From an uncultured Clostridium sp. (GTDB lineage Bacteria > Bacillota_I > Bacilli_A > RF39 > UBA660): a stretch of DNA of 40,631 bases. This document shows positions 1 through 40,631 of this stretch, piece after piece; position 1 is the first letter of the stretch, and each line of letters opens with the position of its first letter. The stretch covers positions 76,879 through 117,509 of the forward strand of contig CAMIWC010000003.1 in NCBI GenBank assembly GCA_946402315.1, written 5' to 3'. The notes beneath the pieces are model-generated. The model made no database searches, had not been told where the DNA came from, and saw nothing but the letters and a program-made list of their open reading frames with translations. The translations under genes and the position numbers were made by a program.

Positions 1-351
1 TATGAAGCTACTAAAAGTGCAATGACAAAGGCTATAAATGGTTTAAAAGTTAAACCAGAACATGTACTTATAGATGCTATGAAATTGGATCTAGATATTC
101 CTAGCACTTCAATAATAAAAGGAGATTTAAAAAGTTTAACTATTTCAGCTGCTTCAGTAATTGCTAAAGTAACAAGAGATAGAATGATGGTTGAATTAGA
201 TAAAAAGTATCCTGAATATAACTTTAAAAAAAATATGGGATATGGTACAAAAGATCATATAAATGCAATAGAAGAATATGGTATTATTCCAGAACATAGA
301 AAAACATTTAAACCAGTTTCTTTGCATTTAGATCATTTATATAAAAAATAA
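1..351 (+). CDS. rnhB: Ribonuclease HII, C-terminal part (5' end outside window)
   Basis: RNase HII removes RNA from RNA-DNA hybrids and single misincorporated ribonucleotides. The reading frame is open from base 1 (Y-E-A-T-K-S-A-M...), so the N-terminus lies outside the window and the ATG at 22 is internal. Visible family signatures are [38 protein letters not shown], and the C-terminal GYGT..H...I..YG..P.HRK.F.PV block. The catalytic DEx(D) start of the protein is not in view. The stop is followed 10 bases later by a GGGAGG site for priA, so the two are probably co-transcribed. Confidence 0.95.
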
Positions 352-364
352 TGGGAGGTATAAA

Positions 365-2521
365 ATGGTTGTTAATGTTTTAGTAGAATTATCAAATAAG
401 AATATAGATAAAACATTTGACTATTTAGTGCCTAAAGAATTAGAAGACAAAGTAGGGATTGGTAAAAGAGTTACCGTCCCTTTTAATAATTCCACTTTGG
501 AAGGATTTATACTTGATACAAAGAATAATTATGAGGGAGAACTTAAAAGTATTGTTTCAGTTAATGATGAAGAAATTATTCTAAATGAAGAATTACTGGA
601 ATTAGGTAAAGAAATTAGTAAAAAGACCTTATCTACTTTAATAGCAGCATATCAAACTATGTTACCTAAAGCTTTAAAAGCATCTATTAAATCTAATATA
701 AATAAAAAAATGGTTAAGTATATAGAACTTAACAACGTAGATGTTTCAAGTATAAAGAAAGATTCTCAATTAGAAATAATTAAATATTTAAAAGATCATG
801 GTAAAAGTAAAATTACTGATTTATCTAATTATTCTAGTTCTAGTATTAATACATTAATTAAGAATGGAATAATCAATCTTACAGTAGAAGAAGAATATCG
901 TTTAAATAAAGAAAGTAATATTACTAAAAGGATTAAACTTAATGAAGAACAACAACGTGTAGTAGATACAATTATAAAAGACAAAGAACCTAATACATAT
1001 TTAATACATGGAGTAACTGGTTCTGGTAAAACAGAAGTATATATGGAAATAATAGATAATAATATTAAGAATCATAAATCTAGTATTGTTCTTGTTCCAG
1101 AAATAAGTCTAACTCCACAAATAGTAGAACGTTTTTATAATCGTTTTGGTAGTAGAATAGCAATTCTTCATAGTAGACTATCTGATGGAGAAAGATATGA
1201 TGAATATCGTAAGATTACTCGAGGTGAAGTAGATATAGTTATTGGTGCTAGAAGTGCTGTTTTTGCACCTCTAACTAATATTGGTTCTATTATTATAGAT
1301 GAAGAACATTCTACTACATATAAGCAAGAAAATAATCCTAAATATAACACTATAGATATAGCCTTACTTCGAGCAAAGTATCATAAAGCTAAAGTTATAC
1401 TAGGAAGTGCTACTCCTTCGTTAGAATCATATTCTAAGGCTATTAAAGGGGTATATAAACTTCTTGAACTTAAAAAAAGAGCTACTGGTATAACTATGCC
1501 AAATATTGAAATAGTTGATATGAATAAAGATAAGAATAAAGGAAGTTATTTTTCTAAATTATTACATGATAAAATTGAAGAAAAACTTAATAATAATGAA
1601 CAAATTATTCTTTTCTTAAATAGAAGAGGATATGCATCATTTATTATGTGTAATAATTGTGGTACTAATCTAAAATGCCCTAATTGTGATATTAGTTTAA
1701 CTTATCATAAAACTAGTGGTACATTAAGATGTCATTACTGTGGTTATGGCAATAAACTTCCAGAAACATGTCCTAGTTGTCATGAAAAAAGTTTATCTAC
1801 TTTAGGAGTAGGTACAGAAAAAATAGAGGAAGAAATAAGCAAAACATTTAATGCTAAAGTACTTAGAATGGATTTAGATACTACTAGTAAAAAAGGTGCC
1901 CATGAAAAGATAATAAATGATTTTAGAGATCATAAAGCAGATATTCTTTTAGGTACTCAAATGATAGCTAAAGGATTAGATTTTCCTAATGTTACATTAG
2001 TAGGAATTATTAATAGTGATACATCTCTTATGTTCCCTAACTTTAGAAGTAGTGAATATACATTCCAACTACTATCTCAAGTATCTGGACGTAGTGGTAG
2101 AGGTGAAAAGAAGGGTGATGTTATTATTCAAACACATAACCCTGAACACTATGCTATTAAATTAGCTAAAGATAATGATTATATTAACTTCTTTAAATCA
2201 GAAATGAAGATAAGAAGAGATTTAAAATATTCTCCATATTATTACTTGGTTGGAATAAAAATAACGAGTAAAGATTATGAGATTGCTAAAGAAGAAATTA
2301 ATAAAGTAGCAAAACATTTAAATTCTAAATTAAAAGACTCTATTATCTTAGGTCCATCTATAGCAAATGTCTTTAGAGTTAATAATTTGTATCGATTTAA
2401 TATAATAATTAAATATAAACATGAAGAAAACTTATATCCGACACTAATAGAATTACAAGATTTTTATAAAATGAATTCTAAAGTAAAATTGGACATAGAC
2501 ATTGATCCAATTAACGTTTAG
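365..2521 (+). CDS. priA: Primosomal protein N' (replication restart helicase PriA)
   Basis: PriA is a superfamily 2 3'-5' DNA helicase that reloads the replisome at stalled forks. Its 718 residues fit the family length. The N-terminus has the 3'-DNA-binding domain pattern (VLVELSNKNIDKTFDYLVP). Walker A is GVTGSGKT at residues 216-223 and the DEEH box is at 312-315. A cysteine-rich zinc insertion starts near residue 429 (CNNCG, CPNCD, CHYCG, CPSCH), followed by the late helicase motifs GTQMIAKGLDFP and QVSGRSGR. It is preceded by GGGAGG and followed at once by a new consensus promoter, so it is probably the last gene of the rnhB transcript. Confidence 0.97.
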   Translation: MVVNVLVELSNKNIDKTFDYLVPKELEDKVGIGKRVTVPFNNSTLEGFILDTKNNYEGELKSIVSVNDEEIILNEELLELGKEISKKTLSTLIAAYQTMLPKALKASIKSNINKKMVKYIELNNVDVSSIKKDSQLEIIKYLKDHGKSKITDLSNYSSSSINTLIKNGIINLTVEEEYRLNKESNITKRIKLNEEQQRVVDTIIKDKEPNTYLIHGVTGSGKTEVYMEIIDNNIKNHKSSIVLVPEISLTPQIVERFYNRFGSRIAILHSRLSDGERYDEYRKITRGEVDIVIGARSAVFAPLTNIGSIIIDEEHSTTYKQENNPKYNTIDIALLRAKYHKAKVILGSATPSLESYSKAIKGVYKLLELKKRATGITMPNIEIVDMNKDKNKGSYFSKLLHDKIEEKLNNNEQIILFLNRRGYASFIMCNNCGTNLKCPNCDISLTYHKTSGTLRCHYCGYGNKLPETCPSCHEKSLSTLGVGTEKIEEEISKTFNAKVLRMDLDTTSKKGAHEKIINDFRDHKADILLGTQMIAKGLDFPNVTLVGIINSDTSLMFPNFRSSEYTFQLLSQVSGRSGRGEKKGDVIIQTHNPEHYAIKLAKDNDYINFFKSEMKIRRDLKYSPYYYLVGIKITSKDYEIAKEEINKVAKHLNSKLKDSIILGPSIANVFRVNNLYRFNIIIKYKHEENLYPTLIELQDFYKMNSKVKLDIDIDPINV

Positions 2522-2550
2522 TTGACATTTTTAAGCAAAAGTGCTATAAT
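2522..2550 (+). promoter_or_regulatory. Consensus sigma-A promoter of the 2578 gene
   Basis: Exact TTGACA (2522-2527), 17-base spacer, exact TATAAT (2545-2550), starting one base after the priA stop codon. GGGAGG at 2566-2571 serves the ATG at 2578. It is one of the best-matching promoters in the window, implying strong or constitutive expression of the unknown gene that follows. Confidence 0.88.
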
Positions 2551-2577
2551 GTAGCGTGAAAAAAGGGAGGTTAGGTT

Positions 2578-3423
2578 ATGGCAAAACAAGAACCAAGATA
2601 TAGATATAGATTCTTTTTACAAAATAGTGGAAAAATGGAACAAACAGTTTTAACGATTAAACCAAACGGAGATGTTTTTCTAAAAGAAGTTCCAAAATTG
2701 TCTATTATAACTGCTAAAGATTTAGAAAGTAGAGATACACCAGCAAATACATTAGCTTATTTTGATCACAAAACAACTCAAGAACAATCATTGGCTAGCT
2801 TTCTAGATGGATTTGGAGTGCCAATACATCAATATTCTTTAAATAAAACGCATATTGGATATTTCTATTGTCAAAGAATAAGAAGAATGAAGCCCGTTTT
2901 AGATAATCCAACTTTATATAGAATCGCTTCAAATTCTTTATTTAATCTTAAAAATAATAGTGGATACGTTATAATGCCACAAGACCCTGATGCCAAAGAA
3001 TTTAAAGAAGATTTATTTGAAAGACTTGCAAATAAAGATTCTGATTATATTTCTATATTAACACAAGTAGCAGCTGCATCAAATGGATTCCAATCATTTG
3101 AATATTCTATACCACCTAGATTAATAAATTTATTACAAGAATATCGTAGAGAAGCAAGAATTCAAAGAACCTCTGATCATTTTAGTTCTGCTTTAGCTCA
3201 AGATATGGATGATTGTCGTTCTGATATTGAGGGAATGTTATACTATTATCATAATTTAAGAGATATGATTCGTTTTACACAAGATTTTGATAATGACAGA
3301 GATAAATTAGATAATTTACTTGTAACAACTCAGGAGAGAAGAGAAGCAGCAAAACAAAAGAGAATTGGATCATACCCAGGACAATATACATTATTTGATT
3401 ATATGAAGGGAAATAAAGAATAA
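2578..3423 (+). CDS. Unknown 281-residue protein with C-terminal clamp-binding-like motif
   Basis: I do not recognise a family. The protein is soluble: no signal peptide or membrane segment is visible. It starts with basic and aromatic residues (AKQEPRYRYRFF), and its second half is charged and probably helical (LLQEYRREARIQ, DDCRSDIEGMLYYYHNLRDM). The last residues contain GQYTLFDY (268-275). QYTLF resembles the QLxLF consensus used by many bacterial DNA-metabolism proteins to bind the DnaN sliding clamp. It has its own consensus promoter, a strong RBS and its own terminator, so it forms a monocistronic unit between priA and nusB. A role in replication or repair is inference from the motif and neighbour only. 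Confidence 0.85.
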   Translation: MAKQEPRYRYRFFLQNSGKMEQTVLTIKPNGDVFLKEVPKLSIITAKDLESRDTPANTLAYFDHKTTQEQSLASFLDGFGVPIHQYSLNKTHIGYFYCQRIRRMKPVLDNPTLYRIASNSLFNLKNNSGYVIMPQDPDAKEFKEDLFERLANKDSDYISILTQVAAASNGFQSFEYSIPPRLINLLQEYRREARIQRTSDHFSSALAQDMDDCRSDIEGMLYYYHNLRDMIRFTQDFDNDRDKLDNLLVTTQERREAAKQKRIGSYPGQYTLFDYMKGNKE

Positions 3424-3449
3424 AGTCTTAATGACTTTATTTTTTTTAT
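3422..3449 (+). terminator. Intrinsic terminator of the 2578 gene
   Basis: AAAGTC (3422-3427), loop TTAAT, GACTTT (3433-3438), then a run of T. The stop codon of the upstream gene overlaps the left arm. Confidence 0.8.
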
Positions 3450-3450
3450 T

Positions 3451-3459
3451 TGTTATAAT
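3451..3459 (+). promoter_or_regulatory. Extended -10 promoter of nusB-xseA-xseB
   Basis: TG-T-TATAAT lies directly after the terminator T-tract. The predicted start is near 3466, only about 10 bases before the chosen nusB ATG, with GGTGAT as the Shine-Dalgarno. Confidence 0.6.
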
Positions 3460-3475
3460 TATATTGGTGATGTTT

Positions 3476-3886
3476 ATGAAAAACAGAAGTGAATTAAGAG
3501 AAATTGCAATGCAAACTCTATATCAAACATATATTTATGAAAATTCTAAATTAGAATATGATATTAAAACAATTATTAAAGAATTATTAGAAATAGATAA
3601 TGAATTTGTATATGGATTAGTTACGGGAGTACTATCTAATGAAAAAGAAATAATTAGATTAGCTAATAAGTACTTAGTAGATTGGAAAATAGACCGCTTA
3701 TCTAAAGTGGATAAAGCTATTATTTCAATTGGTATCTATGAACTTAAATATACAGATACACCTCCATTAGTAGCAATTAACGAAGCTATTGAACTATCTA
3801 AAAAGTATAGTGATGAAAAAGTTACATCTATGATTAATGCAACTCTTGATAAGATTTATCATGAAGAGGTAGAAGATGGAAGATAA
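3476..3886 (+). CDS. nusB: Transcription antitermination factor NusB
   Basis: NusB binds boxA RNA with S10 (NusE) in rRNA antitermination. I chose the ATG at 3476 (MKNRSELREIAMQTLYQ), giving 136 residues, the usual family length. An upstream in-frame start at 3431 would add hydrophobic residues read from the terminator and promoter and is rejected. Family signatures are R..A.Q.LYQ near the start and the C-terminal VDKAIISIGIYELKY...P..VAINEAIELSKKYSDEK. It overlaps xseA by 11 bases, indicating translational coupling. Confidence 0.95.
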   Translation: MKNRSELREIAMQTLYQTYIYENSKLEYDIKTIIKELLEIDNEFVYGLVTGVLSNEKEIIRLANKYLVDWKIDRLSKVDKAIISIGIYELKYTDTPPLVAINEAIELSKKYSDEKVTSMINATLDKIYHEEVEDGR

Positions 3887-5195
3887 TTACATAACCGTAA
3901 CACAGTTAAGTAGATATCTTAAATATAAAATGGATAATGATCCTAATTTAATGAAAGTATGCTTAAAAGGAGAAATATCTAATTTTAAAGCACATTCTCG
4001 TGGTCATTTATATTTTACTATTAAAGATGAAAATTCTAGAATTAATGCGGTTATGTTTCAAGGAAATGCTTCTAAACTTAAATTTGAACCAGTAGATGGA
4101 TCTAAAGTACTAGTTATTGGTAAAGTAAGTGTTTATGAAGCAACTGGAGGATATCAAATCTACGTATCAGAAATGATAGAAGATGGTATAGGTAACTTAT
4201 ACATAGAATTTGAAAAGTTAAAGAAGAAGTTAGAGGCTGAAGGACTATTTAGTTTAGAACACAAGAAAAAAATACCTAAGATGCCTAAAAGAATTGGTAT
4301 TATTACCGCACCAACAGGAGCCGCTATAAAAGATATCTTATCTACAATTAAAAGAAGATGGCCTATAGCTGAAACACTTTTATTCCCGTCTTTAGTTCAA
4401 GGTAAAGAAGCAGCTGAAGATATTGTACGTAATTTAAAAAGAACTGAAGACTTTGACTTAGATGTAATCATTCTTGGTCGTGGTGGTGGATCTATCGAAG
4501 ATATGTGGTGCTTTAATGAAGAAATAGTTGCTCGAGCAATATATGCCTGCAAAACACCTATAATCTCTGCTGTAGGACACGAAATTGATTATACTATCTC
4601 AGACTTTGTTAGTGACCTTCGTGCCCCTACACCTACTGGAGCAGCTGAAATGGCCGTTCCTAATATAAGTGATTTCTATAATTACTTAAATCAAATATAT
4701 ATAAGACTTAATAAGAGTACTAATACTATTATTAAGACTAAGAAAGATTACTTAAATTCTTTAAAAGATAGTTATGTTTTAAAGAATCCTATGAATATAT
4801 ATGAGATTAAAGAACAAAACTTTGATAACTTATTAGATCGTTTGAGAATTACTATTTTAAATATCTTAAATACTAATAAAGATAGATTAAATAATCTTAA
4901 AACTAGTTATATTTTAAATAATCCAAAACTTATCTATAAAGATAAAGAAATAGAATATTTACATTTAAAAGATAAATTAGGATTTAGTATGAATAAAGTA
5001 CTCAATAATAATATTAATAGATATACAATTCTAATTAATAAATTAGATGTTATAAATCCACTCGCAACTCTTAAAAGAGGATATAGTGTAACTAGACATA
5101 ATAATTCTGTTATAAGTGATAAAAAGAACCTTAAGAAAGGTGACTTACTTGAAATAGAATTTAGAGATGGAAAAATTAATACTGAAGTTATATAG
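3876..5195 (+). CDS. xseA: Exodeoxyribonuclease VII large subunit
   Basis: Exonuclease VII degrades single-stranded DNA from both ends; the large subunit holds the catalytic site. Its 439 residues fit the family. The N-terminal OB-fold DNA-binding region shows TVTQLSRYLKYKM and CLKGEISNFKAHSRGHLYFT. The catalytic core has RIGIITAPTGAAIKDI, ILGRGGGSIEDMWCFN and SAVGHEIDYTISDFVSDLRA. A long Asn/Lys-rich helical region follows, then the terminal NPLATLKRGYSV motif. The start overlaps nusB, and xseB follows after 8 bases with GGAGG. Confidence 0.97.
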   Translation: MEDNYITVTQLSRYLKYKMDNDPNLMKVCLKGEISNFKAHSRGHLYFTIKDENSRINAVMFQGNASKLKFEPVDGSKVLVIGKVSVYEATGGYQIYVSEMIEDGIGNLYIEFEKLKKKLEAEGLFSLEHKKKIPKMPKRIGIITAPTGAAIKDILSTIKRRWPIAETLLFPSLVQGKEAAEDIVRNLKRTEDFDLDVIILGRGGGSIEDMWCFNEEIVARAIYACKTPIISAVGHEIDYTISDFVSDLRAPTPTGAAEMAVPNISDFYNYLNQIYIRLNKSTNTIIKTKKDYLNSLKDSYVLKNPMNIYEIKEQNFDNLLDRLRITILNILNTNKDRLNNLKTSYILNNPKLIYKDKEIEYLHLKDKLGFSMNKVLNNNINRYTILINKLDVINPLATLKRGYSVTRHNNSVISDKKNLKKGDLLEIEFRDGKINTEVI

Positions 5196-5203
5196 GAGGA
5201 TAT

Positions 5204-5437
5204 ATGAAAAAAGAAGAGAAAGAATTATCATTTGAAGAAAACATAGTTGAATTAGAAAATATAGTTAAAGAATTAGAAAGTGGTAATGTTAACCTAGATG
5301 ACGCTATAAGTAAATTTACTGAAGCTATTAAGATTGCTAAAATATGTGATGAAAAACTTAAAAATGCTGAAGAAAATGTTAATAAGATACTTAACGAAGA
5401 TGGATCAATCTCTAATTTTAAAATAGAGGAGGAATAG
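5204..5437 (+). CDS. xseB: Exodeoxyribonuclease VII small subunit
   Basis: A 77-residue acidic helical protein with the diagnostic SFEENIVELENIVKELESG and LDDAISKFTEAIKIAKICDEKL. It binds the coiled-coil stalk of XseA and is needed for activity. It sits directly after xseA with GGAGG spacing. Its last codons contain the GAGGAGG site that serves the next small gene at 5440. Confidence 0.95.
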   Translation: MKKEEKELSFEENIVELENIVKELESGNVNLDDAISKFTEAIKIAKICDEKLKNAEENVNKILNEDGSISNFKIEEE

Positions 5438-5439
5438 TT

Positions 5440-5721
5440 ATGTTTAATAATAATTTTAATAGTTATGGTAACAATAATAATTTTCAAAGTACTAATCAAA
5501 GATTTAGTTCTGGTAACATTGCAGGAATAAATAAAGGTCCTTCTAATGTTGCTGGTATTAATAAAGGACCATCTAATGTCGCAGGAATTAATCATGGACC
5601 TAATCAAATAGCTGGTGTTAAAGGAATGAGTTCCTTAGGTAAAGCTAATAATGGTCCAGCAAGACAAGTTATGTCAAGTGATGGACGTAATATAATTAAA
5701 AATAATATTAATAATCAATAA
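5440..5721 (+). CDS. Small Asn/Gly-rich protein with 10-residue tandem repeats
   Basis: I do not recognise a family. The 93-residue protein is Asn-, Gly- and Ser-rich, with no signal peptide or membrane segment. Four tandem 10-residue units (30 bases each, 5515-5634) follow the pattern [NQ]-[IV]-A-G-[IV]-N/K-K/H-G-P-[SN]; the first three are nearly identical (NIAGINKGPS, NVAGINKGPS, NVAGINHGPN). The remainder looks disordered. Synonymous differences between the repeats argue that the peptide is under selection. The good RBS within the xseB end, a stop inside a terminator and placement in the operon support a real gene. It could be a scaffold or RNA/DNA-associated peptide, but nothing in the sequence shows a function. 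Confidence 0.78.
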   Translation: MFNNNFNSYGNNNNFQSTNQRFSSGNIAGINKGPSNVAGINKGPSNVAGINHGPNQIAGVKGMSSLGKANNGPARQVMSSDGRNIIKNNINNQ

Positions 5722-5744
5722 ACGACTATGTCGTTTATTTTTTT
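5717..5744 (+). terminator. Intrinsic terminator of nusB-xseA-xseB-5440 operon
   Basis: AATAAACGAC (5717-5726), loop TAT, GTCGTTTATT (5730-5739), then T-rich DNA. The stop codon at 5719-5721 lies inside the left arm. Confidence 0.9.
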
Positions 5745-5745
5745 A

Positions 5746-5754
5746 TGTTATAAT
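5746..5754 (+). promoter_or_regulatory. Extended -10 promoter of the 5771 gene
   Basis: TG-T-TATAAT directly follows the previous terminator. The predicted start near 5761 coincides with AGGTGAT, the Shine-Dalgarno for the ATG at 5771, so the leader would be about 10 bases. Confidence 0.6.
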
Positions 5755-5770
5755 TAATTAAGGTGATGAT

Positions 5771-6400
5771 ATGGCATCTGCAATAATACATATCTGTGTA
5801 GCTAAAGTAGCTAATCAAATCTTAAATAAAGATAATAAAGACTTTATTTTAGGTAGTATTGCTCCTGATATAGCTAAACAAGTAGGTAAAACTAAAAAAG
5901 GATCTCATTTTATTACTGAGGTAGATAGTGATTTACCTAATTTAGATTTATTCTTATCTAAGTATAAAGATACTTTAGATAATAGTTTTAATTTAGGTTA
6001 TTATTGCCATTTATTTACCGATTTATTATGGTATGGTTTCTATGTAGAAAGATATCAAAAAGGAAATAATATATATTTTAAAGATGGACATAGTGAAGAA
6101 CATACTATAACATCTGGAATGAAAATAATATATCAAGAATATACTAATTTAAATATTAAATTAATTGATAAATATCATTTAGATTTATCTTTATTTTATG
6201 AAGATACTCCTATAATTAATTCAGATATAAAAGAAATACCTGTTACTAGTATTAAGAAAATAATAGATAGTATGGGTATAATTATAGAAAACTCAGAAGA
6301 TAAAGATAATCAAGTATTTGATATAGATAGTATAGTTGAATTTATTAATTTCGCAGCTGATGCCTTTATAAAGAATCTAAAGGAGAAGGAAATAATATGA
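5771..6400 (+). CDS. Zinc-dependent phospholipase C / S1-P1-like hydrolase family protein
   Basis: The 209-residue protein resembles the PF00882-type family of small Firmicutes proteins. Candidate metal ligands are His near residue 7 (ASAIIHICVA), Asp in IAPDIAKQ, His in GSHFITE, and the CHLFTD motif (H..xxxD). No signal peptide is visible, so it is probably cytoplasmic despite the family name. The ATG is served by AGGTGAT. It overlaps the next gene by ATGA at 6397-6400, coupling the two. The substrate is unknown; members of this family are rarely characterised. Confidence 0.75.
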   Translation: MASAIIHICVAKVANQILNKDNKDFILGSIAPDIAKQVGKTKKGSHFITEVDSDLPNLDLFLSKYKDTLDNSFNLGYYCHLFTDLLWYGFYVERYQKGNNIYFKDGHSEEHTITSGMKIIYQEYTNLNIKLIDKYHLDLSLFYEDTPIINSDIKEIPVTSIKKIIDSMGIIIENSEDKDNQVFDIDSIVEFINFAADAFIKNLKEKEII

Positions 6401-6936
6401 TAATTGCTCAAGTATTTGCCTTTATAGCTTTTGTCTTATATGTAGCGTCATTACAATTTAAGAGAAAAGAGAAAGTACTTAAATTTCAAATGATTGCGAA
6501 TACTTTTTATGCCTTAGAGTATTTAATGCTTAATGCTTATGCAGGAGTAAATAATAGTCTATTTGGTATATCAAGATCTGCAATATTTTATGTGTGTCAT
6601 AAAAAGAAAATGAAATTTCCATTATATGGAGCAGTAATATTCTGTGTACTTGTAGTAATATTTGGATATATGTCATATGTAGATTATTATAGTATTATTC
6701 CTCCAGCTATAAGTATTGCATTCTTCTTAGCATTGTACATTGGTAATATGAAAGCATATCGTATCATAGCTGCAATAGCATCAATAAGTTGGATGTTTTA
6801 TAATATTCATGTAGAAGCATATATAAGTGTTATTGATGCTGGAGTAGAATTAATATCAGCTTTAATTGCAATTTATAGAATTGATTTGAAAAAATATAGA
6901 GTTAAGAAACATGCTTATTGGGAATTTTATAGATAA
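6397..6936 (+). CDS. YgjV-family inner-membrane protein
   Basis: The 179-residue integral membrane protein has about five or six hydrophobic segments, beginning MIIAQVFAFIAFVLYVASLQ. It carries the typical YgjV-family core: QFKRKEKVLKFQMIANTFYA, then ALEYLMLNAYAGVNNSLFG. Function is unknown in the family. Its start overlaps the stop of the phospholipase-like gene (ATGA), so the pair is one transcription unit, ending in a terminator right after the stop. Confidence 0.8.
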   Translation: MIIAQVFAFIAFVLYVASLQFKRKEKVLKFQMIANTFYALEYLMLNAYAGVNNSLFGISRSAIFYVCHKKKMKFPLYGAVIFCVLVVIFGYMSYVDYYSIIPPAISIAFFLALYIGNMKAYRIIAAIASISWMFYNIHVEAYISVIDAGVELISALIAIYRIDLKKYRVKKHAYWEFYR

Positions 6937-6939
6937 AAT

Positions 6940-6966
6940 AAAGACTATTTATAGTCTTTTTTATTT
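6940..6966 (+). terminator. Intrinsic terminator of the 5771-6936 operon
   Basis: AAAGACTA (6940-6947), loop TTTA, TAGTCTTT (6952-6959), then a T-rich tail. Confidence 0.85.
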
Positions 6967-6979
6967 TTTTAAAAATATT

Positions 6980-7051
6980 TTAGCAATATATGTTGACAAG
7001 TGCTAACAAGGTAGTATAATTAAATTAGCACTTGTATAGTAGTAGTGCTAG
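6980..7051 (+). promoter_or_regulatory. Heat-shock promoter with two CIRCE (HrcA) operators
   Basis: TTGACA (6993-6998), 16-base spacer, TATAAT (7015-7020). Two boxes fit the CIRCE form TTAGCACTC-N9-GAGTGCTAA. Box 1 is TTAGCAATA-N9-AAGTGCTAA at 6980-7006, covering the -35. Box 2 is TTAGCACTT-N9-TAGTGCTAG at 7025-7051, covering the predicted start and reaching the Shine-Dalgarno. The inner halves also form a perfect 11-base inverted repeat (ACAAGTGCTAA / TTAGCACTTGT). HrcA repression of its own operon is the established role of CIRCE. Confidence 0.9.
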
Positions 7052-7062
7052 GAGGTAGATGT

Positions 7063-8052
7063 ATGCTTACCGATAGACAAAAAGAAGTCTTAAAAATAAT
7101 AGTACAAGAATATATTGATTCAGCAAGACCAATCAGTTCTAATGAAATATGCGATAGACTTAAATGTTCTAGTGCAACAGTAAGAAGTGAAATGGCTAGT
7201 CTTGAAGAGTTAGGCCTTCTTGAAAAGACTCATACATCATCTGGAAGAGTTCCTAGTGAAGCCGGATATAGATATTATGTAGATAATCTAATGGAACTTA
7301 AAAAGATGAGTGCTGAAGATATGTTAAAGTTACAAATTATCTTTAAGAATAATCAATTACAATTAAATGATTGTGTTAATGAAAGTTTAAGACTTATTTC
7401 AGAGATGACTAATTATACATCAATGAAATTAGGAATGGCTTCTCACGATAACACACTAAAGGAAATAAGCGTAGTCCCTATAAATAATGATAACCTAGCA
7501 GTTATTGTAGTAACAAATACAGGATATGTAGAACATAAAAATGTTTATATTCCGAATGTTGACTTGGATGACGTTAAGAAAACAGTTAATCTAATCAATA
7601 ATATGATCGTAGGTACACCAATAGATGAAGTAGCATCTAAACTAGAATACGAAATTAAACCAATAATTGGTAATTATGTAGAAGAACATGAAAAATTATA
7701 TAATGCCTTCTATAACGTATTTAATAACTTTACAAGTACCAATGTAGATATTGTAGGAAGAAACAATTTATTAAAACACAAGGAATTCTCTAATATTGAT
7801 AAGATTAGTAATATCTTAGAAAAATTAGATGATAATGAGATTCTAGAAAATGTAAATGTTTCTGGTGACAATAAAGATATAAATATATATATTGGTAAAG
7901 AAAACAATATCGATGAAGATATGACAGTAATTGAAACTAATTATAAGACACCAACTGAAGAAGGAAAACTTGTAGTTATTGGACCTAAGAGAATGGAATA
8001 TGATCGTGTAGTAAGTTTACTAGAATATATTAAAGAACAAATAGAAAGATAG
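7063..8052 (+). CDS. hrcA: Heat-inducible transcription repressor HrcA
   Basis: HrcA represses class I heat-shock genes by binding CIRCE. I chose ATG 7063 (MLTDRQKEVLKIIVQEYIDS, 329 residues), seven bases after AGGAGG (7050-7055); the in-frame GTG at 7045 lies inside the operator and Shine-Dalgarno and is rejected. The N-terminal winged helix carries ARPISSNEICDRL, SSATVRSEMASLEELGLL and HTSSGRVPSEAGYRYYVD, all characteristic. The C-terminal part matches the family dimerisation and inserted domain. It is first in hrcA-grpE-dnaK-pepF-dnaJ and autoregulated through the two upstream boxes. Confidence 0.97.
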   Translation: MLTDRQKEVLKIIVQEYIDSARPISSNEICDRLKCSSATVRSEMASLEELGLLEKTHTSSGRVPSEAGYRYYVDNLMELKKMSAEDMLKLQIIFKNNQLQLNDCVNESLRLISEMTNYTSMKLGMASHDNTLKEISVVPINNDNLAVIVVTNTGYVEHKNVYIPNVDLDDVKKTVNLINNMIVGTPIDEVASKLEYEIKPIIGNYVEEHEKLYNAFYNVFNNFTSTNVDIVGRNNLLKHKEFSNIDKISNILEKLDDNEILENVNVSGDNKDINIYIGKENNIDEDMTVIETNYKTPTEEGKLVVIGPKRMEYDRVVSLLEYIKEQIER

Positions 8053-8062
8053 GAGAAATGAA

Positions 8063-8602
8063 GTGGAAGAGAAAGAGGTAAAAGTAGAAGAAGTACAACA
8101 AGAACCTAAAACAGAAGAAGAAATAATTGAAGAGTCTAGTGAAAGTGAAGAAGTACTTATTCTAAAAAATACAATTGAAAACTTAGAAAATAAAGTAAAA
8201 GAATCTAAAGCTGAGTTAATTAACTATCGTAAGAGAAAAGATGAAGAAGTAATTAATAGATTAAAGTTTGCTAATCAAGATTTAATACTAGAAATTATTC
8301 CAGTACTTGATAACTTTGAAAGAGCAATTAAATTATCAAATTCAAAAGATGAGTCTTTGTCTAAATTCTTAGATGGATTTAAATTAACTTATAATAGTTT
8401 GCTAGATACATTAAAAAGATATGGAGTAGAAGAAATTCCTGCAGAAGGACAAGTATTTGATCCTAATATGCATCAAGCTATGTTAGTAGAACAAAACAAT
8501 GAAAAAGAAAACAATATAGTACTAGAAGTACTAATTAAAGGTTATACATTAAATGGTAGGGTAATTCGTCCTGCCTCTGTAAAAGTAAATAAATTAGATT
8601 AA
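8063..8602 (+). CDS. grpE: Nucleotide exchange factor GrpE
   Basis: GrpE releases ADP from DnaK. The start is GTG at 8063, seven bases after AGGAG; an ATG at 8058 is in another frame. The 179 residues begin with a long acidic low-complexity stretch and a coiled coil (LKNTIENLENKVKESKAELINYRKRKDEE). The conserved head follows: NQDLILEIIPVLDNFERA, LLDTLKRYGVEEIPAEGQVFDPNMHQAM and GYTLNGRVIRPASVKV. It sits between hrcA and dnaK, 10 and 14 bases from its neighbours. Confidence 0.97.
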   Translation: MEEKEVKVEEVQQEPKTEEEIIEESSESEEVLILKNTIENLENKVKESKAELINYRKRKDEEVINRLKFANQDLILEIIPVLDNFERAIKLSNSKDESLSKFLDGFKLTYNSLLDTLKRYGVEEIPAEGQVFDPNMHQAMLVEQNNEKENNIVLEVLIKGYTLNGRVIRPASVKVNKLD

Positions 8603-8613
8603 AGGAGAAATGA

Positions 8614-10431
<1,818 letters not shown>

Positions 10432-10443
10432 TAAATAAATTAT

Positions 10444-10478
10444 AAGATAAGTTCTAGTTTAGGCTAGAACTTTATCTT
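10444..10478 (+). terminator. Long hairpin between dnaK and pepF (weak terminator or processing site)
   Basis: AAGATAAGTTCTAG (10444-10457) pairs with CTAGAACTTTATCTT (10464-10478) with a single bulged A. No real T-tract follows, so partial termination or 3'-end protection of hrcA-grpE-dnaK mRNA is more likely than full termination. Confidence 0.6.
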
Positions 10479-10496
10479 GTATAAGAAAGGGCTACT

Positions 10497-12278
10497 ATGA
10501 ATAAATATAAATCAAGAAAAGATGTACCTGAAAAATATAAATGGGATTTAACTGATTTCTTTAAAGATGATAAAGAATTTAATATAGAATTTGATTCAGT
10601 AAAAAAAGAAGTATCTAATCTAAAAAAATATGTAGATTGTACTAAAGATGCTAATAAATTATATGAATTCCTAGATAAAGATATTCATACTGTATCTCGA
10701 CTAGAGAACTTATATATTTATGCTTATCTAATAAATGATCAAGAATTAGGAGTTTCTTCTTCTATTGAAAGAAAAGCTAGTACTGAACAACTTATGGCTA
10801 CATACAGTACAAATATTAGTTTCTTTGAACCAGAATTATTGGAATTAAATAGTACTGATTATAATAAGTTATTTAAAGATAATAAAAAACTAAATAATTA
10901 TAAATTAGTACTAAATAAAATATATCGTAATAAAGAGCATATATTATCTGAAAGAGAAGAAATAATTATAAATGAATTAACAAGTGCAATGGATCATTTT
11001 GAAGATATGTCTAGTACTATGTTAAATACTTTAAATAATTATGGCACAGTTAATGGAGAAACACTTACTACTACTAATTATCGTTTATATATGAAAAATG
11101 AAGATAGGAATTTAAGAAAAAGTGTTAGAGAGCAATTTAGTAAAGTACTTGATCAATATAGTCCAGCATCTGCCCAATTCTTAGATTCATTTGTAAAAGG
11201 TGAAGTAGCAGTTTCTAAAATACATAAACATAAATCTTGTTTTGATAGAAAACTATTTAATCAAAATATGCCTAAAGAAGCATATAATACTTTAAGAGAT
11301 ACAGTAGAAGAAAATGCTAAAGTATATCAAAAATACTTAGATTTATTAAAAGAAACTAAAGGATATGATAAGTTATACCCATATGATTTATCTTTAGAAT
11401 TAACTAATAATAATAAAGAGTACTCTATAGAAGAAGCACAAGAACTATGTTTAAATGCTTTAAAACCTTTAGGAGAAGATTACTTATCTCATTTTAGAAA
11501 AGTATTTGATAATAGATATATAGATTATGCTGAATATAAAGGAAAATGTTCAGGTGGATATTCATTTGCACCATTAGATAAAGATTCTAGAATATTAATG
11601 AGTTATAATTATGATTTAGACTCAGTATCTACTATAATTCACGAAGGTGGACATAATGTTCATCATCAATTTATATCAGAAAATAATCCATTACAATATA
11701 GAGAAGTATCATCTTTAGTATCAGAAGTAGCTTCTCTTACTAATGAATGTTTATTAAGTTCCTATTTAGCTAAGAATGGTAGAACTAAAGAAGAAAAACT
11801 TTCTGGTATAAATAATATAATAAGTGTAATTAATTCTAATTTATTTGGAGCAGTAAGAGAAGGACATATAGAAGAAGATTTCTATAATTTAGTAGAAAAA
11901 GATGGTACAATTACTAAAGATTATATGAATAAAATATCTTTAGAATCTATTAAGAAATATTATGGAAATAAAGTAGAATTAGATAATTATTCACCTCTTT
12001 CTTGGATAAGAAGAAGTCATTATTATATGTTTTTCTATTTATATTCTTATGCTTTTTGTATCGCAGTAGCGTCTTCAGTTGCTAAAGAAATATTAGATGG
12101 AAATAAAGATATGTTAAATAAATATATTAAATTCTTAAGTACTGGTGGAGATGTATGGCCAATTGATGCATTTAAAGTACTAGGAATAGATTTATGTAAG
12201 AAAGATGTATATAAAAACGCTATTAAATACTATGAAGATATGATAGATTTATATAGAAAAATAGAAAAGGAGAATTAA
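10497..12278 (+). CDS. pepF: M3-family oligoendopeptidase F
   Basis: A cytoplasmic zinc metallopeptidase that cuts oligopeptides. Its 593 residues match the PepF family. The zinc motif HEGGH is at residues 382-386 ([14 protein letters not shown]), and the third ligand is probably E410 in [10 protein letters not shown], 24 residues after the second His. The N-terminus ([21 protein letters not shown]) is typical. It is unusual for pepF to lie between dnaK and dnaJ: dnaJ starts one base after its stop, so dnaJ translation is probably coupled to it. A hairpin separates it from dnaK. Confidence 0.95.
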
Positions 12279-12279
12279 T

Positions 12280-13410
12280 ATGGCAGAAAAACGTGATTAC
12301 TATGACGTCTTAGGTGTATCTAAAAATGCTTCTCAAGATGAAATAAAAAGTGCATTTAGAAAACTAGCTAAGAAATACCATCCAGATATATCTAAAGAAG
12401 AAAATGCTGCTGAAAAGTTTAAAGAATGTGAAGAAGCATATTCAGTACTTTCAGATGAAGCAAAACGTAAACAATATGATCAATTTGGGCATGCTGCCTT
12501 TGACCAAGCACAAGGATTTGGAGGAGGTCAAGGAGGATTCTCTGGATTTAATGCTCAAGATTTCGACTTTTCTGATATCTTTGATAATATCTTTGGAAAT
12601 AGTTTTGGATTTGGTTCTAGTGGTGGTAGAGGAAGAAATGCTAAAGCTAGAGGTGCAGATCGATTAATAAAAGTTACACTAGATTTTGAAGAAGCTGTAT
12701 TTGGTTGTGATAAAGAATTAAATCTAGATGTAGTAGAGGAATGTAGTGAATGTTCTGGTAAAGGTGGATTTGATGAAGAAACCTGTTCTAGATGTCATGG
12801 TAGTGGTACTATAACAGAACAATCTAGAAGTATCTTTGGTAGTTTTATGTCTCGTACTACATGTCCTGATTGTAATGGTACAGGAAAATCATTTAAAAAG
12901 ACATGTAAGTATTGTGGAGGAACAGGAAGAACTATTAAGAATAAAACTATTACTGTAACTATACCAGCAGGAGTAGATAATGGTAATAGATTAAGACTTA
13001 CTGGTAAAGGTGAAGCTGGTACTAATGGTGGACCTAATGGAGACTTATACTTAGAATTTTATATAAGAGATCATAAATTTTACCAAAGAGTTGAAGATGA
13101 TATCTATTTAAAAGTACCATTAACTATTGTAGAAGCTACTTTAGGATGTAAGAAAACAATACCTACTCTTTATGGTAATATTAAACTTAATATACCAGCA
13201 GGAGCTAATTCAGGAGATAAACATAGAATAAAAGAAAAAGGTATTAAAAATGAAACTAATAGACATAAAGGTGATATGTATGTCATCATCGATGTTCAAA
13301 CTCCTGATTACTTAGATAGAGAACAAAAGAAAATATTGGAAAGACTTGCTGATACAGATCTATCTAATCCAGAAATAAATAAATTCAATAAATTTGTTAA
13401 AGAGAACTAG
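12280..13410 (+). CDS. dnaJ: Chaperone protein DnaJ (Hsp40, type I)
   Basis: DnaJ delivers substrates to DnaK and stimulates its ATPase. The 376-residue protein has an N-terminal J domain with HPD at 34-36, and a Gly/Phe-rich linker ([13 protein letters not shown]). The zinc region spans about 155-216 with four CxxCxGxG repeats ([32 protein letters not shown]). Two C-terminal beta domains follow ([24 protein letters not shown]). The ATG follows AAGGAG within the pepF end. The stop lies inside the terminator hairpin. Confidence 0.98.
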
Positions 13411-13427
13411 TAATAGTTCTTTTTTTA
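13403..13427 (+). terminator. Intrinsic terminator of the heat-shock operon
   Basis: AGAACTA (13403-13409), GTAA tetraloop, TAGTTCT (13414-13420), then seven T. The dnaJ stop (13408-13410) is in the hairpin. Confidence 0.88.
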
Positions 13428-13428
13428 T

Positions 13429-13437
13429 TGGTATAAT
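13429..13437 (+). promoter_or_regulatory. Extended -10 promoter of the 13455 lipoprotein
   Basis: TG-G-TATAAT begins two bases after the dnaJ terminator T-tract. The predicted start near 13444 meets GGAGG at 13445-13449, leaving a leader of about 11 bases. Confidence 0.6.
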
Positions 13438-13454
13438 AATTATTGGAGGACATT

Positions 13455-13844
13455 ATGAAAAAGATAGTTTTATTTGGATTGTTTATTATATCTCTTGTAT
13501 TAATTACTGGGTGCAATAATAAACATAATTATACTTTAAAAATCACACAAAAAAGTTGGTCTGGATGGCTTGAAGATTATGCAGAAGTAGAAAATAGTTA
13601 TGAATTTAAAATAAAAAAAGGTAAAAAATATAAAGTGGATTCTGAATTAGAATTTATAATTAAAAATATTAATAAAGATAGTATTGTAATAGAAACTACT
13701 TATCCATTTTCAGATTCAGAAAACGGTATTGATCTTAATACAAAGAAAAAAGAATTTACAATAAAATTAGGTGAAGAAAAAATTCTAGAAACACCTACTA
13801 TGGATGCTGGATTTATCTATTATTTATATTTAGAAAAGAAATAA
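13455..13844 (+). CDS. Small lipoprotein of unknown function
   Basis: The start is ATG 13455, six bases after GGAGG; the in-frame TTG at 13443 is rejected. The 129-residue protein has a lipoprotein signal peptide (MKKIVLFGLFIISLVLITGC, lipobox LITGC with Cys at residue 20), so it should be anchored outside the membrane. The mature part is short, beta-rich and lysine-rich (EFKIKKGKKYKVDSELEFII...TIKLGEEKILETPT). No family recognised. It is followed 15 bases later by the 13860 gene. Confidence 0.8.
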   Translation: MKKIVLFGLFIISLVLITGCNNKHNYTLKITQKSWSGWLEDYAEVENSYEFKIKKGKKYKVDSELEFIIKNINKDSIVIETTYPFSDSENGIDLNTKKKEFTIKLGEEKILETPTMDAGFIYYLYLEKK

Positions 13845-13859
13845 TATTGGTATAAACAT

Positions 13860-14081
13860 ATGTTTGAGTTGTGGGCAAGAAAATGGCCTGTAGATGGCAG
13901 AGGATTTCCATATGAATTAGTTACTAGTTTTGATAGAGAAGAACAAAAATTTTATATGGTAGATAGATTAGATAAAAGTGTTTGGAAAGAAGCTATGGTA
14001 CTAGATGATAATAAAAGTGCTATATTATTTCGTGAATTTGAAAAACCTAAAACTAAGAAAATAGGTACTAAGGAGCAATAG
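13860..14081 (+). CDS. Small 73-residue protein of unknown function, possibly leaderless
   Basis: Aromatic-rich N-terminus (MFELWARKWPVDGRGFPYEL), central VTSFDREEQKFYMVDRLD and a basic tail (KPKTKKIGTKEQ). No signal or membrane segment. It looks like a compact single beta domain with a Lys-rich tail; I do not recognise a named family. There is no clear Shine-Dalgarno, but TGG-TATAAA (13848-13856) ends only three bases before the ATG, so transcription could begin at or near the start codon. Alternatively it is read through from the lipoprotein gene. The stop codon is inside the terminator hairpin. Confidence 0.7.
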   Translation: MFELWARKWPVDGRGFPYELVTSFDREEQKFYMVDRLDKSVWKEAMVLDDNKSAILFREFEKPKTKKIGTKEQ

Positions 14082-14090
14082 CTCCTTTTA
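14070..14090 (+). terminator. Terminator-like hairpin after the 13860 gene
   Basis: AAGGAGC (14070-14076), loop AATA, GCTCCTT (14081-14087) with a short T run. The stop at 14079-14081 overlaps the loop and right arm. Confidence 0.7.
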
Positions 14091-14112
14091 AAATGCAATA
14101 AATATAATAAAG

Positions 14113-14121
14113 TGTTATAAT
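14113..14121 (+). promoter_or_regulatory. Extended -10 promoter of xerD-deoB
   Basis: TG-T-TATAAT with a predicted start near 14128, directly before GAGGTG (14129-14134), the Shine-Dalgarno for the ATG at 14140. Confidence 0.6.
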
Positions 14122-14139
14122 TATTATAGAGGTGCTCTT

Positions 14140-15027
14140 ATGAAAAAAGATATTGAAGATTTTATTAATTACATCATATTTGAAAAAAGATTAAGTAAGA
14201 ATACATCTGCATCTTATTCTAAGGATCTAGAGAAATATGAAGAATATCTAGAAAAGAAAAAAATATATAATACTTCTGATATTAGTAAGAGTGATATAGA
14301 AAGTTATATTGAATACCTAAATAAAAATGAATCAGTTAGTTCTATAGCTAGAAAACTTACTACTATTAAGTCTTTTCATAATTATTTATATCAAACTAAA
14401 AAGATATCAGTAGATGTTGCTGAAACTATAGAAAGGCCTAAATTAAGAAAAAAATTACCTAGTGTATTATCAGTAGAAGAAGTAGATAGATTACTAGATA
14501 TCGAGTGCCTTACTCCGATTGACTACCGTAATAAGTCTATGCTAGAATTAATGTATGCAACTGGACTAAGAGTTACCGAATTATTAGACTTAAAAATAGG
14601 GGATATTGATACAGAAAACTGTATTGTAAGAGTCTTTGGTAAAGGAAGTAAAGAACGTATCGTACCAGTTGGTGAATATACATTAGATTCATTAAGTAAT
14701 TACTTAGAAGTAAGAGGTCAATTGCTTAAAAATAGAAGTTGTGAATATTTATATTTAAATAGTCAAGGTGGAAGACTTAGTCGTTTTAGTTTCTTTAAGA
14801 TTATTAAGAAACTTCTAATGGAAAAAGGAATACATAAGGATGTATCTCCTCATTCATTAAGACATAGTTTTGCGACTCATATGCTTGATTATGGAGCAGA
14901 TCTTCGTAGTATACAAGAACTTCTTGGTCACTCAGATATCGCAACTACTAAAATATATACACATATATCAAACAATAAGATAAAAGAAGAATATAATGAA
15001 TATCATCCTAGAAGTACAAAGGAGTGA
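14140..15027 (+). CDS. xerD: Site-specific tyrosine recombinase XerD-type
   Basis: Tyrosine recombinase that resolves chromosome dimers at dif. It has 295 residues, the standard Xer size. The N-terminal core-binding domain (INYIIFEKRLSKNTSASYSKDL) is followed by a full catalytic set: R144 (ATGLRVTELL), K168 (GKGSKERIVP), H238 and R241 (SPHSLRHSFATHML), H264 (LLGHSDIATT) and nucleophile Y273 (KIYTHIS). The spacing H238-H264-Y273 equals that of E. coli XerD as I recall it. XerC versus XerD cannot be decided without a tree. A candidate dif site lies at 21623-21650. It is co-transcribed with deoB, an arrangement resembling B. subtilis ripX-drm. It ends in UGA. Confidence 0.93.
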   Translation: MKKDIEDFINYIIFEKRLSKNTSASYSKDLEKYEEYLEKKKIYNTSDISKSDIESYIEYLNKNESVSSIARKLTTIKSFHNYLYQTKKISVDVAETIERPKLRKKLPSVLSVEEVDRLLDIECLTPIDYRNKSMLELMYATGLRVTELLDLKIGDIDTENCIVRVFGKGSKERIVPVGEYTLDSLSNYLEVRGQLLKNRSCEYLYLNSQGGRLSRFSFFKIIKKLLMEKGIHKDVSPHSLRHSFATHMLDYGADLRSIQELLGHSDIATTKIYTHISNNKIKEEYNEYHPRSTKE

Positions 15028-15031
15028 TTAG

Positions 15032-16204
15032 GTGAAATTTAAAAGAATATTTGTGCTTATACTTGATTCCCTAGGAGTAGGAGAAGCACAAGATGCTGAT
15101 AAATATGGAGATAATGGTTGTAATACCTTAAAACATATAATAGAAAACTACGATTTATATATCCCTAACTTAGAAAAACTTGGTTTTCTTAATACCCTTA
15201 CTTTAGAAGATAAAGAAGGTGTAGATGCATATTATACAATTGCTAAACCTACTAATATAGGTAAAGATAGTTTAACTGGACATTATGAAATAGTAGGTAT
15301 TAAAAGTGAAGTACCATTTAGAACATTTAGTGAAAGTGGTTTCCCAATTAGTTTAATTGATAAAATTGAACAAGCTACTGGTAAAAGAGTAATTGGTAAT
15401 AAAGTTATGAATGGAGAAGAAATAATTAATGAACTAGGAGATCGTCATATGGCATATGGATCATTAATTGTTTATACTTCTGCTGATTCTACATTACAAG
15501 TCGCAGCTCATGAAGATATCGTACCAATTAGTAAGTTACATTCTTACTGTGAAAAGATTAGAAAGATTACTATGGATGAAGATATGCAAATAGCTCGTGT
15601 TATTGCTCGTCCATTTAATGGTAAATCTGGTAAATATAAATTTATTAATGGAGATAGAGTAGACTTTGCAGTTAAACCTCCAGCTAAATCAATTTTAAAT
15701 AGCTTAGAAGAGAATGATTTAAGTGTAATATCTATTGGTAAGATTGCTTCTATCTTTGATGGAGAAGGAATTACTAAAACTATTAAAGGATCTAAAAATA
15801 ATATAGATACTATTAATAAATTAACTGACATTATGGAAAAGAACTTTACTGGATTATGTCTTGCTAATCTTAGTGACTTTGATACTTTATATGGCCATAA
15901 TCGTGATGTTGAAGGATATGGTCGTGCTATAGAAGAATTAGATGTAGAAGTTCCTATGATTCTTAATAAATTAAATAATGATGACTTGTTTATAATTACT
16001 GCTGATCATGGAAATGATCCAACATTTGCTGGAAATGCACATACAAGAGAAAATGTACCAGTTATTATATATGGTCGTAATTTTAAAGAACCAAAGAAAT
16101 TAGAGCCATTTGAATCAATGGCAGATATAGCTGCAACTATTGCTGAAAACTTTGAAATAGAATCACCTGTAATAGGAAAGAGTTTTCTTGAGTTATTAAA
16201 ATAG
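15032..16204 (+). CDS. deoB: Phosphopentomutase
   Basis: DeoB interconverts (deoxy)ribose-1-phosphate and (deoxy)ribose-5-phosphate in nucleoside salvage. The start is GTG at 15032, seven bases after AAAGGAG, four bases after the xerD stop; no ATG fits. Its 390 residues match the family. The alkaline-phosphatase-superfamily metal-site motifs are visible: FVLILDSLGVGEAQDA near the N-terminus, SDFDTLYGHNRDVEGYGRAI, ITADHGNDPTF and AHTRENVPVIIYG. Confidence 0.97.
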   Translation: MKFKRIFVLILDSLGVGEAQDADKYGDNGCNTLKHIIENYDLYIPNLEKLGFLNTLTLEDKEGVDAYYTIAKPTNIGKDSLTGHYEIVGIKSEVPFRTFSESGFPISLIDKIEQATGKRVIGNKVMNGEEIINELGDRHMAYGSLIVYTSADSTLQVAAHEDIVPISKLHSYCEKIRKITMDEDMQIARVIARPFNGKSGKYKFINGDRVDFAVKPPAKSILNSLEENDLSVISIGKIASIFDGEGITKTIKGSKNNIDTINKLTDIMEKNFTGLCLANLSDFDTLYGHNRDVEGYGRAIEELDVEVPMILNKLNNDDLFIITADHGNDPTFAGNAHTRENVPVIIYGRNFKEPKKLEPFESMADIAATIAENFEIESPVIGKSFLELLK

Positions 16205-16213
16205 GAGGATTTT

Positions 16214-16969
16214 ATGAGTAGAGAAATTCCTAAAGAAAAAATGGATCAAATGATTGAGTTTTTAAATGCTCACAAAGTTCAATATGGTAGAACTTCAGGA
16301 CAACAACAATTAATTGAAGAAGAAGAGATATTTACTCCATTACATGAATTTATAATTTATGAATTACCAATGGCCTTTCAATATAGAAATGTATATCAAT
16401 CATATTTTAACGAAATATTATCTTGGTTTGATGTCTTTGACAAAGAAGAAGATCCATATACGATATTCGCTGATACTATTGAAAGAAAATTTGGTAGTTT
16501 AAAAGGTCGAAATATTATTGAAATAGGTTGTGGACCAGTTCCTGCTTTATCTCGTAGATTAGCTGAAAGAATGCGTGATAATGATGGTAATATAGTTGGT
16601 TCAATTACTGCATATGATCCAGATATCGTAATAGATCCATCTGAACTTCCTGGAGTAACATTAAAAAGAGCTCTATTTGATGAAGATACTAAAATACCTG
16701 AAGATGTTATACTTGTATCTATGACACCTATTACTCAAGTAATACATATTATAGAGTTTAAAGTTAATAGTGAAAAGATTGCTAGTATCGTTCAATTAGG
16801 TATAGATGAAGATGAAGAAATAAGGTTTTCTTTAAAAAGTGATCATCCTTATGGAATAATGACACTTAGCCATGAACCAAGTAAGTATTCTAAAAGAGAT
16901 GAAAGAGTTATTACTTATTTAGGAGAAGATAACGGTAATAATACTGATCAAAATAATAGAAGCAAATAA
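16214..16969 (+). CDS. Methyltransferase-fold protein A, paralogue of the 20516 gene
   Basis: The 251-residue soluble protein has a Rossmann-type SAM-binding signature: IIEIGCGPVPAL at 101-112 as the glycine loop and AYDPD near 133-137 ending strand 2. An N-terminal helical region of about 95 residues precedes it, and the tail is Asn-rich. The glycine-loop region matches the protein at 20516 (IIEVGSGFLPTLSERL versus IIEIGCGPVPALSRRL; VYDP versus AYDP), so the two look paralogous. It follows deoB by 9 bases with GGAGG but ends in a terminator just before the SPFH gene. Substrate unknown; whether it still methylates anything is uncertain. Confidence 0.75.
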   Translation: MSREIPKEKMDQMIEFLNAHKVQYGRTSGQQQLIEEEEIFTPLHEFIIYELPMAFQYRNVYQSYFNEILSWFDVFDKEEDPYTIFADTIERKFGSLKGRNIIEIGCGPVPALSRRLAERMRDNDGNIVGSITAYDPDIVIDPSELPGVTLKRALFDEDTKIPEDVILVSMTPITQVIHIIEFKVNSEKIASIVQLGIDEDEEIRFSLKSDHPYGIMTLSHEPSKYSKRDERVITYLGEDNGNNTDQNNRSK

Positions 16970-16983
16970 TGCTTCTTTTTTTA
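16958..16983 (+). terminator. Intrinsic terminator after the methyltransferase-like gene A
   Basis: AGAAGCA (16958-16964), loop AATAA, TGCTTCT (16970-16976), T-tract. The stop codon (16967-16969) is in the loop. Confidence 0.88.
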
Positions 16984-17014
16984 TGTAAAAAACTATACAC
17001 TCTAATTTAAAATA

Positions 17015-17058
17015 TGCTATAATTACTTTGAATAGGTATAATCAGATGGTTATTATAC
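17015..17058 (+). promoter_or_regulatory. Promoter and candidate operator of the SPFH block
   Basis: Extended -10 TG-C-TATAAT at 17015-17023; predicted start near 17030. Immediately downstream is an inverted repeat GTATAAT (17036-17042), nine bases, ATTATAC (17052-17058). The leader of about 70 bases is unusually long for this window and ends in CGGAGG before the ATG. The repeat may be a regulator-binding site, but it is AT-rich and short. Confidence 0.5.
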
Positions 17059-17100
17059 ACAAACTATTCGCTTAAAAAATCTTAATAACGGAGGTATAAA

Positions 17101-18318
17101 ATGGGATTTATTAAAGCGTTTACAGGTGCCCTAGGTGGTACATTTGCTGACCAATGGCTAGATTACTATATGCCAATGGATGGTGTTCCTGCAACTGCAG
17201 CAGTATTTAGAGCTGTACCAAAAGGAACAAATAATGGAAGAGGAGAAAACACTAAAGGTAACGATAATATCATTACTAATAAAAGTAAGATCTTAGTACC
17301 TGAAGGAACTGCTCTAATTACATTACAAGATGGACAAATCACAGGAATGATTGCTGAACCAGGAGGATATGAATTTAATTCTGATGATCCTAACTCTCAA
17401 TCTCTATTTGCTGGAGATGGTATTGTTTCATCATTAATTAAATCTTCATGGGATAAAGTAAAATTTGGTGGACAACCAGGAGCTCAACAATTAGCATTCT
17501 ATGTTAACTTAAAGGAAATTCCTAACAATAAATTTGGAACTCAAGCTGAAATTTATTGGGATGATGCATTCTTTGGAACTCAAGTAGGTGCTGTTACTCG
17601 TGGTACTTATACATTAAAGATTGTAGACCCACTATTATTTGTTAAGAACTTTGTTCCTCAAAAATATTTAACTGCTACTGCAGAACCATTTGATTTTGCA
17701 GATATGGATAATGATGCAGCTAGTCAATTATTTAATGAAGTAGTTGGAAGTCTTTCTGCAGCATTCTCTAATTATACAAACGATCCTTCTAAAGGAAACA
17801 GAATGAGTAAGATTCAAGGAGATCAAATTGGATTTGCTCAAAGTTTATCTCAAGCTGTAGATGAAGGATATCAATGGAAAACTGATCGTGGATTAGAAAT
17901 CGTTAAAACAGCAATTCTTGCAATTGAATACGATGAAGATACTAAGGCTCTAATGAGCGACGTTAAGAAAGCTGACGCTTTATCAGGAGCTCGTGGAAAC
18001 TCATTTATGCAACAATCTGTTGCTCGTGGAGTTCAAGCTGCTGGTGAAAACGGTGGTGGAGCTGGTATGGCATTCATGGGAATGGGAATGGGTGCTGCTG
18101 GTGGAATGATGGGTGCTATGCAACAACCTAACACTGGATCAACTTACCAACCTAACTTCGGAGGACAACAAGCTGCTGCTCCAGTTGAAGCTGCACCTCA
18201 AGCTGCTCCTCAAGAAGATCCAACAACTAAATTATTAGAAATGAAAAAGTTACTAGATGCTGGTGCTATTTCTGAAGAAGAATATAACCAAGTCAAAGCT
18301 AAACTTTTAGGACTATAA
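17101..18318 (+). CDS. SPFH/band-7 domain protein with C-terminal SHOCT domain (YdjI-like)
   Basis: The 405-residue protein matches the YdjI-like SPFH family, sometimes labelled virion core protein. The N-terminal region (AFTGALGGTFADQWLDYYMP) precedes the SPFH core (residues about 30-290: SKILVPEGTALITLQDGQIT, EPGGYEF, IYWDDAFFGTQVGAVTRGTYTLKI). A Gly/Met-rich stretch follows (GMAFMGMGMGAAGGMM), then a Gln/Pro/Ala linker. The last 35 residues are a SHOCT-type helix-turn (KLLEMKKLLDAGAISEEEYNQVKAKLL). Codons look optimised as in dnaK, suggesting abundance. In B. subtilis, YdjI works with PspA and YdjG/YdjH at the membrane. One base separates its stop from the zinc-ribbon gene. Confidence 0.88.
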   Translation: MGFIKAFTGALGGTFADQWLDYYMPMDGVPATAAVFRAVPKGTNNGRGENTKGNDNIITNKSKILVPEGTALITLQDGQITGMIAEPGGYEFNSDDPNSQSLFAGDGIVSSLIKSSWDKVKFGGQPGAQQLAFYVNLKEIPNNKFGTQAEIYWDDAFFGTQVGAVTRGTYTLKIVDPLLFVKNFVPQKYLTATAEPFDFADMDNDAASQLFNEVVGSLSAAFSNYTNDPSKGNRMSKIQGDQIGFAQSLSQAVDEGYQWKTDRGLEIVKTAILAIEYDEDTKALMSDVKKADALSGARGNSFMQQSVARGVQAAGENGGGAGMAFMGMGMGAAGGMMGAMQQPNTGSTYQPNFGGQQAAAPVEAAPQAAPQEDPTTKLLEMKKLLDAGAISEEEYNQVKAKLLGL

Positions 18319-18319
18319 T

Positions 18320-19873
18320 ATGGATGAGGCTACAAAGAATGAAATGCCTACAAACGAAGTAAAAGAAGAAGAAAAAGTAGTAGAAAGTGCTACTAAAGTA
18401 GTACAAACAGATACTGGTGCTAAAGATGGACAAAATAAATGTCCTAAATGTGGATCAACTGATATATCTACAAGTATTAAAGCTGGTCGCTTAAGATGTA
18501 ATTTCTGTCGTTTTGAATTTGAACCTGAAAAGGTAGAAGGATTAGAAACTGATATTTCTAAACTAGAAGGACAAGTTATGGCATCTGGAGCATCAGATAT
18601 TATTGCAGATACTAAAGATGTATTAACATTTAAATGTAGTAGTTGTGGAGCAGAAGTAGTAATTGATACTAAAGATGCTTTACAAGCAAGATGTCACTGG
18701 TGTCGTAATACTTTGTCTGTTAATCAACAAATTCCAAATGGAGCTGTTCCAGATGTAGTTTTACCTTTTGCTATTACTAAAGATCAAGCAAGAGCTAAAA
18801 TAGAAGAATTTGTAGGTAAGAGAAAATTTTTTGCTCATCCAATATTTACAAAAGAATTCAATGCTAATAACGTTATGGGTGTATATTTCCCATATATGTT
18901 AGTTGATGTTAATGCCCATGCTGATTTCAAAGGTGAAGGTGAACATCAAACAGGAATGTATTATGTCAGTGTTGGAGAAAATAGAAGAGAACCTCGATAT
19001 AATGCTGATAGATATCATGTAGAACGTGATTTTGATATTACTATTAATGGTTTATCTATTGAATCTAATTCATCTAGATTAGATAATACAGATAAAACTA
19101 AAACTAATAATATTATTAATTCTATTATGCCTTTTGATACTGATAAATGTGTTAAGTATAATGCAAACTATTTAAATGGTTACACTTCTGAAAGAAGAGA
19201 TACTAACGTTGAAGGTCTTAAGACAATGGTAGATAAACAATCTAAAGATATTGCTAGGTTTGCTGCTAATGATTATTTAAAGAATTATGATAGAGGAGTT
19301 AAGTGGGATACCCAAAACTTTAATATTAAAGGACAACAATGGGTAACTGCATATCTTCCTGTATGGTTATATAGTTATTATCAAAAAGATAAAAATCTAA
19401 TGCATTATGTTGCAGTTAATGCAAGAACACAAGAAACTATGGGTAGTGTACCTATTAACTATACTAAGCTAACTATTGTATCACTTATAGTAGAAGTAAT
19501 TTGTTTCTTTGCATTCTTAACTAATATCCTAGATGATTATAGTTTCGTATTCTTATTAGGTGGAATTATATTCTTCTTTGTTATGAAAGGTAGATATAGA
19601 AATTCATCTGCTAGACATGATTATGAAAATACTACTAAAAAGAATGTTACTAATATGAAGACTGTGGATAATTTTTTAAAGAGTTATAAAGGTCTTAAAA
19701 ATTCTAGAATAGAAGGACAAAATAACTATAGTCTTGAAGGAAATAACAATAAAGATGTAGTTAGTGCTTTAGGTAAAGCTTTAATTGGTTCACCTACTGC
19801 AGATAATGATCTTGTTGGATTTGTAAAAGACTTAGATAAAAATAAAGATAAAGTTAAAGAAGATAACAAATAA
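18320..19873 (+). CDS. Double zinc-ribbon membrane protein (TFIIB-type ribbon, YdjG-like)
   Basis: The 517-residue protein has two zinc ribbons: Cys 41/44/60/63 (CPKCG...CNFC) and Cys 106/109/125/128 (CSSCG...CHWC). A large middle domain follows (residues about 135-375, with PFAITKDQARAKIEEFVGKR, a transfer-type sequence common in this family), then two membrane segments at about 384-402 and 409-428. The C-terminal tail is polar and cytoplasmic-looking. Such ribbon-membrane proteins typically sit beside SPFH/YdjI proteins in Gram-positive bacteria. It lies one base after the SPFH stop, without a strong RBS of its own, implying coupling. The stop is inside a 12-base-pair hairpin. Confidence 0.85.
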   Translation: MDEATKNEMPTNEVKEEEKVVESATKVVQTDTGAKDGQNKCPKCGSTDISTSIKAGRLRCNFCRFEFEPEKVEGLETDISKLEGQVMASGASDIIADTKDVLTFKCSSCGAEVVIDTKDALQARCHWCRNTLSVNQQIPNGAVPDVVLPFAITKDQARAKIEEFVGKRKFFAHPIFTKEFNANNVMGVYFPYMLVDVNAHADFKGEGEHQTGMYYVSVGENRREPRYNADRYHVERDFDITINGLSIESNSSRLDNTDKTKTNNIINSIMPFDTDKCVKYNANYLNGYTSERRDTNVEGLKTMVDKQSKDIARFAANDYLKNYDRGVKWDTQNFNIKGQQWVTAYLPVWLYSYYQKDKNLMHYVAVNARTQETMGSVPINYTKLTIVSLIVEVICFFAFLTNILDDYSFVFLLGGIIFFFVMKGRYRNSSARHDYENTTKKNVTNMKTVDNFLKSYKGLKNSRIEGQNNYSLEGNNNKDVVSALGKALIGSPTADNDLVGFVKDLDKNKDKVKEDNK

Positions 19874-19885
19874 GTTATCTTCTTT
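19856..19885 (+). terminator. 12-bp perfect hairpin after the zinc-ribbon gene
   Basis: AAAGAAGATAAC (19856-19867), loop AAATAA carrying the stop codon, GTTATCTTCTTT (19874-19885). The T-tract is poor (TTTGATTAAT), so it may attenuate rather than terminate expression of the gene at 19903. Confidence 0.7.
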
Positions 19886-19902
19886 GATTAATAGAGGAGA
19901 AT

Positions 19903-20463
19903 ATGAATAATAAAATATTCAAATTATTATGTAGTATTCCAGTAATACTTGTAGCAATCTATTTTATACCGTTTTTAGGCGTATGTTTAATGATATTCAG
20001 ATATTTTATCTATCATAATGAAAAAGGCTTTAAAATGCCTATTACGTTAGTTATAACAGGTATTATTATATTAATCCCTAAAGTATTAGAATCAATTATA
20101 AGAAATTTTAAATTAAAAGTAGAAATACCATATTTAAATGATATTTTAAGTTATGAATTATATCCTAACTTAATTAAATATAGTAAGTTATTAATTACTT
20201 TAGGTATTATATTCTTAATATTATCTTATATAATTAAAAATTTATTAAATAGGGTAGGAAATAAAATAGAAAGTAAAGTAAATGACTTTGTGGAAGAAGA
20301 ACATAATAGAAGCCAAGAAAACGATTTAAAAATCAAAGAAAAACAAGAAAAAGCTAAGAATACTCACGCAGTACATTGTCCTTACTGTGGAGCAGTTACT
20401 ATATTAACTGAACAAACTGGAATATGTAAGTTTTGTCGTAAACCAATAGAGTACAAAAAATAA
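19903..20463 (+). CDS. Small membrane protein with C-terminal zinc ribbon
   Basis: The 186-residue protein has hydrophobic segments at about 9-33, 46-64 and 95-112, a charged helical region (residues 115-152), and a C-terminal ribbon C159/C162/C175/C178 (HCPYCGAVTILTEQTGICKFC). The layout is the reverse of the 18320 protein, where ribbons come first. It starts at ATG after GAGGAG, 29 bases past the upstream stop. Together the proteins at 17101, 18320 and 19903 look like one envelope-associated set, but the function of this member is not known to me. Confidence 0.8.
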   Translation: MNNKIFKLLCSIPVILVAIYFIPFLGVCLMIFRYFIYHNEKGFKMPITLVITGIIILIPKVLESIIRNFKLKVEIPYLNDILSYELYPNLIKYSKLLITLGIIFLILSYIIKNLLNRVGNKIESKVNDFVEEEHNRSQENDLKIKEKQEKAKNTHAVHCPYCGAVTILTEQTGICKFCRKPIEYKK

Positions 20464-20478
20464 TGTACTCTTTTTTAT
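20448..20478 (+). terminator. Intrinsic terminator of the SPFH block
   Basis: AGAGTACA (20448-20455), loop with the stop codon, TGTACTCT (20464-20471), then T-tract. A TATAAT at 20487-20492 follows and probably starts the next gene. Confidence 0.88.
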
Positions 20479-20515
20479 TTTTATTTTATAATAATTTTAG
20501 AAAGCAAGTGATATT

Positions 20516-21334
20516 ATGAAATTAAGAGATCTTACAGACGAGGAAATAAAACTTCTCCAAGATTTTGCTAGAAACAACCGTATGTATGTTCAAAGACAAG
20601 CAAATCCATCTATTTTAAATTATTATTTTAAAGATCGTCCAGGACAAGATTCAAGACAAGAACAAATGTACGATTGGTTAAGAATAAGACCTAATGAAGA
20701 TAGTATATATCATTTGACTGCAAAAGATATTGTTGAAGAGTATGGAAAAGATTTCTTGAAAGCTGTAAGAATTATTGAAGTAGGAAGTGGATTCTTACCA
20801 ACTTTATCTGAAAGATTACTAGAATTAGTTCCTGAAATAAGTAGAATAGATGTATATGATCCTGTTTTATATACAACTATATTTGATAGTAATTTAGAAA
20901 GAAGAAACAGATTAGAAAAGATGGTTCTAATAAATGAACCATTTACTCCAGAAGTACCAATAGATAGCAAAAAACCATCTCTAATTATTTCAAGGCATCC
21001 ATGTCCAGGAACACCAGCTATTATTGATGTAGCAGGGGAGAAGAAGTCAGTAGAGCTATACTGTGTATTGTGTCGATGCAATACCAAACAAATGAGAGAA
21101 GGTACCCTATCATACTATACTGATAGAAGAATAATTAATGGTCCTAATTATTCTCCTAAGATACATATCATCGGACAAGGAAATTTAGAAGAAGAGGGTT
21201 TCGATTTTAAATGGTATGATCAAACATATTATTCTTTAAAAAAGTATAGACCAGAAGTAATATCAAAAAAACTAAAACAATTTGGGCAAAGAGAAGATAC
21301 TGTAATACTCACTAATCCTACTAGACTAAAATAA
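20516..21334 (+). CDS. Methyltransferase-fold protein B, paralogue of the 16214 gene
   Basis: The 272-residue soluble protein has a helical N-terminal 80 residues and a Rossmann glycine loop IIEVGSGFLPTL at 86-97, with VYDP at 113-116. The later part is unusual for a methyltransferase: a Cys cluster (SRHPCPGTP then YCVLCRC) and a basic C-terminus (KKYRPEVISKKLKQFGQRED). The glycine-loop block aligns with protein A, so both probably descend from one gene, now flanking the SPFH block. It has its own TATAAT (20487-20492) and terminator and is the last + strand gene before the orientation switch. Substrate unknown. Confidence 0.75.
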   Translation: MKLRDLTDEEIKLLQDFARNNRMYVQRQANPSILNYYFKDRPGQDSRQEQMYDWLRIRPNEDSIYHLTAKDIVEEYGKDFLKAVRIIEVGSGFLPTLSERLLELVPEISRIDVYDPVLYTTIFDSNLERRNRLEKMVLINEPFTPEVPIDSKKPSLIISRHPCPGTPAIIDVAGEKKSVELYCVLCRCNTKQMREGTLSYYTDRRIINGPNYSPKIHIIGQGNLEEEGFDFKWYDQTYYSLKKYRPEVISKKLKQFGQREDTVILTNPTRLK

Positions 21335-21337
21335 ATC

Positions 21338-21368
21338 ACCCTACTTTAAAACTAGAGTAGGGTTTTTA
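21338..21368 (+). terminator. Intrinsic terminator of methyltransferase-like gene B
   Basis: ACCCTACT (21338-21345), 10-base loop, AGTAGGGT (21356-21363), TTTTT. Confidence 0.9.
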
Positions 21369-21373
21369 TATAT

Positions 21374-21483
21374 ATACCTTATATTATATATAATATGGTT
21401 ATTATATTATAACCTTATTAAAATATATAATAAGGTTAATACACGCGTTATAACCTTATTTAAATAATATAATAAGGTTATAA
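21374..21483. repeat. Cluster of AACCTTATT inverted repeats
   Basis: Two perfect hairpins: TAACCTTATTA (21410-21420) with TAATAAGGTTA (21428-21438), and TTATAACCTTATT (21448-21460) with AATAAGGTTATAA (21471-21483). Between them lies the only GC-rich hexamer here, ACGCGT. Just upstream, 21374-21402 is a degenerate copy (ACCTTATA...ATATGGTTAT). The order AACCTTATT/AATAAGGTT repeated twice is far more regular than AT-rich background. No ORF crosses it. Confidence 0.85.
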
Positions 21484-21622
21484 GCATACATGATTGTCTA
21501 TGAGCTCGAACTCAAGCTCATTCATACATTACAAGCACTACATCGTAGTGTTTTCTTATGTGTTTTGGTTCTCTCTATCAAGAAGACTAATCTAATTACC
21601 AAGAACAAAATTTATAGCTTAA
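21484..21622. other. Gene-free structured stretch between repeats and dif
   Basis: No credible ORF. It contains an inverted repeat ATGAGCT (21500-21506) / AGCTCAT (21515-21521) and a hairpin CACTAC-ATC-GTAGTG (21536-21550) followed by TTTT, which would terminate a + strand transcript. A short RNA ending near 21555 is possible, but I see no convincing promoter. The rest, to 21622, is featureless. Confidence 0.4.
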
Positions 21623-21650
21623 AAGCAACATAATATCAATTATAGGAAGT
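21623..21650 (-). other. dif: Candidate dif site (Xer recombination, chromosome terminus)
   Basis: Read on the minus strand, the 28 bases start with ACTTCCTATAA, an 11-base XerC-type arm, then a six-base centre TTGATA, then TTATGTTGCTT as the XerD-type arm. Against the Firmicutes dif sequence as I remember it (B. subtilis ACTTCCTAGAA / TATATA / TTATGTAAACT), 21 of 28 positions agree; against the form with T at position 9, 22 of 28. Mismatches are confined to the centre and the outer end of the XerD arm. It lies in the convergent intergenic region where gene orientation flips, exactly where dif is expected, and a Xer recombinase is encoded at 14140. Confidence 0.75.
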
Positions 21651-21661
21651 TAATCTTCGAA

Positions 21662-21687
21662 TAAAAAAGATAGTTTAATAGACTATC
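21662..21687 (-). terminator. Intrinsic terminator of the PP2C-like gene
   Basis: On the minus strand GATAGT, seven-base loop, ACTATC, then six T. The stop codon (21685-21683) is in the first arm. Confidence 0.85.
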
Positions 21688-22375
21688 CTTTTTTTATTCT
21701 TAGTACGTTAGCACCAATATCAGTATCTTGATCTACATCAGTTAGTAAGGTTCTGACTTTATTTACAGCACTCATGTTAATCATTGATACTGCTTCAATA
21801 TCACGTATTCTTATATCATCAGGAACTAGATATATTTCTTCAATTCCTGAGTAGTAAAAATATGATCCATGTGATTCTTCTAAAGATGCACCAGAGTTAC
21901 ATCCAGCACCCATAAAGGTTACATCATATACTCCAATTCCTTCCATTGGTTTAAGATATATTCTTAAGTCACCAACGTTATATAATACTACATCTCCTTC
22001 TCCATTTGAGATAGCAAATCCAAATGATGTTTTAGCTCCATATAAAGATGCTTGTCTCATATTGCTAACAATAGATGCCATTCTTTCGCTATACTTAGAT
22101 GAATTAATATCAGTTTCTCTTTCGTATCTAAACCATTCAGTAAATCTAGAAATAAGCTTTTGACTGTTTTCTTTATTATTACTTTGAGCCATAGCCATTA
22201 ATTTTAAATCTTGGTCATACTTATTCTCTACTCTACCAGATACTAAGAAGCTTCCGTAGATTGTATTTGTTTCAGAGTCACCAGTAATAACTTTACCTGC
22301 ATATTCTGATTTAACTAATTTTACTTCTTGAGGTATTAAACTATTAAACCAATCTCTTAAAGAAAAATTCTTCAT
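21683..22375 (-). CDS. Divergent PP2C-like (PPM) phosphatase-fold protein
   Basis: The 230-residue soluble protein has three stretches recalling PPM phosphatases: SGRVENKYDQD (46-56) like the N-terminal G-x-V-R-x-N-x-D motif, SFGFAISNGEGDVVLYNVGDLRIYL (about 117-141) like the central NxGDSRxY motif, and DTDIGANVLRIKK at the end like the final DNxTxxxV strand. The usual metal-binding DGxGG motif is not evident, so activity is doubtful. I offer the fold assignment as inference. Promoter: extended -10 TG-A-TATAAT (minus strand, 22414-22409) and AAAGGAG before the ATG. It is the first gene on the right of the dif region. Confidence 0.55.
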   Translation of the reverse strand: MKNFSLRDWFNSLIPQEVKLVKSEYAGKVITGDSETNTIYGSFLVSGRVENKYDQDLKLMAMAQSNNKENSQKLISRFTEWFRYERETDINSSKYSERMASIVSNMRQASLYGAKTSFGFAISNGEGDVVLYNVGDLRIYLKPMEGIGVYDVTFMGAGCNSGASLEESHGSYFYYSGIEEIYLVPDDIRIRDIEAVSMINMSAVNKVRTLLTDVDQDTDIGANVLRIKKG

Positions 22376-22408
22376 ATACTATCTCTCCTTTCCGTCCAAT
22401 ATGTTGAT

Positions 22409-22417
22409 ATTATATCA
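22409..22417 (-). promoter_or_regulatory. Extended -10 promoter of the PP2C-like gene
   Basis: Minus-strand TG-A-TATAAT. The predicted start is about 27 bases upstream of the ATG, with AAAGGAGAG between. Confidence 0.55.
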
Positions 22418-22450
22418 TAAAAAGCCTTATATAAAAAGGAAAAACGCCAA

Positions 22451-22475
22451 TAAAAAAAGATATCTTTCGATATCT
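22451..22475 (-). terminator. Intrinsic terminator of the HTH regulator gene
   Basis: Minus strand AGATATC-GAAA-GATATCT followed by seven T. The GAAA tetraloop supports a stable hairpin. Confidence 0.85.
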
Positions 22476-22476
22476 C

Positions 22477-23244
22477 TTATACTTTTCTAGATTGAATTTC
22501 AGCTATTTTTTCTAATACTTCTTTAGCATTGTCTTCATTGATTTCATTATATCCTAATTCTCTTAATGCTTGTACTTTTGCTGTATTAAGTTCTTGTGTA
22601 CGACTTAACTTTTCTTCATTCTTATGTTCAATATCTTGTACAAATCTTTGATGTGATTCTGCTAGCTTAGATTTAGAAGCACCACCATTATTATATAAAG
22701 TTAATCCAGAGAATAAGATACTTTCGAAGATAAATTGTTGTTCTTTATTAAAAGCAAATTCCATTGGATCAGTAAATCCCATAGATTTAGACATATATGC
22801 AAGTATATATTTAAGTTCTGGGTTAGTCTCCATTGATCTTAAATAATGATATAAATATAAATATGCATTATATGTTTCTTTAGTTTGATCATCTTGTAAT
22901 TTTTCTTTCAATAAATTGATTATGTCACTAAGAAGTTCTTGTTCCTTTTTATTAAATCCTTTAAGATCAGCTATTATCTCACGATCTCCTGAATCTTTAA
23001 CTCCATCATTAAGTCTTCCTTCAACAGCCATGATATAACTACTATCTATAGTTAGATTTTCAAGGTCTTTTTCTTCTTTAATATCTAATAGGCTTAATAA
23101 TTTTGTAACTTTTTCTTTAGGCCAATCACTAAGTGAAGATAATGCTAAATAGTTATATAACATTTGACGTGAAACTCCTAAATATTTAGCAAGTCTTACC
23201 TTTGATATACCTAACTCATTTAATATGCTACCTAATTTCTCCAT
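22477..23244 (-). CDS. HTH (XRE-type) DNA-binding regulator with helical C-terminal domain
   Basis: The 255-residue protein opens with a Cro/CI-type helix-turn-helix (LNELGISKVRLAKYLGVSRQ, residues about 8-27, then MLYNYLALSS). The rest is almost entirely helical, with a charged middle (DLKGFNKKEQELLSDIINLL) and a long C-terminal helix (LNTAKVQALRELGYNEINED...). It may sense a ligand or oligomerise there; no sensor domain recognised. The promoter overlaps a small palindrome (23283-23295), suggesting autoregulation. Neighbours do not define its targets; the adjacent PP2C-like gene has a separate promoter. Confidence 0.75.
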   Translation of the reverse strand: MEKLGSILNELGISKVRLAKYLGVSRQMLYNYLALSSLSDWPKEKVTKLLSLLDIKEEKDLENLTIDSSYIMAVEGRLNDGVKDSGDREIIADLKGFNKKEQELLSDIINLLKEKLQDDQTKETYNAYLYLYHYLRSMETNPELKYILAYMSKSMGFTDPMEFAFNKEQQFIFESILFSGLTLYNNGGASKSKLAESHQRFVQDIEHKNEEKLSRTQELNTAKVQALRELGYNEINEDNAKEVLEKIAEIQSRKV

Positions 23245-23267
23245 AATCTTTTACCCTCCATAATTTA

Positions 23268-23295
23268 ATTTTATCATTTCTATTGACAATGTCAA
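23268..23295 (-). promoter_or_regulatory. Promoter of the HTH gene with palindrome over the -35
   Basis: Minus strand TTGACA (23295-23290), 16-base spacer, TAAAAT (23273-23268). The -35 lies in the palindrome TTGAC-AAT-GTCAA (23283-23295), a plausible operator for the protein itself. Confidence 0.6.
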
Positions 23296-23310
23296 GTGTA
23301 AAGTAAAATT

Positions 23311-24417
23311 TTATAGTAGATACCAAAGTTTTTCTTGATTTTTTCTAACTTCTTTGATAATACCCCCGCCAAGGCATTGTTCTCCCAAATAGAAAACACA
23401 TGCTTGTCCTGGGGTTACTGACTTAATATTATCGTATTTAACCAAGATATTACCATCATCTAAGTATTCTAATTCAACTGGATAATCATCAGCTCTATAT
23501 CTAAATTTAGCCGTACATTTAGTAGGTCTCTTATCACAGTTAAAGTTAATGTCTTCAACAAGACAACTATCAGATAATAAATATTCATTATCTTCACCAA
23601 GGGCAACATATAAAATGTTTTTATCTAGATTTTTACCTACTACAAACATTCTATTTTCATATCCACCAATATCTAATCCTCTTCTTTGACCAATAGTGTA
23701 GTACATAAGTCCTATATGCTCCCCTACTCTTTCACCAGTTTCAATATTTATAATGTCACCTTTTTGATTAGGTAAGTAATTCTTTAAGAATTCTTTGAAA
23801 TTTCTTTCTCCAATGAAACATATACCGGTAGAATCTTTCTTTTTAGCAGTTACTAAATTATATTGTTCAGCAATTCTTCTTACTTCAGGTTTTTCTATAT
23901 CACCTAAAGGAAAGATTACATTTTTTAATTGTTCTCTACTTAATTGAGATAAGAAATAAGTTTGATCTTTATTTTTATCTTTACTACGGTATAAATCTCC
24001 ATCTACCATTTTAGCATAATGACCTGTTGCGATATAATCTGCTCCAAGACGTTCTGCTTCTTTAATAAAGCAATCAAATTTAATATATTTATTACACATT
24101 ATATCAGGATTAGGAGTTCTACCTTTATTTAATTCATCTAAGAAATAAGTAAATACATAATCCCAATATTCTTTAACAAAATCTATTCTATGAAGCGGAA
24201 TACCTATAGTTTCACATACTTTAATAGCATCATTATAATCTTCTTCTTGAGGACATATATTATTGTTTAATGTAGGATTACCTAGAATATCATTATTTAC
24301 ACTAGCATCCCAATTACGCATAAACAGTCCTTCTACATCATATCCTTGTTCTTTTAATAGGATTGCTGCTACAGAAGAATCTACTCCTCCACTCATACCA
24401 ATAATAACTTTTTTCAT
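23311..24417 (-). CDS. mnmA: tRNA-specific 2-thiouridylase MnmA
   Basis: MnmA adds sulfur to U34 of tRNA-Lys, -Glu and -Gln. The 368-residue protein has the ATP PP-loop SGGVDSS at residues 9-15, catalytic Cys108 (NPDIMCNKYIKF) and the second Cys200 (STGICFIGERNF), so the thiolation disulfide pair is intact. The TGHYAK and FLSQL motifs are also present. Promoter: minus-strand extended -10 TG-T-TATAAT (24441-24436) with a leader of about 12 bases and GGAAGTGAT before the ATG. No clear terminator lies between it and the HTH gene promoter. Confidence 0.97.
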   Translation of the reverse strand: MKKVIIGMSGGVDSSVAAILLKEQGYDVEGLFMRNWDASVNNDILGNPTLNNNICPQEEDYNDAIKVCETIGIPLHRIDFVKEYWDYVFTYFLDELNKGRTPNPDIMCNKYIKFDCFIKEAERLGADYIATGHYAKMVDGDLYRSKDKNKDQTYFLSQLSREQLKNVIFPLGDIEKPEVRRIAEQYNLVTAKKKDSTGICFIGERNFKEFLKNYLPNQKGDIINIETGERVGEHIGLMYYTIGQRRGLDIGGYENRMFVVGKNLDKNILYVALGEDNEYLLSDSCLVEDINFNCDKRPTKCTAKFRYRADDYPVELEYLDDGNILVKYDNIKSVTPGQACVFYLGEQCLGGGIIKEVRKNQEKLWYLL

Positions 24418-24435
24418 AGAATCACTTCCGAAATA

Positions 24436-24444
24436 ATTATAACA
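24436..24444 (-). promoter_or_regulatory. Extended -10 promoter of mnmA
   Basis: Minus strand TG-T-TATAAT, about 12 bases of leader before the mnmA ATG. Confidence 0.6.
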
Positions 24445-24464
24445 AAATACTTATATTTAAACAA

Positions 24465-24492
24465 ATAAAAAGAGTATTTAAAATACTCTTTT
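24465..24492 (-). terminator. Intrinsic terminator of the serpin gene
   Basis: Minus strand AGAGTATT / AATACTCT stem (24471-24478 with 24482-24489) flanked by A and T tracts, directly after the stop codon. Confidence 0.85.
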
Positions 24493-24493
24493 A

Positions 24494-26176
24494 TTACCAT
24501 CCTTTATCTTTATTAGTTATTTTAGTAGGTTCATAAACCATACCAGTAAACCATACTTCACCAGTATCTTTATCACGAATAATATACATGAATGGTTTAT
24601 TGAAAATTAAATCAATCTTTTTAATAGGAACATCATAGATATAATCAAAGTCACATGATTCATTACCCATACCACCAATACTAGTTGCAGCAGCAGCTTT
24701 AATACCTTCATTAGAGAATTCAATAGTCGCTTTATGATCAGCTATTGCTATATGAGCATTTCCATTAGCAAGATTATTTAAATCAGCTTTTGAAGAATCA
24801 AATACATTAATTACACCAATTTTATTTAATGCAGGTTTTAAATCAAATGAATAATCATATTTAAACATTGGAACAAATCCAGTTAAATCTGTTACATATC
24901 CATCTTCAAAACTATCAAGATTAATTCCTTTTAACCCATCTAAAATAGTATTCATATCTTTAGCAGTTAAAGTATTAACATATTCATCTAAAGATATTTG
25001 AGTTGGCATAATACCAATATATTGAAGTGTTACTCCATTATAATTTTTTAAATCTTTTGCAAATACTTGTACATCCGAATCATAATAGAAAGTAAAATCA
25101 GTTGAACTACTTACATGTTTATAATTACTTTTGATATCTTTCATATATTGAGCCATATAAGTTTCAAGATCAGGATCATCATCATGTTCACAAGGATTTT
25201 CTTCAAGGAACTTTTTATATGCAGCAGAAACAGTGTTTCTTATATTATCTTCTCCTAATTCAGTTATGATATCATATTTATTTGCAACTGCACCAAATTC
25301 AACGCTTTTAGCATTAATACTATTATTAAATTTAAGTTCAGAATATCCAGTCATATCAAGAGTTCCAATACCTTTTCCAAATTTTTCATGTGGAAAAGAT
25401 ACTGCATAATAACCTAAATAATCAGAGTCATATATCTCATCTTCATTTTCTTCTTCCATAACACTTTTGCTTTGAATAGGATTTACCCATTCCATATCAA
25501 TTGCTAGAGCATTAACTAATACAAAATCTAAATCTTTAATTGTAGCATCATCTACTAATCCATTGATTAATTTATTAGTTTTATTATTTACCCAAGAATT
25601 AACTGTATTAGCATTACTAAATGAATCATATATTACATCAGCATTATACTTTGTTTTTAAGTTATCTACATATGTAGTTTTAACATTATCTTTGAAACTA
25701 TTCTTTACAAATAAAGCATTAGCAAATGATAAATTTTTACTATTAGTATAAGTTTTAGCAGAATATTCACCAATTATATCATCTATTTGTGTTTTAGTTT
25801 CTCCTGATGCTCCTTCACTTAGCATTTCAAGAGCATACTTTATTGATAATGGACTATATATAATATTCTTCTTATTATTATTGTCTTTTAAAAATAACAA
25901 ATCAAATTCTGATAAATTGTATCCTTTTATCTTATAAGCTGATTCCACTTTTTTTGTTTCTGTTTTATTTTTCTTTTCAGTATCATTCTTTTCTTTATTA
26001 TTATTTAATAAAAAGAATGCTCCTACACCACAAGCTACTAATAAAAGCAATACTATTAATAGTAATCCTTTTTTAGATTTTTTCTTAGGTGTTTCTTCAG
26101 CTACTGAAGTTGGTTCTTCAGTATTGATTTCAGTATTAACTACTTCTTCATTAACATTTTCATTTAAATTATCCAT
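24494..26176 (-). CDS. Membrane-anchored serpin (serine protease inhibitor)
   Basis: I chose ATG 26176 (MDNLNENV, 560 residues); the in-frame GTG at 26188 lies in the AGGTG Shine-Dalgarno. An acidic cytoplasmic segment and KKKSKK precede one membrane helix at 37-57, a type II anchor that places the serpin domain outside. Serpin signatures are NIIYSPLSIKYALEMLSEGA, the hinge NEGIKAAAAT (489-498) and the C-terminal FNKPFMYIIRDKDTGEVWFTG. By analogy with alpha-1-antitrypsin, G491 would be P15, A494-A497 P12-P9 and the scissile bond near N505-E506. Ala at P12-P9 suggests an inhibitory serpin; Ile at P14 is bulkier than usual. A likely role is protection against host or community proteases. Confidence 0.92.
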   Translation of the reverse strand: MDNLNENVNEEVVNTEINTEEPTSVAEETPKKKSKKGLLLIVLLLLVACGVGAFFLLNNNKEKNDTEKKNKTETKKVESAYKIKGYNLSEFDLLFLKDNNNKKNIIYSPLSIKYALEMLSEGASGETKTQIDDIIGEYSAKTYTNSKNLSFANALFVKNSFKDNVKTTYVDNLKTKYNADVIYDSFSNANTVNSWVNNKTNKLINGLVDDATIKDLDFVLVNALAIDMEWVNPIQSKSVMEEENEDEIYDSDYLGYYAVSFPHEKFGKGIGTLDMTGYSELKFNNSINAKSVEFGAVANKYDIITELGEDNIRNTVSAAYKKFLEENPCEHDDDPDLETYMAQYMKDIKSNYKHVSSSTDFTFYYDSDVQVFAKDLKNYNGVTLQYIGIMPTQISLDEYVNTLTAKDMNTILDGLKGINLDSFEDGYVTDLTGFVPMFKYDYSFDLKPALNKIGVINVFDSSKADLNNLANGNAHIAIADHKATIEFSNEGIKAAAATSIGGMGNESCDFDYIYDVPIKKIDLIFNKPFMYIIRDKDTGEVWFTGMVYEPTKITNKDKGW

Positions 26177-26192
26177 TTTTATTCTCACCTCT

Positions 26193-26198
26193 ATTATA
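26193..26198 (-). promoter_or_regulatory. -10 element of the serpin gene
   Basis: Minus-strand TATAAT immediately before GAGGTG. The leader to ATG 26176 would be about 10 bases. No clear -35. Confidence 0.5.
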
Positions 26199-26256
26199 AG
26201 AATATCATATGTATAGAAAAAAAGATATGATTATTTACATATTTTATAATTAATAT

Positions 26257-26262
26257 TATAAT
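26257..26262 (+). promoter_or_regulatory. -10 element of the 26281 small gene
   Basis: TATAAT, then GAGGTG at 26270-26275 and ATG at 26281; the predicted leader is about 12 bases. It is divergent from the serpin promoter. Confidence 0.5.
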
Positions 26263-26280
26263 TACAAATGAGGTGTATTT

Positions 26281-26376
26281 ATGAATAAAAGGGTTATTCA
26301 AGTAATTACAATAGTATTAGCAATTATTATGTTAGCATCAATACTAATACCTATGATATTACCAATAATACAATAA
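26281..26376 (+). CDS. 31-residue single-pass membrane peptide
   Basis: ATG AAT AAA AGG ... CAA TAA encodes 31 residues: a basic start (MNKRVIQ) and one hydrophobic helix (ITIVLAIIMLASILIPMILP). It has a TATAAT, a correctly spaced GAGGTG and its own strong terminator, a complete transcription unit between two minus-strand genes. Function unknown; a small membrane regulator or a type I toxin-like peptide are both possible, and I see no antisense RNA that would favour the toxin. Confidence 0.72.
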   Translation: MNKRVIQVITIVLAIIMLASILIPMILPIIQ

Positions 26377-26403
26377 AAAATATCTTTTAGAGAAAAGATA
26401 TTT
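26375..26403. terminator. Bidirectional intrinsic terminator
   Basis: Perfect stem AAAAAATATCTTTT / AAAAGATATTTTTT around AGAG. It serves the 31-residue + strand gene and the convergent minus-strand gene ending at 26406. Confidence 0.92.
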
Positions 26404-26405
26404 TT

Positions 26406-26966
26406 TTATTCTTTAATAAATGAAATAGCTAACTTAAATAATACTATCGCAAAGAATAAGTAAGGTGCTAATTCATAATCAAATTGATAGATAGAATTAA
26501 GCAATAGATTATTAAATTGATATAAACTTAAATCTAATACTGAATAAAACGAATAATAAGATAGAATGGATAATAGTGCTGTTATACCTATAACTGTATA
26601 AGCATCATTATTCTTTTTATATTGGAAAAATTTACTAGATAATATATAAGTATAAGTAACATATATAAATGTAATTAAGAAATATGCTACTGCACTTATT
26701 CCTAATACTAATACATTATTAGAAAATATATTAGTTAATCCTCTATTTATAATATACTTAATCGCATCATTATATACATTGTACATAATAATATATATTG
26801 CTATATAGAATAATGTAATTATTCCATATACTAAATAATATTTAGTAGTATTTTCTAATTTCCTTTTTCTAGTTACTTTAGTTAATTTCTTTTCTATTAC
26901 CGCAGGACCTAAAAAGAATAATGATAAATGTACTAGAAAAAACAAAGCAAAGAATAAAACACTCAT
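26406..26966 (-). CDS. Multi-pass membrane protein of unknown function
   Basis: The 186-residue protein has about five hydrophobic segments (SVLFFALFFLVHLSLFFLGP at the start, then YYLVYGIITLFYIAIYIIMY, VLVLGISAVAYFLITFIYV, AYTVIGITALLSILSYYSFY and a C-terminal one), with a basic loop KKLTKVTRKRKLEN after the first. No family recognised. Promoter: minus-strand extended -10 TG-A-TATAAT (26995-26990) and AGGGGAT before the ATG. It is divergent from the flavoprotein gene. Confidence 0.75.
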   Translation of the reverse strand: MSVLFFALFFLVHLSLFFLGPAVIEKKLTKVTRKRKLENTTKYYLVYGIITLFYIAIYIIMYNVYNDAIKYIINRGLTNIFSNNVLVLGISAVAYFLITFIYVTYTYILSSKFFQYKKNNDAYTVIGITALLSILSYYSFYSVLDLSLYQFNNLLLNSIYQFDYELAPYLFFAIVLFKLAISFIKE

Positions 26967-26989
26967 AACTATCCCCTCTATTCTATTTA

Positions 26990-26998
26990 ATTATATCA
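26990..26998 (-). promoter_or_regulatory. Extended -10 promoter of the 26406 gene
   Basis: Minus strand TG-A-TATAAT, about 17 bases of leader. It is divergent from a TATAAT at 27031-27036 that drives the flavoprotein gene with a leader of about 10 bases. Confidence 0.55.
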
Positions 26999-27051
26999 AC
27001 TTTTTATTTTCTTTTCCATCATTTTTAATATATAATTAGATTGGTGGTTTT

Positions 27052-28482
27052 ATGAAAAAGAAATATGATGTAATTATAATAGGTGCTGGTCCAGCAGGAC
27101 TATTTGCTGCTTATGAATTAATTACCAAAAATAAAGATCTAAATGTACTTTTACTAGATCAAGGAAGATTTGCTGAAACAAGAGTATGTCCAATGAATAA
27201 ATATGGAACTCAATGTAAGAATTGTAAGCCATGCCAAATACTTTCAGGATATGGAGGAGCTGGTACATTCTCTGATGGTAAATTAAACTTCATACCTAAA
27301 CTAGGTAAAAGTGATTTATTTAAATATATGAATGAAGAAGATGCATATAAGATTATAGATGATTCTGAAGTAATATTTACTAAGTTTGGAATGGATGCTG
27401 AAATATATCCTAAGAATTTAGATGTTGCTGATGATATAAAGAAGAAAGTTGCCCTTTCAGGAGCAAGACTACTACTTATTAAACAAAAACACTTAGGAAG
27501 TGATCATCTACCTACTTATATTATGAACTTTACTAACTTCTTAAAAGAAAATGGTGTTGAATTACTAGAACAAGCCAATTGTACTGATCTACATAGTGAA
27601 AAAGAAAATAAACATATTGTAACTATTAAATATAAAGGTGAAGAACATAAATTAGAAGCTAGATATGTTGTAGTAGCTCCTGGTAGAACCGGAGCTAAAT
27701 GGATTCAAGAAATAGCTGATAAGTACGATATACCTTATATATCTAGAAGTATTGAAATAGGTGTACGCGTTGAAGTAAGAAAAGAAATATTACAAGATTT
27801 ATGTGATGTTATATATGATCCTACTATATTCATTAAAACAAAGACTTATGGAGATGAAATAAGAACATTCTGTACTAATCCAGGAGGATTTGTTACTAAA
27901 GAAAACTATTATGGATATATCTGTGTTAATGGACATAGCCTAAAAGATATTAAATCTAATAATTCTAACTTTGCATTTATATCTAAAGTAAGTTTAACTG
28001 AACCAGTAACTAATACTAGATTATATGGTGAATCAATTGCTAGAATTGCTAATGTATTAGGAGATGGAAAACCAATTATCCAATCACTTAAAGACTTAAA
28101 AGATGGAAGACGTAGTGAATGGCATAGAATTAATAAAGGATTTATTTCCCCTACTCTAAAAGATTGTGTAGCTGGAGATTTAGCTTTAGTATTACCTCAT
28201 AGAATTATTACTAATATTATTGAAGGATTAGATAAATTAAATGAAATCATTCCTGGTGTAAATAACGGAGAAACAATTCTATATGGACCAGAAATAAAGT
28301 TCTTCTCTAATGAAATAGAAACTAATAATCAATTTAAATTAGAGAAATATGATGTTTACTTTGTAGGAGATGGAGCTGGTAAAGCAGGAAATATTGTTAC
28401 TGCTGCAGCTACTGGTTTAATATCTGCAAGAGATATCTTAAAACAAGAAAAAGAAAATAACAAAAATAAAAAGAAGGATTAA
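27052..28482 (+). CDS. COG2509-type FAD-dependent dehydrogenase
   Basis: The 476-residue flavoprotein starts with a dinucleotide-binding fold (DVIIIGAGPAGLFAAYEL, GAGPAG at 11-16). A cysteine-rich stretch CPMNKYGTQCKNCKPC follows, then GYGGAGTFSDGKLNF, both typical of uncharacterised COG2509 FAD-dependent dehydrogenases. Near the C-terminus GDGAGKAGNIVTAAATG closes the FAD site. The four cysteines could bind a metal or act in redox; substrate unknown. GGTGG precedes the ATG. It is the only sizeable + strand gene right of the terminus, so it would be lagging-strand encoded. Confidence 0.88.
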   Translation: MKKKYDVIIIGAGPAGLFAAYELITKNKDLNVLLLDQGRFAETRVCPMNKYGTQCKNCKPCQILSGYGGAGTFSDGKLNFIPKLGKSDLFKYMNEEDAYKIIDDSEVIFTKFGMDAEIYPKNLDVADDIKKKVALSGARLLLIKQKHLGSDHLPTYIMNFTNFLKENGVELLEQANCTDLHSEKENKHIVTIKYKGEEHKLEARYVVVAPGRTGAKWIQEIADKYDIPYISRSIEIGVRVEVRKEILQDLCDVIYDPTIFIKTKTYGDEIRTFCTNPGGFVTKENYYGYICVNGHSLKDIKSNNSNFAFISKVSLTEPVTNTRLYGESIARIANVLGDGKPIIQSLKDLKDGRRSEWHRINKGFISPTLKDCVAGDLALVLPHRIITNIIEGLDKLNEIIPGVNNGETILYGPEIKFFSNEIETNNQFKLEKYDVYFVGDGAGKAGNIVTAAATGLISARDILKQEKENNKNKKKD

Positions 28483-28498
28483 TTCCTTCTTTTTTATT
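28471..28498. terminator. Bidirectional terminator between the flavoprotein gene and pheT
   Basis: AAGAAGGA (28471-28478), loop TTAAT holding the + strand stop, TCCTTCTT (28484-28491), T-tract on one side and A-tract on the other. Confidence 0.88.
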
Positions 28499-30872
28499 TA
28501 TCTCTTATTGTAGCATTTAATTTATTAGATACTTCTTCTATTATCTTATTAAATACTGTCATTACTTCAGTTTCTTCAAGAGTTCTTTCTGGATCACTAA
28601 ATGTTAATGAATAAGCAATTGATTTCTTATCAGTATCTATATTTTCACCAATATACAAATCAAATATTTCTATATTAGTAAGTAGTCTTCCTCCACTATG
28701 CTTAATCTCTTTAACGATATCATCTGAAGTAATACTTTTATCTACTACAAAGGCGACATCTTTAACTATTTCAGGATACTTTGATGCTTCTTTATATTTT
28801 AATGGTTTAATAGTCTTTTCATATAAACTAGTAATAGATAGTTCTGCAACGTACACTTCATCTTTTAATTCATTAGGATGAACTCTACCAATAATACCAA
28901 TGCATTCTTTATAATCTAGCATTATCTTAGCACTTATTCCAGGATGCATATTAGGTAACGTTTCACTAACAAAACTATATCTATTCTTAAATCCTAAGTA
29001 ATCAAGTAAGTTTTCTACTATTCCTTTAATTACATAGAAGTCTACTTTAACTCCTTGATGTTGCCAATTATTTACAACATAGTTTCCTTTCATAAGGATT
29101 GCTGCTTTCATCTCTTCTGTATAACTCTTATCATATGTTTTAGATATTTCATAGATAGACACATCATCTACATGTCTAGCTTTATTATATAGATATGTAT
29201 TTACAAGTGAAGGAATAATAGTTCTTCTTATAACAGATTTATCTACACTCATTGGATTAGGTAAAACTAAGGCTTCCTTATCAGTATAATTAAACTTATC
29301 TGCCATTTCAGGACTAACTAAAGTATAAGTTTTAGCTTCGTTAAGTCCAAGAGATCTAAGTCTTCTACTTGTTTCTTTTCTTATACCTACATCTCCTACA
29401 TAAACTCCTCTACGAATAGGTACGACAGGAAGCTTTGAAGTTAGATTTTGATATCCATATAATCTACCTATTTCTTCAGCTATATCATTTACATTAGGAT
29501 CAATATCTAGTCTTCTAGTAGGTATTGTTACAATAAATGTATTATCTTTAATTTCATATTTAAAATCTAATCTCTTAAGTTCAGTTTCTACATCAGAATT
29601 AGATAATTCAAGTCCTAGAATAGTACTAACTTCTTTTGAAGTAAATTCTACTACTTTAGGAGTCTTATCTATCTTATCATGTTTAACTGTTCCAGATAGA
29701 ATTTCAGCATCAGCATATTTTTCTAGTAAGTGACATGCTCTTTCAATAGCCATATCAGTATATTCATAACTTAAACCTTTACCATAACGAATAGATGCTT
29801 CACTCTTTAGATTTAATCTATTAGATGTATTACGGATATTAATACCATTGAATATTGCACTTTCAATTAAAATATCTTTAGTATTATCATCTACATCAGT
29901 ATTTTCTCCACCCATTACACCACCAATACATACTGGCTTTTTTCCATCTGTGATAACTATATCATCAGTAGATAGAATTCTATCTTGTCCATCTAGTGTC
30001 TTAATTGGTTCGTTCTCTTTTGCTTGTCTAACTAGAATAGTATCTCCTAGTTTATCTTTATCAAAAAAGTGTAATGGTTGACCAAATTCAAGCATAACAT
30101 AGTTAGAAATATCTACTACATTATTAATAGGTCTCATACCAGCCGAAATAAGGCGTTTTTTAATGAATTCAGGGCTTTCCTTTATAATTACACCTTTTGC
30201 CATCTTACATGTGTAATATGGGCATTTATCGGTCTCTACAGATAGATTTATGTGATTAGATACATTATCAGATATTTCTTTATGAGTAATTTCTGGTAAA
30301 TGTACTTCTTTATTTAAGATACATGCGATTTCATAAGCAAAACCTATATGATAATAACAGTCATTATTACGATGTTTATGAATATCTAGTTCATATGTTG
30401 TATCATCAGTTCCTAAATAAAGATTAGCATCCATTCCTACTTCTACATCACTAGGAAGTTCAGCAATACCTTTGTTATAGTTTTCTTCTGTTTTTTCTTC
30501 TAATCCTAGTTCAAATAATGCACATATCATTCCATTAGATTCTTCTCCACGAATTTTACCTTTTTCTATTTTGAAGTCTCCTGGAAGAACTGCTCCTGGA
30601 AGCGCTACTATTACTTTAATTCCTTTTCTAACATTAGATGCTCCACAAACTATTTGTGTAACTTCTTTACCAATATTAACTTGACATACATGTAAGTGAT
30701 CACTGTTAGGATGATCATTACACTCTACTACTTCACCTATTACTAGGTTATCAATATGTTGAGAGTACACTCCTTCAACATTAATACCAGCACTAGTTAC
30801 TTTTTTAGCTAATTCTTTTAAATCTTCATTTTCTATATCAATATAGTCTTTAACCCAATTTAAACTAATCAT
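28494..30872 (-). CDS. pheT: Phenylalanyl-tRNA synthetase beta subunit
   Basis: The 792-residue beta subunit of the alpha2-beta2 enzyme. Domains in order: N-terminal EMAP/tRNA-binding domain (VIGEVVECNDHPNSDHLHVC, then IVCGASNVRKG), B3/4 region with GMRPINNVVDISNYVMLEFG and HFFDKDKL, B5 domain near the middle (PTRRLDIDPNVNDIAEEIGR), catalytic-like core, and C-terminal FDX-ACB domain (KYPEIVKDVAFVVDKSI ... YSLTFSDPERTL). It starts two bases after the pheS stop, and both are controlled by the T-box upstream. Confidence 0.98.
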   Translation of the reverse strand: MISLNWVKDYIDIENEDLKELAKKVTSAGINVEGVYSQHIDNLVIGEVVECNDHPNSDHLHVCQVNIGKEVTQIVCGASNVRKGIKVIVALPGAVLPGDFKIEKGKIRGEESNGMICALFELGLEEKTEENYNKGIAELPSDVEVGMDANLYLGTDDTTYELDIHKHRNNDCYYHIGFAYEIACILNKEVHLPEITHKEISDNVSNHINLSVETDKCPYYTCKMAKGVIIKESPEFIKKRLISAGMRPINNVVDISNYVMLEFGQPLHFFDKDKLGDTILVRQAKENEPIKTLDGQDRILSTDDIVITDGKKPVCIGGVMGGENTDVDDNTKDILIESAIFNGINIRNTSNRLNLKSEASIRYGKGLSYEYTDMAIERACHLLEKYADAEILSGTVKHDKIDKTPKVVEFTSKEVSTILGLELSNSDVETELKRLDFKYEIKDNTFIVTIPTRRLDIDPNVNDIAEEIGRLYGYQNLTSKLPVVPIRRGVYVGDVGIRKETSRRLRSLGLNEAKTYTLVSPEMADKFNYTDKEALVLPNPMSVDKSVIRRTIIPSLVNTYLYNKARHVDDVSIYEISKTYDKSYTEEMKAAILMKGNYVVNNWQHQGVKVDFYVIKGIVENLLDYLGFKNRYSFVSETLPNMHPGISAKIMLDYKECIGIIGRVHPNELKDEVYVAELSITSLYEKTIKPLKYKEASKYPEIVKDVAFVVDKSITSDDIVKEIKHSGGRLLTNIEIFDLYIGENIDTDKKSIAYSLTFSDPERTLEETEVMTVFNKIIEEVSNKLNATIRDK

Positions 30873-30874
30873 TA

Positions 30875-31906
30875 TTACACATCCTTTCTATCGAATGCAC
30901 GAAGTTCTCTTAAATCTGTTTGATAGAATGTTCTTATATCACTAATACCATATTTAAGCATTGCACATCTTTCAGCTCCAAATCCAAAGGCAAATCCACT
31001 CCATACTTTAGGATCAAATCCACAAGCACGAAGTACATTAGGATGAACTATTCCTCCACCAGCAATTGTAATCCATCCAGTTTGTTTACAAATATTACAT
31101 CCTTTACCTTTACAATTGAAACAAGATATATCCATTTCTACTGAAGGTTCAGTAAATTGATAATAACTAGGTCTAAATCTAGTAGTAGTATCTTCTCCAA
31201 ATAGTTTTTTAGCGATTACATCTATAGTTCCTTTTAAATCTACTAATGAGATATCATGATCTACTAGTAACCCTTCTACTTGCATAAATTGATGTGAATG
31301 AGTTGCATCATCTGGGTCTCTTCTATAAGTCTTACCAGGACAGATCATACGTACTGGTTCTTTACCTCCATTAGCGGTCATTACACGAGCTTGTACAGGA
31401 GAAGTATGACTTCTAAGTAGAACTTCATTATCTTCAATATAGAATGTATCTTGTGCATCTCTTGCTGGATGTCCTTTAGGTATATTTAAAAGTTCAAAGT
31501 TGTATTTATCTAACTCTACTTCAGGACCATCTACTACATCATATCCCATAGACATAAATACTTCTTCAAAATCTTCTACTACTTTTTCTAAAATATTAGG
31601 TGCACCATTTTCTATTTTAGTACTAGGAAGTGTTACATCTACTTTTTCATTTTCTAACTTCTTATTAAGTTCTTCTTCCTTAAATTTTACTTCTAAAGCA
31701 CTTAATCTTTCTGTTAAATCATTTTTAAGTTCATTAGATACTTTACCTACTTCTTTTTTCTCTTCAATAGATAATTCATTCATATTTTTAGTAAGTTCAG
31801 TAATAAGACCTTTTTTACCTAAATATTTAACTCTTAAATCATTAAGCTCATTTAAATTCTTAATACTTTCTAATTCTTTTAGATAAGCTTCTTTTAAATC
31901 ATTCAT
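30875..31906 (-). CDS. pheS: Phenylalanyl-tRNA synthetase alpha subunit
   Basis: Catalytic alpha subunit, 343 residues. An N-terminal coiled-coil arm (LKEAYLKELESIKNLNELND, then LRVKYLGKKGLITEL) contacts tRNA. The class II motifs are visible: GYDVVDGPEVELDKYNFELLN, HPARDAQDTFY, LLRSHTSPVQ, HSHQFMQVEG and the C-terminal GFGAERCAML. A cysteine set CFNCKGKGCNICKQTGW suggests the zinc-like knuckle seen in some family members. GGAGG precedes the ATG. Expression depends on the T-box at 31924-32140. Confidence 0.98.
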   Translation of the reverse strand: MNDLKEAYLKELESIKNLNELNDLRVKYLGKKGLITELTKNMNELSIEEKKEVGKVSNELKNDLTERLSALEVKFKEEELNKKLENEKVDVTLPSTKIENGAPNILEKVVEDFEEVFMSMGYDVVDGPEVELDKYNFELLNIPKGHPARDAQDTFYIEDNEVLLRSHTSPVQARVMTANGGKEPVRMICPGKTYRRDPDDATHSHQFMQVEGLLVDHDISLVDLKGTIDVIAKKLFGEDTTTRFRPSYYQFTEPSVEMDISCFNCKGKGCNICKQTGWITIAGGGIVHPNVLRACGFDPKVWSGFAFGFGAERCAMLKYGISDIRTFYQTDLRELRAFDRKDV

Positions 31907-31923
31907 AATTTCCTCCTATATAA

Positions 31924-32140
31924 TTAAAAAAGATGATACCTATAAGGGCGAAATAATTCGCGGTACCACCTTAATTCATAACAAAAGTTACCTTAATATC
32001 TTAACGCGATCAACGTTTAGTAAAACTAAAAGCTATAGGGTGAATTCATAGGACTTATTATTTATCTTTTCACCATACCGATAATTCTCTATCTAATAAG
32101 TTTATCTATTACTATTTCCTAATTATTGCCTCTTGCTATA
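31924..32140 (-). promoter_or_regulatory. T-box riboswitch (Phe) controlling pheST
   Basis: Minus strand. Stem I carries AGAGAATTATCGGTATGGTG, the GA-motif and distal-loop pattern, and then GAATTCACC, in which TTC (32044-32042) is the likely Phe specifier. The T-box core AAGGTGGTACCGCG is at about 31971-31958. The terminator forms when GGTGGTACC pairs with GGTATCATC (nine pairs including G-U) enclosing GCGAA-TTAT-TTCGC, followed by six T. Uncharged tRNA-Phe would stabilise the antiterminator. A TG-T-TATATT element near 32147 is a possible promoter. This fills the otherwise gene-free 31907-32170 stretch. Confidence 0.95.
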
Positions 32141-32170
32141 TAATATAACAATTTTATAAATAATTCAATT

Positions 32171-33274
32171 CTATTTTAATGAAACTACATATGGATTAGT
32201 AATAGATCCATCTCCTCTAGTATTAATAGTTAATCCACGAGATAAAAATATAACTAAATACATATTATTAGCAACATCATATTGAGCAGAATTAATTACA
32301 TTTCCACCAACTACATAGAAATGGTTTACATCTCCTGCTGGAGAAGCAGTCCATATATTATTTGAAGAAGATAATCCAGCTATCCAGTTTAATTTATTAC
32401 AACCAAAACTTGTAGTTCCTAGTGTAGATAGATTAAAAGAAGCAGATCCTGTTGATAAATTGCAATTATATTGTGGATCATGAGCATTAGCTGAAGCTTT
32501 CATATAATCCTCTAAAGTAATAGTTCCATATGGATAATTACTTTCATTTAAAATACTTAAATGATTATAATTATATAATTTTTGTAATGTATTAGTATCT
32601 GATGTAATATTACCTAAGTAATAATTACCACTAGTCATTTTATTATTATAGTCTAATCGAGAATACTCTTTTCTTAACTCGTTAAGAGCAATAGAACTTT
32701 TCCATCTTTGCAACTCAGTTTGACCAGCACCATTTTCAGTATCTATTTTAATTCCTGTAAGTACTTTATCAGTAATAAGCACTTTAACTGTACCATCTTG
32801 TTCAATAGATATAATTCTACCAGTTCTAGTACCAATCTTTATAAAATTCTTAGGACTAGAACCAACAAAGACATAACGTCCATCAATATTTTCATCAGCA
32901 ACCAAAGTGTTTTGTGGACCATCTAATCCAAAAATATCAGTATAATCAAGAACTGTTTCTTTAACACTCGCTGTTGATGAAGAATAAGTACTACTAGCTT
33001 CATATCCCATACAACTGGTATATGCTTCATATTCTTCAGAACAACTTACTAAGTCTTCTGGATGATCATTGTATGTCTTATAACAAGTTTCTAAAGCGAC
33101 TTGTCTATTAGAACATTTATTTACATATAATTTTTCATCATCTACTATCATTCTTTTAGAACTAAGACTACTATTCATAATTGTTAATATTAAATATAAG
33201 ATTAAAATAATAATTATAAGTATTCCATATAACATAGTAGATATCGCAAACCCCTTATTATTTAGTTTTGTCAT
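32171..33274 (-). CDS. Pilin-like surface protein with class III-type N-terminal signal
   Basis: I chose ATG 33274 (MTKLNNKGFAISTMLYG, 367 residues); the in-frame GTG nine bases upstream is part of the AGGTG site. Basic residues plus NKGFAIST followed by a long hydrophobic helix (about residues 12-33) resemble type IV prepilins cleaved after Gly8, but residue 5 of the mature form is Thr, not the usual Glu. Cysteine-rich segments follow (NKCSNRQVALETC, LVSCSEEYEAYTSC), then a beta-rich C-terminus with NCNLS...FGCNKLNWI and IWTASPAGDVNHFYVVGG. No pilus assembly genes are nearby. It could also be a simple membrane-anchored surface protein. Confidence 0.75.
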   Translation of the reverse strand: MTKLNNKGFAISTMLYGILIIIILILYLILTIMNSSLSSKRMIVDDEKLYVNKCSNRQVALETCYKTYNDHPEDLVSCSEEYEAYTSCMGYEASSTYSSSTASVKETVLDYTDIFGLDGPQNTLVADENIDGRYVFVGSSPKNFIKIGTRTGRIISIEQDGTVKVLITDKVLTGIKIDTENGAGQTELQRWKSSIALNELRKEYSRLDYNNKMTSGNYYLGNITSDTNTLQKLYNYNHLSILNESNYPYGTITLEDYMKASANAHDPQYNCNLSTGSASFNLSTLGTTSFGCNKLNWIAGLSSSNNIWTASPAGDVNHFYVVGGNVINSAQYDVANNMYLVIFLSRGLTINTRGDGSITNPYVVSLK

Positions 33275-33285
33275 ACTAGTCACCT

Positions 33286-33297
33286 ATTATAATTATA
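33286..33297 (-). promoter_or_regulatory. Tandem TATAAT elements of the pilin-like gene
   Basis: Two overlapping minus-strand TATAAT hexamers (33297-33292 and 33291-33286). Only the upstream one leaves the AGGTG site inside the transcript. Confidence 0.45.
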
Positions 33298-33302
33298 TAT
33301 TA

Positions 33303-33839
33303 TTATTTATTATTTTTAAAGATAATTATATATTTATCTCCATATTTACGTTCTTTTATTTTATCTAACTCTTTAAAATCATCTAAGTATAATTCATCTA
33401 CTTCACATACTATTAAAGAATTATTATTTAATAAGTTATTATTAATCAAATACGTAATAACTTCATTTAAGCAATGCATCTTATACGGAGGATCAAGAAA
33501 AACAAGATCAAACTTAGTATTAATACTATCTAAGAAATCCAAGTAATCTTTATTAATAACATCAGAATTAATTACATTAAATTCTTTTAAAGTCTTCTTT
33601 AATGCATTAGTACATTCTATATTAGAATCATTAAAATAACAATATTTAGCACCATTACTAATAGCTTCTAATCCAAGAATACCAGTACCACAAAATAAAT
33701 CTAAGCAAACTGAATCTTTTACATAATTTTGGATCATTCCAAAAAGAGATTCTCTTACTCTATCCATAGTTGGACGAGTACCTTCAATATCATAAGAATT
33801 AATATTTCTACCTTTTAAAGTACCACTAATTATTTTCAT
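33303..33839 (-). CDS. rsmD: 16S rRNA (guanine966-N2)-methyltransferase RsmD
   Basis: RsmD methylates G966 of 16S rRNA. Its 178 residues match the family. N-terminal MKIISGTLKGRNINSYD and TRPTMDRVRESLFGMIQ are diagnostic; the SAM loop is LDLFCGTGILGLEAISNGA and the catalytic DPPY is in LVFLDPPYKMH. It overlaps the ylbF-like gene by 14 bases, matching the ylbF-rsmD neighbourhood of Bacilli; coaD, which often follows, is absent here. Confidence 0.96.
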   Translation of the reverse strand: MKIISGTLKGRNINSYDIEGTRPTMDRVRESLFGMIQNYVKDSVCLDLFCGTGILGLEAISNGAKYCYFNDSNIECTNALKKTLKEFNVINSDVINKDYLDFLDSINTKFDLVFLDPPYKMHCLNEVITYLINNNLLNNNSLIVCEVDELYLDDFKELDKIKERKYGDKYIIIFKNNK

Positions 33840-34137
33840 GAAAGCATCCCTTCTTTCTAGTTAAAGAATTAAGTCTTTTATTAATAGCCATAGTAATAAG
33901 TATAAGTTCTGATTCTTTCTTTTTAAATTCCATTATTTTAGGATCAGAATATATATCTTGTTTAAGTTCTAAGTATTTAGAATCAAATTGATTAGTCTTA
34001 TTTAATAAAGATAACTTATCTTTTAGAATAGAATCATTATATATATCTAGTTTTAATTCTTGTATTCTTTTTATTAAATATGATTTATCAAAAATATCTA
34101 TAACCTCATCTAATAATTTTATTAGTTCTATATCCAT
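33826..34137 (-). CDS. ylbF: YlbF/YmcA family protein
   Basis: The 103-residue all-helical protein resembles the YlbF/YmcA family, whose B. subtilis members act with YaaT as an RNase Y specificity complex and influence competence and biofilm. Features: helical N-terminus, KLSLLNKTNQFDSKYLEL in the middle and PKIMEFKKKESELILITMAINKRL at the C-terminus. Placement directly before rsmD, as in Bacilli, supports the call. Promoter: minus-strand extended -10 TG-C-TATAAT (34160-34155) then GGTGAAG before the ATG. Confidence 0.8.
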   Translation of the reverse strand: MDIELIKLLDEVIDIFDKSYLIKRIQELKLDIYNDSILKDKLSLLNKTNQFDSKYLELKQDIYSDPKIMEFKKKESELILITMAINKRLNSLTRKKGCFHENN

Positions 34138-34154
34138 AAAACTTCACCAATAAA

Positions 34155-34163
34155 ATTATAGCA
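34155..34163 (-). promoter_or_regulatory. Extended -10 promoter of ylbF-rsmD
   Basis: Minus strand TG-C-TATAAT begins directly after the T-tract of the preceding terminator; about 11 bases of leader to the ATG at 34137. Confidence 0.6.
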
Positions 34164-34190
34164 AAAATAAAAGAGATTTCCATCTCTTTT
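34163..34190 (-). terminator. Intrinsic terminator of the 34200 lipoprotein gene
   Basis: Minus strand AAAAGAGAT-GGAA-ATCTCTTTT (34190-34169), then T-rich DNA. The loop is a GNRA tetraloop. Confidence 0.9.
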
Positions 34191-34199
34191 ACTTATTTA

Positions 34200-35081
34200 T
34201 TATTCAGTTTTAGGTTCTTCAGCAGGAACTTCTTCAGCAACTGGAGTTGGTTCAACTGGTGTTGGTGCAGCTACTGGAGCAGCTGGTGCTTTTTTACCTT
34301 TTTTAGTTAATAGAACTACTACAACTAATACTGCTACTACACCTGCAGCTATGCATGCATATAACATTAAATTAGACTTAGTTCCAGCTTCAAATTCAAA
34401 TGTAACATCACCTGTATGAGTATATAGGTTCCATGTTAATTTGTTTCCATCTTTCTTATCTGCATTACTTGAAACTAATTTTGGAACTTCAACAGTAAGA
34501 ATAATTTCTGGTTCAGAATTAGAATAATCTGTATCATCATCTTCTTCATCATCGTCATCATCTGTTGTTACAGTCCATCCGTCATTATCATCAGTAGTAT
34601 CAACTATTTCAGTATCATCTGTATCTGTAGTTGTTTCAGGACCAGTAGTTGTTACACCATCTGTTTCAGTTTCAGTTTCTGGTTCTGGTAATGGATCACT
34701 AGATACTGAAGAAATATTGAATTTGAATTTAGCAGAATATTTGTTTCCGTCTTTCTTAAAGAAATTTTTAGGTTCTTCTCCAGCAAGGAATTTATTTAAA
34801 TCAACAGTAACTTCATCTTTACTACTTACTTTATCAATATTACTGTAAGATTTAGAAATCTTAATTCCTGTATATTGATCATCCTTATAATCTTCTACTT
34901 TAAATCCTGCATTTTCAAATTTCTTTCTTGTTTCATCTTCTACTCCACTTTGAGTAGCAATAATAGCTGATAGTTCCATCTTCTTATCATCAGTAATCTT
35001 CATATCAACATTGTATTTAACGCATCCAGTCATCATTACTAATACTAATAATACTGATAATAATTTTAAACACTTTTTCAT
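34200..35081 (-). CDS. Lipoprotein with acidic Thr/Asp linker and C-terminal membrane helix
   Basis: The start is ATG 35081 (MKKCLKLLSVLLVLVMMTGC), 293 residues; the GTG nine bases upstream is in the GAGGTG site. Lipobox MTGC, then an LppM-like N-terminal domain (VKYNVDMKITDDKKMELSAI ... FKVEDYKDDQYTGIKISKSY). A low-complexity acidic linker (PEPETETETDG..., DDDDDEEDDDTD) follows, then a membrane segment (LMLYACIAAGVVAVLVVVVLL) and a Lys/Pro/Ala-rich cytoplasmic tail. It is paralogous to the next gene at 35150. Function unknown; membrane attachment at both ends is notable. Confidence 0.8.
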   Translation of the reverse strand: MKKCLKLLSVLLVLVMMTGCVKYNVDMKITDDKKMELSAIIATQSGVEDETRKKFENAGFKVEDYKDDQYTGIKISKSYSNIDKVSSKDEVTVDLNKFLAGEEPKNFFKKDGNKYSAKFKFNISSVSSDPLPEPETETETDGVTTTGPETTTDTDDTEIVDTTDDNDGWTVTTDDDDDEEDDDTDYSNSEPEIILTVEVPKLVSSNADKKDGNKLTWNLYTHTGDVTFEFEAGTKSNLMLYACIAAGVVAVLVVVVLLTKKGKKAPAAPVAAPTPVEPTPVAEEVPAEEPKTE

Positions 35082-35131
35082 TCTTTTCACCTCTCTATAT
35101 TTTATAAATATAATATAACATGAATAAAAAA

Positions 35132-35161
35132 TAAAAAAAAGAGAAAAACTTATTTTTCTCT
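35132..35161 (-). terminator. Intrinsic terminator of the 35150 gene
   Basis: Minus strand AGAGAAAAA (35161-35153), loop TAAG holding the stop codon, TTTTTCTCT (35148-35140), T-tract. Confidence 0.9.
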
Positions 35162-35992
35162 ACTTTTTATTGAATCAGGTGCTGAAGTATGATAACCATT
35201 CTTTTTCTTTCTGAAACTTCTACTTAATAATTTCTTTTTAAACTTATAAAAAGCAACTATTACAACTACAAGAATTCCAAGAGATATTACAGTTTTAATT
35301 ATATCAGCAGCAGATATATTATAATCAACCTGTTCCTTATTTTCTGTTTTAGAATCATCATACTCTACTTTATCATCAGTAATATCTTTATCATAAATGA
35401 TAAATGAATATTGAATAGTATTTACTTCTCCAAATTTTAAATCCCAAGAATAGGTATTACCTTCTACTTCAGTAGCATTATTTGTTTCTAATTTATATGG
35501 TAAAGTAATAGAATATTCTAATTCAATCATATCACTATAACTAGATATATCTACATTATATCCAGATAAAGCTTGATCAAAACTATCATTACTTAAGTAA
35601 TAAGTAAAATTAGCAGTATAACGTGTACCATCTTCTAGTCTTTCTTTCTTAAATAATTTAATATCTTCTACTTTTCCATCAATTACTTTAGTAAGTTCTA
35701 CTTCATCAATATTAGGATCAGATACTAAATCAATACTATCTACTTCTGCGATAATCTTAATACCGGTATATCCATCACCATCGTAATCTTCTACTTTATA
35801 ACCATTATCAATATATTTTTGTTTTTCAAATATATCAGAATCATTATCTGTTTCTGAACCAGTATTAATCATTCCATTAATAACAGTTATTTTAAAACTA
35901 TTATTAGTTTCTAGTTTCATATTACAATTGTTTTTAATACAACCAGTAAGACTAAATAATATAATTAATAGTATTATTAATCTTTTATTCAT
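35150..35992 (-). CDS. Lipoprotein, paralogue of the 34200 protein, with C-terminal membrane helix
   Basis: The 280-residue protein has lipobox LTGC (MNKRLIILLIILFSLTGCIK). The domain GYKVEDYDGDGYTGIKIIAEVDSIDLVSD matches FKVEDYKDDQYTGIKIS of the neighbour, and both contain a W-x-L strand (NTYSWDLKFGEVNTIQYSF versus NKLTWNLYTHTGDVTFEFE) before the C-terminal helix (IIKTVISLGILVVVIVAFY). It ends in a basic tail instead of a Pro/Ala tail. It starts 8 bases after the stop of the 36001 gene with AGGTGAT, so it is probably co-transcribed with it. Tandem duplication is the simplest explanation. Confidence 0.8.
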   Translation of the reverse strand: MNKRLIILLIILFSLTGCIKNNCNMKLETNNSFKITVINGMINTGSETDNDSDIFEKQKYIDNGYKVEDYDGDGYTGIKIIAEVDSIDLVSDPNIDEVELTKVIDGKVEDIKLFKKERLEDGTRYTANFTYYLSNDSFDQALSGYNVDISSYSDMIELEYSITLPYKLETNNATEVEGNTYSWDLKFGEVNTIQYSFIIYDKDITDDKVEYDDSKTENKEQVDYNISAADIIKTVISLGILVVVIVAFYKFKKKLLSRSFRKKKNGYHTSAPDSIKSREK

Positions 35993-36000
35993 ATTATCAC

Positions 36001-36894
36001 CTAGAAATTATTATTATCTTCATCATACATATTATTATTTAAATCTAATGGATCTACTGGAGGAGTATCGAATCCAGAATTATCCATTGGCATAGGATCA
36101 TTATACATATTATTTTCCATATTCATATCCATATTAGTATTATTATCAAATGTATCTTGAACAGAACTATCTAAACTAATATTAATATCATTATTGAAAT
36201 CATTATTAATAGGTTGAATTATTTCGTTAGGATCACTACCTAATTCATTTTCAGTAGGAAGTGGATCGGTATTTGGTACTTCAATAATATCAGGAAGATT
36301 TTCTAAACTTTCAAATCCAGTAGGAGCTGGTTCAACATTATTATATGAAGTATCAAATGTTTGAGTTGTTTCAGGAGCAACTGGTGAATCATAATAATCT
36401 TGACTACCATCTGGAACATCTAAAGTATCATTCTTTTGCATAGCCATAAGATTATCACTATCAAAAGATGTTTCTTGATTATAATCCATAGATGGTATTC
36501 CTGAATCCATTGGTATTGGATCACTCATAACAGGTTCTGGATTTTCTACACTTGTATTCATATCCATACTAGTATCAGGAGCCACCGGTGTCATTGGTTC
36601 TGGTGTTGGTACTACTTCAGGAGCTGGAGTAGTATCATAATTATATTGTTGTGGTTCTTGATATGAATATGAAGTAGGAGAATTATCAAACATTCCCATT
36701 GCTTCCATATTACTTTGTTTACTCTTAGATCTCTTAGAAAGATTAACTATAAGTGCAATTAATAATATAGCTTCTATAACCCCTGCGACTATAAGAACTA
36801 TTGTTGTAACTTGATCTTTATCAATATTACCAAATAAGAAATTATCAAAATCAAAATTAAATTTGATATAAGAATTTAAATCAAATAAAAACAT
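36001..36894 (-). CDS. Membrane-anchored Pro/Asn/Asp/Met-rich disordered protein
   Basis: The 297-residue protein has a short N-terminal part, one membrane helix (about residues 27-52, TTIVLIVAGVIEAILLIALIV), a basic stop (SKRSKSK), then about 240 low-complexity residues rich in Asp, Asn, Pro and Met (DMNTSVENPEPVMSDPIPMD, NTNMDMNMENNMYNDPMPMD). No folded domain recognised in the tail; positive residues after the helix suggest the tail is cytoplasmic. It is first in a unit with the 35150 lipoprotein. Promoter: minus-strand extended -10 TG-A-TATAAT (36929-36924). Function unknown. Confidence 0.75.
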   Translation of the reverse strand: MFLFDLNSYIKFNFDFDNFLFGNIDKDQVTTIVLIVAGVIEAILLIALIVNLSKRSKSKQSNMEAMGMFDNSPTSYSYQEPQQYNYDTTPAPEVVPTPEPMTPVAPDTSMDMNTSVENPEPVMSDPIPMDSGIPSMDYNQETSFDSDNLMAMQKNDTLDVPDGSQDYYDSPVAPETTQTFDTSYNNVEPAPTGFESLENLPDIIEVPNTDPLPTENELGSDPNEIIQPINNDFNNDINISLDSSVQDTFDNNTNMDMNMENNMYNDPMPMDNSGFDTPPVDPLDLNNNMYDEDNNNF

Positions 36895-36923
36895 ATAATC
36901 ACCTATTCTATTTTATCAATTGT

Positions 36924-36932
36924 ATTATATCA
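36924..36932 (-). promoter_or_regulatory. Extended -10 promoter of the 36001 gene
   Basis: Minus strand TG-A-TATAAT, about 23 bases of leader, AGGTGAT before the ATG. Confidence 0.55.
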
Positions 36933-36943
36933 AAATAAGTAAA

Positions 36944-36972
36944 TAAAAAAAAGAGTTTTATAACTCTTTTTA
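36944..36972 (-). terminator. Intrinsic terminator of the obg-pepE unit
   Basis: Minus strand AAAGAGTT (36969-36962), loop ATAA, AACTCTTT (36957-36950), then T-tract. It starts right after the stop codon. Confidence 0.9.
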
Positions 36973-37662
36973 AATAATTGAATCTAAATCAAATTTATCT
37001 AGTTTAATAATCTTATTCTTGTCTTTTAAATATATATATTTATCATCTATAGAATAACAAGTACATTTATTATCATCTATTTCTAACATAGTATTAGTAG
37101 GAAGAATAAGTACTTTATCTATATCTTTATTTAGTTCTATATCAGCTAATCTTTTCTCTTCTTCTCCATGAGGACAGAGATTAATATTTATAAATGATAA
37201 TCCATCTAAAAAGACATAATTATTACTAATATTATGATCTATTTCATAATCAGATAAGCCTTTACTACATAGAACATTGGCTCCTGCAGATATTCCAACT
37301 AATATAGCTTTACTTTCTCTTAGAAGAGGTTCTAGATTAAACTCTTTTATAGAGTCATATAATTTCTTACTATCTCCTCCACCAAAATAAATAATATCAG
37401 CACTTTCTATTTTTTCTTTAACTATATCTGGATTATTTATAAGATTGCTCTTCTTTAAGTAAAATATATTACATCCAAGACTCTTATAATTTTTTTTCAT
37501 TAAATCATAATAAGAATCTGAAAAAGATGAAGCTAGTCCAATAAATAAGAAATTAGGTTTTTCTTTATTAGTCTTTGCGACTATAACTCTATCAAATGGT
37601 TCAAGTTCATTAGGAGTATTATTTCTACCACAATTACCATTACCTATTAAGAATAAGTGCAT
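36970..37662 (-). CDS. S51-family serine peptidase (PepE-like)
   Basis: The 230-residue protein of the class I glutamine-amidotransferase-like fold resembles dipeptidase E/cyanophycinase relatives. The nucleophile elbow is GISAGAN (LVGISAGANVLCSKG), preceded by IIYFGGGDSKKLYDSI, which is typical of S51. The His is likely in NLCPHGEEEKR. The ATG shares one base with the obg stop (TAATG), so translation is coupled. Substrate is probably Asp-containing peptides by family analogy, not shown here. Confidence 0.85.
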   Translation of the reverse strand: MHLFLIGNGNCGRNNTPNELEPFDRVIVAKTNKEKPNFLFIGLASSFSDSYYDLMKKNYKSLGCNIFYLKKSNLINNPDIVKEKIESADIIYFGGGDSKKLYDSIKEFNLEPLLRESKAILVGISAGANVLCSKGLSDYEIDHNISNNYVFLDGLSFININLCPHGEEEKRLADIELNKDIDKVLILPTNTMLEIDDNKCTCYSIDDKYIYLKDKNKIIKLDKFDLDSII

Positions 37663-38939
37663 TATTTAAATTCAAAGTAGAAATCTAAGATACGTACCAT
37701 GTCTCCTTCTACTGCTCCCATTTCTCTTAATTTATCATCTATACCCATTCTTCTAAGTCTCTTAGCAAATCTCATAATAGCTTCTTCAGTAGTAAACTTC
37801 GTCATCTTAAATAATTTTTCTACTTCTTTACCTTTAATTACCCATTCATCTCCCTCACGAGTAATAGTATAAGGTTCTTCTTTCTTAAATTTATATAGTA
37901 CATGAGATTCAAATTGTTCTTCTTCGAATAGATTTTGTTCAGGAATAGAATCAAGTAAATCTCCTAAGTAATCAATTACTTCAGTAAGACCTTCATTAGT
38001 TAAAGCACTTACTTCAAATATCTTTATAGATTTATCTTTTAATTTCTTTTTAAACTCTACTAAATTATCTTTAGCAGTTTCCATATCCATTTTATTAGCA
38101 ATTATAATTTGTGGTTTATTTAAAAGATTCTTATTAAAGTTTTCAAGTTCTTTATTAATAATACAATAATCTTCATAAGGATCTCTTCCTTCAAAAGCAC
38201 TCATATCAATTACATGAGCAATTACTCTAGTTCTTTCTACATGTCTTAAGAATTTATCTCCAAGTCCTTCACCTAAAGAAGCACCCTCTATAAGTCCTGG
38301 AAGATCTGCGATAACATAACTTTTACCATTAGTAGTTTTAGTAACTCCTAAATTAGGTACTAGTGTGGTAAAGTGATACTCAGCTATTTTTGGTTTAGCA
38401 CGACTTACACAAGATATAATTGTACTTTTACCAACTGATGGCATTCCAACTAGTCCAACATCTGCCATTAATTTTAATTCTACTTTTAGTGTTCTTTCCT
38501 CTCCTGGTTCACCACTTTCTGCAAAGTTAGGTGCCGGATTAGATTGTGTTTTAAAGGCCGTATTTCCTCTTCCACCTCTTCCACCATAAGCAACTACTAC
38601 TTCATCTGTTTTACCTTTTAAATCAGCTAAAATAAGTCCTGTTTCTGTATCAGTTATAACAGTTCCTTGAGGCACTTTAATTATTACATCTTCGGCATTT
38701 CTACCATCTTGATTCTTACCTTTACCATTTTCTCCTTTAGTACCTTTAATAGTTTTCATATATCTTAAATCTATTAAAGTATGTAGTCCTTCATCTACTT
38801 TAAAGATAACATTAGAACCATTTCCTCCATTACCTCCATAAGGACCACCCATAGGAATATATTTTTCTCTTCTAAAAGCAAGACATCCATCTCCACCATT
38901 ACCAGCTATAACTTTAATAATAGTTTCATCTATAAACAT
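37662..38939 (-). CDS. obg: GTPase Obg (ObgE/CgtA)
   Basis: Essential GTPase in 50S assembly and stress control. I chose ATG 38939 (MFIDETIIKVIAGNGGDGCL, 425 residues); the GTG nine bases earlier is in the TAGGTG site. Domains: glycine-rich Obg fold at the N-terminus (GGDGCLAFRREKYIPMGGPY), G domain with G1 GMPSVGKST near residue 165, DLPGLIEGA and NKMD, then a C-terminal OCT domain (EPYTITREGDEWVIKGKEVE). It follows the cyclo-ligase gene, whose TAG stop forms part of its Shine-Dalgarno. Confidence 0.97.
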   Translation of the reverse strand: MFIDETIIKVIAGNGGDGCLAFRREKYIPMGGPYGGNGGNGSNVIFKVDEGLHTLIDLRYMKTIKGTKGENGKGKNQDGRNAEDVIIKVPQGTVITDTETGLILADLKGKTDEVVVAYGGRGGRGNTAFKTQSNPAPNFAESGEPGEERTLKVELKLMADVGLVGMPSVGKSTIISCVSRAKPKIAEYHFTTLVPNLGVTKTTNGKSYVIADLPGLIEGASLGEGLGDKFLRHVERTRVIAHVIDMSAFEGRDPYEDYCIINKELENFNKNLLNKPQIIIANKMDMETAKDNLVEFKKKLKDKSIKIFEVSALTNEGLTEVIDYLGDLLDSIPEQNLFEEEQFESHVLYKFKKEEPYTITREGDEWVIKGKEVEKLFKMTKFTTEEAIMRFAKRLRRMGIDDKLREMGAVEGDMVRILDFYFEFK

Positions 38940-38948
38940 ATGTATCAC

Positions 38949-39491
38949 CTACTTTATTTTATCATAATAAATATTTTTATCTGTAATTATTTTATCCATC
39001 TTAACATCATTAGTATCACTATCAATTGAATCAATTACTTGTTCTTCAAAACAAATGCCAATCTTAATAGCGTTATTATTTTCCAAATACTTGTCATAAT
39101 ATCCTTTGCCAAATCCAACCCTATTTAAATCTTTTCCAAATACAACTCCCGGAATAATAAATAGATCAATATCAGTAATTATTTCATTACTAATAGGTTC
39201 ATCTATTCCAAAAAGAGATTTTTTATATTTAGTATTATTATCTATTTTATAAAAATTCATAATCGATTTATCTACTTTAGGTAGTACTACTGTTTTACCT
39301 AAAGATAATGAGTACTTAATTAATCTATCAGTACTTACTTCATTACCTAAACTTTTGTAGATAGCGATTACTCTACTATTAAGATAATCTTTATCATTAA
39401 TAATACTACTAAATATTTTTAAAGATTTATCTTTTTTACTTATAATATTCTTTCTAATTCCTAAAAATTCTTTTCTTATTCTTTCTTTCAT
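38949..39491 (-). CDS. 5-formyltetrahydrofolate cyclo-ligase
   Basis: The enzyme converts 5-formyl-THF to 5,10-methenyl-THF with ATP. The 180-residue protein has the N-terminal basic helix with RKEFLGIRKNI, VIAIYKSLGNEVSTDRLIKY, LPKVDKSIMNFYKI and the diagnostic VVFGKDLNRVGFGKGYYDKYL. GGAGAT precedes the ATG. It lies between rpmA, which ends in a terminator, and obg. No clear promoter of its own was seen, so read-through from rpmA may contribute. Confidence 0.93.
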   Translation of the reverse strand: MKERIRKEFLGIRKNIISKKDKSLKIFSSIINDKDYLNSRVIAIYKSLGNEVSTDRLIKYSLSLGKTVVLPKVDKSIMNFYKIDNNTKYKKSLFGIDEPISNEIITDIDLFIIPGVVFGKDLNRVGFGKGYYDKYLENNNAIKIGICFEEQVIDSIDSDTNDVKMDKIITDKNIYYDKIK

Positions 39492-39507
39492 ATTATCTCC
39501 ATAAAAT

Positions 39508-39536
39508 TAAAAAAGTAAGAAATCTCTTTCCTACTT
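39508..39536 (-). terminator. Intrinsic terminator of rplU-prp-rpmA
   Basis: Minus strand AAGTAGGAAA (39536-39527), loop GAGA, TTTCTTACTT (39522-39513), then T run. The stem has one G-U pair. The rpmA stop lies in the first arm. Confidence 0.85.
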
Positions 39537-39821
39537 CTCTACTGGGTAACAACTAGCTTGAGTTTTATCTTTTCCAACTCTTTCATACTTAACTACACCA
39601 TCAACTGTAGTGTATAAAGTATCATCATTTCCACGACGTACATTTACTCCTGGAAATACTTTAGTTCCTCTTTGACGATAGATAATAGCTCCAGCTTTAG
39701 CTCTTTGTCCATCAGCTAATTTAGCTCCTAGTCTTCTTCCTGCTGAATCACGTCCATTAGAAGTAGAACCTTGTCCTTTATGGTGAGCAAATAATTGTAT
39801 ATTTAACTTTAAAAAGTTCAT
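39531..39821 (-). CDS. rpmA: 50S ribosomal protein L27 with cleavable N-terminus
   Basis: 96-residue bL27. The Firmicutes-type N-terminal extension [12 protein letters not shown] precedes [14 protein letters not shown]; cleavage by Prp after the Ala of QLFA is expected by analogy with the known FFA site. The core [29 protein letters not shown] is standard. The ATG shares one base with the prp stop (TAATG), with GAGGAGG inside the prp end, so the protease and its substrate are coupled. Confidence 0.97.
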
Positions 39822-40117
39822 TAGTATTCCTCCTCTATCTTAATATTCTTAGGATAATCTTTTTCTAATTCCTTAAACAAAGAAATCATATTTTCTATTA
39901 GATTATCTACTATTTCGTTATGTTCATTTATAACGATTTCAAAATCATTTTCTTTTTCTTTGTAAGATATATAATCCTTATTAAATCTAAGAATTCCATT
40001 TATAGTAGTTGTCATAATACTTGATACGCTACTACATACTATATCTTTACCATACGTACTAAAGTCTGCATGCCCTAATATATTAATTTTATTAGTTGAT
40101 ACGACTACTTTAATCAT
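39821..40117 (-). CDS. prp: Ribosomal-processing cysteine protease Prp
   Basis: Prp trims the L27 N-terminus, which is essential for ribosome function in Firmicutes. The 98-residue protein has the catalytic pair His16 (LGHADF) and Cys28 (DIVCSSVSS), with the usual 11-residue spacing. Located between rplU and rpmA, the canonical position of this gene. The start is two bases after the rplU stop. Confidence 0.95.
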
Positions 40118-40119
40118 AA

Positions 40120-40422
40120 TTAACCTTTAATCTTTTTGATTTCAACTTTTGTATATGGTTGTCTATGACCCATAGTACGTCTATTACTTCTGTCTTTACT
40201 TTTATAAGTGAAGATTCTAATCTTTTTAGCTTTGTCATTTTTAACAATTTCACCTTCAACAGAAGCACCATCAAGATATGGATTTCCTACTTTGTCATCT
40301 ACTAGTAAAACTTCATTGAAAATAACTTTGTCTCCAGCTTCTCCATCAAGTTTTTCTACATAGATCATGTCACCTTCAGTAACATAATATTGTTTACCAC
40401 CAGTTTTAATTACTGCTTTCAT
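40120..40422 (-). CDS. rplU: 50S ribosomal protein L21
   Basis: 100-residue bL21 with MKAVIKTGGKQYYVTEGDMI, EVLLVDD, GEIVKNDKAKKIRIFTYKSK and the C-terminal NRRTMGHRQPYTKVEI. GGAGG precedes the ATG. It is first in rplU-prp-rpmA, preceded by a leader of about 92 bases and a good promoter. Confidence 0.97.
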   Translation of the reverse strand: MKAVIKTGGKQYYVTEGDMIYVEKLDGEAGDKVIFNEVLLVDDKVGNPYLDGASVEGEIVKNDKAKKIRIFTYKSKDRSNRRTMGHRQPYTKVEIKKIKG

Positions 40423-40514
40423 AATATCCTCCTTTTATAGTATTCTAGACTCGCTCTCAAGGTACTTTCGTTTAAAACCTTTTTAATGCGGTTTGAGCTA
40501 TAAAGGCTACAAAC
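40423..40514 (-). ncRNA. Putative L21 leader RNA element
   Basis: The minus-strand 5' untranslated region between the predicted start near 40514 and the rplU ATG. It has short complementary blocks such as GCCTTTATAGC and AACCGCATTAAAAAGGTTT, then ACCTTGAGAGCGAG before the Shine-Dalgarno. Position and length fit the known Firmicutes L21 leader that regulates this operon; I could not run a covariance model. Confidence 0.55.
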
Positions 40515-40520
40515 ATATAA

Positions 40521-40549
40521 ATAATATCATAAAGACCTTTTTTAGTCAA
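40521..40549 (-). promoter_or_regulatory. Promoter of rplU-prp-rpmA
   Basis: Minus strand TTGACT (40549-40544), 17-base spacer, TATTAT (40526-40521). Confidence 0.75.
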
Positions 40550-40556
40550 ACAAAAT

Positions 40557-40631
40557 CTAATTAAACTTGTTCATTTGTTTCATAATTTGATTAATTTGTT
40601 TTTGATTAGGTTTTCTACCCATTTGAAGCAT
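40557..40631 (-). CDS. C-terminal end of a YneF-like (UPF0154) protein, cut by window edge
   Basis: The minus-strand frame is open to the window end and finishes MLQMGRKPNQKQINQIMKQM-NKFN before TAG. This matches the conserved C-terminus of YneF/UPF0154 membrane proteins (MQMGQKPSQKKINQMM in Bacillus as I recall). The membrane helix would lie beyond the window. The terminal ATG (40631-40629) is probably internal. Confidence 0.75.
   Translation of the reverse strand: MLQMGRKPNQKQINQIMKQMNKFN

Follow-up and report, generated by a model that had tools for sequence, protein, structure and literature searches.

A conserved dif site at the replication terminus of an uncultured family of Bacilli, accompanied by a palindrome array and a helix-turn-helix gene

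Does the short intergenic gap on which the genes of this locus converge hold the chromosomal dif site of its lineage and, if so, what accompanies that site? The question arises from the window analysed here, a stretch of 40,631 nucleotides from an uncultured member of the Bacilli (GTDB lineage RF39; UBA660), in which an initial annotation had picked out a dif-like 28-mer. We find that 21623-21650 is very probably the chromosomal dif site, in itself a known and ordinary kind of site. What is new is the presence at dif of a palindrome array and of a helix-turn-helix (HTH) gene that is almost always beside it. Both are undescribed companions of dif that the initial annotation had missed, and together they hint at an extra control of chromosome separation.

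On the minus strand the 28-mer reads exactly ACTTCCTATAATTGATATTATGTTGCTT (G000:C3:98501-98528 in genome coordinates), with an 11-bp XerC arm ACTTCCTATAA, a 6-bp centre TTGATA and an 11-bp XerD arm whose inner part is TTATGT, just as the initial annotation had described it. Its likeness to the dif of Bacillus subtilis, given there as 21-22 of 28 positions, comes to 21 of 28, and this is the level of chance: a second site in this AT-rich 961-kb genome has the same score, and Markov-shuffled genomes attain 21-22. We therefore dropped this likeness as the only proof, and we identify the 28-mer as dif because of its conservation as a single copy and its position. Scored against a class consensus with 26 fixed positions it reaches 23, and the search for a better dif elsewhere in the assembly, suggested by the initial annotation, returned none (at most 20/26, as in Markov genomes). 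The genome (961,591 bases in 15 contigs, 74% complete), of which almost all was read, contains the 28-mer once, without a second copy within 3 mismatches. A near match was found in 37 of 59 genomes, this one counted, with exactly one in every congener (8/8); a reversed-pattern control gave 0 matches in the 59 genomes and two in 193.

The position is that of a replication terminus, as had been proposed from the flip in gene orientation at the 28-mer. The credible genes left of 21334 are all on the plus strand and those right of 21683 all on the minus strand, with the sole exception of 27052-28482. The turn in cumulative GC skew that had been predicted for this point is also there: along the 117-kb contig the skew is positive for 98 kb and then negative for 19 kb, and its cumulative maximum falls at window position 21296, which is 327 bp from dif and 39 bp beyond the left end of the intergenic gap (Table 1). 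The clearest skew minimum of the assembly lies on contig C1 at 105,791, by a dnaA-like gene (DnaA-type motif at 106,459), and dif is thus located at the skew switch opposite the origin. The relative G006 is alike, with a skew maximum 362 bp from its own dif. What counts against a clean picture is an extra +/-/+ skew block of about 65 kb on contig C4 of the window's own genome, with a switch near 15.9 kb and no dif, which is probably an inversion or a joining error; an element would be a further possible cause. An Rfam search of the window returned no RNA family.

The gene at 14140, which the initial annotation took for a recombinase acting at this site, can be named: its product passes the cut-off of the NCBIfam XerD model (Table 1), scores under the cut-off of the XerC model, and would be the XerD that cuts dif. 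In 13 of the 25 loci read in relatives the xerD gene is close to dif, at about 2-6 kb and on the opposite side from the HTH gene, a count in which several of the remaining loci end early. In the 74% complete assembly itself xerD is the only match, and a search for xerC found none; all 8 congeners encode a second, XerC-like protein (38-40% identity) that is likely XerC, and most relatives encode two or more Xer-like proteins. In the 961 kb of this incomplete assembly and in the part of G006 that was read, a search for FtsK motifs found none, which is no proof of absence.

The XerD arm varies in a way that follows the lineage. In the genus it is TTATGTTGCTT or TTATGTTGCCT, against TTATGTTAACT in most of the family, with an outer part that reads TTGCYT in the former and TTAACT in the latter. 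The arm also ends in TTGCCT in three near neighbours (G016, G115 and G183), and the outer-arm change therefore belongs to a lineage, as the initial annotation had supposed. In three relatives (G016, G003 and G030) small elements sit inside dif, bounded by dif on one side and a hybrid dif on the other; the two boundaries have the XerC arm and centre in common and differ in the outer XerD arm, which is what Xer-mediated integration would leave. Two genera (G016 and G003) carry very small HTH_36 elements, and the third relative an inovirus-like one (Table 1). The presence of elements between dif and hybrid dif in three relatives means that such sites recombine in nature.

Table 1. Coordinates of the features discussed (window positions unless a contig is named).
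Feature	Position	Strand	Remarks
dif site	21623..21650	minus	single copy, one in each of 8 congeners, at skew maximum
dif XerC arm	21640-21650	minus
dif central 6 bp	21634-21639	minus
dif XerD arm	21623-21633	minus
Intergenic gap between converging genes	21335..21682		348 bp; contains dif and palindrome array
Terminator-like hairpin after last rightward gene	21338..21363	+	consensus scan only
Palindrome unit 1, nearest dif	21452..21479		AACCTTAT-N-ATAAGGTT; CCTTAT/ATAAGG core 145 bp from dif edge
Palindrome unit 2	21411..21437		about 41 bp beyond unit 1
Palindrome unit 3	21377..21398		slightly decayed, 11/12 arm bases
xerD	14140..15027	+	TIGR02225, 344.6 bits (cut-off 329.6)
Fast-evolving gene between dif and HTH gene	21683..22375	-	matches only in G001 and G006
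Terminus-linked HTH protein	22477..23244	-	255 aa, no named family
mnmA-like gene (presumed)	23311..24417	-	usually adjoins HTH gene; synteny control
1.7-kb element with replication-initiation-like protein (HTH_36)	L147 (G016:C11) 2300-4009
Relative of the G016 element, over two contigs	L146 and L112 (G003:C50, C70)
4.7-kb inovirus-like element (Zot-like ATPase, Rep_OBD replication protein)	L151 (G030:C38) 7089-11813

The first companion of dif is an array of palindromes of the pattern CCTTAT-11/13-ATAAGG with an A/T spacer, which in the window spans 21377-21479 on the XerD side and consists of two perfect units and a decayed one, with a CGCG-centred dyad between units 1 and 2. It is present in all 9 examined genomes of the genus, where exact searches match only beside dif and found no units elsewhere. 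Strong matches to a family-wide pattern search and a covariance model came from about a dozen genera; each genome had them at a single locus, which was close to dif wherever dif could be placed on the contig. Matches with G or C in the spacer are scattered and lie away from dif. Measured uniformly between the near edge of the nearest unit and the edge of dif, the distance is 145-185 bp in all 18 pairs; 12 of them (the window and 11 other genomes) have the array on the XerD side and the other 6 on the XerC side. In G127, G118 and G076 dif is called only weakly (20-21/26), and the distances there therefore rest on the best site within 3 kb. In a tree of the HTH protein the array-bearing genomes fall into at least two separate groups, each with the array on one side of dif. 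For a distance that is fixed whichever side of dif the array is on, the best explanation would be that the array is physically coupled to the Xer synapse, in the manner of cer/psi accessory sequences (PMC11724359).

In most genera of the family an array cannot be recognised: a relaxed search near dif in 20 loci without the strict array returned 1 weak match, and a generic palindrome scan near dif returned mostly terminator-like hairpins. Where the array exists, it is more likely a site in DNA, because its arms, which flank A/T-only spacers of 11-13 bp, are conserved as sequence and because pairing fails in 9 of 24 cells at the variable position; on the same grounds we rejected an RNA hairpin. 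Three matches in viral contigs were likewise set aside as chance, having G or C in their spacers and falling, in two cases, within phage coding sequence.

Among 193 genomes of the family, 175 carry the second companion, the HTH gene; a single-sequence search located it in 0 of 23 sampled genomes from other families of the class, and no viral relatives of its product were found. Its product has an N-terminal helix-turn-helix that falls under every family cut-off, with profiles from Pfam, NCBIfam, PHROGs, PADLOC and the PDB giving sub-threshold HTH matches or noise only, and a single-sequence AlphaFold2 model proved unusable (mean pLDDT 44.7). The gene shares a contig with dif in at least 107 genomes. 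Among the 107 listed cases the gap has a median of 406 bp, never exceeds 11.3 kb, and is below 2 kb in 94 and below 5 kb in 103; transcription runs towards dif in all 107, and the gene stands on the XerC side in 87. In the 20 other listed relatives dif is inverted relative to the gene, which there stands on the XerD side. Many genera have the protein, with its helix invariant, and are devoid of any array, so the array need not be the target of the HTH protein.

Other genes of the neighbourhood deserve a mention. An SPFH/Band-7 protein that ends in SHOCT and, after it, proteins with zinc-ribbon-like motifs (17101-20463) are found near the terminus both here and in G006; two related-looking proteins (16214-16969 and 20516-21334) lie near dif, with matching genes in the same place in relatives; and 24494-26188 encodes what by eye looks like a serpin-like (bacterial) protein.

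The observed basis of the dif reading is thus the site, its uniqueness and conservation, the skew switch, xerD and the natural insertions in relatives. Resolution by dif/XerCD is well supported as the mechanism. Sister chromosomes that recombination has fused would each bring one dif; the ACTTCCTATAA arm would be bound by XerC and the TTATGTTGCTT arm by XerD (14140-15027), and strand exchange at TTGATA, in the centre, would part the fused chromosomes. The gap of converging genes around dif is the replication terminus. On weaker grounds, the array is a candidate binding site for an accessory protein that would regulate or shape the Xer synapse, and the HTH protein may work at the terminus, perhaps as one such accessory factor. 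In the most far-reaching version of this proposal, a plasmid-like accessory module would replace FtsK, or act alongside it, in controlling dimer resolution at dif throughout a large family of small-genome Bacilli; the module would consist of the palindrome array, at its set distance to one or the other side of dif, and of a previously undescribed, terminus-encoded HTH family. This version strikes us as rather unlikely.

Several explanations extend this account or compete with it. The array could be a plasmid-type accessory sequence, on which a bound protein would wrap or bridge the sister sites so that XerCD recombine only sites on the same molecule, or only at the right time; ArgR/ArcA and PepA act in this way at cer and psi. 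Such a role, which would extend the dif reading, is suggested by the constant distance in all 18 pairs, which holds on both sides and across two or more separate clades of the HTH tree, by the restriction of strong matches to one locus per genome, and by conserved arms around an A/T-only spacer, as for the binding site of a dimer. Plasmid accessory sequences are also about 200 bp long and lie beside the core (PMC11724359). However, the known ones adjoin the XerC arm, whereas the array is found on either side, and most genera of the family are without a recognisable one; we regard the idea as a real possibility, though we would lean against it.

The HTH gene, for its part, might stay near dif through inherited gene order only (xerD-deoB-...-dif-HTH-mnmA), with no role at the terminus. 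Because its neighbour, which from general sequence knowledge we take to be mnmA-like, lies close by in 21 of 25 loci as well, the closeness of the HTH gene to dif may in part be inherited order, and its pointing at dif follows from the general co-orientation of genes. Yet the HTH gene stays by dif in the 4 loci where no mnmA-like gene is nearby, it is usually the nearest tested gene on its own side of dif, and the gap remains under 2 kb in 94 of the 107 listed genomes, across many genera. Gene order as the whole explanation is therefore credible enough to be kept in mind, and somewhat doubtful.

We consider it unlikely that the array is a remnant of dif-integrating elements that brought their own Xer site and accessory sequence. 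Elements do integrate at dif in this family and the distribution of the array is patchy, but the elements integrated in G016 and G030 show no array, the three viral-contig matches are due to chance, and the array is kept in 9 of 9 genus genomes examined. Less likely still is a fork trap or pause, with the HTH protein acting as terminator at the array, its ter site, in the manner of rtp-Ter and tus-Ter. A DNA-binding gene does lie at the terminus in nearly all genomes, and the RTP and Tus genes are likewise autoregulated from a neighbouring ter site (PMC10331603). Against this, each genome has a single cluster of sites instead of a set on both replichores, most HTH-bearing genera have no array, and in the genus of the window the array lies outside the HTH promoter. 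Finally, that the 28-mer resembles dif by chance and the signal for the terminus lies elsewhere, an idea to which the chance-level likeness to B. subtilis dif lends something genome-wide, is almost certainly wrong in view of its single-copy conservation, the skew and the insertions, and could be upheld only if the sites of the relatives were all coincidence.

The dif reading supplies a large uncultured family with a firm terminus and a dif consensus. The array, with its fixed distance, has an architecture known from plasmid Xer sites; if the same holds on a chromosome, accessory DNA, and not FtsK alone, could gate Xer recombination. And the HTH gene, beside dif in many genera, is a candidate terminus protein where none is known.

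Compared with known systems, the locus is closest in its core to the dif/XerCD of B. subtilis and other Bacilli, with which it has in common a 28-bp site of 11+6+11, the XerC arm ACTTCCTA, the inner XerD TTATGT, a position at the skew switch and, in relatives, two Xer recombinases; it differs in the outer XerD arm (TTGCYT), the array at 145-185 bp, the adjacent HTH gene and the closeness of xerD. A recombinase gene linked to its own site is also a trait of XerS/difSL and XerH/difH (PMC2731167). Here, in contrast, the dif arms are canonical and relatives have two Xer proteins; a single-recombinase system of either type does not fit the two or more Xer-like proteins of most relatives. With rtp-Ter of B. 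subtilis and tus-Ter of Escherichia coli the locus shares a DNA-binding-protein gene at the terminus and palindromic sites nearby; however, no relation of the HTH protein to RTP or Tus was detected, it is from dif that the array keeps its fixed distance, and one array cluster per genome was found instead of several polar ter sites facing both forks. The known Xer accessory sequences adjoin the XerC arm (PMC11724359), which is not so in the window and 11 other genomes, where the array is on the XerD side. The locus further differs from the plasmid sites cer (ColE1) and psi (pSC101) in being chromosomal and in that its array may be on either side, and it resembles them in that a core Xer site is accompanied, at a set distance, by DNA that looks like protein sites.
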